From: Actinomycetota bacterium
Lineage (GTDB): Bacteria; Actinomycetota; Thermoleophilia; Solirubrobacterales; 70-9
Reading direction: 5' to 3'
DNA length: 64,000 bases
NCBI GenBank assembly: GCA_018268675.1
Contig: JAFDWB010000005.1
Coordinates: 1-64,000 of the forward strand
Positions 1 to 64,000 of this stretch are shown here, one piece after another. Position 1 is the first letter of the stretch. Each line of letters starts with the position of its first letter. The position numbers were made by a program, and so were the translations under genes. The notes below the pieces were generated by a model, which saw nothing but the letters and a program-made list of their open reading frames with translations, had not been told where the DNA came from and searched no databases.

Positions 1-370
1 AGAAGCACGCCCTCCGTCCAGCTGTTCCTTATGCCGGTATATCGGCCATAAGGAACAGCTGGACGGGGTCAGGCCGGGGAGAGGGAAGGTCCGTCACGGT
101 TCCTCCCGTCTTCCTCGACCGCCTGAGACGCGCTGCAAGGATTGGTGTCGCCATGGCGACCTGAATCGTTGCAGCGCGTCCCGGGGCCTCGATCCCGGGC
201 CTCCCGGGCGCTTTCTCTCGTGAAGGGACGGTCACGGAAGTCCGACTTCCCGCCGTCCCTGTGCCGTCTCCCCGACGAACCCCTCACGTCCTGGGCGTCT
301 CATGGGGGTCACAGCCTGCCAGGACCGCCATGAGATGCCCAGGACGCATCTCGGACGGCCGCAAGCGCCC
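1..370. repeat. Intergenic repeat, copy 1 (inverted relative to copies 2 and 3), with cruciform at 14-66
   Basis: There is no gene in 1-477. A near-perfect hairpin lies at 14-66 (arms CCGTCCAGCTGTTCCTTAT and complement, with an inner GCCG/CGGC stem). This 53-bp hairpin is the exact reverse complement of the one at 19352-19404. A second dyad around 130-180 (GCTGCAA...TTGCAGC with GTCGCCATGGCGAC inside) and a third segment at 225-370 also recur. Read on the opposite strand, the blocks match 14190-14765 in order. The copies look like one family of genome-dispersed intergenic repeats. No transposase is visible, so a MITE or REP-like origin is inference. Confidence 0.75.
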
Positions 371-375
371 CGACA

Positions 376-451
376 CCCCCCCCGCCCCCCCCCCCGGCCC
401 CCCGCGCCCCCCACCCCCCCCCCCCCCTCTTGCCCCCCCCCCCCCCCCCCC
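376..451. other. C-rich homopolymeric tract
   Basis: Nearly uninterrupted cytosines, with runs of 14 (414-427) and 19 (433-451), lie just downstream of the stop codon of the SDR gene that ends at 478 on the minus strand. The transcript of that operon would therefore carry long G-runs in its 3' end, which could form G-quadruplexes. A role in termination or mRNA stability is inference. Runs of this length are also slippage-prone, and their exact length is uncertain in any assembly. Confidence 0.8.
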
Positions 452-477
452 GCGGAATCAACCCTCCAGACAGGCCC

Positions 478-1218
478 TCAAGGCATCAACAGCCCGCCGT
501 TGACGTGGATCACCTGGCCGGTGACCTGGCGGGCCTCATCGGAGAGGAGGAAGAGGGCGACGCGGGCGCAGTCCTCGGGGGTCGGGATCTCGCCCATCGG
601 CATCGCGCGACGGACCGCCTCCACCCCCTCCTCGCCGCCGTTCATCGCCCGGAAGCGGGGGGTGTCGGTGGGGCCGGGGGCGATGCAGTTGGCGCGGACC
701 CGGTGCGGGGCGAGGGCGGCGGCGAGCGTGCGGGTGAAGGCGATCACCCCGGCCTTGGCGGCGACGTAGGCGGGCCGGTCGGTGCCCGCCATCAGCGCGT
801 AGCCGCTGCTGGTGGTGACGATCGCGCCGGCGCCCTGGGCTTCGAGCTGCGGCTGCACGGCGCGGGCGACGGCGTAGGCGGAGCGCAGGTTGAAGCTGAC
901 CTCGGCGTCCCAGGCAGCCGGGTCGAGCTCCTCGAGCGGCGCCAGGTGGGCACCGCCGACGGTGGTGAAGACGGCGTCGAGACGGGGGCTGGCGTCGAGG
1001 GCGACGGCGAGCGCCGCCCGCATCGAGTCGAGGTCGGTGGCGTCGGCGGCGACGAACCTGGCCGCCGGACCGAGCCCGGCCACCGCCGCCTCGCTCGCCG
1101 GGTCGAGGTCGGCGACGGTGACCGTCGCCCCGCCCTCGACCGCCAGGCGGGCCGCCGCGAAGCCGATCCCCGAGCCGCCGCCGACCACCAGCAGCGACTT
1201 GCCGGCCAGGTCGGCCAC
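478..1218 (-). CDS. SDR-family oxidoreductase
   Basis: A classical short-chain dehydrogenase/reductase of 246 residues. It has an N-terminal Rossmann fold with the NAD(P)-binding GGGSGIG motif near residue 13, a catalytic Ser in TTSSGYAL and Tyr-x3-Lys in AYVAAKAG, and the usual C-terminal NGG tail. It is the last gene of the minus-strand unit alpha1-beta1-ferredoxin-SDR, two bases after the ferredoxin. It probably oxidises a dihydrodiol or alcohol made by the adjacent oxygenase; the exact substrate cannot be read from sequence. An alternative is a 3-oxoacyl-reductase-like role. Confidence 0.85.
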   Translation of the reverse strand: MADLAGKSLLVVGGGSGIGFAAARLAVEGGATVTVADLDPASEAAVAGLGPAARFVAADATDLDSMRAALAVALDASPRLDAVFTTVGGAHLAPLEELDPAAWDAEVSFNLRSAYAVARAVQPQLEAQGAGAIVTTSSGYALMAGTDRPAYVAAKAGVIAFTRTLAAALAPHRVRANCIAPGPTDTPRFRAMNGGEEGVEAVRRAMPMGEIPTPEDCARVALFLLSDEARQVTGQVIHVNGGLLMP

Positions 1219-1220
1219 GC

Positions 1221-1412
1221 CTACTCGGCGATCTCGATCGCCCGCACCGGGCAGAGCCGGGCCGCCTCGCGGACCGCCCCCTCGTGCTCGGGGCCGGGCT
1301 CCTCGACCAGCAGGACGGCGAGCCCGTTGTCGCCGAGGTCGAAGACCGCGGGCGCCGCGTCGACGCAGTTGGCGTAGCCCTGGCAGAGGGTGAGGTCGAT
1401 CGTCACCTTCAT
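1221..1412 (-). CDS. Small 3Fe-4S-type ferredoxin
   Basis: A 63-residue ferredoxin with cluster cysteines C10, C16 and C54 (the last in LCP). The position that is the second Cys of a 4Fe-4S motif is Tyr13 (CQGYANC), the pattern of single-cluster 3Fe-4S ferredoxins that serve actinobacterial P450s and Rieske oxygenases. The ATG overlaps the stop of the preceding beta-subunit gene (ATGA at 1412), so the two are translationally coupled. It probably passes electrons from the ferredoxin reductase at 15888-17060 to oxygenase 1; that partnership is inferred from context. Confidence 0.88.
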   Translation of the reverse strand: MKVTIDLTLCQGYANCVDAAPAVFDLGDNGLAVLLVEEPGPEHEGAVREAARLCPVRAIEIAE

Positions 1413-1927
1413 CAGAGGAAGACCCCGAGGTTCTTGGTCCCGAGCGCGGCCTGGTCGAGGACGGCGCGGCGGCGGCAGATCCGCAGCTCGCCCCCCTCCT
1501 CGCGCAGCCGGTCCTCGCGCTCGCCGACGATCAGGTCGTACGTCCCCTCGTCACCGCGGCTGCGGAACAGCAGCAGGTTGTTCTTCACCGTCAGTTCCTC
1601 CTCGTCGGGGATGGGGATGATGCGGATGTTGGAGACGAAGCGCCGCGTCATCGAGGGCGGATCCTCGGCCCAGGCGACGTCGGTCAGCAGCCGTTTCACC
1701 CGCAGGGTCAGCGACTGCTTGTCCTCGTCGAAGTAGGTGATCTCGTCGACCACGTCGGGGCTGCCCGAGCGCCGCGTCACCCGCACCGGGGCGACGTAGG
1801 TGACGTCGTCGGTGAACAGCCCGAGCCAGTCCTCGAAGCGGCGCTCGTCGAGCGCCGCCGCCTCGGCGACGAGGAAGTCGGAGACCGCCAGCCGCGTCTC
1901 CAGGTCGACCGCCGGCCCGGCGCTCAC
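1412..1927 (-). CDS. Ring-hydroxylating oxygenase, beta subunit 1
   Basis: A 171-residue protein of the small-subunit family of Rieske dioxygenases (cystatin/SnoaL-like fold, no cofactor). It shows the family features FEDWLGLFTDDVTYV near the N-terminus, RRFVSNIRI in the middle and an FRSR strand later. The GTG start at 1927 overlaps the TGA of the alpha subunit (GTGA), which fixes the start. Beta subunits form the structural core of alpha3beta3 hexamers and influence substrate range. Confidence 0.9.
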   Translation of the reverse strand: MSAGPAVDLETRLAVSDFLVAEAAALDERRFEDWLGLFTDDVTYVAPVRVTRRSGSPDVVDEITYFDEDKQSLTLRVKRLLTDVAWAEDPPSMTRRFVSNIRIIPIPDEEELTVKNNLLLFRSRGDEGTYDLIVGEREDRLREEGGELRICRRRAVLDQAALGTKNLGVFL

Positions 1928-3237
1928 GCCGCGCTCCTCGCCAGCACGGCATCGAGCCAGGTGCGGTAGAAGGTCCGCCCCGCCGCCTCGCTGAACTTGC
2001 CGTCGTAGGCGGCGCCGGGGCCGGGGAAGTCGTCGAGCGGCGCCGCCGAGATCCCCATCCCATAGTGCAACATCACCTCGTCGGAGCGGGTCAGGGCGGT
2101 GTTCGAGTTGACCGTCTGCGCCTCCCAGTTCTCGGTGTCGTCCTGGTCGAACATCCCCGAGACGCCGAAGGTCTGCACGTACATCTTCCGCGCCAGCCGC
2201 TTCCACTGCTCGGGCGCGTCGCGCTCGACCAGGTGCCAGGACCAGACCTCGAGCTTGTCTGGCCCCAGCGGCTGCCAGAGCCGCAGCATCATCCCGCTGA
2301 CCAGCTGGTCCCCCATCGGGATGAAGTTCGGGATCAGGAAGGAGAGGTTGGGGAAGACGTTGCCGTGGAAGTTCTTCACCCGGTGCAGGAGGTCCAGCTG
2401 CTCGGGATCGAGGTTGCGCCCATACTCGGCCTCCAGGGAGGCGGGGAAGTAGGAGCCCTCGGCCGGGTCGTGGACGCCGATCCCGAGCCCGTGGCCGCCG
2501 CCCGGGTCGACGTGGTAGCCGTCGCGGCCGAAGTCGACCCCTTCCACCAGGTTGAGGCGGGCGAGGAAGGAGTGCGCGGTGGCGGTGTGGTAGGCGTCGG
2601 CGCAGAAGTTCTCCGAGGGCAGCTTCCAGCCCGAGGGGACGATCCATTTCTGGGGCACGCCGACCACTTCCATCGCCGCCCGGCCGAGGACGATGTCGAG
2701 ATACCACTTGACGTTGCCGAGGAACTCGTCGAGCGAGGGCCCGTCGAGGCTCCAGGTCGCGAAGATCATCCCCCGGTAGCTCTCGACCCGCGCCTCGATC
2801 AGGTGCAGGGCCTCTTTGTCGAGCCCCTCGGGATATGCCTGGCGCTCGTAGGGGGCGCCGATCAGGGTGCCGAGGAACTCGCCTTTGCTGCCGTAGGTGA
2901 AGCCGTGGTAGGGGCAGCGCCACATCTCGGTGCAGCCGAAGTCCTCGTTGGCGAGGCGCATCCCGCGGTGGCGGCAGGAGTTGAGGAAGACGCGGACGGT
3001 CTCGTCGTCGCCGCGGCCGACGATCACCGACTGCTCCCCCATCCGCCGCACCACGAAGCTGCCCGCCTCCGGCAGCTCCGACTCGTGGGCGACGTAGAGC
3101 CAGGTGCGCCCGAACAGGTTCTCGAGCTCCAGCCGGTAGACGTCAGGATCGGAGTAGACGAACATCGGGATCGCGCCGGCCTCGGGATCGACCGTGGCCT
3201 CCAGACGGGCGCGGATATCGGCGTTCGACACGTGCAT
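1924..3237 (-). CDS. Ring-hydroxylating oxygenase, alpha subunit 1 (Rieske, mononuclear iron)
   Basis: A catalytic large subunit of about 437 residues. The Rieske 2Fe-2S site is C88-x-H90 (SCRHRG) and C108-x2-H111 (CPYHGF). The catalytic mononuclear iron site is visible as bridging D214 with H217 and H222 (ADAYHTATAH), and the distal FDQDDTENWE supplies the likely carboxylate. I place the start at the ATG at 3237; an upstream TTG and a GTG at 3231 are possible, with a GGGAGG ribosome site just before. A CTGTATTCA operator-like site lies 13 bases upstream. It is first in the unit alpha1-beta1-ferredoxin-SDR. The substrate is an aromatic ring, identity unknown. Confidence 0.92.
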   Translation of the reverse strand: MHVSNADIRARLEATVDPEAGAIPMFVYSDPDVYRLELENLFGRTWLYVAHESELPEAGSFVVRRMGEQSVIVGRGDDETVRVFLNSCRHRGMRLANEDFGCTEMWRCPYHGFTYGSKGEFLGTLIGAPYERQAYPEGLDKEALHLIEARVESYRGMIFATWSLDGPSLDEFLGNVKWYLDIVLGRAAMEVVGVPQKWIVPSGWKLPSENFCADAYHTATAHSFLARLNLVEGVDFGRDGYHVDPGGGHGLGIGVHDPAEGSYFPASLEAEYGRNLDPEQLDLLHRVKNFHGNVFPNLSFLIPNFIPMGDQLVSGMMLRLWQPLGPDKLEVWSWHLVERDAPEQWKRLARKMYVQTFGVSGMFDQDDTENWEAQTVNSNTALTRSDEVMLHYGMGISAAPLDDFPGPGAAYDGKFSEAAGRTFYRTWLDAVLARSAA

Positions 3238-3249
3238 CAACCTCCCAAA

Positions 3250-3266
3250 CTGTATTCATTATACAA
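3250..3266. promoter_or_regulatory. Putative GntR/FCD operator upstream of oxygenase 1
   Basis: CTGTATTCATTATACAA is an imperfect dyad resembling sites at 14133, 18927, 20249 and 20286. It sits between the epimerase gene and the alpha1 start, close enough to overlap a promoter, so it likely gives alpha1-beta1-ferredoxin-SDR its own regulated transcription. Two similar FCD-type GntR proteins are encoded nearby. Binding itself is inference. Confidence 0.6.
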
Positions 3267-3274
3267 ACTTGAAG

Positions 3275-4078
3275 TCAAGGACGACGGTCCCAACGGTGGC
3301 TTGGCCGCCATCCCAGCACCTGCTCGGCGCGGGCGCAATCGACGAAGGCGGCGCGCGGGTCGGAGCCGCCGCGCCAGACCACGCTCGGCATCCGCGCCCG
3401 GGCCAGGGCGGCGGTCTCGCCGTCGATCGCCGGGTCGGCGGCGCAGAGCAGCAGCCGCACGTGGCCCTGCTCGGGCCGGGTCAGGGCGAGGACGGCGGCC
3501 GCGGCGGTGTCGCGCACATCGACGAAGACCCCCATGTGCCAGGGGACGTCGACGCCCGGCTCCTCGGCCGCCAGCTGCCGTTCCCAGCGCTCGTAGTCGT
3601 CGTGGTCGAAGACGGCGACCGGGCGCAGGCAGACGGTCGGGATGCCGGTGCGGCGGGTGAACGCCTCGCACATGTCCTCGGCGAGCAGCTTGGCGAGGCC
3701 GTAGGGCTGGGTCGGCTCGGCCGGGTGGTCGTCGTCGATCGGGACGTAGCACGGCAGCCGCTCGGTCATCCCCAGCGCCTTGCCGGAGGAGAAGTTCACC
3801 ACCCGCCCCACCCCGGCCGCCTCGGCCGCGAGCAGGACGCTCCAGGTGCCGAGCGCGTTGACCGACATCTTCTCGAAGGCGTCGTCGCTGACGTCGTCGG
3901 CGAGCCCGGCGAGGTGGACGATCGCCGCGGCGCCGACCGCCGCGGCGCTCACCGCGGCGACGTCGCGGACGTCCCCCTCCTCGCGGTCGAAGCCGACCCA
4001 CTCGTGCCCGGCGGCCGTGAGCGCGGCGCCGACCGCGCCGCCGAGGCGCCCCTGGTGCCCGGTGACGAGGACCTTCAC
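3275..4078 (-). CDS. NAD-dependent epimerase/dehydratase-family protein
   Basis: A 267-residue extended SDR. It has an N-terminal GHQGRLGG nucleotide-binding loop, an acidic residue after beta2 (FDREEGDVRD), and the Tyr-x3-Lys pair in PYGLAKLLAED. It resembles uronate-dehydrogenase/epimerase-like proteins more than sugar-nucleotide epimerases. It is the last gene of the long minus-strand operon that starts at 14128, 10 bases after the Rieske ferredoxin. A role in the pathway, for example oxidising or reducing a ring-derived intermediate, is contextual inference. Confidence 0.8.
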   Translation of the reverse strand: MKVLVTGHQGRLGGAVGAALTAAGHEWVGFDREEGDVRDVAAVSAAAVGAAAIVHLAGLADDVSDDAFEKMSVNALGTWSVLLAAEAAGVGRVVNFSSGKALGMTERLPCYVPIDDDHPAEPTQPYGLAKLLAEDMCEAFTRRTGIPTVCLRPVAVFDHDDYERWERQLAAEEPGVDVPWHMGVFVDVRDTAAAAVLALTRPEQGHVRLLLCAADPAIDGETAALARARMPSVVWRGGSDPRAAFVDCARAEQVLGWRPSHRWDRRP

Positions 4079-4088
4079 CCGCGCGCCC

Positions 4089-4433
4089 TCATCCGAACGG
4101 GGCGACGAGCACCGCGTCGCCGACCACCCGGCACGGCAGCTCCGGCAGCGGCTCGGTCGCCGGCCCTTTGACGACGCTGCCGTCGACGGCGCTGAAGCGG
4201 GCGCCGTGGATCGGGCACTCGATCTCGCAGCGCCGGGTCAGCCGCGCCGTTTCGAAGGTGAAATCGGCGTGGGTGCAGGTGCCGTCGAAGGCGCGCACCG
4301 TCGACTCCACCCGGGTGAGGACGATCGGCAGCCCGTCCGCCTCGGCCATCGTCACGTAGCCCTCGCGCACCTCCGCCGACGCCGCCACGGCGACGAACTC
4401 CGCCGCCGCCTCGCCGTCCACCCCGGCCGCCAT
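4089..4433 (-). CDS. Rieske-type ferredoxin
   Basis: A 114-residue Rieske ferredoxin with ligands C53-x-H55 (CTH) and C73-x2-H76 (CPIH), followed by GARF and a later PLPELPCRV strand. The start ATG overlaps the beta2 stop (ATGA at 4433). It probably shuttles electrons to the neighbouring oxygenase 2, as BphF-type ferredoxins do for biphenyl/benzene dioxygenases. The locus thus has two different ferredoxin types, one beside each oxygenase. Confidence 0.9.
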   Translation of the reverse strand: MAAGVDGEAAAEFVAVAASAEVREGYVTMAEADGLPIVLTRVESTVRAFDGTCTHADFTFETARLTRRCEIECPIHGARFSAVDGSVVKGPATEPLPELPCRVVGDAVLVAPFG

Positions 4434-4966
4434 CAGAAGATGACGCTGAGGTTGGTGGCGGTGATCACGGTCTGGTCGGGGAGGACGACGCGGCCGGCGA
4501 AGCGCAGCTCGCCGTCCTCGCCGCGCCGCAGCCGGTCCTGGCGCTCGCCGGTGAACATCTGGTACCCGTGGTCCTGGCGGGTGCGGGTGAGCATGAACGA
4601 GGAGCGGACCCCGAGCTCGCCGTCCTCGCGCTCGCGGACCAGCACGTTGCTGATGAAGTGCCGGGTCCGCGAGGGCGGCGTCTCGGCCCAGGCAAACTCG
4701 GTTTCCAGCCGCCGCACCCGCGTCGTCAGCGACTCGCGGTCGTCGCTGAAGAAGTTGGCGTCGCCGTGGAAGCCCTTGCCGTCGGTGAGGAACTGCGAAG
4801 TCCGCACCGGCATCACGTAGGTCATGTCCTCGGTCAGCATCCCCAGCCACTCGTCGTAGCGGTAGTTGTCGAGCGCGTCGGCCTCGCACAGCAGCAGGTC
4901 GGCGACCTCGGCGTAGAGGTCGCTGCCGGGCTTCACCCGGGTGCCGGCGTCGATTCCCTGGTCCAT
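4433..4966 (-). CDS. Ring-hydroxylating oxygenase, beta subunit 2
   Basis: A 177-residue small subunit (SnoaL/cystatin-like fold) with YDEWLGMLTEDMTYVMPVR, a RHFISNV strand and a TNLSVIF C-terminus, closely comparable to beta subunit 1. The start ATG at 4966 follows the alpha2 stop by 11 bases. It forms the scaffold of oxygenase 2. Confidence 0.9.
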   Translation of the reverse strand: MDQGIDAGTRVKPGSDLYAEVADLLLCEADALDNYRYDEWLGMLTEDMTYVMPVRTSQFLTDGKGFHGDANFFSDDRESLTTRVRRLETEFAWAETPPSRTRHFISNVLVREREDGELGVRSSFMLTRTRQDHGYQMFTGERQDRLRRGEDGELRFAGRVVLPDQTVITATNLSVIF

Positions 4967-4977
4967 CTCGGCTCCCC

Positions 4978-6306
4978 TCACTCGCCCTGCATCTGCCGCA
5001 GCCACTGGCCGTACCAGGCCCGCTGGGTCATCTCGCCGTAGCTGTCGGCCCAGACGGTGCCCGGCCCCGGCCAGTCGGAGATCGGCTCGCGGTCGACCCC
5101 CATCCGGTGGTGCAGGGTGTAGCGCCGCGCCGCCGGGCCGAGGTTGGCCCGGGTGCAGTCCTCCCAGTTCTCCATGTCGTCCTGGTCGAACAGCCCGGCC
5201 GGCCCGAAGGTCCGCACGTAGCACTCCTGCGAGCGCCGCTTGAACTCCGGCGAGGCCGACCGGTCGACCATGAACCAGGCCCACATCCGGGTCCGGGTCG
5301 GCGAGAGCGGCTCTTCCATCCGCAGGTTCATGAACGGCTCCTGCTTGCCGTCGATCACGTCGCTCGACTGCAGGTGCATGTAGTGGAAGGTCGGCCAGAC
5401 GGTGCCGACGCTGATCCCGGCCGGCTCGGCGATCCGCAGCTTGTCGGGGGAGAGGTTGCGCCGCATCTGCTCGCGCAGCTCCGCGGGCAGCCCGAAGGCC
5501 TTGAACTCCTCGTCGTCGGGCGGGCCCTGGACGAAGTGGAGGACGTGGCCGTTGCCGGCGTCGATCATGTGTCCGTGGGAGGCGAAGTCGGGGTCGTTGG
5601 GGAGCATCCCGAGGTCGACCAGGCTGTGGTGGGTCGAGAACACGTGGTAGTTGTCGGTGTAGTTGTCGGTGCCGAACTTCCAGGCGGTGTCGACCTCCCA
5701 CACCTGCGGCGTCCCCACCACTTCGAGGCCGCCGTCGGTGCGGCCGAAGACGAGGTCGAGGTAGTAGGCCATGTCGCCGAGGTACTCCTGCAGCGAGGGC
5801 GCCTCGGGGTCCCAGGTGGCGAAGATCAGGCCCTGGATCCGGTCGACGTGGGCCGCCTGGATCAGCCCGAACTCCGTCTTGCGCAGCTCGTCGGGGCCGT
5901 AGTGCGATTCGGCCGCCGCGGAGACCAGCTCGCCGCTGGTCTTGTACACCCAGCCGTGGTAGGGGCAGCGCAGGAAGCGGGCGTTCTCGCGGTCGGTGCG
6001 GCAGACCCGCATGCCGCGGTGGCGGCACGAGTTGAGGAGGACGCGGATCTCGCCCTCGTCGTCGCGGACCAGGATCCCTGGATCCATCCCGACCGGGCGG
6101 GCGACGAGGTCGCCCGGCTCGGGGATCTCGGTCTCGTGGCCGACGAAGAACCAGGCGCGGCCGAAGATCCGCTCCTTCTCCAGCTCGAAGATCGCCGGGT
6201 CGGTGAAGATCCGGCGCGAGATCAGGCCGTCCTCGACGTTGACGAGGGCCGCCAGGTCCTCGTCGCCGCCGAGCCTGGTCGGGAGGGTGGTCGGGTTCTC
6301 GCTCAT
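4978..6306 (-). CDS. Ring-hydroxylating oxygenase, alpha subunit 2 (Rieske, mononuclear iron)
   Basis: A 442-residue large subunit. The Rieske ligands are C94-x-H96 (SCRHRG) and C114-x2-H117 (CPYHGW). The iron-site helix carries DNYTDNYHVFSTHH, and a distal FDQDDMENWED carries the likely third ligand. It is clearly paralogous to alpha subunit 1 but diverged, so the two oxygenases probably act on different substrates or different steps. It sits between the dihydrodiol dehydrogenase and beta2 in the long operon. Confidence 0.92.
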   Translation of the reverse strand: MSENPTTLPTRLGGDEDLAALVNVEDGLISRRIFTDPAIFELEKERIFGRAWFFVGHETEIPEPGDLVARPVGMDPGILVRDDEGEIRVLLNSCRHRGMRVCRTDRENARFLRCPYHGWVYKTSGELVSAAAESHYGPDELRKTEFGLIQAAHVDRIQGLIFATWDPEAPSLQEYLGDMAYYLDLVFGRTDGGLEVVGTPQVWEVDTAWKFGTDNYTDNYHVFSTHHSLVDLGMLPNDPDFASHGHMIDAGNGHVLHFVQGPPDDEEFKAFGLPAELREQMRRNLSPDKLRIAEPAGISVGTVWPTFHYMHLQSSDVIDGKQEPFMNLRMEEPLSPTRTRMWAWFMVDRSASPEFKRRSQECYVRTFGPAGLFDQDDMENWEDCTRANLGPAARRYTLHHRMGVDREPISDWPGPGTVWADSYGEMTQRAWYGQWLRQMQGE

Positions 6307-6322
6307 CTCTCGTCTCCTCTGC

Positions 6323-7189
6323 TCACTCGTCGCTCTGGGCCGCCAGGGAGAAGCGCTCGGGCAGGTCGTCGCCGCCGCGGACCCGGCGCAGCCCGCGGAT
6401 CCCGAGGCCGGCGTCGGTTTCCACGCAGGAGCCGGTCATCGCCCGCCCGTCGCGGCGCGAGGCCAGCAGGACGTAGGCGCCGGCGTGGTCCTGCGGGTCG
6501 GCGTGCAGCGCCAGCGGCACCACCCGCTCGACCGCCGCGTCTTTGTTGTCGGGGTGGGTGTGGGTGCGGATCCGCTGGCCGTTCTCGTCGAGGCCGAAGG
6601 AGGCCGGCATCCGGATGTCGGTCCGGGTCGCGCCGGGGGCGACCGCGTTGACCCGCACGTGGGGGGCGAACTCGTGGGCGAGCTGGCGCATCACCCCGAG
6701 CGCGCCGTGCTTGCTGCCGATGTACATCACGCCGCCGCCGTCGGGGTAGAACGAGGAGTTGGAGAGGGTGATGATGAAGGTGCCGTTCGAGCGCACCAGC
6801 TGCTCGAGCGCGGCCCGCGCCCCCATGATCACCGCCATCACGTTCAGGTCGTAGATCTCGCGGTAGGTCTGCTCGAGGTCCTCGGGGGCGATGTCGACGA
6901 GTTCGCGGAAGGCGTCGCCGAGGCCGGCGTTGGCGACGAAGACGTCGAGCTTGCCGAACGCCGCGACGGTCTCGGCGACCGCGCGTTCGTTGTCGGCCAT
7001 CTTGGTCACGTCGGCCTCGATCCCGATCACCCGGCCGGGCGCCTTCTCCCGCGCCTCCGCCAGCCGCTCGGCGACGATGTCGACCACCGCCACGCTGGCA
7101 CCCTCCTCGAGGTAGCGGTCGACCACCGCCGCGCCGATCCCCGAGCCGCCGCCGGTGACGATCGCCACCTCGCCGTCGAGCTGTCCCAT
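6323..7189 (-). CDS. cis-dihydrodiol dehydrogenase-like SDR
   Basis: A 288-residue SDR with the GGGSGIG cofactor loop, NAG at residue 93 or so, and a catalytic SNSSFYPDGGGVMYIGSKH segment in which Ser, Tyr and Lys are spaced as in BphB/BnzE-type cis-2,3-dihydrodiol dehydrogenases. Length and motif context fit that family. It lies directly upstream of alpha2 in the operon. The predicted reaction is NAD-dependent rearomatisation of the oxygenase product to a catechol. Confidence 0.85.
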   Translation of the reverse strand: MGQLDGEVAIVTGGGSGIGAAVVDRYLEEGASVAVVDIVAERLAEAREKAPGRVIGIEADVTKMADNERAVAETVAAFGKLDVFVANAGLGDAFRELVDIAPEDLEQTYREIYDLNVMAVIMGARAALEQLVRSNGTFIITLSNSSFYPDGGGVMYIGSKHGALGVMRQLAHEFAPHVRVNAVAPGATRTDIRMPASFGLDENGQRIRTHTHPDNKDAAVERVVPLALHADPQDHAGAYVLLASRRDGRAMTGSCVETDAGLGIRGLRRVRGGDDLPERFSLAAQSDE

Positions 7190-7204
7190 CTCTCCTCCTC
7201 CTCC

Positions 7205-8764
7205 TCAATCCTTGTCCGCGTCGGCGCCGAGCATGCGGTCGAGCGCCGCGCCCGGGTCCGAGAGCCGGGTGTGGACCACCCGCGTCTCGAGGTAGGAGCG
7301 CAGCTCCTCGACCGACTCTTCGCGGCCGATGCCACTGTTCTTGGTTCCCCCGAAGGGCGTGCCGAAGTAGTGTCTGGTGCTGTCGTTGACCCAGACGTAG
7401 CCGGCGTCCAGCCGTTCCGCGGTGCGGTGGGCGAGGTCGAGGTCGTGGGTCCAGATGCTGGCGGTGAGGCCGAGGTCGACGCCGTTGGCCAGCTCGACCA
7501 TCGCCTCGTAGTCGTCCCAAGGGGTCACCGACATCACCGGCCCGAAGATCTCCTCGCGGGCGATCGTCATCTCCGGCGCGACGTCGGCGAACATCGTCGG
7601 GGCGAGGAAGAAGCCACCCTCGGGCACCCCCGCGGGCCGCTCGCCGCCGGTCACCAGCGTCGCCCCCTCGGCACGGCCGGCGGCGACGAAGCCGGCGACC
7701 CGCTCGAGGTGCTGGGCGCTGACCAGCGGCCCCATCTCGCTCGCCTCCTCGGCGGCCGGGCCGACCCGGGTCCGCGCCAGCGCCTCGCCCGCCCGCTCCA
7801 CGAACTCGTCGTAGATCGCGCGGTGGACGAGGACCCGCGAGTTGGAGCCGCACGACTGTCCCTGGCAGACGTTGAAGTTCATCCCGAAGATCGCCCCCTC
7901 GACCGCCGCCTCGATGTCGACGTCGGGGAAGATCACCATCGCGTTCTTGCCGCCGAGCTCGAGCGAGAGGTGCTTGACCCAGCCGCTTTCGGCGGCGCGG
8001 CGCTGGATCAGCAGCCCGGTCGGGACCGGGCCGGGGAACGCGATCCGCTTCACCCGGCCGTCGGTGACGAGGGCGTCGCCGGGCTCGGCGCCGCCGCTGA
8101 TCACGTTGACGACGCCGGCCGGGAAGGCCTGGTCGAAGAGCTCGCCGATCACGAGGGTCGAGAGCGAGGTCTGCGGCGCCGGCTTCAGCACCAGCGTGTT
8201 GCCGGTGATCAACGAGGCCAGCGGCCGCGTGGCGGCGAACATCAACGGGTGGTTGAAGGCGGTGATGCGGCCGACCACGCCGTAGGGCCGCGAGCTCGTG
8301 TAGTGGAGGTTGCCGGGACTCGCGGGGATCACCTCGCCGGTCAGCGCCTGCGCCAGCGGCGGCCAGCCCTTGACGTAGTCGAGCGAGATCATCACGTCGA
8401 GCCGCATCGCCTTGATCGGGTTGCCGCCGTCGAGGGCGTCGAGCGCCGCCAGCTCCTCGCGGTGCTCGACCAGGAGCTCGCCGAAGCGGCGGAAGCACTC
8501 GCCCCGCTCCTCGACGCTGGTCGCCGCCCAGGCCGGGAAGGCCGCCTCGGCGGCGGCGATCGCGCGGTCGACGTCGGCGGCCGAGGCCTGCGGCACCGCG
8601 GCCAGCGGCTCGCCGGTCGAGGGGTCGACGGTCGTCTCGACCCGGCCGCCCTCGGCCGCGACCCGCTCGCCGCCGATCGTCATCAGGAACTCGCGGCCGG
8701 CGACGAAGCTCTCGGGCCTCGCCTCGCTCTGGGTGTTGCTCTCCATCTGCTCCTCCATCTTCAT
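7205..8764 (-). CDS. Aldehyde dehydrogenase family protein
   Basis: A 519-residue NAD(P)-dependent aldehyde dehydrogenase. It has FNHPL in the cofactor domain, the catalytic Glu in LELGGKNAM, the nucleophilic Cys in GQSCGSN and a C-terminal PFGGTKNSG. Three in-frame ATGs cluster at the start (8764, 8758 and 8746), so the N-terminus may be six residues shorter. It sits between the ThDP enzyme and the dihydrodiol dehydrogenase and probably oxidises an aldehyde released by aldolase or decarboxylase steps. Confidence 0.9.
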   Translation of the reverse strand: MKMEEQMESNTQSEARPESFVAGREFLMTIGGERVAAEGGRVETTVDPSTGEPLAAVPQASAADVDRAIAAAEAAFPAWAATSVEERGECFRRFGELLVEHREELAALDALDGGNPIKAMRLDVMISLDYVKGWPPLAQALTGEVIPASPGNLHYTSSRPYGVVGRITAFNHPLMFAATRPLASLITGNTLVLKPAPQTSLSTLVIGELFDQAFPAGVVNVISGGAEPGDALVTDGRVKRIAFPGPVPTGLLIQRRAAESGWVKHLSLELGGKNAMVIFPDVDIEAAVEGAIFGMNFNVCQGQSCGSNSRVLVHRAIYDEFVERAGEALARTRVGPAAEEASEMGPLVSAQHLERVAGFVAAGRAEGATLVTGGERPAGVPEGGFFLAPTMFADVAPEMTIAREEIFGPVMSVTPWDDYEAMVELANGVDLGLTASIWTHDLDLAHRTAERLDAGYVWVNDSTRHYFGTPFGGTKNSGIGREESVEELRSYLETRVVHTRLSDPGAALDRMLGADADKD

Positions 8765-8770
8765 CTGAAC

Positions 8771-10456
8771 TCAGAATCCCGGCGTGATCACGTCCACCAG
8801 CGCCGGCTTTCCGGAGGCGGCCACGGTGACCGCCTCCGCCAAGGTCTCCCGCAGCGCGGCCGGCTCGGTGACCGGCCCGCGCGCCCAGAGGCCGAACGAG
8901 GCGGCCAGCGAGGCGACGTCGACGGGCGGGTCGGCGAGCCCGGCACCGGCGTAGCGGCGGTCGCCGCCGCCGCGCTGCTCGGCGATCCGGATCGCGTGCT
9001 CCACGGTGTTGCCGTACTGGCGGTTGTCGTTGACGACGAAGAGGGTCGGCAGCCCGAGGTGGACGGCGGTCCACAGCGCCGAGGGCAGGTAGAGGAGGTC
9101 GCCGTCGGCCTGGACGTCGACGCTGATCACCCCCGGCTCGCTGCCCAGGGCGCAGCCGATCGTCGCCCCGGCGCCGTAGCCGAGGCCGCCGCCGCCGTGC
9201 CAGCCGAGGTACTGGCGGGGCCCCCGCATCGACCAGAGCCGGTGCTCGAGCCGGCCGTTGGTCCCGTTGGCGAGCCGGAAGGGACGCTCGCCGAGGGCGG
9301 CGCCGAGCTCGTGCAGCAGCCGCGGCAGCGGCACCGCCCCGTCGGCCGTCGCCACCTCGGCCTCCACGCGCCAGTCGGCGCGGGCGCGGGCGACCCGGGC
9401 GCCGAGCTCGCCGCCGCGCTCGGCCGCGCCGTCGGCCTCGCGATCGCCGAGCAGCCGCAGCAGCGCCGCCACCGTGGCCGACGCCGACGCGGTCGCCTGC
9501 ATCGCCGTCGGCACCAGCGCCTGGTAGTCGTGGGACCAGCCGCGCAGCCGCAGGCCCCCGAGCCCCGCCGCCAGCACCGTCAGCCTCTCATCGCCGACGC
9601 GCGGGCCGAGCCGCAGCTCGAGGTCGTCGACGTCGAGGGCCAGGACGACGTCGGCCTCCTCCAGGACCCCCTCGACCCCGGTCGCATTGTGGGGATGGTC
9701 GGTGGCGAGCGGGAAGCGCACCCCGGTGTCGATCACCGCCGCGCCGAGTGCCTCGGCGAGCCGCCCCAGCGACTCCATCGCCGCCGCGTCGTCGCCACCG
9801 TGGCCGGCGACGATCAGCGGCCGCCGCGCCGCCAGCAACAGCTCCAGCATCCGCTCGGCCTCCGCCTCGGAGGGCGCCGGGTCACCCGGGGTCGGATAGC
9901 GTTCGAGGGCGAGCGGCTCCACCCCCGCGGGCAGCTCGTCCTCCTGCAGGGCGACGTCGTAGCAGAGGTAGACAGGGCCCTGCGGCTCGCTGCGCGCCGC
10001 CCCCAGCGCGCGGGCGAAGGACTCGCCGATCGAGGCCGCGTCGTGCGGCTCGTCGTCCCATTTGACGAAGTCGCGGACCACCTCGCCCTGGGCGTTGGCG
10101 GTGTGGATCCAGTCGATCCAGGGCCGCCGCGCCGCCTTCGACTTCGGCCCGGTGCCGCCGAGCAGCAGGATCGGGGCGCGGTCGCACCAGGCGTTGTAGA
10201 CCGCCATCGCCGCGTTCTGGAGGCCGACCACGTTGTGCAGCAACGCCGCCATCGGCCGGCCCGCCGCCTTCGCGTAGCCGTGGGCGACCGCGACCGCGAC
10301 CGCCTCGTGCAGGCACAGCGCGAGCTCCGGCCCGTCCTCGCGCTGGACGATCGAGTCCTGGATGCCGCGGAAGGTCGCGCCCGGGTTGAGGGCGACGTGC
10401 TCGACCCCCGCCTCGACCAGCAGGTCGACGATCAGGTCGGAGCCGTAGCGGCTCAC
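8771..10456 (-). CDS. Thiamine diphosphate-dependent enzyme (benzoylformate decarboxylase/acetolactate synthase family)
   Basis: A 561-residue three-domain ThDP enzyme. It has an N-terminal pyrimidine-binding domain with the activating Glu in CLHEAVAVAVAHGYA, a central Rossmann domain, and a C-terminal pyrophosphate domain with ADGDLLY followed by NDNRQYGN (GDG...NDN motif). GTG start 10456 overlaps the stop of the VOC gene. In a ring-cleavage operon the likely role is decarboxylation of an aryl- or alkyl-2-oxoacid to an aldehyde, which the next gene would oxidise. A synthase role is possible. Confidence 0.87.
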   Translation of the reverse strand: MSRYGSDLIVDLLVEAGVEHVALNPGATFRGIQDSIVQREDGPELALCLHEAVAVAVAHGYAKAAGRPMAALLHNVVGLQNAAMAVYNAWCDRAPILLLGGTGPKSKAARRPWIDWIHTANAQGEVVRDFVKWDDEPHDAASIGESFARALGAARSEPQGPVYLCYDVALQEDELPAGVEPLALERYPTPGDPAPSEAEAERMLELLLAARRPLIVAGHGGDDAAAMESLGRLAEALGAAVIDTGVRFPLATDHPHNATGVEGVLEEADVVLALDVDDLELRLGPRVGDERLTVLAAGLGGLRLRGWSHDYQALVPTAMQATASASATVAALLRLLGDREADGAAERGGELGARVARARADWRVEAEVATADGAVPLPRLLHELGAALGERPFRLANGTNGRLEHRLWSMRGPRQYLGWHGGGGLGYGAGATIGCALGSEPGVISVDVQADGDLLYLPSALWTAVHLGLPTLFVVNDNRQYGNTVEHAIRIAEQRGGGDRRYAGAGLADPPVDVASLAASFGLWARGPVTEPAALRETLAEAVTVAASGKPALVDVITPGF

Positions 10457-11316
10457 GCGAGGAAGCTCTCCGGGGGCAGCGGCCCCCAGCGGTTGAGCGT
10501 CTGGGTCATCCGGTCGCCGGCCTCCCAGCGCTTCGGCTCGTGCTCGGCGCCGGCCGCGATCCGGCCCATGTCGGCGAACAGCTCGAGGCGCAGGCCCGAG
10601 GCGGGCTCGAGCAGGTAGGTGAAGATGTTGTTCCCGGGCGTGTGGCGGCCGGGGCCGTACTCGACCCGGTGGCCGAGCGCCGCGAGGCGGTCGAGGATCG
10701 GCTCGTAGACGTGCCAGCCGGCGACTTCGAAGCCGAGGTGGTGGAGCTCCCCGCGCGGTCCCGGCCGCAGCCCGACGTTGTGGTGCTCGCGGGCGATCCG
10801 CAGGAAGTAGAGCGCCTCGCCGATCTGCTCGGAGAGCATCAGCCCCATCACCTCTTCCCAGCCGCGGGCGGCGGCGCCGGGGTCGGCGGCCTTGAGGTTG
10901 ACGTGGCCGAGCCGGCGCGGACGCAGCCCGTCGGCGGCGGGCATCGCGACCGCGCGGGCGGCGGCGCGGACGCAGCGCAGCCCGATCCCGGTCGCGTCGG
11001 CGAAGGCGACCTCCTCGCCCGCGGCCTCGGGCGCCAGCCCGGCGGCCCGGGCGCGGAGCGCGAGCGCCCCGAGGTCGTAGCCGGCGCCGACCTCGAAGAC
11101 GAGCTCGACCAGGCCGGTCTCGGGGCCGGGGCGGAGCTCGAGCGCGGCCTGCCCGGACTCGCCGTAATCGCCCGCGCAGACGACCTGCAGGCCGCCGTCG
11201 AGCGGCCGGATCTCGAACCCGAGCGCCGTCTCGAGGAAGCCGGCGCTCGCATCGGGGTCGGGCACCGAGACGACCGCGCCGCCGAGCCTGCCCAGCGTCG
11301 TCGCCGCGGCCGCCAA
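10453..11316 (-). CDS. Two-domain VOC extradiol-type dioxygenase
   Basis: A 287-residue protein made of two vicinal-oxygen-chelate modules. The second module keeps candidate metal ligands: His in LGHVNLK, His in ELHHLGFEV and Glu in LRLELFAD, the 2-His-1-Glu pattern of catechol 2,3-/2,3-dihydroxybiphenyl 1,2-dioxygenases. The start is TTG at 11316, just after the stop of the OCD-like gene. Predicted role: meta-cleavage of the catechol made by the oxygenase and dihydrodiol dehydrogenase. Confidence 0.82.
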   Translation of the reverse strand: MAAAATTLGRLGGAVVSVPDPDASAGFLETALGFEIRPLDGGLQVVCAGDYGESGQAALELRPGPETGLVELVFEVGAGYDLGALALRARAAGLAPEAAGEEVAFADATGIGLRCVRAAARAVAMPAADGLRPRRLGHVNLKAADPGAAARGWEEVMGLMLSEQIGEALYFLRIAREHHNVGLRPGPRGELHHLGFEVAGWHVYEPILDRLAALGHRVEYGPGRHTPGNNIFTYLLEPASGLRLELFADMGRIAAGAEHEPKRWEAGDRMTQTLNRWGPLPPESFLA

Positions 11317-11318
11317 GC

Positions 11319-12329
11319 TCAGGCTCCGGTCCCCGCGGTCGAGAGGCCGGGCCCGCGCGGCGCCGAGGTGTCCTTGAGGACCGCGAGCTCGCCGAGCGAG
11401 CGGCCGTGGCCGTCCTGGCGGGCGGCGTCGAGCACCGCCTCGGCCAGGGCCAGGTCCTGGAGCGCCGTGCCGACCGACTTGAAGACGAAGAGGTCGCGCC
11501 CGTCCTCGCGCCGGCCGGTGCCGTCGTACTCGCCCATGCCGACGATTCTCTCGGTTTCGATCGCCCCGGCGGCGACGGCGTCGATCACGTCGCCGGACTC
11601 GGCCCGCACCTGCTCGGTCCGGTCGCAGAGGAGGACGGCGGCGCGGGCGAAGCAGCCGGCGTCGAGCTCCCGCAGGTCGGGTCGGGTCGAGCCGATCGAG
11701 AGCACGGTGCCGGCGGCGCAGAACTCGCCGCCCGCGATCACCGGCTCGCTCGACTTCGTCGCCAGCACCGCGACCGGCGCTTCGCCGACCGCCGCGGCGG
11801 CCGAGTCGACCGGGGTGACGCGGAGGTCGAGGCGCTCGCTCATCCGCTCGGCGAAGCTCGCCCGGCGCTCACGCGAGGGGCTGTACACGAGCACCTCCTC
11901 GAGCTCCCAGGCGGCGGCGAAGGCGGCCAGGTGGCCCTCGGCCTCGAAGCCGCTGCCGATCAGGCCGAGCCGGCCGGCGCCCTGCGGGCAGAGCATCTCG
12001 CCGGCGACGACGGTGACGGCGGCGGTCCGCAGGCGGGTCAGCTCGCTGGCCTCGAGGATCGCGTCGAGCTCGCCGGTCTCACGCGAGAACAGCAGCAGCA
12101 GGTAGCGGTTGCCCACGCCGCGCACCACGGTCATCAGCTTCGCCCCCATCACGTCGTGGAGGGCCGCCGGCATCAACCGCATGAAGCCGCTCGGGAGGTC
12201 GAGGTCGAGGCGCGCCGGCAGCGTCGTCTCGCCGGCGCGCTCGGAGGCGACCGCGCCGCGCACGGCGGCGATCGCCAGCTCCGGCGTGACCAGCGCGTTC
12301 ACCTCGTCCGCTCCCAGGTAGAGGGTCAC
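11319..12329 (-). CDS. Ornithine cyclodeaminase/mu-crystallin family protein
   Basis: A 336-residue protein with an N-terminal dimerisation/substrate domain (RLMPAAL, GAKLMTV) and a C-terminal NAD-binding domain with GLIGSGFEAEGH, typical of the OCD/alanine dehydrogenase/ketimine reductase family. GTG start at 12329. Its presence in an aromatic operon is unusual; it could act on an amino or imino intermediate, or be a ketimine reductase with a keto-acid substrate. I cannot assign the reaction. Confidence 0.8.
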   Translation of the reverse strand: MTLYLGADEVNALVTPELAIAAVRGAVASERAGETTLPARLDLDLPSGFMRLMPAALHDVMGAKLMTVVRGVGNRYLLLLFSRETGELDAILEASELTRLRTAAVTVVAGEMLCPQGAGRLGLIGSGFEAEGHLAAFAAAWELEEVLVYSPSRERRASFAERMSERLDLRVTPVDSAAAAVGEAPVAVLATKSSEPVIAGGEFCAAGTVLSIGSTRPDLRELDAGCFARAAVLLCDRTEQVRAESGDVIDAVAAGAIETERIVGMGEYDGTGRREDGRDLFVFKSVGTALQDLALAEAVLDAARQDGHGRSLGELAVLKDTSAPRGPGLSTAGTGA

Positions 12330-12345
12330 CGCGACGACATCCCGC

Positions 12346-13359
12346 TCAGTTGCGCCCGGTGTAGAAGCCGGAGTCGTCCTTGTCGGCGACCGCGAACCCG
12401 GATGCTTCGATCCCGGCGCGCAGGCCCTTCATCTGCCCCGGGTTGAGCCGCATCTGCGGCATCCGCAGCAGGCCGCCGTTGTAGCCGTGGAGCCAGGCGA
12501 GGTACTTCCAGCCGACCCGGTGGATCAGGTTGGCGCCGGGGAAGGTGGCGTGGAAGGCGCCTTTGGCCTCGCGGGCGGGCTGGCAGCTCCAGAAGATCTC
12601 CATCGCCCCCTCGAAGTCGCCCGCGCCCGCCGCCTCCAGCACCTTCACCGGGCGGTCGCGAAGCGCCTCGTAGCCGCTGGTGCCGAGCCACTGCGTGCCG
12701 TAGTTGCGGACCAGGGCGGGGATGTGCAGCTCGTAGGGGTGGTAGACGAGGACGTCGTCGGAGCAGCGGTGGAAGACCTCGTCGAGGGCACTGAAGACGG
12801 CCCCGCCGCCGCCCTCGTACTTGAGCGCCGCCGCCGTCTCCAGCCGCGCCATCCCTTCCAGCGCGTCCATCGGGAAGCCCGCCGGGTGCAGCGGCTTGAA
12901 GCCCCAGGTCGGGACCCCGAAGAGGATCAGCGCCAGGTCGGTGCGATCGGCCACGTACCTGGTGTGCTCGACGATGTCGTCGGCGGTGCGGGGGCGGAAG
13001 CTCGGCGGGTAGGAGAGCAGCGCCGCCTCGGCCCCGACGCCCTCGGCCGCGGCCGCGGCCTCGAGCTCTTCCTCGACGGTCGAGAAGCTGAGGTGGGCGA
13101 CGATCTTGAAGTCACCCGGGGCGGCGTCGGCGGCGACCTCGAGGAAGCGCTTGTACTCCTCCAGGGTGGTGCCGCTCTCCGAGGCGACCAGCGTGCCCCA
13201 GTAGCCGTGCTCGGCGGCGAGCCGCACGTCGTGGGCGATCGCCGCCTCGTTGAGCCGGCTGAAGTCCTCGCTGAAGGACGGCATGGTGACGTTGGTCAGC
13301 CCGCGCCACTCGCTGCGGGCGCGCTCCTTTATCTCGGAGCGCTTGTAGGGAAGTGCCAT
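12346..13359 (-). CDS. DapA-family class I aldolase/hydratase-aldolase
   Basis: A 337-residue TIM-barrel protein of the dihydrodipicolinate synthase superfamily, with the Schiff-base Lys in AALKYEGG. It is longer than true DapA and in the size range of the hydratase-aldolases (NahE/PhdJ type) that split benzylidenepyruvates to aldehyde plus pyruvate. Position between the SDR and the OCD-like gene in a ring-cleavage operon favours that role. It could instead act on a sugar acid; moderately sure of family, unsure of substrate. Confidence 0.78.
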   Translation of the reverse strand: MALPYKRSEIKERARSEWRGLTNVTMPSFSEDFSRLNEAAIAHDVRLAAEHGYWGTLVASESGTTLEEYKRFLEVAADAAPGDFKIVAHLSFSTVEEELEAAAAAEGVGAEAALLSYPPSFRPRTADDIVEHTRYVADRTDLALILFGVPTWGFKPLHPAGFPMDALEGMARLETAAALKYEGGGGAVFSALDEVFHRCSDDVLVYHPYELHIPALVRNYGTQWLGTSGYEALRDRPVKVLEAAGAGDFEGAMEIFWSCQPAREAKGAFHATFPGANLIHRVGWKYLAWLHGYNGGLLRMPQMRLNPGQMKGLRAGIEASGFAVADKDDSGFYTGRN

Positions 13360-13411
13360 GTTCCTTTCCTCTTCCGGGTGATCTCGTGGGTTGGTCGGCG
13401 TCGGGCCGCGC

Positions 13412-14128
13412 TCACGGCATCAACATCCCGCCGTTGACGTGGAGGACCGCGCCGGTGACGAAGGCGGCGGCCGAGCTGAGCAGGAAGAGGACCGGGCCGA
13501 CGACGTCCTCGGGCTCGCCGAGCCGACCGAGCGGGATCGCGTCGCCGCCGCGGGCGGCGATCCCGGCCGGGTCCATGCCGTCGACCATGCGGCTGCGGAT
13601 CGGTCCCGGGGCGACCGCGTTGGCGCGGATCCCGAGCGGTCCGAGCTCGAGCGCCAGCGACTTGGCGAGGCCGACCAGGCCGGCCTTGGCGGCGGCGTAG
13701 TGGGCGCCCCGCGCCATCCCGCGGAAGCCGAGCCCGGAGGAGAGGACGACGATCGAGCCGCCGCTCACCATCCGCGGAACCACAGCCTTGGCGGTCAGGA
13801 AGGCGCCGGTGAGCGAGGCGTCGAGGACCCGGTGGAACTCCGCCGGCGAAAGGTCGGCCAGCTCGTGTTCGGACTGGATGCCGGCGGCGCAGACGACCGA
13901 GCCGAACCCGCCGAGCTCCTCGCCGAGCGCGGCGACCGCGGCCTCGACCGCGTCCGGGTCGGTGACGTCGCAGGCCAGCGAGTGCGGCCCGTCCGCGGGC
14001 TCGAGGTCGAGGACGCCGACCGCGAGCCCTGTCCCGCGCAGCGCGGCAACGATCGGCCTGCCGAGATCGCCGGCCCCGCCGGTGACCAACGCGGCGGCAT
14101 CCGGTAAGTCGACTCTCCACCCAGGCAT
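13412..14128 (-). CDS. SDR-family oxidoreductase, first gene of the long catabolic operon
   Basis: A 238-residue SDR with cofactor loop GGAGDLG (an extra acidic residue in the usual TGxxxGxG loop), SSGLGFRGM and catalytic HYAAAKAGL, ending NGGMLMP like the SDR at 478-1218. The open frame extends further upstream, but the ATG at 14128 is preferred because a putative operator (14133-14147) and a repeat lie immediately beyond it. Only a few bases separate operator and start, so translation may be leaderless. It is first of about eleven genes running to 3275. Confidence 0.83.
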   Translation of the reverse strand: MPGWRVDLPDAAALVTGGAGDLGRPIVAALRGTGLAVGVLDLEPADGPHSLACDVTDPDAVEAAVAALGEELGGFGSVVCAAGIQSEHELADLSPAEFHRVLDASLTGAFLTAKAVVPRMVSGGSIVVLSSGLGFRGMARGAHYAAAKAGLVGLAKSLALELGPLGIRANAVAPGPIRSRMVDGMDPAGIAARGGDAIPLGRLGEPEDVVGPVLFLLSSAAAFVTGAVLHVNGGMLMP

Positions 14129-14132
14129 CTTG

Positions 14133-14147
14133 AAAACAGTATACACC
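14133..14147. promoter_or_regulatory. Putative GntR/FCD operator at head of the long catabolic operon
   Basis: AAACAGTATACACCT; on the minus strand GTGTATACTGTTT, a partial dyad akin to the CTGTATTCA sites elsewhere. It is 5 bases from the ATG of the first operon gene, compatible with direct repression or a very short leader. Assignment to the GntR regulators encoded nearby is inference. Confidence 0.5.
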
Positions 14148-14189
14148 TTGGTCGGGCCGCTCGACCCCGGCGGGTTCGGGGCCGTGGCG

Positions 14190-14765
14190 GGCGTCCGAGG
14201 CGTGCCTCGTGGGCGGTGCGGCCGTCCGAGATGCGTCCCGGACGCCTCATGGGGATCCTGGCAGGCTGTGACCCCAAGAGGCGCCCGGGACGTGAGCGGT
14301 GCGTGGGGGAGTGGGCACGGGGACCGGGGGAAGTCGGACTTCCGTAACCGTCCGGGCGTCTCTGACCCCTGCCGCTCTCCGCCCACCCGTCGCTCCCCCG
14401 GGCGCCGGCTGGCCCAGGGCACCACAACCCTGCTCGCTGAAGCATCGTGGTCCCATGACAACCAAAATCCTTCAGCGGTGGCCCCCGACGTGGGGGTGCA
14501 TGTGCATCGTGGGCTCGACTCGTGACGAACTCCACGCTTCCGTCATGGTCTGGTGCGAAAGAGAGGCCACAGAGGTTCTGGATCGAGGCCCCGGGACACG
14601 CTGCAACGATTTAGGTCGCTATGGCGACACCAATCGCTGCAGCGCCTCTCAGGCGGTCGAGGAAGACGGGAGGAACCGTGACGATCTCCCCCCTCCTCCG
14701 CCTGACCCTCTTCAGGCTGTTCCTTATGGTCGCCAGGCGACCATAAGGAACAGCTGGAGGGAGGG
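14190..14765. repeat. Intergenic repeat, copy 2, with cruciform at 14716-14754
   Basis: It matches copy 1 (1-370) in reverse orientation in several blocks: the GCGGCCGTCCGAGATGCGTC block at 14210, the GGAAGTCGGACTTCC dyad near 14328, the GCTGCAACGAT/ATCGCTGCAGC dyad around 14600-14645, GGTCGAGGAAGACGGGAGGA near 14656, and the GCTGTTCCTTATGG hairpin. The whole of 14129-15109 holds no supportable gene; beyond this repeat (14766-15109) I see nothing recognisable. Together with copy 1 it brackets the 478-14128 operon as an inverted pair. Confidence 0.75.
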
Positions 14766-15109
14766 CGTCCTCTCGAGGACGCCGAGGTCCCCGGCCTTCC
14801 CGACGTCTTCGTCACGAGGTCCAACATCGGTGACGGACCCGTGGCGCTCCCCGTGCGTCTCCCGTCACTCCCCCGCGACCCTTCCTCCACGCCCGGCGTC
14901 CCGTCCCCGGTGAGTTCGCACTTCACCGCGCCGTCCGCGGGTTTCTGCGAACTCATCGGGGCGTGCGTCCCCGCTGCGGCGTGTCGACCATTCCTCTCCC
15001 CACGGACGCGACCGTCTCGGCCACGGCCCGCCCGGGCCGAGGCCGAGATGGCCGCGTCCCTTTCACCTTTGGGCGCCGGCTTCAGCCCGCGACCCGCGGG
15101 ATCGACCGC

Positions 15110-15835
15110 CTAGGTCGTCTCCGCCGCGGGGGCGCCGTTGGCGCGGCCGAAGTCGGTGCCGGAGGCGACCACCCGCTCGCCGGTGTGGCGGATGTGCTTT
15201 TCGATCGCCTGGCGGGCTTTCTTCGCCTTGCCGGCGGCGATCAGGCTGATCACCTCGGCGTGCTCGGCGTTGACGTCCTCGCGGTTCTGCACGCCTTTGC
15301 CGCCGCTCCACATCCGCACGTAGCGTTCCGAGCGCAGCCGCAGCTGTTCGACCAGCTCGAGCCCGGTCTCGTCGCCGGCCGCCTCGAGGATGATGGCGTG
15401 GAATTCGTTGTTGAGCCGCAGCCAGGTGGAGTGGCTCGCGGCCGACTTCATCTCCTCGTTCTTCGCCCCCAGCCGGTTGACGTCGGCCTCGGTGAGCTTG
15501 GCGACGGCGCGCTCGGTCATGTGGCCCTCGACCAGCGCCCGGTAGTCGTAGACCTCGGCGATCCGGCTCAGCGAGAGCGAGCGGACGATCGCGACATGGT
15601 GCGCTCGCGACTGGATCAGCCCCTCCGCCATCAGGTGCCGCATCGCCTCGCGGACGGGGACCCGGGAGACGCCGAGGCGCTCGGCGATCGCCGCCTGTTT
15701 CAGCACCGCGCCGTCCGGCAGGCTGCCGCTCTGGATCGCCTCGCGCAGCGCGTCGGCGACGTAATCGGCGGTGATCTTCCGCCCGCGCATCCGAGCGTCG
15801 AGCTTGATCACAGAGAGGTCGGTCGAATCCATCAT
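15110..15835 (-). CDS. GntR-family transcriptional regulator, FCD subfamily (paralogue 1)
   Basis: A 241-residue protein with an N-terminal winged helix (about 18-85; LKQAAIAERLGVSRVPVREAMRHL is the recognition segment) and a C-terminal all-helical FCD ligand domain with metal-site histidines in LNNEFHAIIL and HIRHTGER. It is highly similar to the regulator at 19528-20241, pointing to a recent duplication. It is last in the minus-strand unit hydrolase-deacetylase-ferredoxin reductase-GntR. It probably controls the CTGTATTCA-type sites in response to a carboxylic acid intermediate. Confidence 0.9.
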   Translation of the reverse strand: MMDSTDLSVIKLDARMRGRKITADYVADALREAIQSGSLPDGAVLKQAAIAERLGVSRVPVREAMRHLMAEGLIQSRAHHVAIVRSLSLSRIAEVYDYRALVEGHMTERAVAKLTEADVNRLGAKNEEMKSAASHSTWLRLNNEFHAIILEAAGDETGLELVEQLRLRSERYVRMWSGGKGVQNREDVNAEHAEVISLIAAGKAKKARQAIEKHIRHTGERVVASGTDFGRANGAPAAETT

Positions 15836-15887
15836 CAGCTTGTGCGCTCCAAACGCCGACCGGCGGAGACCCCTCTCTGAACCCGCA

Positions 15888-17060
15888 TCAGTGGATCGAG
15901 CCGCTCACCGGCAGCTCCGATCGTATCCTGGCGCGCAGCTTCGCGAAATCACGGCGCATCCCATAGCTCACCGCACCGACCGGGTTTCCCTCCAGCAGGG
16001 CGAGCGCGGCGAACTCTCCCGCGTCCCCTTCGCCGGCCACGACATCGAAGGAATCGGCCAGCGCCGGCAGCCCGACGACCTGCAGCCTGGTCCCGAAATG
16101 GTCCGACCAGACGCTCGGCAGGGAGGCGAACGGCCGGGCCTCGGCCCCGGCGAGGACGGCGGCGCCGACCGCGTCGCCCTGCTCGATCGCGTTCGCCCAG
16201 TGCTCGATCCGCATCGGCCTCCCGGCGAAGAGCGGGTTCGGCCAGCGGGCGACGTCGCCGGCCGCGTAGACGTCCTCGGCCCCGACCGCGCGCAGCTCGG
16301 CGTCGCAGACGACGCCGTTCTCGAGCTCCAGCCCCGAGCCCTCGAGCCAGCCGACGTTGGGGGCGGCGCCGACCGCGACCACGGCCAGCGAGGCGGCGAT
16401 CGTCGTCCCCTCGTCGAGGGTCGCGACGACCCCGTCCGGGCGCCGTTCGAGCGAGGCGACCGTGTGCTCCTCGTGCAGCTCGACGCCGTTCGCCGCGAGC
16501 ATCGCCGCGGCGGCGCGGCTGACCAGGTGGCCGGCGGCGACCAGCGGTGGGTCGAGGGTGACGACGGAGACCGCGACCCCGCGGGCGCGTGCCGCCGAGG
16601 CGACCTCGACTCCGATGAAGCCGCTGCCGACGATCAGCAGCCGCTCCGCCCGCCCGAGCGCCGCCGCCAGCTTCAGCGCGTCCTCGATCGTCCGCACCTC
16701 GAGCACCCGCTCGCCGTCGGGCTCGAGCCCCGGCAGCCGGCGCGGTCCGCTGCCGGTGGCGAGGATCAGCGAGTCGTAGCCGACCTCCTCGCCGGCCTCG
16801 GTGCGGACCCGCTTCGCCACCGGGTCGAGGCCGACGGCGCGCTCGCCGAGCCGCCAGCGGGCGTCGAGCCCCCCGGCCACCGGCAGCAGCACCTCCGCCG
16901 CCCCTTTCTCGCCCAGCAGGACCTCCTTCGAGAGCGGCGGCCGGTCGTACGGCATCGCCCGCTCCTCGCCGAGGATCGTCAGCTCGCCTTCGTAGCCCCC
17001 CTCGCGCACCGCTTCGGCGGCCCGCAGGCCGGCCAGCGAGGCGCCGACGATCAGGATCAC
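15888..17060 (-). CDS. FAD-dependent ferredoxin reductase
   Basis: A 390-residue pyridine nucleotide-disulphide reductase-fold protein. It has the FAD loop GASLAGLRAAEAV at the N-terminus, an NADH loop GSGFIGVEVAS near residue 155, and the C-terminal VYAAGDVARW motif of BphA4/rubredoxin-reductase-like enzymes. GTG start overlaps the deacetylase stop. It is the only such reductase in the locus and so is the likely electron source for both oxygenases through their ferredoxins. Confidence 0.9.
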   Translation of the reverse strand: MILIVGASLAGLRAAEAVREGGYEGELTILGEERAMPYDRPPLSKEVLLGEKGAAEVLLPVAGGLDARWRLGERAVGLDPVAKRVRTEAGEEVGYDSLILATGSGPRRLPGLEPDGERVLEVRTIEDALKLAAALGRAERLLIVGSGFIGVEVASAARARGVAVSVVTLDPPLVAAGHLVSRAAAAMLAANGVELHEEHTVASLERRPDGVVATLDEGTTIAASLAVVAVGAAPNVGWLEGSGLELENGVVCDAELRAVGAEDVYAAGDVARWPNPLFAGRPMRIEHWANAIEQGDAVGAAVLAGAEARPFASLPSVWSDHFGTRLQVVGLPALADSFDVVAGEGDAGEFAALALLEGNPVGAVSYGMRRDFAKLRARIRSELPVSGSIH

Positions 17061-17941
17061 GCCGCCCCCGCGCCCCGGGTCGCCAGGTAGTGGGCGGCGA
17101 TCTCGTCGGGATTGGTGAACCAGACCTCGTCGCGGCGGGCGGTCATGTGCTCGAGCGCGGCGATCAGGTGGCGCGCCCGGTAGGGCTGGCCGCTGAGGAA
17201 GGGGTGGATGCCGAAGCCCATGACCCGCGGCCGCTCCTCCCCCTCCTCCAGCAGCTGGTCGAACTGGTCGATCAGCGCCCCGGCGAAGTCGGGGGCGCTC
17301 TGGCCCTGGATCACGAAGGCCGGGAGGTCGTTCAGCTCGGTCGAGTACGGCACCGAGAGCAGCGACCCGTCGGCCACCTTCAGCGGCACCGGCTCGTCGT
17401 CGATCCCCCAGTTGAGGCTGTAGTCGTAGCCCGCCTCGGCGAGGATCTGGTTGGTGTCGGCGCTCTCGGTCAGGGCCGGGCCGAGCCAGCCGCGCGGCCG
17501 CGTTCCCGTGGCCCGCTCGATCCGCTCGCTGACCTCCTCGATGTAGGCGAGCTCGGCGTCGTGGTCCATGCCGACGATCCAGGTCGAGTTGTTGCCGCCG
17601 TGGCCGACCCAGGTCCAGCCCCGCTTCACGCCCTCCTCGACCACCTCCGGGTAGCGGTCGCAGACCTCGCTGTTGAGCAGCGCCGTCGCTTTCAGGTCGA
17701 AGCGGTCGAAGATCTCCATCAGGCGGAAGATCCCGACCCGGGGGCCGTAGTCGCGCCAGCCGTAGTTGGTCGGATCGGGCACCAGCTCGGCGGTGAACTG
17801 GGCGAGGCTGAGCGCCGGCCGGCCCCAGGCGTAGTGCTCGATCGAGATCCCGCAGTAGACGGCGATCTTCTTGCCTTCCGGCAGCTCGAACCTGGGGCGG
17901 CGGACGATCGCCGAGTAGTCGTAGACGGGATTTGGCTCCAT
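17057..17941 (-). CDS. Polysaccharide deacetylase-fold (NodB/PuuE-like) hydrolase
   Basis: A 294-residue carbohydrate-esterase-4-like protein with conserved segments CGISIEHYAWG, WVGHGGNNSTW and a late GIHPFLSGQPYR. No signal peptide, so cytoplasmic, more like PuuE-type allantoinases or other amidohydrolases of this fold than cell-wall deacetylases. In this operon it may open an amide or lactone-like intermediate; substrate unknown. Confidence 0.78.
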   Translation of the reverse strand: MEPNPVYDYSAIVRRPRFELPEGKKIAVYCGISIEHYAWGRPALSLAQFTAELVPDPTNYGWRDYGPRVGIFRLMEIFDRFDLKATALLNSEVCDRYPEVVEEGVKRGWTWVGHGGNNSTWIVGMDHDAELAYIEEVSERIERATGTRPRGWLGPALTESADTNQILAEAGYDYSLNWGIDDEPVPLKVADGSLLSVPYSTELNDLPAFVIQGQSAPDFAGALIDQFDQLLEEGEERPRVMGFGIHPFLSGQPYRARHLIAALEHMTARRDEVWFTNPDEIAAHYLATRGAGAA

Positions 17942-17981
17942 GCTCTCCTCCGGTTGGGTCTTGCGGTCGTCGACGGGCGGG

Positions 17982-18896
17982 TCAGGCGCGGGCGAGGGCG
18001 GCGACCGCGTTCACCTGCTCGTCGATCACCGCGAGGATCTCGCGGCTGTTGTCCTCGAACATCATGAAATGGCCGTTGCCGACGATGCCGCGGTCGCCGA
18101 GCCAGACCAGCTCGGCCTCGGCGCCCCAGGAGCGCAGCAGCTCGACCGTCGAGCGCTCGATCTCGAGCGTGTGGGCGGGGTCCTCGGTGCCGGCGAGGAG
18201 GCGGATCGGCAACCCCTCGAAGCCGCTGGTGTCGGTGACCGGGGGCAGGCCCGGCAGCACCCCCATCCGCTGCAGCAGCATCTTCGGCGGGAAGGGCACG
18301 AAGCCCGCCCGCATGGTGTCGACCTTGTCCATCTTGAAGCGGGTGCTGCCGCCGATCCCCTGGCGGTAGACGTAGTCGTCCTCGTAGAGATAGCCGCGGC
18401 CGCGGTCGATCGTGAACTCGGCGCCGGAGTCCTCGAAGCGGACCCGGATCACGCTGCCGTCCTCGCCGAGCACGGTCGAGCGCGACCGGATGTTGCCGGG
18501 GAAGGAAGCGGCGACCGAGACGACGCCGGCGACCAGGTCGGGGTCGTGCTCGACCAGTTGCCAGGTCGTCGCGCCCCCCATCGAGTGCGGGATCACCACC
18601 ACCGGCCTGCCGATCACGTCGCGCAGCAGGCGCCGGTAGCCGGCGACGATGTCGGCGTACTCGAGGTCGATCACGTTGCGGTTGCCGGAGCGGCCACAGC
18701 CGGGCCAGTCGGTGACCCAGACCTCGTGCCCGCGGGCGGCCAGCTGGTCGGCCCAGCCTGGACCACCGTCGAGATCGCCGCGAAAACAGGCCCCGGTGGC
18801 ACCGCCCCCATGGATCATCAACACCGCCGGCCCCTCGCCGCCCTCCCCGAGGACCTCGTAATAGGTACCCGTCGACGGCTCATTCCCGCATCGCAT
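17982..18896 (-). CDS. Alpha/beta hydrolase
   Basis: A 304-residue alpha/beta hydrolase with an oxyanion-side HGGG motif, nucleophile in IPHSMGGA, acid in LAGTEDPAH and catalytic His in VGNGHFMMF. The start ATG at 18896 follows a strong GGAGGAAGGAG site, although the reading frame is open further upstream. It is first in its operon, 30 bases from a CTGTATTCA operator. A meta-cleavage-product hydrolase or esterase function is plausible from context only. Confidence 0.83.
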   Translation of the reverse strand: MRCGNEPSTGTYYEVLGEGGEGPAVLMIHGGGATGACFRGDLDGGPGWADQLAARGHEVWVTDWPGCGRSGNRNVIDLEYADIVAGYRRLLRDVIGRPVVVIPHSMGGATTWQLVEHDPDLVAGVVSVAASFPGNIRSRSTVLGEDGSVIRVRFEDSGAEFTIDRGRGYLYEDDYVYRQGIGGSTRFKMDKVDTMRAGFVPFPPKMLLQRMGVLPGLPPVTDTSGFEGLPIRLLAGTEDPAHTLEIERSTVELLRSWGAEAELVWLGDRGIVGNGHFMMFEDNSREILAVIDEQVNAVAALARA

Positions 18897-18926
18897 CTCG
18901 CTCCTTCCTCCTCTCCAGAGGGTGGC

Positions 18927-18944
18927 AACTGTATTCACAATCCG
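18927..18944. promoter_or_regulatory. Putative GntR/FCD operator upstream of the hydrolase operon
   Basis: AACTGTATTCACAATCCG shares the CTGTATTCA half-site with 3250 and 20249-20303, but the second half is degenerate. It lies about 30 bases upstream of the alpha/beta hydrolase start. Confidence 0.5.
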
Positions 18945-18959
18945 AGATGCCGTCAAGGA

Positions 18960-19405
18960 CCGGCCGATGGGCCGGGCCCGGGCGCCCGTCCGAGCTGCCC
19001 CGGGCGCCTCGTGGGGTCCGTTGCCCCTATGTCCGGCCGTCGCCGCGACCCGCGGCCCCGGCAGGTCCCTCCGAGCGTCGACGGTGCCGATCGACCTCCC
19101 CCCCTCTCGATCTTGAGGAGAAGCCGCCGACGCGACGCGCAAGGTGGCGCTTCAGGCGGCGCACGCGGCGGTCCTCGATCGCCCAGACCCGCTCCTCTCG
19201 AGGTCCCGCCCCAGGCGAGCAGCTCGCGGGATCCGCGCTCCCTGGCCGCGGCCGTCAGCTCGCCGGCGAGCCGTCTGGTAGCCGCGTCGTCCCAAGCGTC
19301 TGAGGAAGACGGGAGGAACCATGACGGACCTCCCCTCTCCCCGGCCCGACCCCGTCCAGCTGTTCCTTATGGCCGATATACCGGCATAAGGAACAGCTGG
19401 ACGGA
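18960..19405. repeat. Intergenic repeat, copy 3, with cruciform at 19352-19404
   Basis: The left part (18960-19020) resembles the GCCCGTCCGAG...CGCCTCGTGGGG block of copy 2. The right part (19300-19404) has GAGGAAGACGGGAGGAAC and a 53-bp hairpin that is the exact reverse complement of 14-66. The middle is unlike the other copies. The whole 18897-19527 interval has no supportable gene. Copies 2 and 3 each lie between the 3' end of a GntR gene and an operator-headed operon, hinting that GntR, repeat and operator were duplicated as a block. Confidence 0.7.
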
Positions 19406-19527
19406 GGTGCGCCTGGACGAGGCCCGCGACCCTTCCCCCTCTCCCCACAGACCTGGCCGTCTCGGCCACGGCCACAGCCGGTAAGCGCACCGTCCCCAGC
19501 CAGGCCCCCGAGCCTCGAAATCGCCGC

Positions 19528-20241
19528 CTAACCGCCGTCGACCACCGCGGCGTCCTCCCGGGCGCGCCCGTAGGCGACCAGCCGCTCGCCGGTGTGCCGG
19601 ACGTGGGCTTCGACCGCGGCGCGGGCGCCGGGAGCGTCGCCGAGCTCGATCAGGCGGATGATCTCGGCGTGCTCGCGGCCGGCCTCGTCGGGCCGGTGCA
19701 GCTCGCCCGGGCCGCTCCACATGCGCACGTAGCGGCGCGAGCGCGAGCGCAGCCACTCGATCAGCTCGAGCCCGGTCTCGTCGCCGCCGACGTCGAGGAT
19801 GGCGTCGTGGAACTCGCCGTTGGCTTTGAGCCAGCGCTCGTGGTCGGAGATCTCGCGCATCTGCTCGTTCTTCGACTTCAGCGAGGCGATCGCCGCCGCG
19901 TCGAGCAAGGGCACCGCGCGTTCGGTGATGTAGCCCTCGAGCACGGCCCGGTGGTCGAAGAGCTCACCGATCCGCTCCGGCGAGAGCGTCCGCACGACGG
20001 CGACGTGGTGCGCTTTCCACTGGATCAGCCCCTCCGCCAGCAGCTGCCGCATCGCCTCCCGCACCGGCACCCGCGAGACCTCGAAGTGCTCGGCGATCGC
20101 CGCCTGGCTCAGCACCGCCCCGTCGGCGAGCCGGCCACTCTGGATCGCCTCGCGGAGGCCGTCGGCGACGTAGTCGGCGGCGATCCGCCGCGTCTTCAGT
20201 TTGGTGTCGCGCCGCAGCGCCGAAAGATTGGTCGACTCCAC
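19528..20241 (-). CDS. GntR-family transcriptional regulator, FCD subfamily (paralogue 2)
   Basis: A 237-residue paralogue of the regulator at 15110, with the same winged-helix recognition segment (SRVPVREAMRQLLAEGLIQ) and FCD histidines (NGEFHDAIL, HVRHTGER). I choose GTG 20241 rather than the upstream TTG because the product then begins ESTNLS, aligning with MDSTDLS of paralogue 1. An operator-like site at 20249-20265 lies directly upstream, so it is likely autoregulated and divergent from the cupin gene. Confidence 0.88.
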   Translation of the reverse strand: MESTNLSALRRDTKLKTRRIAADYVADGLREAIQSGRLADGAVLSQAAIAEHFEVSRVPVREAMRQLLAEGLIQWKAHHVAVVRTLSPERIGELFDHRAVLEGYITERAVPLLDAAAIASLKSKNEQMREISDHERWLKANGEFHDAILDVGGDETGLELIEWLRSRSRRYVRMWSGPGELHRPDEAGREHAEIIRLIELGDAPGARAAVEAHVRHTGERLVAYGRAREDAAVVDGG

Positions 20242-20248
20242 TCGTGCC

Positions 20249-20265
20249 AACTGTATTCAGTAGAC
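20249..20265. promoter_or_regulatory. Putative GntR operator at regulator start
   Basis: AACTGTATTCAGTAGAC is a CTGTATTCA site 8 bases upstream of the GTG of GntR paralogue 2; it fits autoregulation. Confidence 0.55.
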
Positions 20266-20285
20266 CGCCGCTGTCAAGCAGCCTA

Positions 20286-20303
20286 GCTGTATTCAGTATG
20301 CAG
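20286..20303. promoter_or_regulatory. Putative GntR operator upstream of the cupin gene
   Basis: AGCTGTATTCAGTATGCAGT is the second CTGTATTCA site in the divergent intergenic region, 37 bases from the first and 13 bases before the cupin ATG. Paired sites suggest co-regulation of both directions. Confidence 0.55.
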
Positions 20304-20315
20304 TAGGCTTGAAAC

Positions 20316-20776
20316 ATGGAGGATCGGGTGCCTGCCGGCCAAGGGCGTCATCTCTGGTTCGCGGGGAACCTGATGACGATCAAGGCGGGCACCGGGGGCA
20401 GGCCCGGGCCGACCGTGCTCGAGGCCCGGCTGCACGCCGGGCACGCGCCGCCGCTGCACGTCCACCACGACGAGGACGAGGCGTTCTACCTGCTCGCCGG
20501 CACGATGCGCTTCCGCGCCGGCGACGAGGAGTCAGACCTCGGCGCGGGCGATTTCCTGCTCGTCCCGCGGGGGCGCCGCACGCGTTCAAGGTCGGCCCCG
20601 AGGGCGCGCGGACGCTCCAGCTGGCAACCTCGAGTGCGCTCGCGGGCTTCATCGAGGAGGCGGGAGAGCCGGCGCTCGAGCCGGTCCTGCCGCCGACCAC
20701 CGCGTTCGACCGCGAGCGGGTGGCGGCGGTCGCCGAACGCTGGGACATGACCGTGGTCGGCCCGCCGCTGAGCTAG
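20316..20776 (+). pseudogene. Cupin-domain protein, frameshifted
   Basis: The first frame gives a cupin core (HAPPLHVHHDEDEAFYLLAG, two metal histidines and the Glu, then GDFLLVPRG). The sequence continues in another frame as APHAFKVGPEGA to the end. Adding one G to the G5 run at 20569-20573 restores an unbroken cupin of about 153 residues, so this is one missing base: a real lesion or an assembly error. The stop is two bases before the GTG of the monooxygenase gene, so the two form an operon. Confidence 0.75.
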
Positions 20777-20778
20777 TC

Positions 20779-21882
20779 GTGCGCGGCCACGCCGAGATCG
20801 CGGGCGCCGGCTTCGCGGGCCTGACCGTGGCGACGGCGCTGGCCCGGCTCGGTTGGAGCGTGCGAGTGCACGAGCGCGCGGCCGAGCCCCGCGCCGACGG
20901 CGCCGGCATCTTCCTCTGGGAGAACGGGCTGCGGGTGCTCGCCGAGCTCGGGCTCGAGCGCGGCGTCCTCGCCCGCGGCTTCAGCGCCGCCGCCTGGGAA
21001 GACCGCGACGAGCGCGGGGCCCAGATCGGCCGCCGCCCCTTCCCCTTGCCGGGCGGCCTGCGGATGGTGACGATGATCCGACAGGACCTGCACGCACCGC
21101 TGCTCGAAGCCGCGCGCGACGCCGGCGTCGCGGTGGAGACCGGCTCCCGCGTGGTCGGCGCCGAGCCCGAAGGCGCGCTCCTGACCGACGACGGGCGCCG
21201 CTGGCCCGCCGACGTCGCGATCGGCGCGGACGGGATCGGCAGCCGGGTGCGCGAATCGCTCGGGCTGCTGCGGGAGCGGGAGCAATTCGACGCGATCACG
21301 ATCATCCGCTTCACCGTGCCGCTCTCACGCGCCCCCGGTGCGAGCGGCCGGTGGCGCAACTACGTCGACCATTGGCACCTCGGGGCGCGGCGGCGGGTGC
21401 TCTATGTGCCGTGCAACGCGGACGACCTGTACCTGATGCTCGCGGCGGGAGCCGACGACACGCCCGCCGTCGGCCATCCGCTCGACGCCGGCGTCTGGTG
21501 CGACACCTTTCCGCTGCTCGCGCCGGTCCTGGCCGAGCTGCCGGCCGCGCCTCACACCGACCGCTACGACACGGTCCGCGTCCACGGCTGGTCGCGCGGC
21601 CGCAGCGCCATCGTCGGCGACGCCGCCCACGCGATGCCGCCGACCATCGGCCAAGGCGCGGGCACCGCGATGACGAACGCCCTGGCGCTCGCCGGGGCGC
21701 TCGACCGCGCCCCCGATCGCGCCGGGATCGCAGCCGCCCTCGCCGCCTGGGAGCAGGCCGAGCGCGGCGAGACCGACGCCACCCAGGCCGCCTCGGTCGC
21801 CCGCCTCGCCACGCTCTTCCCGCAACCCGGCGAGCGCCGCGACAGCTGGGGATCGCAGCCGCTCCGGGCGGCCTCGCGTTAG
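20779..21882 (+). CDS. FAD-dependent monooxygenase
   Basis: A 367-residue flavoprotein hydroxylase of the PHBH/UbiH type, with GAGFAGLTVATALA for FAD, an IGADGIGSRVR motif and GDAAHAMPPTIGQGAG near the C-terminus. GTG start follows the cupin stop by two bases. Single-component monooxygenases of this group hydroxylate phenolic rings; the substrate is unknown. It may extend the neighbouring aromatic pathway. Confidence 0.87.
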   Translation: MRGHAEIAGAGFAGLTVATALARLGWSVRVHERAAEPRADGAGIFLWENGLRVLAELGLERGVLARGFSAAAWEDRDERGAQIGRRPFPLPGGLRMVTMIRQDLHAPLLEAARDAGVAVETGSRVVGAEPEGALLTDDGRRWPADVAIGADGIGSRVRESLGLLREREQFDAITIIRFTVPLSRAPGASGRWRNYVDHWHLGARRRVLYVPCNADDLYLMLAAGADDTPAVGHPLDAGVWCDTFPLLAPVLAELPAAPHTDRYDTVRVHGWSRGRSAIVGDAAHAMPPTIGQGAGTAMTNALALAGALDRAPDRAGIAAALAAWEQAERGETDATQAASVARLATLFPQPGERRDSWGSQPLRAASR

Positions 21883-21971
21883 GTCCTTAGCGGTCCCGGA
21901 TCTATCCCGAAGGCCGGCCGACGCATCGACCTCCGTAGGGTCCACGTGACCACTTCTCGACTGGAGGGCTG

Positions 21972-22403
21972 ATGAGCAAAGCGATCTATACCGCCGAGGC
22001 GCACGTCACCGGGGGGCGCGCGGAGGGCCATGGCAGGACCAGCGACGGCGAGCTCGAGGTGGACCTGCGCCTGCCGGTCGAGATGGGCGGCCAGGGCGAC
22101 GGGACGAATCCCGAGGAGCTGTTCGCGGTCGGCTACGCGGCGTGCTTCGAGGGCGCGATCGGGGCGGTCTCCCGGCGTCTGAAACTGGAGGCGGGCGACG
22201 TCGCGATCGACTCCAAGGTCTCGCTCCACACGGGGCCGGAGCGGACCTTCTTCCTCTCCGTCGCGCTCGACGTGACGCTGCCTTCGGTCGAGGGAGAGGC
22301 GGCGGCCGAGCTCGTCCGCGAGGCGCACAAAGTGTGCCCGTACTCGAACGCGACCCGCGGAAACATCGACGTGATCCTCACCGCCAACGGCACGCCCGTC
22401 TGA
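21972..22403 (+). CDS. ohr: Organic hydroperoxide resistance protein, OsmC/Ohr family
   Basis: A 143-residue thiol peroxidase with the redox cysteines C58 (YAACFEGA) and C122 (VCPYSNATRGN), plus the Ohr-type N-terminus. It reduces organic peroxides with dihydrolipoyl partners. ATG follows a GGAGGG site. No MarR/OhrR gene adjoins it. Confidence 0.92.
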   Translation: MSKAIYTAEAHVTGGRAEGHGRTSDGELEVDLRLPVEMGGQGDGTNPEELFAVGYAACFEGAIGAVSRRLKLEAGDVAIDSKVSLHTGPERTFFLSVALDVTLPSVEGEAAAELVREAHKVCPYSNATRGNIDVILTANGTPV

Positions 22404-22450
22404 GCCGGGGCGCGGGAGGACTCCGCGGGCGGGGGGCGAACCGGGCAGTC

Positions 22451-22963
22451 GTGAAACGACCGCCGTTGCGCTTCCCGCTCACCGCCCTCGCCGTGGTCGC
22501 CGTCCTCGCGATGGCGATCATCCTGCCGACCGCGTTCGGCGCCTCGGCGCCCGCCCCGGTCCCGGTCCGCAAGGCGCTCGCCGCGACCGCCGGCGTCCAG
22601 GGCGCGCCGGGGCGAACGATGGTGCTGAGCAAGGTGACGGTCCCGCCCGGGGCGAAGATCGCCGTCCACCATCACCTCGGGACCCAGATCTCACGGGTCG
22701 AGGCGGGAACGCTCACCTACACGGTGCGCCGCGGCAAGGCCGAACTCTTCGAAGGCGAAGCCGAAGAACCGCGACTGGTCCGTGTCATCGCCGCCGGCAA
22801 GACGGCACAGATCCGCGCGGGTCAGTGGCTGGTCGAGCAGCCCGGCGACATCCACCAGGCGGCGAACCGCGGCGCGGATCCGGTCGTCATCTACCTGGCC
22901 ACCCTGCTCGAGGACGGCGCCGCCCCTTCGACCCCCGTCGTTCTGCATCGCCCGGCGCGCTAG
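22451..22963 (+). CDS. Secreted or membrane-anchored cupin-domain protein
   Basis: A 170-residue protein beginning at GTG 22451 with a positively charged N-terminus and a hydrophobic signal/anchor (about 9-32), then one cupin domain (VHHHLGTQISRVEAGTLTY and later EQPGDIHQAANRG). The histidines suggest metal binding. Function unknown. Confidence 0.78.
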   Translation: MKRPPLRFPLTALAVVAVLAMAIILPTAFGASAPAPVPVRKALAATAGVQGAPGRTMVLSKVTVPPGAKIAVHHHLGTQISRVEAGTLTYTVRRGKAELFEGEAEEPRLVRVIAAGKTAQIRAGQWLVEQPGDIHQAANRGADPVVIYLATLLEDGAAPSTPVVLHRPAR

Positions 22964-22975
22964 ACTGCGCTGCCT

Positions 22976-23083
22976 ATGGCGACCCTGGGTGGACAGAACG
23001 TGGCTCTCTGCGCGTCCTCCGCGGTCGTCGTCGTCGCGGTTACGATCGAGGCCGAGCTCGTTATCAGCTCGGTCGTCGTCTGA
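22976..23083 (+). CDS. Possible 35-residue hydrophobic peptide
   Basis: An ATG 12 bases after the cupin stop opens a 35-codon frame with a strongly hydrophobic middle (ASSAVVVVAVTI) that could span a membrane. No convincing ribosome site and no recognised family. It may be chance in GC-rich DNA. Confidence 0.25.
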   Translation: MATLGGQNVALCASSAVVVVAVTIEAELVISSVVV

Positions 23084-23299
23084 CCCCGCAAGAACGCCCG
23101 CCGGCCAACGAGACACACGAAAGGGACGCGGCGGAGGCGTTGCCGGCCGTACCGATCCCTTCGAAACACTGGCAGGAAGCACTCGGAGTCCTCGCCGCCC
23201 AGCGGTATCCGCAGCCGGCGTTCCCGACATCATTCGACCAGCGGCGCGCCGCCCCGTAGCGGCGCTTATCTGCCCGGCGATTTGGGTAGGCCCCTGTTC

Positions 23300-23974
23300 A
23301 TGAAGCCACCCAAACGTCTCACCATCGTCCTGTCGGCCTTCTGCGCCGCCGCCCTTCTGGCCGCCCCGGCAGCCTCCGCCGCGGGAACCATCTCGACCGG
23401 GCGCGCCTGCTACGTCGCGTCCGGCAACGAAGGGGTGAGCATCGACGTCAACGGGTCGGGCTTCACCGCGGGCGAAGCCGTCTTCGCCCAGATTCCGGCG
23501 CCGGGCGGCCTCTCCGGCTACACCGAAACCACCGTCAACCCGGACGGCACCCTCGCGGCCACCGTCTCCCACGTCTACCCCGCGAGCAGCGAGCCGGTCG
23601 CCCAGAAGATGACGATGCAGATCAAGGGCGTCCTCTCCGACCAGATCCTCGCCGAAGTTCCCTTCCAGGTCACCAACCTCGCCGTCAAGACCAAGCCCGC
23701 CACCGCCCCCTACCGCAAGGTCGTCACCTACGTCTTCGCCGGCTTCCGCCCCGACAAGCCGATCTTCGGCCACTACTTCCGCCACAAGCACCTGGTCGTC
23801 ACCCACAAGTTCGGCAAAGCCAAGGGCCCCTGCGGCATCCTCCACGCCAAGTCCAGGCTCTTCCCCGGCCACAGCCCCAGGAGCGCCAAGTACAAGGTCG
23901 AATTCGACAACACCAAGAAGGTCGACCCGAAGGCGACCCCCAAGATCGTCACCAGCCTCGGCGCCGTCTTCTGA
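23300..23974 (+). CDS. Secreted protein of unknown function
   Basis: A 224-residue protein with a clear signal peptide (KRLTIVLSAFCAAALLAAPAASA, cleavage near residue 27), then a beta-rich region with GSGFTAGEAVFAQIP and two cysteines that could pair (near residues 37 and 181). The C-terminal half is basic (FRHKHLVV, THKFGKAKGPCG). It resembles Ig-like surface proteins of actinobacteria, but I cannot name it. Confidence 0.8.
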   Translation: MKPPKRLTIVLSAFCAAALLAAPAASAAGTISTGRACYVASGNEGVSIDVNGSGFTAGEAVFAQIPAPGGLSGYTETTVNPDGTLAATVSHVYPASSEPVAQKMTMQIKGVLSDQILAEVPFQVTNLAVKTKPATAPYRKVVTYVFAGFRPDKPIFGHYFRHKHLVVTHKFGKAKGPCGILHAKSRLFPGHSPRSAKYKVEFDNTKKVDPKATPKIVTSLGAVF

Positions 23975-24002
23975 CCGCCACTCCCCTCAGACCCTCTAAG
24001 AT

Positions 24003-24030
24003 CGTCCCCTGCGGCCCACCGCAGGGGACG
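24003..24030 (+). terminator. Strong hairpin before tRNA-Thr
   Basis: CGTCCCCTGCGG and CCGCAGGGGACG form a perfect 12-bp stem with a 4-base loop, 29 bases after the stop of the secreted protein gene. There is no U-tract, as is common for actinobacterial terminators. It probably separates that gene from tRNA-Thr. Confidence 0.6.
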
Positions 24031-24040
24031 CCGCTGTTCC

Positions 24041-24113
<73 letters not shown>

Positions 24114-24240
24114 CTTCGGAAGTCCCTGCAAATCGTGTCCTTTCCAGAGCCGATTTCGTCTTGTCGGAGTTCCTCGCCGCCCCGCTTTTCTGCCACTAGT
24201 GGCACAACCCGCGGCGATTACCGCCGATACGCGGTGATCC
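24114..24240. other. Mobile-element left-end module at tRNA-Thr (palindrome plus 10-bp-phased repeats)
   Basis: Directly after the tRNA come GAAGTCCCTGCAA (24119-24131), then the perfect palindrome TGCCACTAGTGGCA (24191-24204), then three consecutive 10-bp units GCGGCGATTA, CCGCCGATAC and GCGGTGATCC (24211-24240). The same three components follow the tRNA-Ala fragment at 42625-42760. This looks like an integrase arm-site or attachment module of a family of tRNA-targeting elements. Protein binding is inference. Confidence 0.6.
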
Positions 24241-24254
24241 ACCCTGAATTGCAC

Positions 24255-24284
24255 TCGCTTCCGATCGGATCTGGAGCTAAGGTC
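24255..24284 (+). promoter_or_regulatory. Element promoter with GGAGCTA core
   Basis: CTCGCTTCCG...CTGGAGCTAAGGTC is a member of a promoter family in both elements (others at 42770, 51813, 58304 and 61446). TAAGGT fits a -10 element. It precedes the first module gene at 24357. Confidence 0.5.
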
Positions 24285-24356
24285 ACCGCGACCTGAAAAC
24301 GGCCGGGGCGCCGCACGAACGGCCCCCGGCCCGGCACCGAAAGGACACGCCTTCCG

Positions 24357-24620
24357 ATGCGCCCCAACCCTATCCCCGGGGAGACGAACGACGCCCGCGA
24401 CCGGCGCCACGAGGCGGCGGTCCTCGCCAGGGTGCTCTCCCTCCACCCGACCCATCTGACCGAACGCGAACTGCTCCTCAGCATCGTCGCGAGGGGCGAA
24501 GAGGTGGACGCCTACGAACGGGCGCTCCGCGACCTCGTCGGGACGGGGCTCCTGCGACTCGAGGGCGAGTCCGTCGTGCCCACTCTCGCGGCCCTGTGCT
24601 CCGAGGAGATCTCCCGATGA
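24357..24620 (+). CDS. Small winged-helix-like protein (element module A, gene 1)
   Basis: An 87-residue protein; residues 15-80 look like a winged helix (HLTERELLLSIV, YERALRDLVGTGLLRLEGESVVPT). It corresponds in position and pattern to 42937-43218 in the larger element. AAAGGA lies 11 bases upstream of the ATG. It is first in a chain of coupled genes; it may be a DNA-binding regulator of element functions. Confidence 0.7.
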   Translation: MRPNPIPGETNDARDRRHEAAVLARVLSLHPTHLTERELLLSIVARGEEVDAYERALRDLVGTGLLRLEGESVVPTLAALCSEEISR

Positions 24621-24844
24621 CCGGCCGGGCGGATGCGCCCTGGTCGCCCGACCCGGCCGCCGAGGACGGCCTGTCGGCCCGCCTCGGCGAGAACGTCCGA
24701 CTCCTGCGTGCACCTATCCACGTCGGTCAGGACGAGCCGCCTCCGCGCCGACGTCCGCCGCGGCCGGATCGGCCCGATCGGGTCCGGCCAGCGGCTCCCG
24801 CGGCCCGCCGGCGAGGACCGACCGCGGGGCGCGGGGACCGATGA
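24617..24844 (+). CDS. Degenerate XRE-like small protein (module A, gene 2)
   Basis: A 75-residue frame coupled at both ends (ATGA at 24617 and at 24841). The N-terminal half ends with SARLGENVRLLRAP, which looks like helix 1 of an XRE domain. The rest is Pro/Arg-rich and lacks the remaining helices. It is either a decayed XRE gene kept by coupling or a short peptide; no function can be assigned. Confidence 0.45.
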   Translation: MTGRADAPWSPDPAAEDGLSARLGENVRLLRAPIHVGQDEPPPRRRPPRPDRPDRVRPAAPAARRRGPTAGRGDR

Positions 24845-25152
24845 CCGTCGCCGGGCAGATCGGGCTGAACCTGAGGGGGATCCGCCGCAAGGCCTGCATG
24901 AGCCAGGACGATCTCTCCCGACGATCAGGCCTCCACCACTCCTACATCAGCCTGCTGGAGCGTGGCCGGCGGGTGCCCGGCCTCGACATCTGCATCAGGA
25001 TCCTCCGGAGCACCGGTGGCGATCCGCGCGATCTCCTCGAGGGGATCGAGTGGCACGGACCCCGAAACTGGGACGAGAAGGGCTGGTTCACGATCGCCGG
25101 TCTCGAGGGGCCGGCCGAGGTGCGACCGCCTCAGCCCGGGAGGAGCGACTGA
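24841..25152 (+). CDS. XRE-family HTH protein (module A, gene 3)
   Basis: A 103-residue protein with a full XRE/Cro helix-turn-helix at about 4-65 (SQDDLSRRSGLHHSYISLLE), then the tail motif LLEGIEW shared with other XRE proteins of the two elements. ATGA overlap with gene 2 and TGATG overlap with the response regulator. Confidence 0.82.
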   Translation: MTVAGQIGLNLRGIRRKACMSQDDLSRRSGLHHSYISLLERGRRVPGLDICIRILRSTGGDPRDLLEGIEWHGPRNWDEKGWFTIAGLEGPAEVRPPQPGRSD

Positions 25153-25880
25153 TGCCCGGCCCCGGACCCTCGGCGACGATCGCCCTCTGCATCGAGGACG
25201 GCGCCCTCCTCGACGACGTCTGCGGGCGGCTGGTAGCCGACCGCCACCAGGTCCTGCCCACCACCGGTGCCGGCGACGCCCTGCGCCTCTGTCGCCACGG
25301 TCGCCCCGACCTGCTGGTCCTCGACCTCGGCCTCCCTGACGAGGCGGGTCCCGGCCTGCTGCAGAGGATCCGCTCCGCCGACCCGGCCGACCGCCGCCTC
25401 GACCCGGACCTGCCGGTGATCGGCCTGGCGGCCCGCGGCGGACCCGAGGTGTGTGGCCTCGACCTCGGCGTCGACGACCTCGTCCAGAAGCCCTTCGCCC
25501 ACGAGGAGCTCCGTCGACGGATCGTCGCGATCCTCCGCCGTCGTCACAGCCGCGGCGAGGCCCCGGTCCTGGCCGGTGAGCTCCTGGTCGACCCGGGCCG
25601 TCGCCTGGTCATGGTCGGCGAGCGCGAGGTGAGCCTGTCGCGGAAGGAGTTCACCCTCCTGCGGGTCCTCGTCTCCGACCCGACGCGGGTCTTCTCGAAG
25701 GGGGAACTGCTGCGCGACGCCTGGGGTCCCGAGCTGCCGCCGGGCCGCACCCGGACGCTCGACTCCCACGCCTCCCGCCTGCGCCGCAAGCTCGACCCCG
25801 AGGGCGCGAGGTTCGTCCTCAACCAGTGGGGCGTCGGCTATCGCCTGCTGCCCCGCGAGGACGGGAGGGCCGGGCGATGA
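25152..25880 (+). CDS. OmpR-type response regulator (module A)
   Basis: A 242-residue two-domain regulator: receiver at about 8-120 with acidic pair IED, phospho-acceptor in VLDLGLPDE and conserved Lys in QKPF; OmpR/PhoB winged helix at about 140-235 (SRKEFTLLRVL, TLDSHASRLRRKLDP, GVGYRLL). No histidine kinase gene is in the window. It parallels 43222-43929 in the larger element. It may answer to a host kinase or act without phosphorylation. Confidence 0.88.
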   Translation: MPGPGPSATIALCIEDGALLDDVCGRLVADRHQVLPTTGAGDALRLCRHGRPDLLVLDLGLPDEAGPGLLQRIRSADPADRRLDPDLPVIGLAARGGPEVCGLDLGVDDLVQKPFAHEELRRRIVAILRRRHSRGEAPVLAGELLVDPGRRLVMVGEREVSLSRKEFTLLRVLVSDPTRVFSKGELLRDAWGPELPPGRTRTLDSHASRLRRKLDPEGARFVLNQWGVGYRLLPREDGRAGR

Positions 25881-26257
25881 GCCGCCGAGGGCGCGAGACC
25901 CGGGTGTCCCTCGACGGCCTCACCGGGCAGCAGGTGTCGATCCTCCGTCGGTTGACCGACGACTGGCTCATCGCGAAGGCGGCGGACCTACCCCTCCCGG
26001 ACGGTCACGAGGGTGATCCGGGGCGCGAGATCGAGGAGGTGGCCGCATTGGGGCGGCTGGCGTCCGGGTTGCGGGAAGGTGGGCTGTTCGTCCCCGATGC
26101 GATGGTCAGGGACCTTGTCGAGCGGTCGACCACGGAAACCCGTCTTCTCGAGGAGCTGGAGGAGGAATACGAAAACGAGCTGGCCGAGCACGACGCGTGG
26201 ACGGCGCTCCTGGCGCGCCTCTCGGAGGGGCCTCCGAAATGGGGGTCGGGACGATGA
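25877..26257 (+). CDS. Element-specific protein of unknown function (module A, paralogue 1)
   Basis: A 126-residue helical protein with GREIEEVAALGRLASGLREGG and an acidic coiled C-terminal stretch (LLEELEEEYENELAEHD). It is paralogous to the next gene (LDGLxxxQ..., EVxALGRLAxxL...). ATGA-coupled to the response regulator. No known family recognised. Confidence 0.65.
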   Translation: MSRRGRETRVSLDGLTGQQVSILRRLTDDWLIAKAADLPLPDGHEGDPGREIEEVAALGRLASGLREGGLFVPDAMVRDLVERSTTETRLLEELEEEYENELAEHDAWTALLARLSEGPPKWGSGR

Positions 26258-26616
26258 GCCCGGGGCGGGAGACGCGGACGCTCGACGGGCTCTCGGAGGG
26301 TCAACTCGACTTCCTGCGGGAGGTGGTGGGCCACGAACTGGTCGGCCGCGCCGTCGACCTCGGCCGCCTCAGGCAACTGCCCGACCCGCGGGCGCCGGTC
26401 AGGGAGGTGCAGGCCCTCGGGCGCCTGGCCTATCGGCTCGGTCTGGGAGCGGTGGAGGTCCCCGACCGGGAGGCGCGGGAGGTCGTCGCGCGGATCGCCG
26501 AGGAATTCCGCCAGATCGATGCGGGGCTGTTCGAACGCCACGAGGACGCGATGGTCCGACACCGTGCGCTCGGCGCACTCCTGGCGTCCCTCGAGGAGGC
26601 AGGGGACGATGCGTGA
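26254..26616 (+). CDS. Element-specific protein of unknown function (module A, paralogue 2)
   Basis: A 120-residue paralogue of the preceding gene: LDGLSEGQLDFLREVV, VREVQALGRLAYRLG and a helical tail EEFRQIDAGLFERHEDA. Overlaps it by four bases (ATGA). Tandem duplication within the module. Confidence 0.65.
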   Translation: MSPGRETRTLDGLSEGQLDFLREVVGHELVGRAVDLGRLRQLPDPRAPVREVQALGRLAYRLGLGAVEVPDREAREVVARIAEEFRQIDAGLFERHEDAMVRHRALGALLASLEEAGDDA

Positions 26617-26878
26617 CAGGCGCGAGGCCCTGGGGCGCTTCGGCCGGAACCTTTTCCACGCACGGCTCGGCGCCGGCCTCTCCCAAGCGGCGCTCGGGAG
26701 GCGGGCGGGGATCAGCCGCGAGCAGGTCGGCAGGCTGGAGGCAGGCCGCTCGGAATGCCGGTTCCTCACCGCGCTGCGGCTCGCCGAGGCCCTCGGCATC
26801 GGGGTCGAGGACCTCTTCGAGGGGATCTCCTGGACCCCGGATCATTACCGGTCCGACCCCGAGGGGAGCGGAGGGTGA
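26609..26878 (+). CDS. XRE-family HTH protein (module A)
   Basis: An 89-residue XRE protein: FGRNLFHARLGAGLSQAALG, then AGISREQVGRLEAG, ending LFEGISW, the tail shared by this element family. It overlaps the previous gene by 8 bases and the next by one. Confidence 0.82.
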   Translation: MRDRREALGRFGRNLFHARLGAGLSQAALGRRAGISREQVGRLEAGRSECRFLTALRLAEALGIGVEDLFEGISWTPDHYRSDPEGSGG

Positions 26879-27159
26879 TGGACGAGTTCTCCCGACATGT
26901 CGCCGTGCTCCTCGGGCGGCGGATCAAGCGACGCCGGCAGTTCCTAGACCTCTCCCAGGAGGCCCTGGCCGAACGGGCGGGCATCCACCGCACCCAGATC
27001 AGCCTCTTCGAGAACGGGGAGCGGATGCCACTCGTCGTCACGTTGGTGAAGCTCGCCGCCGCCCTCGGGGTCTCGGAGTCCCAGCTGCTCGTCGGCGCCG
27101 ACTGGAGGCCGGTCGGCCCACGTCTCGGCGAGAGGGCCGAAGGTGACCCGGATGGATAG
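26878..27159 (+). CDS. XRE-family HTH protein (module A)
   Basis: A 93-residue XRE protein (LSQEALAERAGIHRTQISLF), close in sequence to the gene at 49763 (LSQEELAFRSQIHRTQISLL). Coupled by GTGATG to the preceding gene. Probably a repressor of element promoters; targets unknown. Confidence 0.82.
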   Translation: MDEFSRHVAVLLGRRIKRRRQFLDLSQEALAERAGIHRTQISLFENGERMPLVVTLVKLAAALGVSESQLLVGADWRPVGPRLGERAEGDPDG

Positions 27160-27490
27160 CCCGGCGGGTCGCCTCGCCGCCGACCTGAGGAGACTGCGCG
27201 CGGAGGCCGGCGTCGACCAGGAAGAGCCGGCCTTCAAGGCCGGCCTCCACCGCACCCGGACGAGCCTGCGACGGTGCCGGATGGCTAGGTGATCGCGAAG
27301 GCCTGAGCGGCGCGGCTTCCCTCCTCAGCATGCTGGAGCACGGCGAGCGGGTCTGCCGAATCGACATACCGGTCCGGTTGGCGGTGGCGATAGTTGTGCC
27401 GCCTCGGGGAGCTGCTCGACGGCATCGACTCGATTCCGGGCCCGGGGCGACGGCACGTTCGTCTTTGGGAAGGTCGTCTGGCATGGAACT
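27152..27490 (+). pseudogene. Decayed XRE-family gene
   Basis: The ATG at 27152 reads LAADLRRLRAEAGVDQEEPAFKA then stops at 27292. Downstream, in other frames, remnants such as SMLEHGERVCRIDI and GELLDGIDS are recognisable as the rest of an XRE domain with its DGI tail. Several frameshifts are needed to rejoin them. From 27491 to 27877 I see no gene. This marks the decayed right side of module A. Confidence 0.65.
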
Positions 27491-27877
27491 GAAGCATTCG
27501 CCCGGCTGACCGAAGAGCCGCTCGACGAAGCTGCCACGCCCCCGCCTCCCGTTCACCGATGTCGCCGGTACTTGGAGCCTAGGCGCACCGTTGATTCGGC
27601 CCTCAAAGGCGCCGTCGACGATGTACAGCCGAACTTCATGCCTTCGATGCTGATCCCGAGCGGCAGTGCCGGTTCCGTGCTGATCAGGCAACCGCTGACC
27701 TAGAGGCGGGATGCGGGCTCCGTCGTCGGGGCACCATGACCGGTCTCGTGCGTCCCGGGCGCCCGCGACCTTCCGGGGTTCGGAACCGGAGAGCTCGGCG
27801 AAGATTCACACTCTGCCGTTGCCCGAGCTTCTCCGATTCGGCCTACCATGACCTACGGCCTTTCGGAGAAGCGTGCC

Positions 27878-29329
27878 TCAGTCGCGTAGGAGGTAGCGGG
27901 CGACCACCAAGGCGGAGCGACCCTTGACGACATTCGTGTATGAGTGGACGGTCACGAGTCGTCCTTCAGGGTCGAAGAAGAGGGCACTGGGGGTGTCCAG
28001 CCCGGGGACATGCGTGGCAACTCTGCCCCGCGGACCGAAGTTCATCTGCTGCTTCCCTGATGCAGACAGGCGCAGCAGGACCATGGTCAGGCTCTTGCCG
28101 ACCCCGATCGATCCGCCGATCAGGACGCGGCCCTGACCGTCCACTGCCATCGAGTTGAGGACTCCTCCGACGCCGGTACCGAGCTTCACCGTCGCAACAC
28201 CGTTCGTCCCGAACGCGGCGTCGGGCTTGCCGTCGGGCGCGATCCGCAGCACCCTTGCCGTGAACCTTTCACTCTCGTGCCGGGGAACTTCTGCGAGCGC
28301 GAAGAGGGCTCCGTGGAGCCCGCCCGTGACGGCGGTGTACCGACCCACCAGCGCGCCCTTCCTGCCAAACGCGCTCCTCGCCTGCCCGTCCGGCATCAAC
28401 TGCCCGAGCCCGATGTGACTCTTGTCCTTCACGCACGGATAGATGGCGCTCGACCTGTAGGTGATCGTCCCGGTCGGACCTACGAGAGGTTCTTCGATCA
28501 CCTCGGCACCGAGCGGCAGTTCGGCGAGGTGGCGACCGCCGACGAGGCCGTTCCGTCCGAATGCAGGATCGGGCACACCGCCTTCGCCCAGACGGGCCAC
28601 GAACCCCGCCGAGATGACACCGGGGCGGAACGCGTTGCGTTCACACGACCGTCCGAGACGGACGACGGCATCGCCGGTCACGACGATCCTCCCCTGAGCA
28701 TCGACCGTGATGCCGGTCGCCCGCACCGCAGGGCGCGAGCCGAGGCGTCGATGACCGTCCGTGGCGAACGGTGCCGGCAGCCCCAGGTCGGTTTCGACCA
28801 CGCCACCCTGCCCGAAGGAGGAGTCCAGGCTTCCGTCCGGGAGGAAGCGGAGGACCCGAAGTGCGGCGGGCCTGAACGCCACCATCCCGCCTTCACGCAT
28901 CGGACTCGGATTTTCCGCTTCCGGGTATAAGGAGGTCCCGGCGACCAGCAGGCGACCCTGTGGGTCCAAGGTGAAGCCACCGAGCACGAATTCGCGCCCG
29001 GCCGCGGGCGGCAAGGCGAGCGACCCGACGCCGCCGAAGGCTTCGCCGGTGCCGCCGAGATCGCTCAGCAGCTGGATGGACGCCCCGTCACTGACCAGGA
29101 GGCTTCCGCTCTGGGTCGACGCGCCGAGGGCGACGGAAGGAGACGCTTCCGAGGGAAGCCGGACCACTCCACCGCTGCCGAAAGTCGGATCGAGGACTGC
29201 TGCGGGTTGGCCTGCCGACCCGCCCTGGGGCGCCGCACGAGCTGCAGTCGGAACGCAGATCGACAGGATCGCGAGGCTGACCACGCCGACCGACAATAGA
29301 CGGGGGAGCAGCGCTCGCATGACATACAT
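27878..29329 (-). CDS. Secreted delta-60 repeat (beta-propeller-like) protein
   Basis: About 483 residues with a signal peptide (RALLPRLLSVGVVSLAILS...ARAAPQ), then at least six delta-60-type repeats, each with a xDxxFGxxGxV core: LDPTFGSGGVVRL, LDSSFGQGGVVETDL, PDPAFGRNGLV, SAFGRKGALV, PDAAFGTNGVATV and NFGPRGRVATHV. Start at ATG 29329; 29320 is an alternative. Such proteins are frequent in Thermoleophilia and myxobacteria and probably act outside the cell; role unknown. Confidence 0.85.
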   Translation of the reverse strand: MYVMRALLPRLLSVGVVSLAILSICVPTAARAAPQGGSAGQPAAVLDPTFGSGGVVRLPSEASPSVALGASTQSGSLLVSDGASIQLLSDLGGTGEAFGGVGSLALPPAAGREFVLGGFTLDPQGRLLVAGTSLYPEAENPSPMREGGMVAFRPAALRVLRFLPDGSLDSSFGQGGVVETDLGLPAPFATDGHRRLGSRPAVRATGITVDAQGRIVVTGDAVVRLGRSCERNAFRPGVISAGFVARLGEGGVPDPAFGRNGLVGGRHLAELPLGAEVIEEPLVGPTGTITYRSSAIYPCVKDKSHIGLGQLMPDGQARSAFGRKGALVGRYTAVTGGLHGALFALAEVPRHESERFTARVLRIAPDGKPDAAFGTNGVATVKLGTGVGGVLNSMAVDGQGRVLIGGSIGVGKSLTMVLLRLSASGKQQMNFGPRGRVATHVPGLDTPSALFFDPEGRLVTVHSYTNVVKGRSALVVARYLLRD

Positions 29330-29592
29330 AACCCGGGTCGTCACCGCCAGTCGCGGACGCCCTAGACACCGAATTGGAGGGTCCGGTGGAGCCTCCACGC
29401 GCAGCCTGGCCAGACATCCATGCAGAACAGCCCTCATAGTCGAACTCTTGCCCCCTTCCAAGTGTTATCCCCTGCGCGATCTCTCGAGTGGTACCCAGCC
29501 GTCTTGGAGCAAAACACCTCCGCGACTCTCCCCACGAGCCAGCCGCCCTGGGTCGCGGCCCGCCCGGCGCGCCGCGACTCCGTGCTCACATG

Positions 29593-30395
29593 CTATTCGG
29601 CTTCGACACTTTCGGTAAAGGCTTTCCATGCTGGCCGTTGAGCGCGACTTGCTTTCAGGAGTCCGCAGTGATTCGGCCATTCGGCTCCGTTGGAGACATC
29701 TTGGATGTTGTAGTAGAGAACGTGGTCAATGTTGAGATGTTTGCGCTTCCTCAGCAGCATCGCAAAACTCTGCCGGACGAGGATTGCCTGCTCCGATTCC
29801 GACACCCTGGGGATCTTCGCTTCGTCACTTGACTTGACTGGGAAACCCAGCTCGGTGACCCAGATCGGGGCACCCGGATCGATCCCGTGAACGTTCGAAA
29901 TCGATCGCTGGACTTCCTTGGCGAGCTGTTCTGCATCTTCAGCTTCGGCGCCTTTCACCGTCCCAGGTGCGTGTAGGCCTTTTTTGGGATGTTTAGGGTC
30001 TCGAACCTTGAACACATAAGGGTGAATGCTGATTCCCTGATACGGATTGGCGAGTTTTGGTTCAGCATGGTCGAGCTGGTACTTCACTTCTCTCAGGAAT
30101 TCGCGCGGCGTGATGCGTCCCGGCTTACCGGCCTTGAATCCGAACAGCCCGGGCAGGAGGAACTGGACGCCGGTTACTCCTGCTTTTCTCACTTCCCGCA
30201 CCATTTCTTCATAGTATCCGGCGAACTTTTTGGCGTAGGCGAGCCCTTCCTTCGTCGTACTGCTCGGCGGCATGTTCGGCTCATTGCCGATTTCCCAGTA
30301 CTTGGTGTCATATGAAGTTCCAGGTCCATATTTTTTCATCAAGCCTATGGCATCCGGCATACCGTCGGACGGGATTTGGGTCGGATACCCGCAGC
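29593..30395 (-). pseudogene. Glycoside hydrolase (GH-A clan-like), 5'-truncated
   Basis: The surviving C-terminal part has the acid/base motif YWEIGNEPN, HPYVF, and nucleophile WVTELGFPV, with a C-terminal WKAF, as in clan GH-A enzymes (GH39/GH5-like). The N-terminal strands of the barrel and any start are missing: homology begins at about GYPTQIPSDG and no signal peptide is present. At 30395-30400 it meets a PIN-like gene on the other strand, so a deletion or insertion cut it. Its lower GC differs from its neighbours. Confidence 0.7.
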
Positions 30396-30397
30396 CA

Positions 30398-31275
30398 CAC
30401 CTGCTCGATACCAGCATCATGTTCAGCGAGCTCGTGGGAGTATGTCGCCACGGCAGGTCCCGGCTGCTCACGTCCGCGAAGACCGGCTCGGCGATCCTCT
30501 ACGTGCCCACCAACGTCGCCGACGAGATCCCCGAGAAGATGCCCCGGATCGCCCGGGCCGCGAAGGTCACGGTCGAGGCGGTGGAGGTGCCTGGCGAGAT
30601 CGCTACGCACCATGGGTCCGCGTGGTCGAGGCGCCCCCGGCGCGCGATGACCTGCAGCGCTCGGACCTCGAGTCCGCCGACCCGGACGACCTGGCATTCG
30701 CCGACGCGGTCGCGCTGATGGGGCCGGTGCTTGCCCTCTCCGAGGACGGCCACCTGACCTCTCGCGGGCTGGCCACGGACTCCTGGCGAGATCTCCCACA
30801 GTTGATCGAGGCGCTGAAGACCGCCGACGTCACCCTCAAGGTGACGCCGGAGCTCAGCGCCATCGTCATCACCGAGGCGGCGAAGGCAGCCCGCCGTCAT
30901 CCGCGCATCGCCGCCACGCTCGCCCTGATGGCTTTCCTGGTTGCCGGACCCTTTGGGCCGGAGCGGACCCGACTCAACAAGGACCGGGCCCGGACGATCG
31001 TCGGCGTGATCCTGCGAGGCCTGATCCACTTGCTGGAGACCCACAGAACATCGAGCCAGGAGATCGCCGCCCGCCTGGCGCCCGGATCGGCGGAGGGGGC
31101 TGTCCGCATCGTCGTCGCCGTCCTCGCGCGCCTGCGGGAGCCGATCGCGGAGGATTCCCTCGCCGCTCGAGTCGATGGTCAGGTGGATTCTGGACTCTTG
31201 ACGACCACCCTGGCCGAATGCCCGGCCTTCGTCGAGACGTCGGCGGGGTGGCAGCTCGGGCGACGGGCTGTCTGA
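30398..31275 (+). pseudogene. PIN-like domain protein, 5'-truncated and frameshifted
   Basis: It begins inside LLDTSIMFSELVG, the first strand of a PIN nuclease with its catalytic Asp, with no start codon before it. It continues to TVEAVEVPG, then one base is missing near 30591-30600 and the reading continues as RYAPWVRVVEAPP to 31275. The C-terminal half is helical. PIN domains are Mg-dependent ribonucleases. The next gene follows by 36 bases, so they were probably an operon. Confidence 0.6.
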
Positions 31276-31311
31276 CGCACCCGCTGCGCTCGCGTTAACG
31301 TCGGCCCGGAG

Positions 31312-32443
31312 ATGGACGAGACCTTCGTCATGACGGGGAACCGCCTCTTCGCCGGGAACCAGCTCTCGGGTGAGATGGCGCGGATCCAGACCACGATCAG
31401 AAGCCGGATCGACGCCGTGGGCGACGACGCCCTTCTCCAGGCCGACGCCGACGCCTGGGCCGCCGGCATGGCGGACGAGCTGCGACTCGACCCACCGGTG
31501 GTCCACGTCGCCGAGGCCAGTCTCCATCCCGGTGATCGGGTCGACGTCGACTGCACCAACGCCGCCGGCATCAGCTTCGGCACCTCCGAGTTCGGCCATG
31601 TGATCCGGGAGGGATATGAGCTGGAGCTGCAGATCCCGGTGAGCGGCGACGCGTTCCTCCTCGCCACCCAGGTCCTTGGTGCCCCGCCGCTGCCGGGCGG
31701 CATCCGCGCGGAGACCATCGTCTGCGGGTGGCGATGGCCCGACGTGAAGGGGGGCCCTGCCTTCGACGCCGAGGTAGCCACCTACAAGAACGAACTGCAA
31801 CGCGGAAATGATGTCCTCAAGAACGCGATCGAGATCGCCAACGCCGGCATCCCGGACTTCGCGATCGAGCAGATCGAAGCCCGCAGAAGCTCGATCCTCG
31901 GGCAACGCGATTTCCTCGGTTCACTCACCATCCCGGTGGTCACCGACGCCGAGGCACCCCGGGAGTTCGATGCGCCGCCGCCGATCGAGCGGCGACGAAC
32001 GGCCGCGACGAAACTCGAGGCGGGCAGGGACGAACCCCCGGAGCGCGAGATGGGGCCGCAGCTCGACGAGTTCTACGGGCACATCCTGGGCGTCATCCGC
32101 GCCGTGGGTCGCGCGCTCGAACGCTCCCCCGGCACCTTCTCGGCGCCGGCGAGGAAGCCCTCCGGGACCACATGCTGGTCACCTTGAACACGCACTACCG
32201 CGGCGCCACCTACGCGGAGGCGTTCAATGGCGAGGGAAAGACGGACATCCTGATCCGGGTCTACGACCGCAATGCCTTCATCGGCGAGTGCAAGTGGTGG
32301 ACCGGCCCGAAGGCGATGGATGAAGCTCTCGACCAGCTCATCGGCTACACAACCTGGCAGGACTCGCGTGTCGCGCTGATCTTCTACGTCCCGACCCGGG
32401 ACATGGGCTCGACCATCGAGACGGCGAAGAGGAGTGCGCCGAC
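31312..32443 (+). pseudogene. Predicted PD-(D/E)xK nuclease, frameshifted, 3' end lost
   Basis: The N-terminal ~280 residues are of unknown fold (ELELQIPVSGD, helical AFDAEVATYKNEL). After a one-base gap at about 32144-32151 the frame continues with HYRGATYAEAFNGEGKTDIL and FIGECKWW, giving the Asp and Glu-x-Lys of a restriction-endonuclease-like active site. Beyond STIETAKRSA the frame only mirrors the opposite STAND gene, so the natural C-terminus seems lost near 32440. Likely part of a defence pair with the PIN-like gene. Confidence 0.6.
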
Positions 32444-35400
32444 GGACCCGGTCGGTAGCTGGTCGGCCGCGGCCTGCGCCCGTGCGGCGGTCTCGGCGAA
32501 GCGTGGGCTGGGCTCCCCCAGGGTGCGCCCATGGCCGCCGTTGCGCATCGCCGAGCGGATCGCATCGGCGAACGAGCGCCGTTCGTCCCCTCCCGAGGGC
32601 GGATCCAGCTCCAGAAGCGACGCGACCGCGACGGGCTGCACGAGCACGACCTGCCAAGGGGTCTCGGCCAGGAAGTCCACGAGTGCCTCCCTGTCCGTGC
32701 CAGGTCTGCGGGCCTGGTCGAGGATGGCCTTCCAGGCGGCCTCGATCTCCGCCCCCTCAGTTCGACCAACTCGTCGAGCTTGTCTTCCCGGAAACCCGGG
32801 ATCACCAACCGCCAGAAGATCCTGGTGAGTTCCCGTCGCCTCCAACCTTCCAGCGTCGGAAGCGGCGCGATCAGGCGGGCGAGGAGATCGACGAGTTTTT
32901 CACCCCTCGCCTCGCCGAGCATCTCGATCCCGTAGTCGTCCCAGGGAACGGCGCGGTAGCCCCCGCCCCCGTCCTCCTCCCGCTCCCTCCGAAGCCGACC
33001 GATCCACAGGTCGACCACCCTTCCCGGGTCGAGCTTGCCGAGCTCCGCCACTGCCTCATGCGCGGCGTAGCCCGGTTCCTCCACTTCCGCCAACCGGGCC
33101 GACAGGGCGTCGAGCTGATCATCGTCCAGCTTGTCCACGCCGTACTCGACGACGGCGTGGAACGGCATGTCGCCGCCGCGTCCGTCATTCGCCGCCGCCC
33201 CGGGGGCGAGGGCCTGCCGGAGCGCCAGATCAGGTGCCAGCCTGCCGATCCTCGGCAGGCTGCTCGAGATCGTCCCGCGTACCCGCGGGTCGTCGTCTCG
33301 CGACAGTCTGTCCAGTATCTGAAGCTCGGTCGCGGTCGGGTCGCCGAGCCAGCTTCCGGCGCTGATGTAGTTCGCGGCAAGCCTGCGGACGGCCGCATCG
33401 CCGCTCGCCGCCGCGCCCGAGAGCTCCTCGTCGACCTGGCCTCGATCTGCCCGGACGACGGCCAGGGCCATCGGCGCGAGAGATGCGACGGGCCCGTCGG
33501 GGTGCGTGAGGCCCCACCCCCAGAGGCCCTCCGCGTACGCGGCGCCGGAGTCGTGCAGGAGCAGCAGGACCGCCCCTTCGGCCGATGGGGCGTCGGCCAG
33601 CCTCCGCTCGACGATCTCTCCGAGCATCTGCTCCAGGAACGCGCCCAGGGCATCGCCGTCCTTGCAGCGATCGGCGAGGATCGTGGCGAGCCGGCGGTTG
33701 CGGGCATCGACGGCCCGTTCGTCCAGCAACTCGAACGGCCACGCAATCGCACCGAGGAGCCAGGCCTCGTCGTCCCCGAGCGCCTCGAGTAGCTTCGCCG
33801 CGCGCTCGCGCGTGGCCTGATGACGGTCGTCCTCGGCGTGTCGGCGAAGGGTCTTCGCCAGGGCGGCACGCACCATCGGGTCCGACGTCCCGCCGACTAT
33901 CTCCCCGATCGCGTCGAGAAGCCTCAGCTTGTCGGCATGCCATTCGGCGACGACCTCCTCGCGAACAGAGTCGGCGGCGGCGCCGAAGGGCAGCCGTAGC
34001 GCTTCCTCGAAGAGCTTCGCGGCGACGACCCGTTGGCGCGGAGAGCCGTGGAGTGCCCGGTCGACGATCAGTGCGCGGACCTGGGAACGCCATCGCTCGG
34101 TCCGCTCGATGGACACCAGGTAAGGGTGGATCTCCAGTCCGCGCCCCTCCCAACGGGTCCGGGTCCCGTCGCGGTCGAGAATCGCGCCGAGAAGGTCGAG
34201 GGGCGAGTTCGCGTGGTCGTCGACATCGTCGGCGGAGGACCGCTCGGCGACCAGGTCGATCAGTGCCTGGTGGTGCTCGGGGCCCATGTCGTAGCCGCCC
34301 AGTTCGCGAAGCAGACGGAGCGGGTGGTCTGCGTGCGAACTGGTCCGCCGGACATCGTCCCGACCCAGCCGCCAGAGTCGATCCATCGCGGGCCACACGA
34401 AGTCCCGATGGCGGCCGACCGACCCGAGGAGCGCCGGCAGCTTCTGCAGCACCGAGTTGTCGTCGATCTCGAGGCTGGCGAAGTCCCAATTGGTGGTGGT
34501 TGCGGGATCGCCGAGCGCCGTGTCCACCAACTCGAGTATGCGGTCGGGAGCGTAGACCGCCGCGGGCGCGACCAGGTCGATCAGTTGCTCCCGTCCCCAG
34601 GCGTCCCGCCGTTTGAATCCGTCGAGGATCTCCGACCAGACCTCGCCGAGCAGGGAGGTCCGGGTGGCCGTCAGCCGCCAGTCGATCGCCCCGAGATTGA
34701 TGAGCAACTCCGAGGCGGAGGAGGCGCCGTATCGACGCCAGAGCTCCAGAGCCCGTCCCGTGCCACGACCCTGGCGGTCGACACACGCTTCGAAGAGGAC
34801 CTCATCGGCGAGAACGTCCGGGGTGAGACGGCGACGTGACCCGAGCTGAAGGAGGAGACCGGCGTCCTGGACGTCGCCGAGCCAGCGGCGTAGTTTCGAG
34901 GTAGGGACATCGAGCTCTTCGGCGACGAGCTCCATCACCGCGTTGTCGTTTTCGTTCAGCGGCCCCAGGGCGGCCAGGAGGACGAGGAGCTCCTGTGCCT
35001 TTCTCCTGGGAACCGTCGTCGTGATCCGGCCGCGTTGCTCGGCGACGAAGCGATCCATCACTGCGTGTCGGAGTTCGGCCGGTCCCTCTGCCGAGTCGAC
35101 GTCGAAGGCGCCTTTCGCGATCAACCCACCGCCCAGGACCGTGATCAGCGGGGACTCCGGGGTCGCATCCGCGAGGCGCTCGGCCGCACCCGAGCGACCG
35201 CCGGTGGCGTGCTCCGCGAGCACCGCGACATCTTCCGCCGCGAGAGAACCCAGTGGCGGGAGCACCAGTCGCTGACCGAGCTCAACGCCGGCATACGAGC
35301 AGGCCTCGGCGATCCGCTCGAGCCCGGCCGGCCGGCTCACGAGGACGACCGTGAGCGGATCGGGACGTCGGGTCGTCGCCAACAAGGGCGTGATCTCCAC

Positions 35401-36201
35401 GTCTTCACGCTGGGCGTCGTCGACGAACACGATCGTGTCCTCGAGCGGAAGGTCCTCCAGGATCTCGGCCGTGATGGTGGCTCCGTCGAGGGCGAAGAGG
35501 ACCCTCTTCCCGTCCGCCTCCAGAGCTCGGGCGGCGTCCCGAAGCAGTCGCGTCTTGCCGATCCCCCCACGGCCAGGCTGCACCACCACGCGGACTGAGG
35601 GAGTCTCGGCGGCGTCGACCAGAGCGCGGAGCTCGGCCTGCCGACCGACCAACGGAAGGTCGTGGCGGAGCAGGAGCCCGGCTTTGTCGAAAGGCAAGAA
35701 GAAGTCCTCCGGGGCGACGAACGCGACGGGGCTGTCCGGGCCAAGGAAGGCGCGGCTGACTCGTGCGCCGAATGCATCGGCGACGATCAGGCGGGCCTTC
35801 TCGCGCGGGACCTCACCGCGGATCCTCTGGCCGATGCCCTCGCCTGACTCGATCCTCCAACCGTCGAGGCCGTCGATGTAGTCGCTCACCTTGGTGCCGA
35901 CCGCACAGGTCACCCAGATCTCGTGTTCGTCGGCCTCGTAGGTCGTCCCCTTCACGGTCTTTTCGGCGTGCCTGATGTTGAAGGCCTTGCGATGCCTGCA
36001 CTGGATGGTGCGCTTGCGGCCGTCCTTGAGGTCCGCCTCGATGTCGATTTCTTTCTGGGCCTCGCCAGTCTTGCCGTAGCGTTCCGCGCGCTCCACGTCG
36101 GGCATAGCGCGCACTGCGGCCAGGCAGAAGCTCTCGAATCGATTCCATTCGAACGAGTCCTGGCCGAATGGCAAGACGCGAAGGGGAAGCTTGTCGGTCA
36201 C
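32384..36201 (-). pseudogene. Mrr-like nuclease + STAND NTPase + helical repeats (Avs-like), frameshifted near the 3' end
   Basis: About 1270 residues from GTG 36201, with GAGGGG four bases upstream. Residues 15-155: Mrr/REase-like domain with EIDIE (D53) and QCRHRK replacing the usual QxK. Residues 185-500: STAND P-loop NTPase with Walker A GRGGIGKT (210-217) and Walker B IVFVDDAQ (D261, D262). The remainder is a long helical array with HEAT/TPR character (DPRVRGTISSSLPRIGRLAP, DPMVRAALAKTL). A missing G in the run at 32752-32756 shifts the last ~120 residues. The architecture matches bacterial nucleotide-binding antiviral sensors; the target is unknown. Confidence 0.7.
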
Positions 36202-36403
36202 CGCACCCCTCGACCGCGAAATCCGGACGATCGCACCGCGCCTGCAAACCGACCTCTCAAGACGTTCATCCGCCGAAGGTACAGCGGCGTCCTTCATCGG
36301 TCTCGCTCGCACCCTCACGGGCCATCGTCGTGATGGTCAGGCGTCTGACCCGGCGATGAGTGGCAGTGAGGGGTCCGCCTTCCGTGCCGCCTCATAGCAG
36401 CGC

Positions 36404-36535
36404 TCATGAAAACGTCGAACGTTGACCTCGTCCCTGGGAGGGGCCCCCTTCGATCGTCAACATCGCAAGACCGTCGCGGACGACCACGACGGGCCGAAAA
36501 TACTGGCGGATGTGACCGCACCCCTCGCAGCGCAT
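36404..36535 (-). CDS. Small CxxC protein
   Basis: A 43-residue frame beginning MRCEGCGHIRQYF: one CxxC knuckle, then VVVVRDGLAMLTIEGG. It starts five bases after the stop of the winged-helix-like gene and would share its LexA-box promoter. Too short for firm family assignment; could be a zinc-ribbon fragment. Confidence 0.5.
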   Translation of the reverse strand: MRCEGCGHIRQYFRPVVVVRDGLAMLTIEGGPSQGRGQRSTFS

Positions 36536-36540
36536 CCCGG

Positions 36541-36741
36541 TCACGTCCTGACCAGTTCGTCGTAGTGGATCGCGGCGCGCGTCGGGGTGACCGTCCCGTC
36601 CCCTGCGTCGACGAGCAGCCCGACTCGTGCCAGCCACTCGACTACCTCCCTGTCCCTTGGCTCGACTCGCAGAGCTGCCGGCCGGCAGGCGATGGCGGCG
36701 TCAAGAATCGCCAACCTTTGCTCATCTCTCTTCACGAACAT
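36541..36741 (-). CDS. Small winged-helix-like protein under a LexA-type box
   Basis: A 66-residue protein, RLAILDAAIACRP...VEWLARVGLLVDAGDGTVTPT, with the end of a winged helix. The ATG lies inside a perfect 24-bp palindrome that contains a LexA consensus, so a repressor there would block both promoter and start. Possibly a small regulator of damage-induced genes. The true start could be a few codons downstream. Confidence 0.55.
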   Translation of the reverse strand: MFVKRDEQRLAILDAAIACRPAALRVEPRDREVVEWLARVGLLVDAGDGTVTPTRAAIHYDELVRT

Positions 36742-36753
36742 ATGTTCGTGAAG
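36730..36753. promoter_or_regulatory. LexA (SOS)-type operator
   Basis: The 24-bp perfect palindrome with centre CGAACATATGTTCG matches the Gram-positive/actinobacterial SOS-box consensus CGAAC-N4-GTTCG. It lies between the minus-strand small-gene pair and the plus-strand coiled-coil gene at 36865, upstream of the E2-E1-JAB-patatin operon. Control by LexA is established for such boxes; which direction it serves here is inference. Confidence 0.75.
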
Positions 36754-36864
36754 AGTTGCTTGCGTGGCAAGCGACCTGTAGGTCGGTCGAGGCGGTCCAT
36801 AACGCGGTTTTTGCGGGGCGACAGGCGGCGGGTCACTGTCCGTCGCGCGCCATACGCTGCATTT

Positions 36865-37353
36865 GTGGGTGCCCCCCTGGAAGCGGCCGCGGAAACGGCA
36901 GATCGAGAACGCCTCATGGCGGAGTACACGTCGATGGCGGCGAACGTCTCCGAGCAGCGCGAGCGCGCGGAGCGTCTGCAGGGCCTGGCCGACGACGCGC
37001 GCATCCAGGCCGAGGCACAGGAAGCGGCACTACGCGAGTTGGGCGAGCTCGTCGGGATCGACTCCCAGTTGCGACTCGAGCAGCTCGACTCCCGCCTAGG
37101 CGGCCAGCGACTGCAGGAGATCGCCGTCCAGGTGTTGGCCGAGCAGAATCCCGGCGGCGAACCGATCCACTACAAGGACTGGTACCGGCTGCTGCGGGAG
37201 GCGGGATACGTCGTCTCCGGCAAGGATCCGCAGGCGACCTTCCTCTCCTCCGTCTCGCGCTCGCCGCATGTCCGCGCGGTCGGGAACCGGACCGGCCTCT
37301 ACGTCGTCGCCGACGACGGTCGCGCCGACGACGAAGCCGCGACCGCGGCCTGA
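36865..37353 (+). CDS. Coiled-coil protein with C-terminal HARE-HTH-like winged helix
   Basis: 162 residues from GTG 36865 (ATG 36916 is an alternative). Residues 12-75 form a charged coiled coil (SEQRERAERLQGLADDARIQ). Residues 90-150 carry HYKDWYRLLREAGYVVSGKD and FLSSVSRSPHVRAVG, the pattern of HARE-HTH domains found with restriction enzymes and chromatin proteins. It lies 155 bases upstream of the metallo-beta-lactamase gene. Probably a DNA-binding accessory; link to the following operon unproved. Confidence 0.65.
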   Translation: MGAPLEAAAETADRERLMAEYTSMAANVSEQRERAERLQGLADDARIQAEAQEAALRELGELVGIDSQLRLEQLDSRLGGQRLQEIAVQVLAEQNPGGEPIHYKDWYRLLREAGYVVSGKDPQATFLSSVSRSPHVRAVGNRTGLYVVADDGRADDEAATAA

Positions 37354-37508
37354 GTCTCGTCTCACCTGAAGGACCTGGCGACCGCGAGGGCGGCGGCAGT
37401 TTCCTCGTCGCCGCGACCGTCTGTAGATACAGCAGCTAGAAGCATCCGGGCGCCTCGCTACCTTCTTTGGAGACGGGCAGAGTATCTATCGAGGAGGCAC
37501 CGACACCG

Positions 37509-38663
37509 ATGAGTGAATTCGAACTTCCCGAGCGCGGCATCGTCTTCTGGGCGGTGGGCGTCGGCGACAGCACGACCGTCGTGGTCGACGAGGAGGCGAT
37601 CCTCCAGATCGACCTGCATCACCTGGAGTCGGCGGAGGAGGACGACGACCCGCGGGTCCCGATCGTCGACCGACTGGTCGAACTCCTCCCGGAACGCGAC
37701 GGGAAGCCCTACCTGGCGACCTTCGCGGCCACCCATCTCGACAAGGACCACATCCTCGGCTTCGCCGAGCTGCTCGACCGGGTGACGATCGGAGATCTGT
37801 GGTTCACGCCGAAGGTCTTCCGCGATGTCGACGAAGGCGAGCTCTGCGACGACGGCAAGGTGTTCGTCGATGAGGCCGAACGGCGGATCGATGTCGTCAA
37901 GGGCGACGACAGCGCCGGCTCGGGCGACCGCATCCGGATCATCGGCCACGACGACCTGCTCTCCGAACCGCCCTACTCCGACCTGCCGGCGGAGACCTTC
38001 ATCAGGCCGGGCGAGTTCATCACCGCGCTCGACGGCACCGACCACGTCGACGTCTTCCGCGCCTTCGTCCACGGCCCCTTCAAGGACGACGGCTCCAAGG
38101 AGCGCAACGACACCAGCCTCGCCCTCCAGATCACGCTGAAGGAGGGCACGGAGACGCTGAACGCGCTCACCTTCGGCGATCTCCGCTATCCCGACCTGAA
38201 GGCCATCTTCGACCGCTCGGAGGCCGACGACCTTCTCTGGCACGCGATGCTCGCGCCGCACCACTGCTCGAACGGGGCGATGTACTGGGCCGACGAGACC
38301 GGCGGTGAGGCGAAGCTGAAGCGCGACATCCTCGACGCGATGGAGGAGGCAGCCGAGGAGACCTCGATCGTCGTCGTCTCCGCCGACAAGATCCCGACGG
38401 GCAACAAGGCCGGCGACAATCCGCCACACGCGAAAGCGGCGAACCGCTACCGCGAGATCGCCTCCGACGGGGTCATCTGCACCGGCCAGCACCCGAGCGC
38501 CGAGGCGCCGGAGCCGATCGTCTTCGAGGTCTCCGCGGAGGGCGCCGGCCTGCGCGACGCCGCACTGGTCGAGGCGAGCATGTCGAAGCTCGCCAAGGAG
38601 ATCGGCGAAGCCCGCGGCGAAGACGAGGTGCCCGCCGGTCGGGTCGGCTTCGGGCGGCGGTGA
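37509..38663 (+). CDS. Metallo-beta-lactamase-fold hydrolase, ComEC-like, coupled to E2-E1-JAB-patatin
   Basis: A 384-residue MBL-fold protein. The metal motif is ATHLDKDH (HxDxDH, as in ComEC/Rec2-type enzymes, near residue 78); later ligands are likely in APHHCSNGAMYW and the histidine-bearing GQHP. It begins GIVFWAVGVGDSTTV. ATG 37509 has GAGGAGG 11 bases upstream. Its stop overlaps the next gene's GTG (GTGA), so the two are translationally coupled. MBL folds hydrolyse esters, amides or phosphodiesters; here it might cut a conjugate, nucleotide or lipid product. Confidence 0.85.
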   Translation: MSEFELPERGIVFWAVGVGDSTTVVVDEEAILQIDLHHLESAEEDDDPRVPIVDRLVELLPERDGKPYLATFAATHLDKDHILGFAELLDRVTIGDLWFTPKVFRDVDEGELCDDGKVFVDEAERRIDVVKGDDSAGSGDRIRIIGHDDLLSEPPYSDLPAETFIRPGEFITALDGTDHVDVFRAFVHGPFKDDGSKERNDTSLALQITLKEGTETLNALTFGDLRYPDLKAIFDRSEADDLLWHAMLAPHHCSNGAMYWADETGGEAKLKRDILDAMEEAAEETSIVVVSADKIPTGNKAGDNPPHAKAANRYREIASDGVICTGQHPSAEAPEPIVFEVSAEGAGLRDAALVEASMSKLAKEIGEARGEDEVPAGRVGFGRR

Positions 38664-41600
38664 GCAAAGGCCAGCAACTCGCGCTCAGACAGCTCGAGGC
38701 GATCGCCGCCGCCGGCGAAGGTCTCGAAATCCTGTCGGTCCGCGAGCCCGAGTCCGAGGAGGATTCGCTCGTCGCCGAGGTCTCGCTCGACTGCGGCGGC
38801 TTCGAGCAACGCGACGGCGGGATCGTCCTGCGCCAACGCGAGCGTGTCGAGCTCTTCGTCGCCGCGGACTTCCCCTGGGCGGCCCCCTCGGTCATCTCGG
38901 CGCACCGGCGCTGGGCCGGATCCCCACATGTCCAGTGGGCGAGGCTGCTCTGCCTCTACCAGGCCGGGTCCGAATGGCGGCCGGAGGACGGGATGTTCGG
39001 ACTCCTGGAACGACTGGAGATGTGGCTGCGCCGGGCCGCCCTCGGGGAGCTGGACCCCGTCGGGGCACCTCTTCATCCACCGGCGGTATACGTGAGCGGT
39101 GATGCGCCGCGCCTCGTGGTGCGCGCCGACGCACCCGAGGTCGGCGATCGACCCTGGCTCGGGATGGCACGCACCCGTCGGGCGAGCGACATGCGCATCG
39201 ACGTCGTCGGCTGGAGCGCGGATCTGGGGGAGGACGGCGAGCGGCTCGTCCCCGCCGTCCTCCTGCCGACGCCGATCGACTGGGAGTACCCCGAAGACGC
39301 CCGGGCGCTCCTGGATGCGCTCGCCGATCGCGGTGTGCGGTGGGGACTACTGCTCGCCCTCCTTCGGCTCGGCTCGTTGAGCTGGCCCGAGGGCTCCGGG
39401 ATGCCGCTGATCGTCGGCTCGCCGATGCGCCGCGGTGCCGACGGCACCCGAAGGCAACATGTCGCCGCCTGGTACTTCAAGCCGCGGATCACCTGGGGCA
39501 TCCGCGCCTCACTCGCCGCCCTGTCCGAAGACGACACGCGCAAGAAGAAAGGCGAGGAGCTCGAGGAGATCCTCGCCGAATGGGCCGACAATGCGAGCGT
39601 CGCCTGGTGTCGGGTCGACGAGGTCCGACCGGAGGTGACCGAGCGGCGTGACTCCGGGTCCTCCCTGCATCGGGTGTTCGCCGGTAAGAAGGTCTGCCTC
39701 TGGGGATGCGGCGCGATCGGCGGGCACGTCGCGGAATGGCTGGTCCGCGCCGGCGTCGCGCAGCTCGACCTCTACGACAAAGGCGTCGTCTCGGCCGGCA
39801 TCCTCGCGCGCCAGCCCTACGTAGACGCAGACATCGGGCGGGCAAAGGCGCGGGCGCTTGCCGACAGGCTCACCACGATCGACCCCGACGTGGTGATCAA
39901 CGCCCGCGTCGAGAACGTCCTCAAGGGCCCGCTCAAGTCGCCCGACTGGCACGACGGCGCCGACTTCGTCATCGACGCCACCGCGGCGCCCCTCGTCGCC
40001 TCGAAACTCGAGGCGGTGAGACGCGAGCACGGGAGCGGCGAGACGACGGTGATGGCGATGATCTTCGGTCACACCGCCGAGCATGGGATCTCGGTCCTGG
40101 CGCCTCCGGGCCACCCGGGCGGGCCCGCCGATCTCCTGCGCCGGGTCGGTCTTGCCTGCACCTCCCGACCCGGCCTTGGCGGCTTCGCGGAGGAGTTCTG
40201 GCCCGACCCACCGCGGGCCGACGACTTCCAACCGGAGCCCGGCTGCTCGGAGCCGACGTTCAGGGGCTCCGGTGCCGAGGTCGCAGCCCTCGCGGGCACC
40301 CTTCTGGCCGCCACCGCCTCCGACATCGCCGCAGACGCCTCCCGGGCGAGCGGGCGCCTCCTCGCCCTTCCCAGCGCCCCCCACCGGGGTCGTAGGCAGG
40401 CGAAGCTGAGGTGGGAGCCCGACACGGTGCTGGAGGACGGGCTCGGCCGCTACCAGGTCCGCGTCTCTCCCGCCGCGCTGCGGAGCATCCGTGCCGAGGT
40501 CGCCCGCAACGAACGCGCCGCCGACCGCCGGGCCGAGACCGGCGGGGTCCTCTTCGGCCGCCGCGACACCGCTGCCGGGGTCCTCTGGATCGACGAGGCA
40601 TCCGGCCCGCCGCCCGACAGCATCGCGAGCCCCGAGGAGTTCGTCTGCGGCACCGCCGGGGTGAAGGATCGTGACGAGGCGATCCGCAAACGGACCCGGC
40701 GCGCGACCGGCTTCGTCGGGATGTGGCATACGCATCCGGCCGGACCGGCGATCCCGAGCCCCCGCGACGTCGGCAGCATGGCCGAACTCGTCTCGATGGA
40801 GCCCCTGCCGGAGACCTTGATGGTGATCTGCGGCGGCGAGCCGGCGGCGAGCGAGATCGGCGCCTACGTCTTCGCACGCGAGGAGCTACCGAAGCCATTC
40901 GGGACACTGGTCGTCAGCGACCGGCGAGAGCCGGTGGCCGAGCCAGCTTCGCCTCCCCGCGATGTCGGGCTTGCGCTCTCCGGCGGAGGCTCCCGGGCGA
41001 TCGCCTTCCACCTCGGTTGTCTGCGCGCACTTCACGACCGGGGTGCGCTCGAGCGCGTCCGCGTCGTCTCCGGTGTCTCGGGCGGGGCGGTCGCGGCGGC
41101 CGCCTACGCCTTTGGCAATGGCAGCTTCGCCGATTTCGAAGAGGAGGTCGAAACGCTCCTGCGTCGGGGACTCGGGCGTGAGGTGGCACGGCGCGCGCTC
41201 CTCAGCCCTCGTCTGCTGAGCTCCACCGCGGCCCAGGTCGTCTCCGCCTCGACGGTGCTCGGCACGGCAGCGCGCTCGCGCCTCGGCCTCGGCGGCCAGC
41301 GCCCGCATCCGCCCGCGCGCCGCTGGGCGACCAGGACCGACGCCCTCGAGGCGACCCTGGCGGACCGGCTCTTCGACCAGCTCACCCTGAACTCACCACG
41401 GCGCGAGGGTCTCGACGTGATCCTCACCGCCTCGGACCTACGCAGCGGGTCGGCGGTCCGCTTCGGCAGCCGGGAAAGCGGGATCTGGCGCGCAGACCTC
41501 GGTCGCATCGCCGAACCGATCCAGGTCGCGACCGCGGTCGCCGCCTCGGCTGCGTATCCGCTCTTCCTGCCGAGCATCGATCGGGAGTTCGGCTTCGAAG

Positions 41601-42082
41601 GACGTGGCGGCGAGCGACGGCGAGCCCGGGTCGTGCTGAGCGACGGCGGGCTCTTCGACAACCTCGGCACGAGCTGCCTCGAGCCGGGGCGCTCATCGAA
41701 GTACTCCTACAACGTCTTCGACGTCGACTACGTCGTCGCCTGCGACGCAGGTCGCGGGATCCTGGGAGACGCCTTCCCGGTGACCGCCCTCGGCCGGCTC
41801 TCCCGTTCATTCGAGGTCACCCACCGGAAACTCCAGGACGGCGCTCGGGCGCGTCTTCACCGATTCGCGGCCGACGGGCACCTCGCCGGCTTCGCGATGC
41901 CCTACCTCGGACAGCAGGATCGGGCATTGCCCTACTTGCCGCCCGACCTCGTCTCCCGGGACGAGGTGGTCCGGTATCCGACGGACTTCTCACCGATGTC
42001 GCAGGCGAACCTCGACCTGCTGTCGCGCCGCGGGGAGCAACTGACCCACATCGTGATCGAGCGTTGGGTCGCCGGCCTCTGA
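38660..42082 (+). CDS. Four-domain fusion: E2-like (UBC) + E1/ThiF-like + JAB/JAMM peptidase + patatin phospholipase
   Basis: 1140 residues. (i) 1-140: bacterial E2-like domain, candidate catalytic C98 in ARLLCLYQAGSEW. (ii) about 340-575: E1/ThiF Rossmann fold, VCLWGCGAIGGHVAEWL (345-361), D373 and R384 in LYDKG...ARQ, D439; C500 is a candidate thioester Cys. (iii) about 590-745: JAB domain, E627 in ETGGVLFG, H690-x-H692-x7-S700-x2-D703 (complete JAMM). (iv) 765-1130: patatin, GGGSRA oxyanion loop, nucleophile S807 in GVSGG, D995 in SDGG. Residues 141-335 are a linker/unknown domain. All four active sites look intact. Type II CBASS uses Cap2 (E2-E1), Cap3 (JAB) and sometimes a patatin effector as separate proteins; here one chain combines the parts and no CD-NTase is seen. 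GTG start coupled to the MBL gene. Confidence 0.9.
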   Translation: MSKGQQLALRQLEAIAAAGEGLEILSVREPESEEDSLVAEVSLDCGGFEQRDGGIVLRQRERVELFVAADFPWAAPSVISAHRRWAGSPHVQWARLLCLYQAGSEWRPEDGMFGLLERLEMWLRRAALGELDPVGAPLHPPAVYVSGDAPRLVVRADAPEVGDRPWLGMARTRRASDMRIDVVGWSADLGEDGERLVPAVLLPTPIDWEYPEDARALLDALADRGVRWGLLLALLRLGSLSWPEGSGMPLIVGSPMRRGADGTRRQHVAAWYFKPRITWGIRASLAALSEDDTRKKKGEELEEILAEWADNASVAWCRVDEVRPEVTERRDSGSSLHRVFAGKKVCLWGCGAIGGHVAEWLVRAGVAQLDLYDKGVVSAGILARQPYVDADIGRAKARALADRLTTIDPDVVINARVENVLKGPLKSPDWHDGADFVIDATAAPLVASKLEAVRREHGSGETTVMAMIFGHTAEHGISVLAPPGHPGGPADLLRRVGLACTSRPGLGGFAEEFWPDPPRADDFQPEPGCSEPTFRGSGAEVAALAGTLLAATASDIAADASRASGRLLALPSAPHRGRRQAKLRWEPDTVLEDGLGRYQVRVSPAALRSIRAEVARNERAADRRAETGGVLFGRRDTAAGVLWIDEASGPPPDSIASPEEFVCGTAGVKDRDEAIRKRTRRATGFVGMWHTHPAGPAIPSPRDVGSMAELVSMEPLPETLMVICGGEPAASEIGAYVFAREELPKPFGTLVVSDRREPVAEPASPPRDVGLALSGGGSRAIAFHLGCLRALHDRGALERVRVVSGVSGGAVAAAAYAFGNGSFADFEEEVETLLRRGLGREVARRALLSPRLLSSTAAQVVSASTVLGTAARSRLGLGGQRPHPPARRWATRTDALEATLADRLFDQLTLNSPRREGLDVILTASDLRSGSAVRFGSRESGIWRADLGRIAEPIQVATAVAASAAYPLFLPSIDREFGFEGRGGERRRARVVLSDGGLFDNLGTSCLEPGRSSKYSYNVFDVDYVVACDAGRGILGDAFPVTALGRLSRSFEVTHRKLQDGARARLHRFAADGHLAGFAMPYLGQQDRALPYLPPDLVSRDEVVRYPTDFSPMSQANLDLLSRRGEQLTHIVIERWVAGL

Positions 42083-42168
42083 GTCGAGAGCCGAGGCCGA
42101 ACCGCCCTACCCTGGTGTGTCCCCGACTAGCTCCGCTGAATCTGAACCCGGCCCAAAGGGGGTTTGCG

Positions 42169-42560
42169 ATGACCGAGGCACAAGAGGAATTCGTCCGCCG
42201 ACTAACTGCCTGTCGCGAGGAGATCGTCGAAGCGAGCGGCGAACTCGACGCGATGGAGGGCCACGGCCCTGGAGGCGAACACGCGATCGGGGCCGCCCTT
42301 TCGGCCATCGATGCCGCTATCCAGGTCGAGATGGAATTCACCCTTCGATCGAAACTGAGCAAGGCGGTTGAGACACAGCGCGGCGATCCCGATTTGGCGA
42401 GTTCGAACCACCTAAGCCCCGGATTGGGCACTACTGCGGGTTCGTGCCCGAATCGCCGCATATCCGCGTGTATATCCGCGCATATCCGCCGCGATTCCGC
42501 CGGATTACCGGTTCCAACGCTTATGCTTTCTACCTGCAAATACGCTGTTTTTCGCATCGG
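42169..42560 (+). pseudogene. Small helical protein, 3' end lost at the attachment region
   Basis: From ATG 42169 (AAAGGGGG just upstream) a plausible helical protein runs MTEAQEEFVRRLTACREE...GALSAIDAAIQVEMEF for ~75 residues. It then reads with no stop through the repeat array and tRNA-Ala fragment to 42735. The natural end has probably been replaced at the element junction. Function unknown. Confidence 0.4.
42450..42505. repeat. Phased ATCCGC repeats on the left side of the tRNA-Ala fragment
   Basis: Units CATATCCGCG (42459), TATATCCGCG (42471), CATATCCGCC (42481) and a looser GATTCCGCC, spaced 10-12 bases. Read on the other strand they become GCGGATAT, similar to the GGATAG units to the right of the tRNA fragment. 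This inverted arrangement is typical of arm-type binding sites of a tyrosine integrase around a core. Confidence 0.55.
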
Positions 42561-42577
42561 ACCTCGGAGCCTGACCG

Positions 42578-42624
42578 CCTGGATCGCACCCAGGAGGTCG
42601 GCGGTTCGAATCCGCCTAGCTCCA
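42578..42624 (+). other. 3' fragment of tRNA-Ala (CGC): attachment-site core
   Basis: Anticodon arm CCTGG-ATCGCAC-CCAGG (anticodon CGC), variable AGGTC, T-arm GGCGG-TTCGAAT-CCGCC, 3' acceptor TAGCTCC and A. The D-arm and 5' acceptor strand are absent upstream, so it is not a functional tRNA. Fragments of tRNA 3' ends like this are the classical duplicated core (att) of tRNA-targeting integrative elements. Confidence 0.85.
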
Positions 42625-42760
42625 TCGACTCGAAGTCCCTGCAACGGCATGGTTTCGCCTTCCCGGGGCCGTTTCGAACCACCCCCCTGTTCACCCCCAC
42701 TTATTGCCACTAGTGGCAATTCACCGCGCGGATAGCCGGGGATAGCAGCCGATAGTCGGC
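42625..42760. other. Left-end module of the larger element (palindrome plus 10-bp-phased repeats)
   Basis: GAAGTCCCTGCAA at about 42632, the palindrome TGCCACTAGTGGCA at 42705-42718, then GATA at 42731, 42741 and 42751, exactly 10 bases apart (units ending CGGATA, GGGATA and CCGATA). The same order and spacing occur after tRNA-Thr at 24114-24240. Likely integrase or regulator arm sites. Confidence 0.6.
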
Positions 42761-42769
42761 GTTTTCAAC

Positions 42770-42799
42770 TCGCTTTCCCCGGACGCCAGAGCTACCGTC
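42770..42799 (+). promoter_or_regulatory. Element promoter with CAGAGCTA core
   Basis: CTCGCTTTCCCC...CCAGAGCTACCGTC, with TACCGT as a possible -10, nearly matches the reverse complement of 61446-61475. It would drive the plus-strand operon from 42937 onward. Confidence 0.5.
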
Positions 42800-42936
42800 G
42801 CGCCGCATCATCGCCAAACGGGCCCCCGGCGACGATGGCGACCAAGGTCGCCCGGGGGCATCCAAGACCGGCCCGACGAACCAAGCCTTCCGGGCGCGAC
42901 CGTCGACCGGTGCCCAAACGAGGGAGGACCCCGAAC

Positions 42937-43218
42937 ATGGCAAGAGGCAGCGATGGCCGACGCCCACCGGCCGAACTGATCCGGGCCGAGCGGGAGGCAC
43001 TCTTCGAGCTGCTGGACCGGTTCCCGGCCCAGCTTCGGATCGAGGACCTGACCGGACGGCTGACCCGCTTCGAGGCCGAGCCCACCTTCGGCGACAGCGA
43101 GCGGGCGAAGGAGTCGGTCGCCGAACTCGTCGGCTTCGGGCTCGCGTTGCGACGGGACGGATTCGTCGTCCCGACGATCGCGGCCATCCACTTCGATCTG
43201 CTCCTCGAGGGGCACTGA
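42937..43218 (+). CDS. Small winged-helix-like protein (element B, gene 1)
   Basis: 93 residues; LIRAEREALFELLDRFPAQLRIEDLTGRL then SVAELVGFGLALRRDGFVVPT, a winged-helix pattern like 24357-24620. AGGGAGGA lies 8 bases before the ATG. First gene of the operon that continues with the response regulator; probably a regulator of element genes. Confidence 0.72.
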   Translation: MARGSDGRRPPAELIRAEREALFELLDRFPAQLRIEDLTGRLTRFEAEPTFGDSERAKESVAELVGFGLALRRDGFVVPTIAAIHFDLLLEGH

Positions 43219-43221
43219 GCG

Positions 43222-43929
43222 ATGGGGCAACGGCGGACCGCGTTGATCGTCGTCGTCGAGCAGGACGCACTGGCACGGGCAAGCCTCTGCCAGAACCTCT
43301 ACAGGGACGGGTTCGACGCGCTGCCCGCCGCGACGGCAGAGGAGGCGCTGTCCTACTTCCAGACCGCCCGCCCGGAGGTCGTCGTGGTCGACCTCGGACT
43401 GCCCGACGCCGCAGGCTTCGAACTGATCCGCCGACTTCGCGACCCCGACATCCTGGACGGGCGGATCGACCCAGATCTCGCAATCCTCACGATCCGCCCC
43501 GGCGACGAGCCGGCTCGTCGGTTCCGGCCCTACCTCGGCGCGGACGGGAGCCTCGTCAGGCCCTTCGGGTACCCGGACCTCCGCCGTAGCCTGGAGGTGC
43601 TCGGCCGGCGAACCGCCCACGACTGGTCCCTGCCGATCATGGTCGGCGACCTCCGCATCGATCCTGCCCGTGGAAGGACGGTCACGGTACGCGACCGCCG
43701 AGTGGATCTCTCGAAGACCGAGTTCTTCCTGCTTCGGACCCTGGCGTCGGATCCGACGCGGCCCTTCACGCGGGAGCAGCTGATGAGCGACGTCCTGGGC
43801 CGGGCTCCCGACGCCGCCGGCCGCGCCATCGATCAGCACGCGGGCCACCTCCGCCACAAGCTCGATCCCGACGAGGGCCGATACGTCATCAGTTGCCACG
43901 GCGTCGGCTACAGGCTGGTGCGTGGATGA
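43222..43929 (+). CDS. OmpR-type response regulator, atypical receiver (element B)
   Basis: 235 residues. Receiver with phospho-acceptor in VVDLGLPDA, but the conserved Lys of the KPF motif is Arg (VRPFGYPDL), and the acidic pair reads EQD. The OmpR winged helix is complete (SKTEFFLLRTL, DQHAGHLRHKLDP, GVGYRLVR). No kinase gene is visible. The Lys-to-Arg change suggests a receiver that signals weakly or independently of phosphorylation. Confidence 0.87.
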   Translation: MGQRRTALIVVVEQDALARASLCQNLYRDGFDALPAATAEEALSYFQTARPEVVVVDLGLPDAAGFELIRRLRDPDILDGRIDPDLAILTIRPGDEPARRFRPYLGADGSLVRPFGYPDLRRSLEVLGRRTAHDWSLPIMVGDLRIDPARGRTVTVRDRRVDLSKTEFFLLRTLASDPTRPFTREQLMSDVLGRAPDAAGRAIDQHAGHLRHKLDPDEGRYVISCHGVGYRLVRG

Positions 43930-44633
43930 GCCCCCTCATCCGCCCGATCGACCCGCCCGGGCCCGACCGGCCTCGTATCGAGTCCCGCCCCTACCGGAGT
44001 GTGTCGGACCTGACCCTGCTGGCGGCGGTGGAGCGGGCGGGCAGACACACCCGCCACCCCGACAAGGGCGCCATCGCCCGCCTCCTGGGATTCGACTTCT
44101 CGGGCCCAGTGAGCCGCAGCCTGGAGAAGCAACTGCGTGGGCTCCGCGAGCGCGGCGCGCTGAGGTCGGAGACCGTCTATCGCCATCGACGGGAGGACTG
44201 GTTCCTGACGGAGGAGGGAGGCCGCCGGCTCGAGCAGGGACGCGGCGAGGCCGAGGCGCTGCCGGAGTCGCCGGAACACCGACAATGGCGGGCGGCCCGC
44301 GATCTGGCCGCCGGGCAACTCGACGAGGTCGTCGGGTCGGTCCTCGCGGCGCTCGGCGGCGCCGAGTCGGCGATCCGGACCCGCGCCACGGGCGATCTCG
44401 GCGCCACGGACCTGGCGCTTCTCCAACGTCTGCTCCGCTGGCGCCTCGACCGCCTCGGGGTGGTGCTCTACTGCCTGCGCGACTGGCCCGAGCCCGACGA
44501 CGACGTGAACGATCGCTGGGCCCGACCGCTGGTGTCGCCGGTGGAGCGATACGCGGGGAACCTCGACCTGCTGAACGCCACCGAGCAGGACGAGCTCGAC
44601 TGGCTGAACCCGCAGTTCGAGATGGACCGATGA
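43926..44633 (+). CDS. Winged-helix protein of unknown function (element B, paralogue 1)
   Basis: 235 residues; a PadR/MarR-like winged helix at about 25-100 (LTLLAAVERAGRHTRHPDKG, LRGLRERGALRSETVYRHRR, FLTEEGGRRL), followed by a helical region with LRWRLDRLGVVLYCLRDWPEPDD. Paralogous to the next gene. ATGA-coupled on both sides. Confidence 0.72.
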   Translation: MSPLIRPIDPPGPDRPRIESRPYRSVSDLTLLAAVERAGRHTRHPDKGAIARLLGFDFSGPVSRSLEKQLRGLRERGALRSETVYRHRREDWFLTEEGGRRLEQGRGEAEALPESPEHRQWRAARDLAAGQLDEVVGSVLAALGGAESAIRTRATGDLGATDLALLQRLLRWRLDRLGVVLYCLRDWPEPDDDVNDRWARPLVSPVERYAGNLDLLNATEQDELDWLNPQFEMDR

Positions 44634-45283
44634 GCCGTCCCGGGTCCGACCGACGGCCGCATCGCGGCGAGACCGGATCCGGACCGCCCACCGAGGTCGC
44701 GGAGATCACCGTGCTCGCCGCGACGGCAAGGGCCGAACTACACGAGCGCACGTTCCGCGGCAAGATCAAGAACGCCGACCTGCGGACGATCGCCCTCCAT
44801 CTCGGCTGGGCCTACCACTCCGGGTCGACCCGTCGCCTCCGCCCTCACCTCGGCGCGCTGACGGCGTCCGGGGCGCTTGAGGCGCGGACCCACCGGCGCC
44901 ACCGATACTGGGCGGTCACCGCGGAGGGCCGGCGGCGGCTGATCGAGGCAGGGGCGATCGAGCTGCCCGAGGCCCCGCAGCACCGCGCCTGGCGGCGGGA
45001 CCGGCGCATCGCGGCGGAGGGCCTGGACTCCTTCCGCGCCCGGGCCCGCCGGGACCTCGACGAGGGCTGCGGGCTCCTGGCCCGGGACGAGAGGCCGGCG
45101 CCCGCCGAGCTGCGTGAGCTGGGCCGTCGCCTGACCTGGGACCTCCGCGTCCTCGCCAGCGCGATCGCCTGCCTCCACGAATGGCCCGAGCCGGACGACG
45201 CGGAGAGGGACGAGGGTCGCCCGTGGAACTCGCGCGACTTCCTGACCGCCGCGGCCGGTGACGGCACCGGGGAGGACCGATGA
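44630..45283 (+). CDS. Winged-helix protein of unknown function (element B, paralogue 2)
   Basis: 217 residues, same plan as the previous gene: winged helix (IALHLGWAYHSGSTRRLRPH, AVTAEGRRRLIEAG) and the helical tail LRVLASAIACLHEWPEPDD. Tandem duplication within the operon. Confidence 0.72.
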   Translation: MSRPGSDRRPHRGETGSGPPTEVAEITVLAATARAELHERTFRGKIKNADLRTIALHLGWAYHSGSTRRLRPHLGALTASGALEARTHRRHRYWAVTAEGRRRLIEAGAIELPEAPQHRAWRRDRRIAAEGLDSFRARARRDLDEGCGLLARDERPAPAELRELGRRLTWDLRVLASAIACLHEWPEPDDAERDEGRPWNSRDFLTAAAGDGTGEDR

Positions 45284-45378
45284 CGAGGGCCCGGCCCTCG
45301 GGATCGCGGATCCGTCGCCTCCTCGCCCCGAGGCCCGACCCCTCCGTCTCCCCGGACACCCGAAAGGAGCGCCGATGA
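45280..45378 (+). CDS. 32-residue basic peptide, coupling ORF
   Basis: Its ATG overlaps the upstream stop (ATGA at 45280) and its TGA overlaps the next ATG at 45375. The product (TRARPSGSRIRRLL...RKERR) is Arg-rich with no family. The double overlap argues that it is translated, perhaps chiefly to carry ribosomes to the next gene. A chance frame is possible. Confidence 0.4.
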   Translation: MTRARPSGSRIRRLLAPRPDPSVSPDTRKERR

Positions 45379-45800
45379 CACCACCGACGCTCGACCGCGA
45401 CGAGCGGGACGCGCTCGTCGACCTGATGGGCTACCGGTTCTTCGCGATCGGCGCCCGTCGCCTCGACGAGGAGAGACAGCGCGGAGTCGAGGAGGAAGAG
45501 TCGGTCGCCCGCTTCCGCGAGGACCTGCAACTCATGACCGACCTCGCCTGGCTTCCGCGACGTTGGCTGGAGCGCCTGGGCTGGCCCGAGGCCGACAAGG
45601 CGGACTTCGAGCTCTCGCTCGAGCCGGGCCCGCTGCGGCGGGCCCTGCGGCGGGCGATCGAGGACGCGAGCAGGGCCGCGGCAGGCGGACCGGACTTTCC
45701 GGACGTCGACGAGGAGCGGCGGCAGACCTTCGAACGGGCGGAGCGCGCATGCGCCGCCCTCCTGGCAGAAATCGAACACAGATCGGAGGAATCACCATGA
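45375..45800 (+). CDS. Helical protein of unknown function (element B)
   Basis: 141 residues, acidic and helical: ERDALVDLMGYRFFAIGARR, FREDLQLMTDLAWLPRRWLE and LRRALRRAIEDASRAAAGG. AAAGGAGC 6 bases before the ATG. No recognised family; the following gene overlaps by four bases. Confidence 0.62.
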   Translation: MTPPTLDRDERDALVDLMGYRFFAIGARRLDEERQRGVEEEESVARFREDLQLMTDLAWLPRRWLERLGWPEADKADFELSLEPGPLRRALRRAIEDASRAAAGGPDFPDVDEERRQTFERAERACAALLAEIEHRSEESP

Positions 45801-46198
45801 CCGGCAAGACGAGACAGAAGGCGAAGGCGAGAACGGCGAGATCCGGCGCGCCGCCGGCGGGCAAGAGCAAGACGAGATCGAAATCGGGATCCGGGTCGAC
45901 GGCGAAGGCGAAAGGCGGCGGCCCACGCAAAGCCGGGGCCGGGAAGACCCCCAGGTCGACGACCGGGTCGGGGGCCGCCCGCCTTCGTCCGGGCCAGCTC
46001 GACGGCCTCGTCCTCGGATACATGGGCGACCACCGCGGCGAGCCGCCGCTGACGGCGAGCGCCGTCGCCAAGGGCATCCGCCGCTCGTCGGGGGCGGTGG
46101 CGAACAGCCTCGAGCGCCTGGCCGAGGCCGAGAAGGTCAGCCGCGCCGGGACGAAGCCCCGCGCCTACCGACTGCCGGAGCCGGCCTCGGCGGGATGA
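45797..46198 (+). CDS. Lys/Arg-rich tail plus winged helix, nucleoid-type protein
   Basis: 133 residues: a low-complexity basic N-terminus (about 1-60, KAKARTARSGAPPAGKSKTR) and a compact winged helix at 65-130 (VLGYMGDHRGEPPLTASAVA, SSGAVANSLERLAEAEKVSR). Design recalls actinobacterial histone-like or Lsr2-associated proteins. Likely binds DNA broadly. Confidence 0.7.
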   Translation: MTGKTRQKAKARTARSGAPPAGKSKTRSKSGSGSTAKAKGGGPRKAGAGKTPRSTTGSGAARLRPGQLDGLVLGYMGDHRGEPPLTASAVAKGIRRSSGAVANSLERLAEAEKVSRAGTKPRAYRLPEPASAG

Positions 46199-47946
46199 CC
46201 CGGACCCGGCGGGGCCTGGCCCACAAGGACCGTGCCGAGGCCATCCCGGAGTGGTCGCCCGACGAGGGCGCCGGGGGCGCGGGCGCCCGGGCCGAAATCG
46301 GCCCGGGCTGTCCGGTCTTCGTCCAGCTCGGCTCGACCCTCTACGAACTCCGCCTCGCCAGGCACGAGATGAGGCTCAGGGACCTGGCGCGGATGGCGTG
46401 CGGGAACGAGACCAGCGCCCCCGCCATCGCCAGGGTCGAGATGGCGAAGGGACAGGTGGATCTCCTGATGGCGATCGGGCTCGCCGGAGCCCTGGAGGTC
46501 GACGTCGACGAGATGACCGCGGGGATCTTCTGGAATCCCGGCGAGACTGCGGCGAGCCCGAGCGAGCGCAGACCGCCCTCGGAGCGACTCCGCGGATACT
46601 TCTCGACCGTCCCGACCGGGATGGCACCCTTCGAGGAGCCCGAGGAGATCAGCGTCGTCGGCGACCGCCGCGAGGCCGCCGCGATCCTCGGCGCCAACGT
46701 CCGCGGGATCAGGGAGCGACGGCACCGCGATCCCGGGCGCGTCGGCCTGTGGAAGGGCACGGTGTCGAACCTCGAGCGCGGTGGCGAGGCCGATCTCGAC
46801 TCGATCGTCACCATCGTCCGGACGCTGGAAGTACCCCCCGAGCTCGCCTTCCAGGGGATGCTCTGGGAGACGAGGGCGACCCCCGTCGGCGCGCACGGCC
46901 CGGGCGACCGGCGCGACCGGTATTCGAGCGACGCCGTGGTCGCGCGCCTGTGGCGTGAAGACTTCACCTCCTCCCAGATCGCCCACCGGCTCGGGATCGG
47001 CGAGAACGCCGTGAAGATGGTCGTCCGGCGGCTGCGGGCGCGGGGTCGCTACATCCCCTACAGGCAGGGGCGGGGCACGCTCGCGGTCTCGGGCCCGACC
47101 GAGGCCGACCTCGCCGACGAACGGCTGCTCGGGGAGGCCGAGGCGCGGGCGGCCTTTCGGGACGCCTCGGCCGAGGAGGTGAAGGCCCACGTCGGCGCCA
47201 GGGTCAGGGAGCTGCGCGAGCGTGCCGGGCTCACCCTCCAGCAGCTCGGTGACGCCACCGAGTTCCAGGTGCCGCCGCTGTCGAAGCTGGAGACCCGTGG
47301 CCTCGACTTCAAGCTGACGACCCTCGTGCGGCTCGCGGCCGGCCTTAACGTGCCGTGCTCGGCGGTGATCGGCGGGGCGCGCTGGGACGTCGCGCAACAG
47401 ACCTTCCGCCTGCCCTGCGAGAACCCCTCTCCGGCCTCGACCACCGTCGGGGCGACGGTCGGGGCGAACGCCCGACGGATCCGCCGGTCGAAGGGCCTCT
47501 CGCGGCCGGCGGTCGCGGCCAGGATCGATGCGAGCAAGCGGTATGTCGCCGTCTTCGAGACCAGTCCCCGGATCAGGGCGGCGACCAAGGTCGTCGCGCT
47601 CGCCGCCGCGCTCGGGGTGGGCGTCGGCGCCCTCCTCGACGGCGTCTGCGACTGGTACGTGCGCCCGTTGCCGCCCGCCGAAGGGGACGACGTCGACGAG
47701 GTGGCGCTCCAGGCGCATCGGGTGGAGACCCTGCTCCGGCTCTGGGGGGAGGGACACGGCCTCGACCGCATCGCGCTGGAGCTGGGGATGTCGGCCGGTC
47801 ACGTCTCGGGTCTCCTCAATCGCCTCCGCGCGGGGGGCGTCGAGGTCCCCTACCGGAACCGACCGGCGAGCCCTGCCCATCTCCGGACGCGGCTGCGCAG
47901 GCGTCGGGCCGCTCGGCCGCGCCTCTCCCCCGGGGGATCCCCTTGA
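46195..47946 (+). CDS. Giant multi-HTH protein 1 (four XRE-like + two other HTH segments)
   Basis: 583 residues with an internally repeated plan: XRE-like (about 45-105), XRE-like (160-225), HTH with SQIAHRLGIGENAVKMVVRR (240-290), then XRE (335-395, LTLQQLGDATEF), XRE (420-480) and HTH with RIALELGMSAGHVSGLLNRL (510-560). Each half ends with a PYR motif; VCDWYVRPLPPAE joins the last segments. No catalytic domain is evident. It may be a DNA architectural or regulatory scaffold of the element. Next gene is a full-length paralogue. Confidence 0.78.
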   Translation: MTRTRRGLAHKDRAEAIPEWSPDEGAGGAGARAEIGPGCPVFVQLGSTLYELRLARHEMRLRDLARMACGNETSAPAIARVEMAKGQVDLLMAIGLAGALEVDVDEMTAGIFWNPGETAASPSERRPPSERLRGYFSTVPTGMAPFEEPEEISVVGDRREAAAILGANVRGIRERRHRDPGRVGLWKGTVSNLERGGEADLDSIVTIVRTLEVPPELAFQGMLWETRATPVGAHGPGDRRDRYSSDAVVARLWREDFTSSQIAHRLGIGENAVKMVVRRLRARGRYIPYRQGRGTLAVSGPTEADLADERLLGEAEARAAFRDASAEEVKAHVGARVRELRERAGLTLQQLGDATEFQVPPLSKLETRGLDFKLTTLVRLAAGLNVPCSAVIGGARWDVAQQTFRLPCENPSPASTTVGATVGANARRIRRSKGLSRPAVAARIDASKRYVAVFETSPRIRAATKVVALAAALGVGVGALLDGVCDWYVRPLPPAEGDDVDEVALQAHRVETLLRLWGEGHGLDRIALELGMSAGHVSGLLNRLRAGGVEVPYRNRPASPAHLRTRLRRRRAARPRLSPGGSP

Positions 47947-49766
47947 GCCCCGATCTCCCCGACGAGGAGCCCGAGCCCCTGCGCGCGGTGCTCGTCCAGT
48001 TCGCCTCGAACGTCCGCGAGCTCCGCGAGCGGACCGGGCAGAGCGGCGAGGCGATCTCGACCGCGGCCACCCCCGCGGGGGCCCCCGAGTACAACTGGGT
48101 GGGTCCCCTGGAGGGCGCCCAGGCGCAGGTGCGGGTCTTGAGGGCCATCGCCCTCTCGGCCTCCCTGGGGGTGCCGATCGAGGGGCTCACCGAGCGGATC
48201 TTCTGGAACCCGGGCGAGGTCGCCCGTCGACCGGGCGAACGCAAGGACCCCTCCGAGCGACTGGCCGGCTTCTTCTCGGTCGCCCCGGCGGGGGAGATCT
48301 TCGAGGCGCCGGACGGCTGCGCGCCGGTCGCTGACCACGCGGGGGTCTCCGCCGTCATCGGCCGGAACGTGCTCGACGCGAGGCGCAGGCGCCATCTGCG
48401 CCAGCGCGATCTCGGCCTGGGCGACACCTCCGGGGCGACCCTCATCGAGAGGGGCGAGCGCGAACCGCGGCTCGAGGGCCTGGTCACGATCGCCCGGGCC
48501 CTGGAGCTGCCGCCCGGGTACCTCCTCGGCGGCATGGCCTGGCAGGGTCCCGGCGCCGCGTCCCCCCGGGAGGCCGGCGATCGGGCGGGGTCGACGAGCG
48601 TCCGCCATCTCCACGAGCCGGTCGCCCGGCTCTGGCTCGACGACCGCCCGGTCTCCGAGATCGCGGCGGAGCTCTCGATCACGCGCCATTCGGTCGAAGG
48701 GATCGTCCGCCGGCTCCGTGCCCGGGGAAGACGCCTGCCCCTGCGCGGGCCGGGCGGACGGGCGCCGGAGGCACCCGGGGAGGATGACCGGCGGGAGGCG
48801 GGTGCTCCGGCCGAGATCGGCGAGTCCCCGACGAGGGCCGAGCTGCTGGCGCGGATCGCCCTCAACGTGAGGACCCTGCGCCGGGCCGCGAACCTCAGCG
48901 GACGCCAGCTCGGCGAAGCGGCCGAGCTCGCGCTCTCGAGGGTCGAACTGGCCGGCGCCGACGGGTACGACCTCCCGCTCACCACCCTTCTGCGCCTCGC
49001 CGCGGGCCTCCGGCGCCCGGCGTCCGCGCTCACCGCGGGGATCTCCTGGGATCCGCGCCTGCGGCGCTTCTGCCTGCTCGACCCTCGTCACCAGCACCGG
49101 CAGCTGGATCCCCCGGGCCTCGTCGCCGGGCGGAACGTCTGGCGGGTCCGCCGCGGGCTCGGCATCTCCCAGGACACGCTGGCCGCCAGGGTCGGGATGC
49201 TCCGCAGGAGCCTCAGCGCGATCGAGATCGGTGACTTCACCCCGAAGCCGATCTCGCTGCTGATGCTGGCCGACGGACTCGGGGTCGAGGTCTCCGCGCT
49301 GCTCGAAGGGATCTGCGACTGGTACGTGCGCCCGCTGCCGCCCTCCGAATTCGCCGCCGGAGAGGAACCGCCGAGCAGCAAGGAGCGCTGGGTCGACGTC
49401 GCCCGACTGTGGTCTGCGGGGCGCGATCACCGCGAGATCGCCGAGGCGCTCGACATGACCACGTCGGCGGTGTCCTCGGCGGTCTCCGAAATGCGGGACG
49501 GGGGCGTCGACCTCCCCTACCGCCGCCCCCCGGCCGACCGTGTCCAGCTTCGGGCCCGCCTGCGCCGGCTCCGCGCCGCGGGCCGATTCTCCCGGCCCCC
49601 CGTCGCCGCGGCCCCGTGTCCCGGCTCCTGTGGCGATCCGGCGGCACCACCCGACGGTCTGGCCGCATCGGCGGATCGGCCGCGACAGGAGCCACCACAG
49701 GGCCCCCGGCGCGATCGGGTGTCGTCCCGGCCCGATCCCGGCCCCGATCCAGGCGGGCGACGATGA
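47943..49766 (+). CDS. Giant multi-HTH protein 2 (paralogue of 46195-47946)
   Basis: 607 residues from TTG 47943 (TTGA overlap with the preceding stop). Same order of six HTH segments, including SEIAAELSITRHSVEGIVRR and EIAEALDMTTSAVSSAVSEM, the shared IFWNPGEV and CDWYVRPLPPSE motifs and two PYR/PLR ends. The C-terminal ~70 residues are Pro/Arg-rich. Tandem retention of two such proteins suggests hetero-oligomers or different sites. Confidence 0.78.
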   Translation: MSPDLPDEEPEPLRAVLVQFASNVRELRERTGQSGEAISTAATPAGAPEYNWVGPLEGAQAQVRVLRAIALSASLGVPIEGLTERIFWNPGEVARRPGERKDPSERLAGFFSVAPAGEIFEAPDGCAPVADHAGVSAVIGRNVLDARRRRHLRQRDLGLGDTSGATLIERGEREPRLEGLVTIARALELPPGYLLGGMAWQGPGAASPREAGDRAGSTSVRHLHEPVARLWLDDRPVSEIAAELSITRHSVEGIVRRLRARGRRLPLRGPGGRAPEAPGEDDRREAGAPAEIGESPTRAELLARIALNVRTLRRAANLSGRQLGEAAELALSRVELAGADGYDLPLTTLLRLAAGLRRPASALTAGISWDPRLRRFCLLDPRHQHRQLDPPGLVAGRNVWRVRRGLGISQDTLAARVGMLRRSLSAIEIGDFTPKPISLLMLADGLGVEVSALLEGICDWYVRPLPPSEFAAGEEPPSSKERWVDVARLWSAGRDHREIAEALDMTTSAVSSAVSEMRDGGVDLPYRRPPADRVQLRARLRRLRAAGRFSRPPVAAAPCPGSCGDPAAPPDGLAASADRPRQEPPQGPRRDRVSSRPDPGPDPGGRR

Positions 49767-50149
49767 CCACGACGATCGAGGATCGCTTCGCCCAGAACCT
49801 GCGAAAACTTCGAAAGGCCGCGGGCCTCTCGCAGGAAGAGCTCGCCTTCCGCTCACAGATCCACCGGACCCAGATCAGCCTGCTGGAGGGCGGCCACCGG
49901 CTGCCCCGCATTTACACGCTGGTCAAGCTCGCGGGCGCCCTGGGCGCGACCTCGAACGATCTCCTCGAGGGGATCACCTGGGAGCCGATCATCACCGTCA
50001 CCGGCGGCCTCACGGTCACGCCGCCGGCCGGCGAAGCCGGACGTGAGGACGATCCTTCGACGGACGACCCGGCGCTCGGCCGACTTGCTGCTGGCCAGGG
50101 GAGTAGGGGTGCCTTCGACGGCGACGACGGGGCCGACTGGGAGCTGTAG
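49763..50149 (+). CDS. XRE-family HTH protein (element B)
   Basis: 128 residues: XRE at 5-70 (LRKLRKAAGLSQEELAFRSQ, IHRTQISLLEGG), tail LLEGITWEPI, then an acidic Gly-rich C-terminus. Very like 26878-27159 of module A. Last gene of the plus-strand operon; likely repressor. Confidence 0.83.
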   Translation: MTTTIEDRFAQNLRKLRKAAGLSQEELAFRSQIHRTQISLLEGGHRLPRIYTLVKLAGALGATSNDLLEGITWEPIITVTGGLTVTPPAGEAGREDDPSTDDPALGRLAAGQGSRGAFDGDDGADWEL

Positions 50150-50218
50150 GTGCCGAGCCTCGGCCGCGCGGCCGGGAGCCGACGCCCTCTTGAACCGCCG
50201 GGGCTCGAAAGCCCGAAC

Positions 50219-50455
50219 CTAGGTCGGCGGGAGCAACGACTCGCGGAAGTCCCGAACCGCGCGGTCCAATTCGTCTTTCGCGTCGAGCCAGGCGGCGGTG
50301 CGCTCGACGTCGATCATCGAGGGAGAGGGCTCCTCCTCGCCCTCGGCCAAGGGCCGCCACTCTCGCATGTCTTCCTCACGGGCCTGGAGGCGCCGAAGAC
50401 ATTCCCTGACCCGCGCGGCCGACGTCTCGGTCTTCCCGCCCACGAGCCGAACCAT
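50219..50455 (-). CDS. Small helical protein of unknown function
   Basis: 78 residues from ATG 50455 (an upstream start is possible): RVRECLRRLQAREEDMREWR and a helical DAKDELDRAVRDFRESL end. Converges on the plus-strand operon. No family recognised, start uncertain. Confidence 0.45.
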   Translation of the reverse strand: MVRLVGGKTETSAARVRECLRRLQAREEDMREWRPLAEGEEEPSPSMIDVERTAAWLDAKDELDRAVRDFRESLLPPT

Positions 50456-50651
50456 CCCATCACGGACGAGTCCGGGCAAACGGCCGCGCGGGGGGCCCCG
50501 GTGTCGGTGAGTCGTCCGCACCTAAAGGACCTTCACCCCCTTCGAAGCGATGTCGGAGGCCCAGCCTGCCGATGATTCTGGAGGCGGTCCGGCGCTTGGC
50601 CGGCCGGAGCCGTGGCGGATCTTGGCAGCGCGCACGCAGGAGCGGCCCGCC

Positions 50652-51149
50652 TCATCCGGCGTCCCGGGCCTCCTCGATCAGGGCGGGCGGCCAGTCCTCG
50701 TCGGGCTCGCCGTCGGCGGCGATGTTGCCGATGCGTTCAAGCTTCGCGGTGAGAGCCCGGATGCGCTCCTCGGGGCCCAGAAGGATCTGCCCGACCGGGA
50801 TGGTGGCGACCTCACGGATCTGCCGCAGCGCTTCCTCCATCGGGTCGCGGTGGCCCTCGGCGGCCGAGATGGCGGCCGCGGTGAACTCCGTCCGGCCGGC
50901 CTCGTCGAGGCTGCCGTAGCGCTCGCCGTCGGGTCCGACCCAGCCGCCGTGCGGCGCCCGGCGATAACCGGCGCCCGCCAGGGCAAGCTCGGTGAGCGGC
51001 ACGGGGAGGGAGACCTCGGCCGTGCCCGCCGCGTCCCAGTCGCGATGCCTCCGCAGGGTCCGGGCCTTCGCCCGGGCGCGGTCGTCGATGACGACCCGGA
51101 CGGCGGAGACCGCCGGCCTCCCTCCGGCGTCGCCGCGCTCGGCCGCCAT
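50652..51149 (-). CDS. Element-specific protein, family shared with 56086-56826
   Basis: 165 residues. The segments YRRAPHGGWVGPDGERYGSL, EALRQIREVATIPVGQI and LERIGNIAADGEPDEDW recur in the N-terminal 165 residues of 56086-56826, which has an extra XRE domain. So the C-terminal HTH is either lost here or gained there. Function unknown. Confidence 0.68.
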   Translation of the reverse strand: MAAERGDAGGRPAVSAVRVVIDDRARAKARTLRRHRDWDAAGTAEVSLPVPLTELALAGAGYRRAPHGGWVGPDGERYGSLDEAGRTEFTAAAISAAEGHRDPMEEALRQIREVATIPVGQILLGPEERIRALTAKLERIGNIAADGEPDEDWPPALIEEARDAG

Positions 51150-51703
51150 CAGACCCGACCCCCTCCGGCAGCCGGCCCGGTGACCTCGCGGGCTTCCGCG
51201 ATCAACTGCCCGGCGACGATGTTCCAGTCCTCTTCGGTCCCCGCGCGGAGCGCGTCGAGGATCTCCTCCTTGAGGACGCCCCCGCGGAGACCGGGGTCGA
51301 AGCCCCGCCTCTCGACCTCGGGCCGGCTCCGCAGCCGCTCGCGGACCAGGGGGTCGTCGGAGAGGGCGCGGAGGAACCCGCGGATCAGGGCGACCGTGAA
51401 GTCGGTCCCCTGCTCGGAGCGGCGCGAACCCGCCGGGTCGGAGGCCGGCGGGTCGGGGTCCAGGACGTGGTCGGCGGCGGCGGCCCAGTCGCTCTCGTCG
51501 GCCACCTCGGTGACCTCGCTGAGGATCGGCGCCAGCGAGTTGGCGACCACCGTCCAGTGGTAGCGGCCGAGGACGACGTGCTCGAAGAGCAGCTCGGTGA
51601 CGGCGTCGTCGACGGCGTCGTGGCCGAGCGCGGCCAGAAGGAAGCGCCGCCGCTCCTCACCCGCGGCCCAGCCCGCGGCGGCCTCTGCGGTCATGGTGTT
51701 CAT
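51149..51703 (-). CDS. Element-specific helical protein (DWN family, copy 1)
   Basis: 184 residues with LGHDAVDDAVTELLFEHVVL, GRYHWTVVANSL and EEDWNIVAGQLIAEAREV; nearly the same motifs appear in 56823-57401, and shorter relatives at 55399 and 58612. GAGGAAAG precedes the ATG and a conserved promoter lies at 51813-51847. Its stop shares a base with the next gene's start. Role unknown. Confidence 0.72.
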   Translation of the reverse strand: MNTMTAEAAAGWAAGEERRRFLLAALGHDAVDDAVTELLFEHVVLGRYHWTVVANSLAPILSEVTEVADESDWAAAADHVLDPDPPASDPAGSRRSEQGTDFTVALIRGFLRALSDDPLVRERLRSRPEVERRGFDPGLRGGVLKEEILDALRAGTEEDWNIVAGQLIAEAREVTGPAAGGGRV

Positions 51704-51812
51704 GGTCTTTCCTCCTGTCTCTGGGTCGGGCGCGGCCCCGGTGTCCCGGTTCCCGTCGCGTCTCCGATCTGGATCTGTTTTTGGCTCTGCATCTGACCTT
51801 CAACTCCGTGCC

Positions 51813-51847
51813 ACACGTGTTAGCTCTGGGTCGGCGCACCAGTCAAG
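51813..51847 (-). promoter_or_regulatory. Element promoter with palindromic ACACGTGT
   Basis: On the minus strand: TTGACT, 18 bases, TAACAC, with CAGAGC just before the -10 and ACACGTGT palindrome overlapping it. It is almost identical to 58304-58344. It would drive 51703 leftward. The rest of 51704-51992 shows no gene. Confidence 0.65.
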
Positions 51848-51992
51848 TCGCCCGTTCGAACAACCGACGAGGCCACCCGTCGGACGGCCATGCCGGGGCT
51901 TGCGGCACGGGGCGCGGCACAACGTGAAGGGGGGAAACCCCGCATCCTCGAGGCGGGCTGCCGAATCGAAGCCATCCGCCCGAGTCCCGCCC

Positions 51993-52256
51993 TCACTTCC
52001 TCCGCCGTCTTTCCTGCTCGCGCTGCCGGCGGCGGCCCTCATCGAGTTCTCGGCGAAGCCGTTTCGGGTCGCTGCAGAGCACGTAGAGGCGGTCGAGGAT
52101 CTCGACGACGATGTAGGCGGCGCCGAAGCCGATGGCCGCCCCGATCATGTACCCGACCGGATATGGGGACCAGGCGTAGCTGCCGGCGATGCCGCCCGCG
52201 GCGACCAGCACGACCTCGATCATCGAGGTGAGGGTCATGTAGTCGTCGACCTTCAT
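51993..52256 (-). CDS. Small membrane protein, two transmembrane segments
   Basis: 87 residues from ATG 52256: hydrophobic segments IEVVLVAAGGIAGSYAW and VGYMIGAAIGFGAAYIVVEI, then a strongly basic C-terminal tail (RRQREQERRRRK). Possibly a conjugation or replication membrane anchor of the element; unproved. Confidence 0.62.
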   Translation of the reverse strand: MKVDDYMTLTSMIEVVLVAAGGIAGSYAWSPYPVGYMIGAAIGFGAAYIVVEILDRLYVLCSDPKRLRRELDEGRRRQREQERRRRK

Positions 52257-52290
52257 GCCCGGGATCAGCCCCCTCATCGGGCGAATCGAC

Positions 52291-52692
52291 TCAGGACGGC
52301 CCACGGCGGCAGACCAACTCGGTGGGATCGAGCGGCCGGTCCCCGCCGACGAGCCAACCCGCGACCTGAGCCTCGGAGGTGGGCCCCGTCAGCTCGACGC
52401 GGCCGTCGCGCGGGAAATAGATCCCGACGACGACCAGGGCGTCCCTCGGGACGACCATCTTCGCCGTGGTCGGGTAGTCGGTGGCCATCCGATCGTAGGC
52501 GTGGGCGACGCGATCGGCGAAGCTGGTCATGTTGACCTGGCCGAAGATGGCGCCCTCGAAGTAGATCTCGGTCAGGGAGCTGCCGTCGGGCCTACCGACG
52601 ATGCCGGATCCGGCCACGATCGCCGACGTCGCCGGATGCTCTCCGGTCGGCACGTAGACCACCGCCTCCCTCGTCGGTCCTTGATCGCTCAT
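52291..52692 (-). CDS. Hypothetical protein (element B)
   Basis: 133 residues; IVGRPDGSSLTEIYFEGAIF, VNMTSFADRVAHAYDRMA and VPRDALVVVGIYFPRDG suggest a mixed alpha/beta fold. ATGA-coupled to the large gene upstream. No family recognised. Confidence 0.6.
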   Translation of the reverse strand: MSDQGPTREAVVYVPTGEHPATSAIVAGSGIVGRPDGSSLTEIYFEGAIFGQVNMTSFADRVAHAYDRMATDYPTTAKMVVPRDALVVVGIYFPRDGRVELTGPTSEAQVAGWLVGGDRPLDPTELVCRRGPS

Positions 52693-55385
52693 CGGGGCTC
52701 CTCTCTTCCATCGTTTTCATATCCGGCGACCGGCTCCCCCGGGTCCCCGCCAGGTCGTGCGATCGAGGTGCCCGCGGCCGGGCGCTGCACATACACGTAC
52801 TCGCGGGGCCGGCCGCCCCGCCCGCGCTGGCCGGGCACCACGTCCAGCCTGCCCTCCTCGACGAGTCCGTCGCCGACCTTGCGCACCTCCTGCCTGGACA
52901 CCTCGAGGTCCCGGGCGAGGCCCGGCACCCCGGCCCGCCCACGCTCCTTCAGCGATTCGAGCAGCGCCTCGGGACCGAGGCGCTCACTCTCCCTCCGCGC
53001 CGCCGCCGCGACCCTGCGCTCGGCCGGGCTCCCCCAGACGTAGCTCTTGGCGACGGGCTCGCGCTCCTCTCCGTCGGGGCCGGTGGCGCCGACGATCGTC
53101 GGCGGCCGGTAGACCTTGCGGCAGAGGCCCTTCACCGGATGGTCGACGAGCTTGGTCGCGTCCCGTTCGGCGAGCCGGTCGGCCATCCGGGTGCCGAGCG
53201 GGTAGTGGGCGAAGTGACCGCGGCGCCAGTGGGCGTGGCTGTACTCACGTTTGGAGCCGGTCTCGGGGCGGGCCTCGGTCTGCCGCGTCGGGTGGATCCG
53301 GACCGTCTTCGAGATCAGGGCGTCGCCCCCGCGCCGGAGCGCCCGCTCGACGGCGCGCCGTTCGGGGCGGCTCGGCTCGGCGTCGGCGAGTTCGATGTTG
53401 ACCGTGCTGTCGAGCGCGTGGATCACGCTCAGCACCCGACAGGCGGCGGTGGCGGCGATCATCGCTTCGGCGTGCAGGAGGGCCGCGTTGCCGAGGCCCT
53501 CGCCGCGCCCGTCGGCGTCGTCGGTGGCGGTGAGGTCGGAGTAGAGATCGACCCAGCCGGGTTGCCCGAGCAGCGGCTTCGTCAGCATCATCTGGCTGGG
53601 GGCGCTGAGGCCCCCCTCGCTCGTCAGCCGCAGGTGGGTGACGTCTTCCAGTCGATCGCGGTCGCCGAGCCGGGGCGCCAGCCCGAAGTGCAGCACGCCG
53701 GGGACGTCGTAGTCGGTCCGCCGGCGCAGCTCGTCGGGCAGGTGCTCGGCGTCGGCGAACCAGGCGAAGGGCGCGATCCGCAGGAAGCCGCCTTCCTTCT
53801 GGCAGAGCGCCGCCCGCAGGGTCAGGGTCTGCTCGGTCCCGTCTCCCGTCTGGAGGATCACCTTCGGCCGGTAGCCGCCGGGCGTCGTGAAGTCGAAGTA
53901 GGTCACCGGGAAGGGAAGCTCGGCGTCCTGCGCGTAGGCCCAGGCCTCCTCGGTCGATCCCCAGTCGGGCAGCCCCTCGGCGACGTCGAGATCGACCGCG
54001 ACGGTGCGGCAGACCCTCAGCTCGCCGAGGAACGCGGGCGCCATCATGCCCCGCGCGCTCCAGGCGATCTGCGGGCGCATCAGCTCGCCGAAGGTGCCCT
54101 CGCGGTCGGCGCCGCTCCTGTTCACGGCCTCGCCGGTCCTCCGCACCGCGTCGGCGAGCAGCGACTGTCGCCGCCAGATCGGCTCGAAGCTGCGCGCGCC
54201 GGCGTGGATCGGCATCTGTCCGCCGTCGTCCGGGGGCGGCCTCCACTGGCCGTGTTCGATCAGCAGGCCCAATTGCCGCAGGGGAAAGTCGGCCTCCAGC
54301 TGCACCGGCTCGCCCATGTTCCTCAGTTCCCATTCATCGACCGCGGCCTCGATCTCGTGCGCTGCCAGGTTCCAGTGCCAGGTCCCGTCCTTCTCCCGGC
54401 ATAGCCATCCGGCGGCGACCCAGTCCTGTCGGATCTCCTCCAGCCCGGCCGGCAGCTCGGGGCGGAGGAGGTCCTTGACCGCATCGGCGAGCGGCGCGCC
54501 CGCGTACCCGCCCGAGTCCGGAGAGTCCAGGCGCTTGCGCGCGGCGCAGATCAGATGGGCCCGGAGGAAGTGGCGGCCGTCCTCGGTCGCGAGCACCTCG
54601 GTCCCGGCGAGGATGTGGCGGGCGAGGACGGCGAAGTCGTCGAGCGCCTCGACGCTGAGCGCCTTCGGCAGGCCTTCCTCGCGGGCGATGCGGGAGAAGT
54701 GCCGAAGCGTGGTCGTCGGCAGCGTGCAGACGCCCTGGTTCTCCAGGCCGAGGTTCGCCGGGTCGGGTTCGCCGAGGTCGAACGGCTCCTCGGCGCGCGA
54801 GGTGATGCTGATCCGGAGCGTCTCCGAGGCCCGGTCGACGCTGGCGAGCCCGGCGCGCTCGGCGAAGTCGAGCAGACGCTCCACCTCGGCCCGGGCCATG
54901 CCGAGGGCGCCGCCCACCTCGTCGACCCGGAAGTCGCCGGCGCCCCGGGCCTCGCGCCGCCGTTGCAGGCGGGCGATCGTGTAGAGGGCGTCGAGGCTGC
55001 TCTGCGGCAGGCCCGCCAGCGCCTCGACCGCCTCCTCGTCCAGCTCCCTGACCCCGAGGCCGTCCAGCCGTTCCATGAACGCGCGCGCCGCGTGCGTCTC
55101 GCGCGCCTCGCGCTCCTTGACCTCCAGTTCGGCGTCGATCTCCTTGCCGCGCCGTCTGAGGTCGGCGAGCGCCGCGCGGTTCATCGCGGCCACCCCGCGC
55201 TCGACCTTACGCGGCTCCCGCGCATGGACGGCGATGAGCGCCTCCGGGGTGTCCATCTCCTCACCCCAGAGGTGGAGCGGCTTGGCCTCCTCGGGCAGCG
55301 ACTCCCAGAACTCGCGCAGCGCCGAAGGCGTCAGACGGGGCACCATCTGCCTCCTCTCGCGCCTCTTCTTCCTGCCGCGGGCCAT
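52689..55385 (-). CDS. Large element protein with C-terminal winged helix, unknown function
   Basis: 898 residues. N-terminus basic (RGRKKRRERRQM), then a long helical region with an HTH-like part at ~155-200 (FRVDEVGGALGMARAEVERL). Residues ~730-760 contain HAHWRRGHFAHYPLGTR, a motif I recall from poorly characterised phage and plasmid proteins. The C-terminus has a winged helix (RDLEVSRQEVRKVGDGLVEE). No NTPase or nuclease motif seen. Possibly a replication or regulatory protein of the element. Confidence 0.65.
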   Translation of the reverse strand: MARGRKKRRERRQMVPRLTPSALREFWESLPEEAKPLHLWGEEMDTPEALIAVHAREPRKVERGVAAMNRAALADLRRRGKEIDAELEVKEREARETHAARAFMERLDGLGVRELDEEAVEALAGLPQSSLDALYTIARLQRRREARGAGDFRVDEVGGALGMARAEVERLLDFAERAGLASVDRASETLRISITSRAEEPFDLGEPDPANLGLENQGVCTLPTTTLRHFSRIAREEGLPKALSVEALDDFAVLARHILAGTEVLATEDGRHFLRAHLICAARKRLDSPDSGGYAGAPLADAVKDLLRPELPAGLEEIRQDWVAAGWLCREKDGTWHWNLAAHEIEAAVDEWELRNMGEPVQLEADFPLRQLGLLIEHGQWRPPPDDGGQMPIHAGARSFEPIWRRQSLLADAVRRTGEAVNRSGADREGTFGELMRPQIAWSARGMMAPAFLGELRVCRTVAVDLDVAEGLPDWGSTEEAWAYAQDAELPFPVTYFDFTTPGGYRPKVILQTGDGTEQTLTLRAALCQKEGGFLRIAPFAWFADAEHLPDELRRRTDYDVPGVLHFGLAPRLGDRDRLEDVTHLRLTSEGGLSAPSQMMLTKPLLGQPGWVDLYSDLTATDDADGRGEGLGNAALLHAEAMIAATAACRVLSVIHALDSTVNIELADAEPSRPERRAVERALRRGGDALISKTVRIHPTRQTEARPETGSKREYSHAHWRRGHFAHYPLGTRMADRLAERDATKLVDHPVKGLCRKVYRPPTIVGATGPDGEEREPVAKSYVWGSPAERRVAAAARRESERLGPEALLESLKERGRAGVPGLARDLEVSRQEVRKVGDGLVEEGRLDVVPGQRGRGGRPREYVYVQRPAAGTSIARPGGDPGEPVAGYENDGREEPR

Positions 55386-55398
55386 CGCCGGGCGCCCC

Positions 55399-55743
55399 TC
55401 AGCCGAGGTCCTGCGGGTCGAGTGCCGCCCCGTCCTCGCGGGCCGCGTCGAGATAGGCGCGGCTGAGCGCGTCGGCGACGTATTCCCAGTCCTCGGCCTC
55501 GGCGACCGCGAGGAGGTCGCCGACCAGGACGGGGAGAGCCTCGGCGAGCCAGACGAGATCGAGCCGGGCGTTCCTCGCCATGAGGTCGAGCCGCTCCATC
55601 GTGACGTCGCTGAGGGCGTCGTGACGCAGGCATGCGAGGAGGAAATCGCGGAGGAGCGGGACCGCGATCGAGTCGCCCGGGGCGATCGATCTCGCGCCTC
55701 GGCGGGGCCCCGCCCCGCCTGCCGTCGGCGCCCTCCGGGTCAT
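55399..55743 (-). CDS. Small helical protein (DWN family, short relative)
   Basis: 114 residues: LRHDALSDVTMERLDLMARN and AVAEAEDWEYVADALSRAYL recall the AVDDAVTE...EEDWN pattern of 51149 and 56823. ATGA overlap with the ArsR-like gene. Function unknown. Confidence 0.6.
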   Translation of the reverse strand: MTRRAPTAGGAGPRRGARSIAPGDSIAVPLLRDFLLACLRHDALSDVTMERLDLMARNARLDLVWLAEALPVLVGDLLAVAEAEDWEYVADALSRAYLDAAREDGAALDPQDLG

Positions 55744-56093
55744 GGTCCCACCTCCGCCGGCGGCGGTCCGTCATCCCCCTGATCAGGGTCGAGGCCGAGC
55801 ACCGCCAGCGCCCAGGGCGCCTCGACCGCCGGCGTGTAGAAGTGCTGCATCGACCCTCGGACCGGCTTGGTGTCGACAAGCTCGACGGCGCCGTGGTCGT
55901 CGAGGACGCGGACGTGATAGCTGACATTCGAAAGCGGCTCCCGCAGGATCTCGGCGAGCCTGCGGGGGCTGACCGGCTGATCGGCCTCGAACAGCTCCCG
56001 GAGGATCCTTCGACGCAACTCATGGCGGAGCGCGACGAGGAGCGCGGCGTCGTCCGCGCCGCCGTCGGGCCGGGGCACCCCGGTCTCAGGCAT
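55740..56093 (-). CDS. ArsR-like winged-helix regulator
   Basis: 117 residues; LVALRHELRRRILRELFEAD, SPRRLAEILREPLSNVSYHV and VLDDHGAVELVDT form a classical ArsR-type winged helix without metal-site cysteines. Start ATG 56093 overlaps the preceding gene's end by eight bases. Confidence 0.78.
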   Translation of the reverse strand: MPETGVPRPDGGADDAALLVALRHELRRRILRELFEADQPVSPRRLAEILREPLSNVSYHVRVLDDHGAVELVDTKPVRGSMQHFYTPAVEAPWALAVLGLDPDQGDDGPPPAEVGP

Positions 56094-56826
56094 CTTGCCC
56101 TCCGGTGATCTCGAACCCCGATCCCCCGGCCTTCGGCGGCGTCCATCTGATGCCCTCGAAGAGGACGTCGGTCTCCACGCCCAGAGCACCGGCCAGCAGC
56201 AACACCTCGTCGGCGAAAACCTTGCGTTCGCCTCGCACCATTTCCTCGATCTCCGATCGCTCGATGCGCGAGCGGGCCGCGAGCGTGTCGAGCGAGTAAC
56301 CACGGTCGCGCCGGAGCCGTTCGACGTTCTCACCGAAGCGAAGGCGCGTGATCAGCATCGGACCGTCGGTCCCGGCAGCCGCACCGGCGCCGGCCACATA
56401 CTCCGGTCGCCAGTCCTCGTCGGGGCGCCCCTCGGCCGCGATGTTCCCGATCCGTTCGAGCTTCGCGCTCAGCGCCCGGTCGCGTTCCTCGGCGCTCATC
56501 GGCTCGGCCGGGACGATCGCGACCTCGCGGATCTGGCGGAGCGCCTCGACCGTCGTCCCCGCCGCCCCGGGGTCGGCCGGCCCCTCGGCGCTCTCGATGG
56601 CGGCGGCGGTGACCTCGATGCAGACCGCGTCGATCAGGCCGGAGTAGCTCTCCCCGTCGGGGCCCTCCCAGCATCCTTCCGGCGCCGGCCGGTAGCCCAC
56701 CGCCACGATCGCCCGCTCGGCGAGGCGACGGGGCAGGACGACGATGGCGACGCCGTCGTCGTCCCACCGGGCCGCGCGGCGGAGGCGGCGGGCCTCCTGA
56801 CGGGTGCCGTCCGCGGCCGCCCTCAC
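56086..56826 (-). CDS. Element-specific domain fused to XRE HTH
   Basis: 246 residues: N-terminal ~165 shared with 50652-51149 (LPRRLAERAIVAVGYRPAPE, RIGNIAAEGRPDEDW), then an XRE domain (about 175-235: GENVERLRRDRGYSLDTLA, RIERSEIEEMVRGERK) with the LFEGIRW tail. The GTG overlaps the stop of the 56823 gene. Confidence 0.75.
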   Translation of the reverse strand: MRAAADGTRQEARRLRRAARWDDDGVAIVVLPRRLAERAIVAVGYRPAPEGCWEGPDGESYSGLIDAVCIEVTAAAIESAEGPADPGAAGTTVEALRQIREVAIVPAEPMSAEERDRALSAKLERIGNIAAEGRPDEDWRPEYVAGAGAAAGTDGPMLITRLRFGENVERLRRDRGYSLDTLAARSRIERSEIEEMVRGERKVFADEVLLLAGALGVETDVLFEGIRWTPPKAGGSGFEITGGQDA

Positions 56827-57401
56827 GATGCCACTTCCTCGCCGTGGGCAGGGCCGCAGACCTCGCGTGCCTCGGCGATCAACTGGCCGGTGATGATGTT
56901 CCAGTCTTCTTCGGTCGCCGAGCCGAGCAGATCCTTGAGCGCCCTCTCGGTGATGGCGGCGACGGCACCGGCGTCGAAGCCCAACTCGGCCGCCGCGGCG
57001 AGGGCCGGCCGCAGATCCGGATCCCGACGGTCGGCCACCTCCTCCCCGACGGTGCGGAGGAAAGCCCGGATCAGCGCGACGTCGAAGACGGTGCCTCCGT
57101 CGGAGCGACGCGAGCCGGGGGCCTCGTCGGCGTCCCCCCCGTCCCCGGCGTCGAGGAGGTGGCGTCCGGCGTCGGCCCAGTCCTCCGGGGCGGCGACTTC
57201 GAGCGCCTCCCGCAGCAACAGCGGCAGCGAGTTCGCGACGACCGTCCAGTGGTATCGACCGAGGACGACGTGGTCGAAGAGCATCTCCGTCACGGCGTCG
57301 TCGACCGCGTCGTGCTGGAGCGCGATCAGGAGGACCGGGCGGATCGGCCGGTATCCGGTGAGGCCGGACCGGCCCCCGGGGTCGAGGGTCGTCGTCAGCA
57401 T
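56823..57401 (-). CDS. Element-specific helical protein (DWN family, copy 2)
   Basis: 192 residues paralogous to 51149-51703: LQHDAVDDAVTEMLFDHVVL, GRYHWTVVANSL and EEDWNIITGQLIAEAREV. It overlaps the upstream gene by seven bases. The pair 56823/56086 duplicates the pair 51149/50652, so an operon segment was copied within the element. Confidence 0.73.
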   Translation of the reverse strand: MLTTTLDPGGRSGLTGYRPIRPVLLIALQHDAVDDAVTEMLFDHVVLGRYHWTVVANSLPLLLREALEVAAPEDWADAGRHLLDAGDGGDADEAPGSRRSDGGTVFDVALIRAFLRTVGEEVADRRDPDLRPALAAAAELGFDAGAVAAITERALKDLLGSATEEDWNIITGQLIAEAREVCGPAHGEEVAS

Positions 57402-58192
57402 GACCGCCACCCTGCCTCCCACTCGGCGACCACCGCTGCGACCGCCTCGTCGCGACTGTCCCTGCCGCCGATCGTGTACTCGGCCCCGGGCGTCGTCGGG
57501 TAGGCGGTGGCCACGAAGGACTCCTCGTCGATCCTCATCGAGCTGCCGATGACGACGCCGTCGATCGACACGTTCTCGACGCATACCGAACCCGTCGCGG
57601 CCTCGACGGCAGGGCCGGCCTCGGACACGCGGGCGACCGCCTCGCCCATCTCCGCCGGCAGCCCGACGTCGACCCCGGCACGGATCGCGTAGACCGTGAC
57701 CGGTGAGCCGTGGGGATCGTCGGGCGTCGGCGTGTAGAGGACGAGGTCGCCCTCGTGGATCTCGGTGCCCTTGGTCTCGTGGGCCTCCTCCATGCGGCCG
57801 AGGAACCAGCGGTCCCAGTGGTGGCGGTATCGGGGGTATGCCGCGTGGGCGGCGTCGGCGGCGCGGACCAGTTCGAGCCGCACGGCGGGGACGTCGCCGT
57901 CCTCCAGTTCGTTCACGCGCCGCTGTTCGGCATCACGCTCCGCCTGCGTCCGGAGCGGGTTGCGCAGCGGCGCGACGTCGCGGAGCACCTCGGCGGTGTC
58001 GACGGCGACGAGGCCGTCGAGCGGCCCGGCCGTCGAGGTGTAGAGCGCGACGTCGGCCAGGGCCACACGGTCGTTTTCGAGCCGCGAGCGCAGCACGGCG
58101 GGGACGCCGAGTCCGAGGACCTCCGGCGAGCCGCGATGCGTGGCGCGATAGATGAACCGTTCGGCGGGGGTCGTCTTCTCGGTGGTGCTCAT
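57395..58192 (-). CDS. Hypothetical protein (element B), head of the 57-kb operon
   Basis: 265 residues from ATG 58192 behind GGAGGAAG. Segments: HRGSPEVLGLGVPAVLRSRL, YRHHWDRWFLGRMEEAH and FVATAYPTTPGAEYTIGGRD. Predicted soluble, mixed fold; no known family. Promoter at 58304-58344. Confidence 0.65.
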   Translation of the reverse strand: MSTTEKTTPAERFIYRATHRGSPEVLGLGVPAVLRSRLENDRVALADVALYTSTAGPLDGLVAVDTAEVLRDVAPLRNPLRTQAERDAEQRRVNELEDGDVPAVRLELVRAADAAHAAYPRYRHHWDRWFLGRMEEAHETKGTEIHEGDLVLYTPTPDDPHGSPVTVYAIRAGVDVGLPAEMGEAVARVSEAGPAVEAATGSVCVENVSIDGVVIGSSMRIDEESFVATAYPTTPGAEYTIGGRDSRDEAVAAVVAEWEAGWRSC

Positions 58193-58303
58193 CGTCCTTC
58201 CTCCTGGGGTTTGCCCCGTGCCGGCGGGGGGTCGGGCGTCCCGCCCGACGTGCCACGCCGATCTCGGGTTTGCGGTGATCGCAATTGATCGGTCCATATC
58301 CGC

Positions 58304-58344
58304 GACACGTGTTAGCTCTGGGTCCGCCGACCAGTCAAGTCGCC
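58304..58344 (-). promoter_or_regulatory. Element promoter with palindromic ACACGTGT
   Basis: The minus strand reads TTGACT, 18 bases, TAACAC with the ACACGTGT palindrome, virtually the same as 51813-51847. It heads the operon 58192 to 52k. The remaining parts of 58193-58393 hold no gene. Confidence 0.65.
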
Positions 58345-58393
58345 GCCGAACATCCGACGAAGGCGGGCCCGGGGAGGCGTCGCCGGGGCAGGG

Positions 58394-58615
58394 TCAGACA
58401 TGGCGGCGGCGCCGGTCGAGACGGCGGGAGCTGCCCGCGAGGACCATCAGGCAGCCGATCAGCGCGACGAAGAGGCCGATGAGATCGCCGTCGACCACCG
58501 CGCCGGCGAGGCCCGCGAGCACCGCGATCCGGCCGACGACGCGGAGCAGGAATCCGCCCGCCACGACGATGGCCAGCAGGACGAGGACCGCCAGCGCGAG
58601 GACGGAGACGATCAT
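58394..58615 (-). CDS. Small membrane protein
   Basis: 73 residues with two hydrophobic stretches (VLALAVLVLLAIVVAGGFLL and LIGLFVALIGCLMVLAG) and a basic tail (SSRRLDRRRRHV). Its start overlaps the stop of the upstream gene. Similar in plan to 51993-52256. Confidence 0.6.
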   Translation of the reverse strand: MIVSVLALAVLVLLAIVVAGGFLLRVVGRIAVLAGLAGAVVDGDLIGLFVALIGCLMVLAGSSRRLDRRRRHV

Positions 58616-58908
58616 GCCGCCCGCCGCCTCTCGAACCCGCCGGGCGCCGGCCGGGCGCCGCCGGCGAGGTCACCGGCCTCGTCATCCTCGATCAGACAGA
58701 GGGCGGCGACCTGCCAGTCCTCCTCGGTGGTGCCGTCGAGGGCCTCCTCGATCAGCGGGCGCAGATCGCCCGCCAGGACCGAAGGTTCGAGCGAGCCGTC
58801 CCTGCGACGGCTCGCCATCGCCTCCTCGACCCTGGGCCGGACGGCCTCGTGCCTCAACACGCTGAGCGCGCAATCGGTGTTCAGATCACCTGCCGCGACA
58901 TCACTCAT
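58612..58908 (-). CDS. Small helical protein (DWN family, short relative)
   Basis: 98 residues; LSVLRHEAVRPRVEEAMASR and GTTEEDWQVAALCLIEDDEAG relate it to the copies at 51149 and 56823. Overlaps the XRE gene end by eight bases. Function unknown. Confidence 0.62.
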   Translation of the reverse strand: MSDVAAGDLNTDCALSVLRHEAVRPRVEEAMASRRRDGSLEPSVLAGDLRPLIEEALDGTTEEDWQVAALCLIEDDEAGDLAGGARPAPGGFERRRAA

Positions 58909-59344
58909 CGGACATCACTCCTTCCGTCGTCGTCTCCATTGCTCCTCTGCCAGGCCCGTCGGGTCCGGTGGGAGGGTCGGTTCCTTCCTCCTCCCGGAGT
59001 TCGAACTCCCGCAGTCGCGCCTCGCCGCGCTCGGTCAGGCCCCAGATCCGAAGCCGCGGATCGAAGCCGATGTATCCGGCGTCGAGCAGCGGCGTGAGGA
59101 TGTCCTCCGGCGGCCCGCCCGCGAGCCGTCCAAGGAGATCGTCGGGCTCTCCGCCGAGGCATGCGGCGAGTCGCATGAGCTCGATGGCGCCTGCCTCGAC
59201 CTCGGCCCGCGCGATCCGTTCTATGCGCTCCCGGCAGATCGCCGTGGCCTCCGCGAGGTCCGCCGCCGACATCCCGCGCGCCTGCATCCGGCGGCCGACC
59301 TTGTCGGCGAGCCCCTGCAGGAACCGGTCCTTCTCGCTCTTCAT
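58901..59344 (-). CDS. XRE-like HTH protein downstream of the integrase
   Basis: 147 residues from ATG 59344 (an ATG at 59380 that overlaps the integrase stop would add 12). XRE-like helices at 8-65 (RMQARGMSAADLAEATAICR), then a short winged segment (LLDAGYIGFDPRLRIWGLTE). Coupled to the integrase gene, so perhaps a control factor for excision. Confidence 0.7.
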   Translation of the reverse strand: MKSEKDRFLQGLADKVGRRMQARGMSAADLAEATAICRERIERIARAEVEAGAIELMRLAACLGGEPDDLLGRLAGGPPEDILTPLLDAGYIGFDPRLRIWGLTERGEARLREFELREEEGTDPPTGPDGPGRGAMETTTEGVMSDE

Positions 59345-59376
59345 CCTCGGACCCCCTCCTTCGTGGTCGCCCGCCG

Positions 59377-61035
59377 TCATGCGACCAGCCTCAACCTGCG
59401 TTCGGGCGGCGCCGGCGGCTCCTCTGCCGGTCGCCGCGGCGCCTCCCGGCTCACCTTCGCCCGCCCCAGCCCGGTCAGCTTCCACTCGCCGCGGCCCTGC
59501 CCGGATTCGATCCAGCCGCGCTGCTCGAGCCGCGCCCGCGCCTTACGCAGTCGGGGCTTCCATCGCGGCTCGCCGCTCGGCAGCCTCTCCAGATCCCTGG
59601 CGCCGTGGCGCGACGCGAGGGCCTCGCCCACCGCGTCCACCACTTCCCGGGCCCTCGCGCGCCCGCCCCGATCGGCGAGGCCACGAAGGATCGGCAGCTC
59701 GTAGTCGGCCAGCGCGACGACCTCCGTTCGCGGAGCCTCGACGGCGACGACCCTTTCGCCGTTGACGAGAGCCTTGAGGCGGTCCCGCTCGGCCTTGTCC
59801 CGCCGCATCAGATGGGTGTAGACGGCGAGGGTGAAGGTCGGGGTCGTATGGCCCAGGGCCTTCTGGACCGAGACCGGGTCCTCGCCGATCGCCACCATGA
59901 CCGAGGCGAAGGTGTGGCGCAGCTTGTGGGCGGTGACACCGACCGGCAGCGGCACGTGTCCACGGTCGACCAGCATCTCGTCGGCGCGCTCGAAGAGGGA
60001 GGGGTCGAGCACGCGCTGGCGCAGGTTGTCCTTCGTCCGCCGGCCGCCCGTGCCGGTCGGGAAGACGAGATCGTCGGGCCCGGTCCGGTAGCTGCGGGCC
60101 CGGTGGGCGAGCAGGATCTCCCGGAGGATCGGCACCAGCGGGATCTCCCGCAGGCCCGCCTTCGTCTTCGAACGGCCGATGAAGATCCGCCCGTTGGTGA
60201 AATCGACGTCGCGCCAGAGCAGGTTGCAGAGCTCGTGCGCGCGCGGCCCGGCGAAGATCAGGGTGGCGACGATCGCCTCCCGGTCGGTGCAGTGGTAGCG
60301 GGGGTGGCGGTCGAGTTCGGCCGCGGCCACGAGCAGGGACTCGATCTGCTCGGCGGTGTCGAGATGGACCGGACGCCGGTCGGGCTCGGCGAGTCGTCGT
60401 TTCGGACCAGCGGCAGGGTTCTCGAGGAGGCCGGTGCGCTTCTTGTATTCGACGGCGATCCCGAGCACCCATTGCAGGACGTCGATCGTCTTGTTGATCG
60501 AGACCGCCGAGAGCGGTCTACGTATCCGCCCGCGGGCGTCGCGACGAGGCCGCCCCTTCTCGATCGCCTCGGCCAGCTCGGCCGCCTCCTCGACCTTGTG
60601 CCTGCGGTAGGCGTCGACGCATTCGTTGTCGAACTCGGGCAGCGGCCGATCGGCGAAATAGGGATTCAGGTGGCCGAGTCCCCATTCGTCGTAGGAGGTC
60701 TGGCTCTCGGAGACCTGGCCCCTCCGGCCCTTGACCAGCTCGGTCGCGAAGGGGCCGAACAAGACGACCTCCGTCTCACCTCCGCCGGTCCCCGCAGCGA
60801 CGTCCTTCTTCCTCGGCTTCTTCTTCGGCGGCGGCACCCAGATCCCGCGGCGGACATCGGCGAGGATGTTCTGAAGTTGTTCGTCGGCCCGCTCCCAGCT
60901 CAGCGGCGGGTCGCCCTCGCCCTCGTAGCCGAGCGTCAGGTAGCGGCGCCGGCCGTAGGCGCTGAAGCGGAGGGCGAATCCACGACCGTGTTTCCAGCTG
61001 CGTTCGACCACTTCCCCGGTGGCCCGCCTAGGCAT
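59377..61035 (-). CDS. Tyrosine recombinase (integrase) with C-terminal Mrr_N-like winged helix
   Basis: 552 residues. N-terminal arm-binding region (about 1-70), core-binding domain (90-210), catalytic domain with R265 (GPRAHELC), K290, H370-x2-R373 (HKLRHTF), H396 and nucleophile Y406 (VYTHLMRR): complete. After residue ~430 follows an extra winged helix, LADYELPILRGLADRGGRAR ... WKPRLRKARARLEQRGWIES, resembling the Mrr N-terminal domain. Likely integrates the element at the tRNA-Ala core; the attached winged helix is unusual. Confidence 0.9.
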   Translation of the reverse strand: MPRRATGEVVERSWKHGRGFALRFSAYGRRRYLTLGYEGEGDPPLSWERADEQLQNILADVRRGIWVPPPKKKPRKKDVAAGTGGGETEVVLFGPFATELVKGRRGQVSESQTSYDEWGLGHLNPYFADRPLPEFDNECVDAYRRHKVEEAAELAEAIEKGRPRRDARGRIRRPLSAVSINKTIDVLQWVLGIAVEYKKRTGLLENPAAGPKRRLAEPDRRPVHLDTAEQIESLLVAAAELDRHPRYHCTDREAIVATLIFAGPRAHELCNLLWRDVDFTNGRIFIGRSKTKAGLREIPLVPILREILLAHRARSYRTGPDDLVFPTGTGGRRTKDNLRQRVLDPSLFERADEMLVDRGHVPLPVGVTAHKLRHTFASVMVAIGEDPVSVQKALGHTTPTFTLAVYTHLMRRDKAERDRLKALVNGERVVAVEAPRTEVVALADYELPILRGLADRGGRARAREVVDAVGEALASRHGARDLERLPSGEPRWKPRLRKARARLEQRGWIESGQGRGEWKLTGLGRAKVSREAPRRPAEEPPAPPERRLRLVA

Positions 61036-61297
61036 GACGCCGCCGCCGATCGAGATCTCGCCCCCGCGCCCTCGCCTCGGAGAGGCGGGGCGCCTCGGTC
61101 ATCGCCGGGTCCGGCGGACCTGGCGACGACCCGTATAGGCGGGCGGCGATCGTCGCCGTATCCCCGCTCCAACCGTCCTCGGGACCCCCGAGGACGATCG
61201 TCTCGCGCCGGTCTCCGCGGCGCCTGCGGATCGCGTGGGTCAGCCGCCCGTCGTCGCGCTCGCGCACGACCACGCCTCCGCTCGCCTTGACGATCAT
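61028..61297 (-). CDS. Small hypothetical protein upstream of the integrase
   Basis: 89 residues from ATG 61297 behind GGAGGAAGG. VKASGGVVVRERDDGRLTHA looks like the first strands of a Nudix fold, but the Nudix box is absent and the protein is too short. Overlaps the integrase start by eight bases. Function unknown. Confidence 0.55.
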   Translation of the reverse strand: MIVKASGGVVVRERDDGRLTHAIRRRRGDRRETIVLGGPEDGWSGDTATIAARLYGSSPGPPDPAMTEAPRLSEARARGRDLDRRRRHA

Positions 61298-61365
61298 CAC
61301 CTTCCTCCTGCTCGGACGGCGGCCCGCGCAGGGGACAGCGACACGGAGGCTCTTCGCGAGTAGCC

Positions 61366-61824
61366 TCAATACCTGCGCCCCCTGCTGGGCGCCACGTCGG
61401 GGGGGCGTTCCTGCGCCGCCCCCGACACAATTTCTCTCGGTCGCGTGACGTTAGCTCTGGTGCGCGGGGAAAGCGAGTCGGATCTCCGCGATGCGCCGAT
61501 CCACGTGGATCGGCGCCTATCGGGACGGCGCGGACGCCGGGCGCCGGGCGCGCCGAGGCGCTCGGCGACCGTCCTCGGGTCGAACCGCAGGCGCGGGCGG
61601 GTGCCCCTCCCGAGCGGCACGCCGCCGAGCTCGTCGCGGTGCTGGTAGACCCACGGCCGGCGCACTTCCCAGAGCTCGGCGACCTTCGCGGCGGAGATCA
61701 TCCCGTCCTCGTCGGCCATCGGCGTCGGCTCGCCTCCCAGGATCTCGGCCAGCCGCACCGCCAGCGCCTCGATCGACTCCGCCGAGAGGCGCAGCTCGGC
61801 GACCGGCTCGGCGGCGGCGTTCAC
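61366..61824 (-). CDS. Excisionase-like/MerR-type HTH protein
   Basis: 152 residues from GTG 61824, which overlaps the methyltransferase stop (GTGA). ELRLSAESIEALAVRLAEIL then ISAAKVAELWEVRRPWVYQH, VPLGRGTRPRLRFDPRTVAE: the winged-helix DNA-binding pattern of element excisionases (Xis). The last ~50 residues overlap a predicted promoter and are low complexity. Position near the integrase fits recombination directionality control. Confidence 0.75.
   Translation of the reverse strand: MNAAAEPVAELRLSAESIEALAVRLAEILGGEPTPMADEDGMISAAKVAELWEVRRPWVYQHRDELGGVPLGRGTRPRLRFDPRTVAERLGAPGARRPRRPDRRRSTWIGASRRSDSLSPRTRANVTRPREIVSGAAQERPPDVAPSRGRRY
61446..61475 (-). promoter_or_regulatory. Element promoter with CAGAGCTA core, inside the excisionase gene's 3' part
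   Basis: On the minus strand CTCGCTTTCCCC...CCAGAGCTAACGTC, nearly identical to 42770-42799. TAACGT would be the -10. It could transcribe the small gene at 61297 and the integrase independently of upstream genes. Confidence 0.55.
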
Positions 61825-62963
61825 CGCCGCCTCGTCCCTAAAGGGCGGGGCTCCGAGCGGCGACGTCGGTCGCGAGGGGCAGGCGCCGGGGTTCGGCCCG
61901 CGCCTCCCCAATGCGCGATCCGCGCGGCGGCGACCTCCAGATAGGGAGCTTCGAGCTCGATGCCGAAGAACCGCCGTCGCTCGATCGCCGCCGCCGCCCC
62001 CGTCGTGCCGCTCCCCATGAACGGGTCGAGGACGAGACCGCCGGCGGGCGCGACCAGCCTCACCAGCCACCGCATCAGCTCGATCGGCTTCAGGGTCGGA
62101 TGCGGGTTCCTGACCAGACCGCCGCGACTGGCATTGGGCAGGAGGTTGAAGAAGTGCTCCGGTAGCGCCTCGCAGCCCGCGTCGCGCTCCGCCCTGGTCG
62201 GCTTCGGGCAGTAGAGGAAACGGGACGGCGCGAGCTGGGTGCCACTCCCGCCCTCGCCTCCGGCGGCTGCGGCGTCGAGCAGCGCCACGGCGCAGCCCCG
62301 ATCGCAGTTCTCGTCGGCGCAGTCGGGGTCGTGGGACGCGAGGGCGTTGGCGGGCAACCTGCCGTCCTCGACCCGACAGGCCTCGACGTTCATCGCCCCG
62401 GTGCCGTGGCGCCCGATCGTCTCCTCGGTGGTCCCGTCGAGCGGCCTACGGGCGAGGACGATCGGCTCGAGGACCGGCTTCAGAGTCGTTCGTCGCCCGC
62501 CGGGATAGCGGCGCGACTTCGACATCCCCGACGAGTAGAGCCACATCAGCGTGTCGCGGATCTCGAGGCCGGAGTCCTCGAGGCCGCAGGCCAGCCGGTG
62601 GTAGGTCCTCGGGGAGCCGAAGGCGAGCAGATGGGCGCCGGGCTTCATCACACGGGCGCACTGCTCCCCCCACATCCCGCACCAGACCTCGAATGCCTTG
62701 TTCTTGGTCAGCCGCCCCCGGCCTCGCCTCGCGGCGGCGGCCCTGATCGCCGCCGAATCCCAGGTCTCGTTCTGCCATCCGATCCCGTAGGGCGGATCGC
62801 AGACGACGGCATCGACGCTCTCCGCCTCGAGGTCCGCCATCACCTCGATGCAGTCGCCCTGCACGAGGCGCGGCAGGTCCTGCGCCTTCCCCTTCCCCGA
62901 GGGCCCGCAGGCCTCTCCTCGGCGACGGCCCTTCGGCCGTCGCGCGGTCTTGGTGGTCGTCAC
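61821..62963 (-). CDS. DNA (N4-cytosine/N6-adenine) methyltransferase, orphan
   Basis: 380 residues of the class with the catalytic motif before the AdoMet motif: DPPYGIGW (56-63) and, near the C-terminus, LDPFMGSGTTG. A middle variable part (target recognition) includes a Cys-rich stretch CADENCDRGCAV. No restriction gene adjoins it. Such element-borne orphan enzymes often protect DNA or regulate transfer. Confidence 0.88.
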   Translation of the reverse strand: MTTTKTARRPKGRRRGEACGPSGKGKAQDLPRLVQGDCIEVMADLEAESVDAVVCDPPYGIGWQNETWDSAAIRAAAARRGRGRLTKNKAFEVWCGMWGEQCARVMKPGAHLLAFGSPRTYHRLACGLEDSGLEIRDTLMWLYSSGMSKSRRYPGGRRTTLKPVLEPIVLARRPLDGTTEETIGRHGTGAMNVEACRVEDGRLPANALASHDPDCADENCDRGCAVALLDAAAAGGEGGSGTQLAPSRFLYCPKPTRAERDAGCEALPEHFFNLLPNASRGGLVRNPHPTLKPIELMRWLVRLVAPAGGLVLDPFMGSGTTGAAAAIERRRFFGIELEAPYLEVAAARIAHWGGAGRTPAPAPRDRRRRSEPRPLGTRRR

Positions 62964-63865
62964 GTGCTGCCCTCCTCGTTTCGGTTACCGAGCCAGTCGA
63001 CGTCTTGCCCCGGGTCGCGGAGCGCGCGGAAGATCGGTGCGAACGGCCCCTCGGCGACCAGGTCCTCGAGCAGGCAGACCCGGATCTCGACCTTGGGCGT
63101 CCGGGTCAGCTGGGGTTCGGCGCGCAGGAGCGCCAAGGCGGTGTCCCGGCGACGCAGCAGCATCTCGCGGCCTGCCCCGGCCAGCATGCAGACCACGCTC
63201 GGGAATGCCGGATACCGGCGGCGCCAGAGCGGCCCGCCCTCCTCGGGGTCCTCGGCCCTGAAGAGGTCGGCGTAGCGCGCCAGCTCGGCCGCCAGACCGT
63301 CGACGGCCAGGGTCGCCCGGTCGAGCTCGAGGAAGCGGTGGTCGACGTAGACCTTCCCGGCCGTGGTGCGGACGTAGGTGAGGACGGCATCGGCGATCAC
63401 AGAGCGCCCCCGCCGCGCCGGTCGGCTCAACGGGTGCCCGACCTCGTGCCGCCAGGCCAGCGGGCCGAAGTCGTCGCCCTCCTCCCGCGCGGCCTCCAGG
63501 AAGCTGATCGCGGCCTCGTTCACCGCGAAGGTGTGCGCCCGCAGGGGGCCGACGATCTCGCCGGCGTCGAAGATGCGTGGCGTCCGTGGCAACACGCCGA
63601 CCTCGACGGCGGCGCGCACCCCCGCCTCGGTAGCGAACCAGAGGCGGCGCGGCGAACCCACGCCGGTGCTCACATGGGCGATCAGGCCGGCGGCGCCGAT
63701 CCGCGCCAGGAGGGCACGGCACCTGCGCGGCCCGGTCCCGGGCAGATGGATGACGCGGATCTGCTCGGCGGAGAGCGCCCGATGGGCGGCGACCGAGGCG
63801 ACGATGTCGATCGCCGCAGGCGGCAGCCCGCGGTGACCGGCATGGGCGGTGGAGACCGTCGTCAC
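62960..63865 (-). CDS. Replication-relaxation family protein
   Basis: 301 residues from GTG 63865. N-terminal winged helix (AAIDIVASVAAHRALSAEQI, RRCRALLARIGAAGLIAHVS), then HTFAVNEAAISFLEAAREEG, WRHEVGHPL, DAVLTYV and an EIRVCLLEDLV tail: the pattern of the family found on actinobacterial conjugative elements, linked to plasmid relaxation/replication. ATGA-type overlap with the methyltransferase. Bases 63866-64000 show no gene I can support; the neighbour upstream lies outside the window. Confidence 0.78.
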   Translation of the reverse strand: MTTVSTAHAGHRGLPPAAIDIVASVAAHRALSAEQIRVIHLPGTGPRRCRALLARIGAAGLIAHVSTGVGSPRRLWFATEAGVRAAVEVGVLPRTPRIFDAGEIVGPLRAHTFAVNEAAISFLEAAREEGDDFGPLAWRHEVGHPLSRPARRGRSVIADAVLTYVRTTAGKVYVDHRFLELDRATLAVDGLAAELARYADLFRAEDPEEGGPLWRRRYPAFPSVVCMLAGAGREMLLRRRDTALALLRAEPQLTRTPKVEIRVCLLEDLVAEGPFAPIFRALRDPGQDVDWLGNRNEEGST

Positions 63866-64000
63866 GAGGGTCCCACCTCGAAGGAGTCCGCGGACGCCGG
63901 CCGTCCGGCGCCGCCGCAGTCCTCACCGCGCCGCCGGGGGCGCGCCGCCGAGCGGCGGGCGGCTCCTCGACGGCGCGAGCCGAGCTCACCGACGATCCGT

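What the first reader, a model, noticed from the sequence alone, without database searches (positions are those of the whole stretch)
24114..24240. Shared end-module of tRNA-targeting elements: palindrome followed by 10-bp-phased triplets
After tRNA-Thr and again after the tRNA-Ala fragment (42625-42760) the order is GAAGTCCCTGCAA, then TGCCACTAGTGGCA, then three GAT-containing units exactly 10 bases apart. Such helically phased repeats next to a tRNA end look like integrase arm sites, or a nucleoprotein start site. The element family seems to use different tRNA genes with the same module.
Basis: partly seen in the sequence, partly recalled or inferred. Interest (0 to 1): 0.7.

Follow-up and report, generated by a model that had tools for sequence, protein, structure and literature searches.

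The report
Shared attachment ends of tRNA-targeting elements
The palindrome and evenly spaced repeats after this tRNA gene are one end of the docking site that a family of mobile DNA elements uses to insert into several different tRNA genes, and the same docking ends recur across a whole order of soil actinobacteria.

Summary
Confirmed and extended. The order (GAAGTCCCTGCAA, 14-bp dyad, three GAT units 10 bp apart) is present after tRNA-Thr (24041-24114) and after a tRNA-Ala(CGC) 3' fragment (about 42578-42624). It is best read as the right arm of an attachment site. I also found a left arm upstream of the tRNA fragments: the same half-sites in a 24-bp dyad (one helical turn longer) and the same units inverted. 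The genome holds tandem arrays of integrative elements at tRNA-Thr and tRNA-Ala, bounded by direct repeats that begin at the anticodon loop. A right-arm model hits 33 of 232 genomes of the order (Solirubrobacterales); 44 of 47 inspected hits follow a tRNA or tRNA 3' fragment (Ala-CGC/TGC/GGC, His, Gly, Thr; Val in the own genome). Genomes with a close integrase homologue carry the module (17 of 19, against 16 of 213 others). The integrase has the catalytic residues and a probable N-terminal arm-binding domain. Correction: GAAGTCCCTGCAA is the 5' half of a tRNA terminator hairpin. Which protein binds the dyad and repeats is untested. Known kind of system, unusually conserved arm design.

The parts
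24041..24114 (+). tRNA-Thr (GGT), complete; target gene of the outer element
   Evidence: ARAGORN, Rfam tRNA 67.9 bits
24117..24147 (+). tRNA terminator-like hairpin that contains GAAGTCCCTGCAA (weak hairpin in this copy)
   Evidence: sequence; fold z -1.6; perfect hairpins at the same place in relatives
24191..24204 (.). right-arm dyad TGCCACTAGTGGCA
24212..24241 (+). right-arm 10-bp-phased units, GAT at 24216, 24226, 24236
24115..42577 (+). stretch E1: from the tRNA-Thr right arm to the tRNA-Ala junction; regulators and defence cargo, no integrase recognised
42397..42504 (+). left arm: TTCGAACC, dyad GGGCACT-N10-AGTGCCC-type (42426-42449), inverted units (ATC at 42452, 42462, 42474, 42484)
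42578..42624 (+). tRNA-Ala (CGC) 3' fragment, core repeat of the attachment site
42632..42644 (+). terminator half GAAGTCCCTGCAA after the tRNA-Ala fragment
42705..42718 (.). right-arm dyad TGCCACTAGTGGCA of element E2
42726..42756 (+). right-arm units of E2, GAT at 42731, 42741, 42751
42625..64000 (+). element E2 (conjugative-type); continues beyond the window to the tRNA-Ala fragment at contig position 126121
59377..61035 (-). tyrosine integrase: probable N-terminal arm-binding domain, catalytic domain, C-terminal Mrr_N domain
61366..61809 (-). candidate excisionase gene next to int (no Pfam match itself; the counterpart on contig C74 matches HTH_17 at E 0.0025)
43222..43929 (+). OmpR/PhoB-type response regulator near the right arm of E2 (considered as the binder of the repeats)

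Best explanation
The finding is the right (P'-type) arm of the attachment site of a family of tRNA-targeting integrative elements. An element-encoded tyrosine integrase with arm-binding and core-binding parts would exchange strands in the anticodon loop of the target tRNA gene (the core). The element brings a tRNA 3' half with a terminator, so the host tRNA gene stays whole. Left and right arms (dyad plus 10-bp-phased units on one helix face) would bind the integrase's N-terminal domains and/or an excisionase, fold the DNA and set the direction of recombination. After integration each element begins with a right arm and ends with a left arm. A tRNA 3' fragment persists at each junction, so further elements can insert there, giving arrays of conjugative elements and decayed cargo elements. 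Shown by sequence: paired arms, core repeats, arrays, tRNA range, integrase co-occurrence and domain make-up. Inferred: protein binding to the arms, the crossover point, and mobility.
For: Arms at both ends of elements in tandem arrays with direct tRNA 3' repeats, reproduced in a single-contig genome with int about 1 kb from each right arm. 44 of 47 right-arm hits follow a tRNA or tRNA 3' fragment, regex background 2.6%. Fragments start at the anticodon loop for Ala and Thr. Module in 17 of 19 genomes with a close integrase homologue against 16 of 213 others. Catalytic residues conserved. The N-domain's top three structural matches are arm-type binding domains of island integrases, with weak Arm-DNA-bind matches in 7 of 14 members. 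tRNA-Thr lacks the module in most genomes of the genus, so the site is polymorphic.
Against: No binding, excision or circular form is shown. The N-domain match is modest (Z 5.3-5.7) and Foldseek alone gave nothing below E 0.001. Two f2 genomes with a close integrase lack a detected module and 16 genomes have the module without a close integrase. Three of 47 hits have no tRNA upstream. The genome is a 95-contig assembly. Related genomes are not independent observations.
Confidence: 0.85

Rival explanations
1. Same attachment site, but the 10-bp-phased units are bound mainly by a head-to-tail oligomer of a winged-helix excisionase (one monomer per helical turn), with the dyad as a nucleation or integrase site, rather than by integrase arm domains.
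For: RdfS, a winged-helix directionality factor, binds one monomer per 10 bp of attP (PMC11963761). A candidate HTH_17-type gene lies directly upstream of int on C74, with counterparts at the same place on C55 and C7.
Against: The units occur in both arms, while lambda Xis bends one arm (PMC4880445). In one small G090 element (L144 3682-11324) no excisionase was recognised although both arms are present (not searched exhaustively).
Confidence: 0.35
2. The dyad and repeats are an operator of the response regulator or other regulators encoded just inside the element; OmpR/PhoB-type regulators bind tandem direct repeats one turn apart (own knowledge).
For: An OmpR/PhoB-type regulator is encoded shortly after the right arm in E2, and response-regulator sequence is seen in E1 and the C7 element.
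Against: The same units and half-sites lie at the far (left) end of the elements, tens of kb from these genes. Elements without such a gene (C7 78.2-85.6 kb; both G090 elements) keep the arms.
Confidence: 0.05
3. The module is a replication or conjugative transfer origin (nucleoprotein start site).
For: Dyad plus phased repeats resembles iteron-type origins; a Replic_Relax protein is encoded.
Against: It is present at both ends of elements, next to a tRNA core, also in small islands in which no conjugation or replication gene was recognised.
Confidence: 0.03

Closest known systems
Arm-and-core attachment sites of tyrosine integrases (lambda attP; ICEMlSymR7A attP with five 10-bp P/arm sites)
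   Same: core flanked by two arms with about 10-bp protein sites; integrase with an arm-binding domain; likely excisionase gene near int
   Different: a 14-bp dyad in fixed register with four direct units in the right arm, the same half-sites 10 bp further apart in the left arm, and one arm design shared by elements of at least seven tRNA targets
P4-like genomic-island integrases (HPI, HAI7)
   Same: the N-terminal domain's best solved matches are their arm-type binding domains; tRNA-targeting islands (own knowledge)
   Different: low sequence identity (15-17%); C-terminal Mrr_N domain here; the best matches of the full-length model are Tn1549 integrase and XerA
ICE-CIME accretion arrays at tRNA or gene 3' ends (ICESt1/ICESt3-type, SGI1, IMEs)
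   Same: tandem arrays of full and decayed elements that keep their end sites and target 3' ends as direct repeats (PMC5704250)
   Different: here a tRNA-Thr element encloses tRNA-Ala junctions, and one arm design spans all members
Actinobacterial ICEs at tRNA genes (AICEs and T4SS ICEs; Ghinet et al. 2011)
   Same: tyrosine integrases at tRNA 3' ends, closely related integrases using different tRNAs, occasional tandem arrays (PMC3218068)
   Different: that survey found no AICEs in Rubrobacteridae; the large elements here carry a VirB4/TcpF-like ATPase

Membership tests
arm-binding-domain tyrosine recombinases | catalytic R-K-H-R-H-Y residues | tested here: met
   R265, K290, H370, R373, H396 and Y406 are invariant in 17 homologues; Phage_integrase Pfam E 3e-18
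arm-binding-domain tyrosine recombinases | N-terminal arm-binding domain | tested here: met
   three strands plus helix; top three structural matches are arm-type binding domains, Z 5.3-5.7, rmsd 1.8-3.2; sub-threshold Arm-DNA-bind Pfam matches. Moderate strength.
arm-binding-domain tyrosine recombinases | binding of arm-type DNA sites near the core | not testable with these tools
   needs footprinting
attachment site (attP/attL/attR) | core direct repeat at both element ends | tested here: met
   tRNA-Ala and tRNA-Thr 3' fragments; three tRNA-His copies in G090
attachment site (attP/attL/attR) | arm sites on both sides of the core | tested here: met
   left and right modules with shared half-sites and units
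attachment site (attP/attL/attR) | excision to a circle with attP and empty attB | not testable with these tools
   no reads or cultures; relatives without the module at tRNA-Thr exist
integrative and conjugative element (element E2) | integrase, relaxase-type gene and mating-pair ATPase within one bounded element | tested here: met
   int and Replic_Relax, VirB4/TcpF-like ATPase, bounded by tRNA-Ala fragments
integrative and conjugative element (element E2) | self-transfer | not testable with these tools
   needs mating
CIME (decayed element that keeps its end sites) | attachment ends without integrase or transfer genes | tested here: met
   C7 78.2-85.6 kb: right and left arms with UvrD-type and other cargo, no integrase recognised
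AICE | FtsK-like translocase instead of T4SS, with autonomous replication proteins | tested here: inconclusive
   VirB4-like ATPase points to a T4SS; AICE replication families were not searched

The most novel reading that the evidence does not exclude
The arm sequence is a shared recognition code: integrases and excisionases of this family read common arms while each reads its own tRNA core, so an element can be assembled, or a decayed cargo element mobilised, by an integrase with another tRNA target. This would explain one arm design across at least seven tRNA genes and a tRNA-Thr element that encloses tRNA-Ala junctions.
Probability: 0.25. Interest if true: 0.65.

Novelty: new variant of a known kind. 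Interest (0 to 1): 0.47.

Why it matters
In the systems known to me, att arms are element-specific and hard to find by sequence. Here one conserved arm design, with a rigid dyad-to-unit register and a one-turn difference between left and right, marks element ends across an order of bacteria and several tRNA targets. That gives a direct way to delimit integrative elements and their defence cargo in these genomes, and a natural data set on how arm geometry and core specificity evolve apart.

Tried and rejected
(1) Raw pattern CCTGCAA-N-CACTAGTG over 201 genomes: the reversed control pattern gave more hits than the pattern itself, so hit counts are no evidence; only the context of the hits was used, and G015 was a chance hit without tRNA. 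(2) My first idea that CCTGCAA is the crossover core of the tRNA-Thr element was dropped when tRNA-Thr 3' fragments were found at C55 126736 and 129135 and terminators at that place in relatives. (3) Response-regulator operator and replication/transfer origin: see rivals. (4) Rfam: only tRNA at 24041, a sub-threshold tRNA at the Ala fragment and one weak chance match on the other strand. (5) Foldseek with the N-domain alone gave no match below E 0.001; the arm-domain matches rank first only after re-alignment by VIA-align. (6) Model searches in 10-kb flanks of 80 integrase loci found arms in only a few Solirubrobacterales loci and in none of the Streptomyces-type ones; int can lie farther than 10 kb from the arms, so this test is weak. 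(8) The GAT-distance statistic over all hits (93 of 138 at multiples of 10 against a null mean of 10.4) is partly circular because the model selects for it; the nine pattern-found copies are the fair test.

Full report
OBSERVATION. The sequence reads as described. tRNA-Thr(GGT) is at 24041-24114. It is followed by GAAGTCCCTGCAA (24119), TGCCACTAGTGGCA (24191-24204) and GAT at 24216, 24226 and 24236. The second copy follows a tRNA-Ala(CGC) 3' fragment ending at 42624: GAAGTCCCTGCAA (42632), the palindrome (42705-42718) and GAT at 42731, 42741 and 42751. The palindrome is far above chance in the window (2 against 0.03 expected) and, as an exact word, found only at these two places in the genome. 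GAAGTCCCTGCAA alone is not rare.

MORE COPIES IN THE SAME GENOME. Searching the 85-nt Ala fragment found further copies at C7 20570, 78149 and 85630 and C55 126121, besides a native tRNA-Ala at C7 20271. The copies at C7 20570 and 78149 carry the complete right arm; the one at C55 126121 keeps the terminator motif but its arm is cut off by transposase sequence; the one at C7 85630 looks like the end of the array. The palindrome on C7 is GGGCACTAGTGCCC, a symmetric variant. The half-sites are those of the right arm, but the dyad is 24 bp instead of 14, i.e. one helical turn longer (10 of 11 aligned left arms; one is 25). tRNA-Thr 3' fragments lie at C55 126736 and 129135, each next to a left arm. 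The outer tRNA-Thr stretch therefore runs from 24115 to about 126735 and encloses two tRNA-Ala junctions (42578 and 126121). A third system sits at tRNA-Val on C74, with its own integrase about 4 kb away.

WHAT GAAGTCCCTGCAA IS. In the single-contig relative G090 the same place reads AAGAAGCCCCTGCTAACGCGGGGGTTTCT, a perfect hairpin directly after tRNA-His. In relatives where tRNA-Thr lacks the module the gene is often followed by a similar hairpin. So this part is best read as the tRNA gene's intrinsic terminator, carried by the element so that the tRNA gene stays complete. In the window copy the hairpin is weak (z -1.6). Many left arms carry a similar TCCCTGCAAATC motif about 42 nt before the anticodon loop; I cannot explain its conserved loop.

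DISTRIBUTION. A covariance model of the right arm hit 33 of 232 genomes of the order; the left-arm model hit 16 of 50 of the family. Titles of related loci show the order to be Solirubrobacterales. I read the context of 47 right-arm hits: 41 have a tRNA T-loop just upstream by regex, two more are tRNA-Thr missed by the regex, one is a truncated tRNA-Gly (44 of 47; regex background 2.6%). Targets: Ala-CGC, Ala-TGC, Ala-GGC, His-GTG, Gly-GCC and Thr-GGT, plus Val-CAC in the own genome. Identity among fragments starts at about tRNA position 32, the first base of the anticodon loop, for both Ala and Thr, which places the crossover in the anticodon loop (inference).

SYMMETRY AND PHASE. Over 35 right arms the dyad keeps complementarity through changes on both sides: pair 4 C-G 32/A-T 3, pair 5 G-C 25/C-G 9, pair 7 A-T 18/G-C 6/T-A 6. 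GAT units sit at +18, +28, +38 and often +48 from the centre. Nine copies found without using the phase keep the 10-bp spacing. Units and half-sites thus lie on one face of the helix in a nearly fixed register, which argues for one nucleoprotein complex.

THE INTEGRASE. The tyrosine recombinase at 59377-61035 has a C-terminal Mrr_N domain. Homologues from the order share the catalytic residues. AlphaFold2 gives an N-terminal three-strand-plus-helix domain. Folded alone (pLDDT 82), its best three structural matches are arm-type binding domains of P4-like/island integrases (Z 5.3-5.7), and 7 of 14 members weakly match Arm-DNA-bind_2. Smyshlyaev et al. describe this domain as recognising arm sites near the recombination site (PMC8138268). 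The module is present in 17 of 19 genomes with a close homologue against 16 of 213 others (p 7e-15; related genomes are not independent). In G090 int is about 1 kb from each right arm at the tRNA-His array.

MECHANISM. Best supported: attachment-site arms. Shown by sequence: two-sided arms, core repeats, tandem arrays, tRNA range, integrase association and domain make-up. Inferred: that integrase arm domains and/or a winged-helix excisionase bind dyad and units. For comparison, ICEMlSymR7A attP has five 10-bp P/arm sites, all needed for efficient integration, and its RdfS binds one monomer per 10 bp (PMC11963761); lambda uses arm sites plus Xis (PMC4880445). Arrays with decayed members match the CIME accretion model (PMC5704250). 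Elements between the arms include large ones with Replic_Relax and a VirB4/TcpF-like ATPase and small ones with defence or repair-type cargo.

NOVELTY. The kind of system is known; actinobacterial ICEs at tRNA genes, also in tandem, are described (PMC3218068). My literature searches found no description of these elements in this order, but only open-access full texts were searched. What seems new is the conserved arm design and its use with at least seven tRNA genes.

LIMITS. The own genome is a 95-contig assembly with 3.1% contamination; the array reading rests on contigs C7 and C55 but is reproduced in single-contig G090. Model E-values are rough. No binding or excision evidence exists here.

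Noticed in passing
window 37467-42082 (+): 6A-MBL anti-phage system (NF058524 and NF058523, above cut-off); its E2-E1-JAB protein carries an extra C-terminal patatin domain.
   Followed up: partly
window 59377-61035 (-): The integrase carries a C-terminal Mrr_N domain; homologues from other families of the order end before it.
   Followed up: partly
L012 (G000 C7) 250-322 and 549-621: Two tRNA-Ala(CGC) genes in tandem with a left arm between them; in G114 and G128 too a left arm runs into a complete tRNA-Ala.
   Followed up: partly
left arms, e.g. window 42530-42545; L144 11450-11475: Motif TCCCTGCAAATC about 42 nt upstream of the anticodon loop, with conserved loop sequence; function unknown.
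   Followed up: no
L026/L071 (G182): Left and right arm without a tRNA gene, with only a short tRNA-Ala-like stretch (GATCGCACCCAGGAGGTCG) between motif and dyad.
   Followed up: no
L017 (G000 C55) 8655-10001 (+): MerA-like flavin oxidoreductase inside element E2 (below the MerA cut-off).
   Followed up: no
window 52689-55385 (-): 898-aa protein of element E2 without any Pfam, NCBIfam or PADLOC match.
   Followed up: no
window 31312-32187 (+): Match to PADLOC candidate defence family PDC-S54 (E 1.5e-27), next to a large nSTAND-type NTPase gene (32338-36318, minus strand).
   Followed up: no
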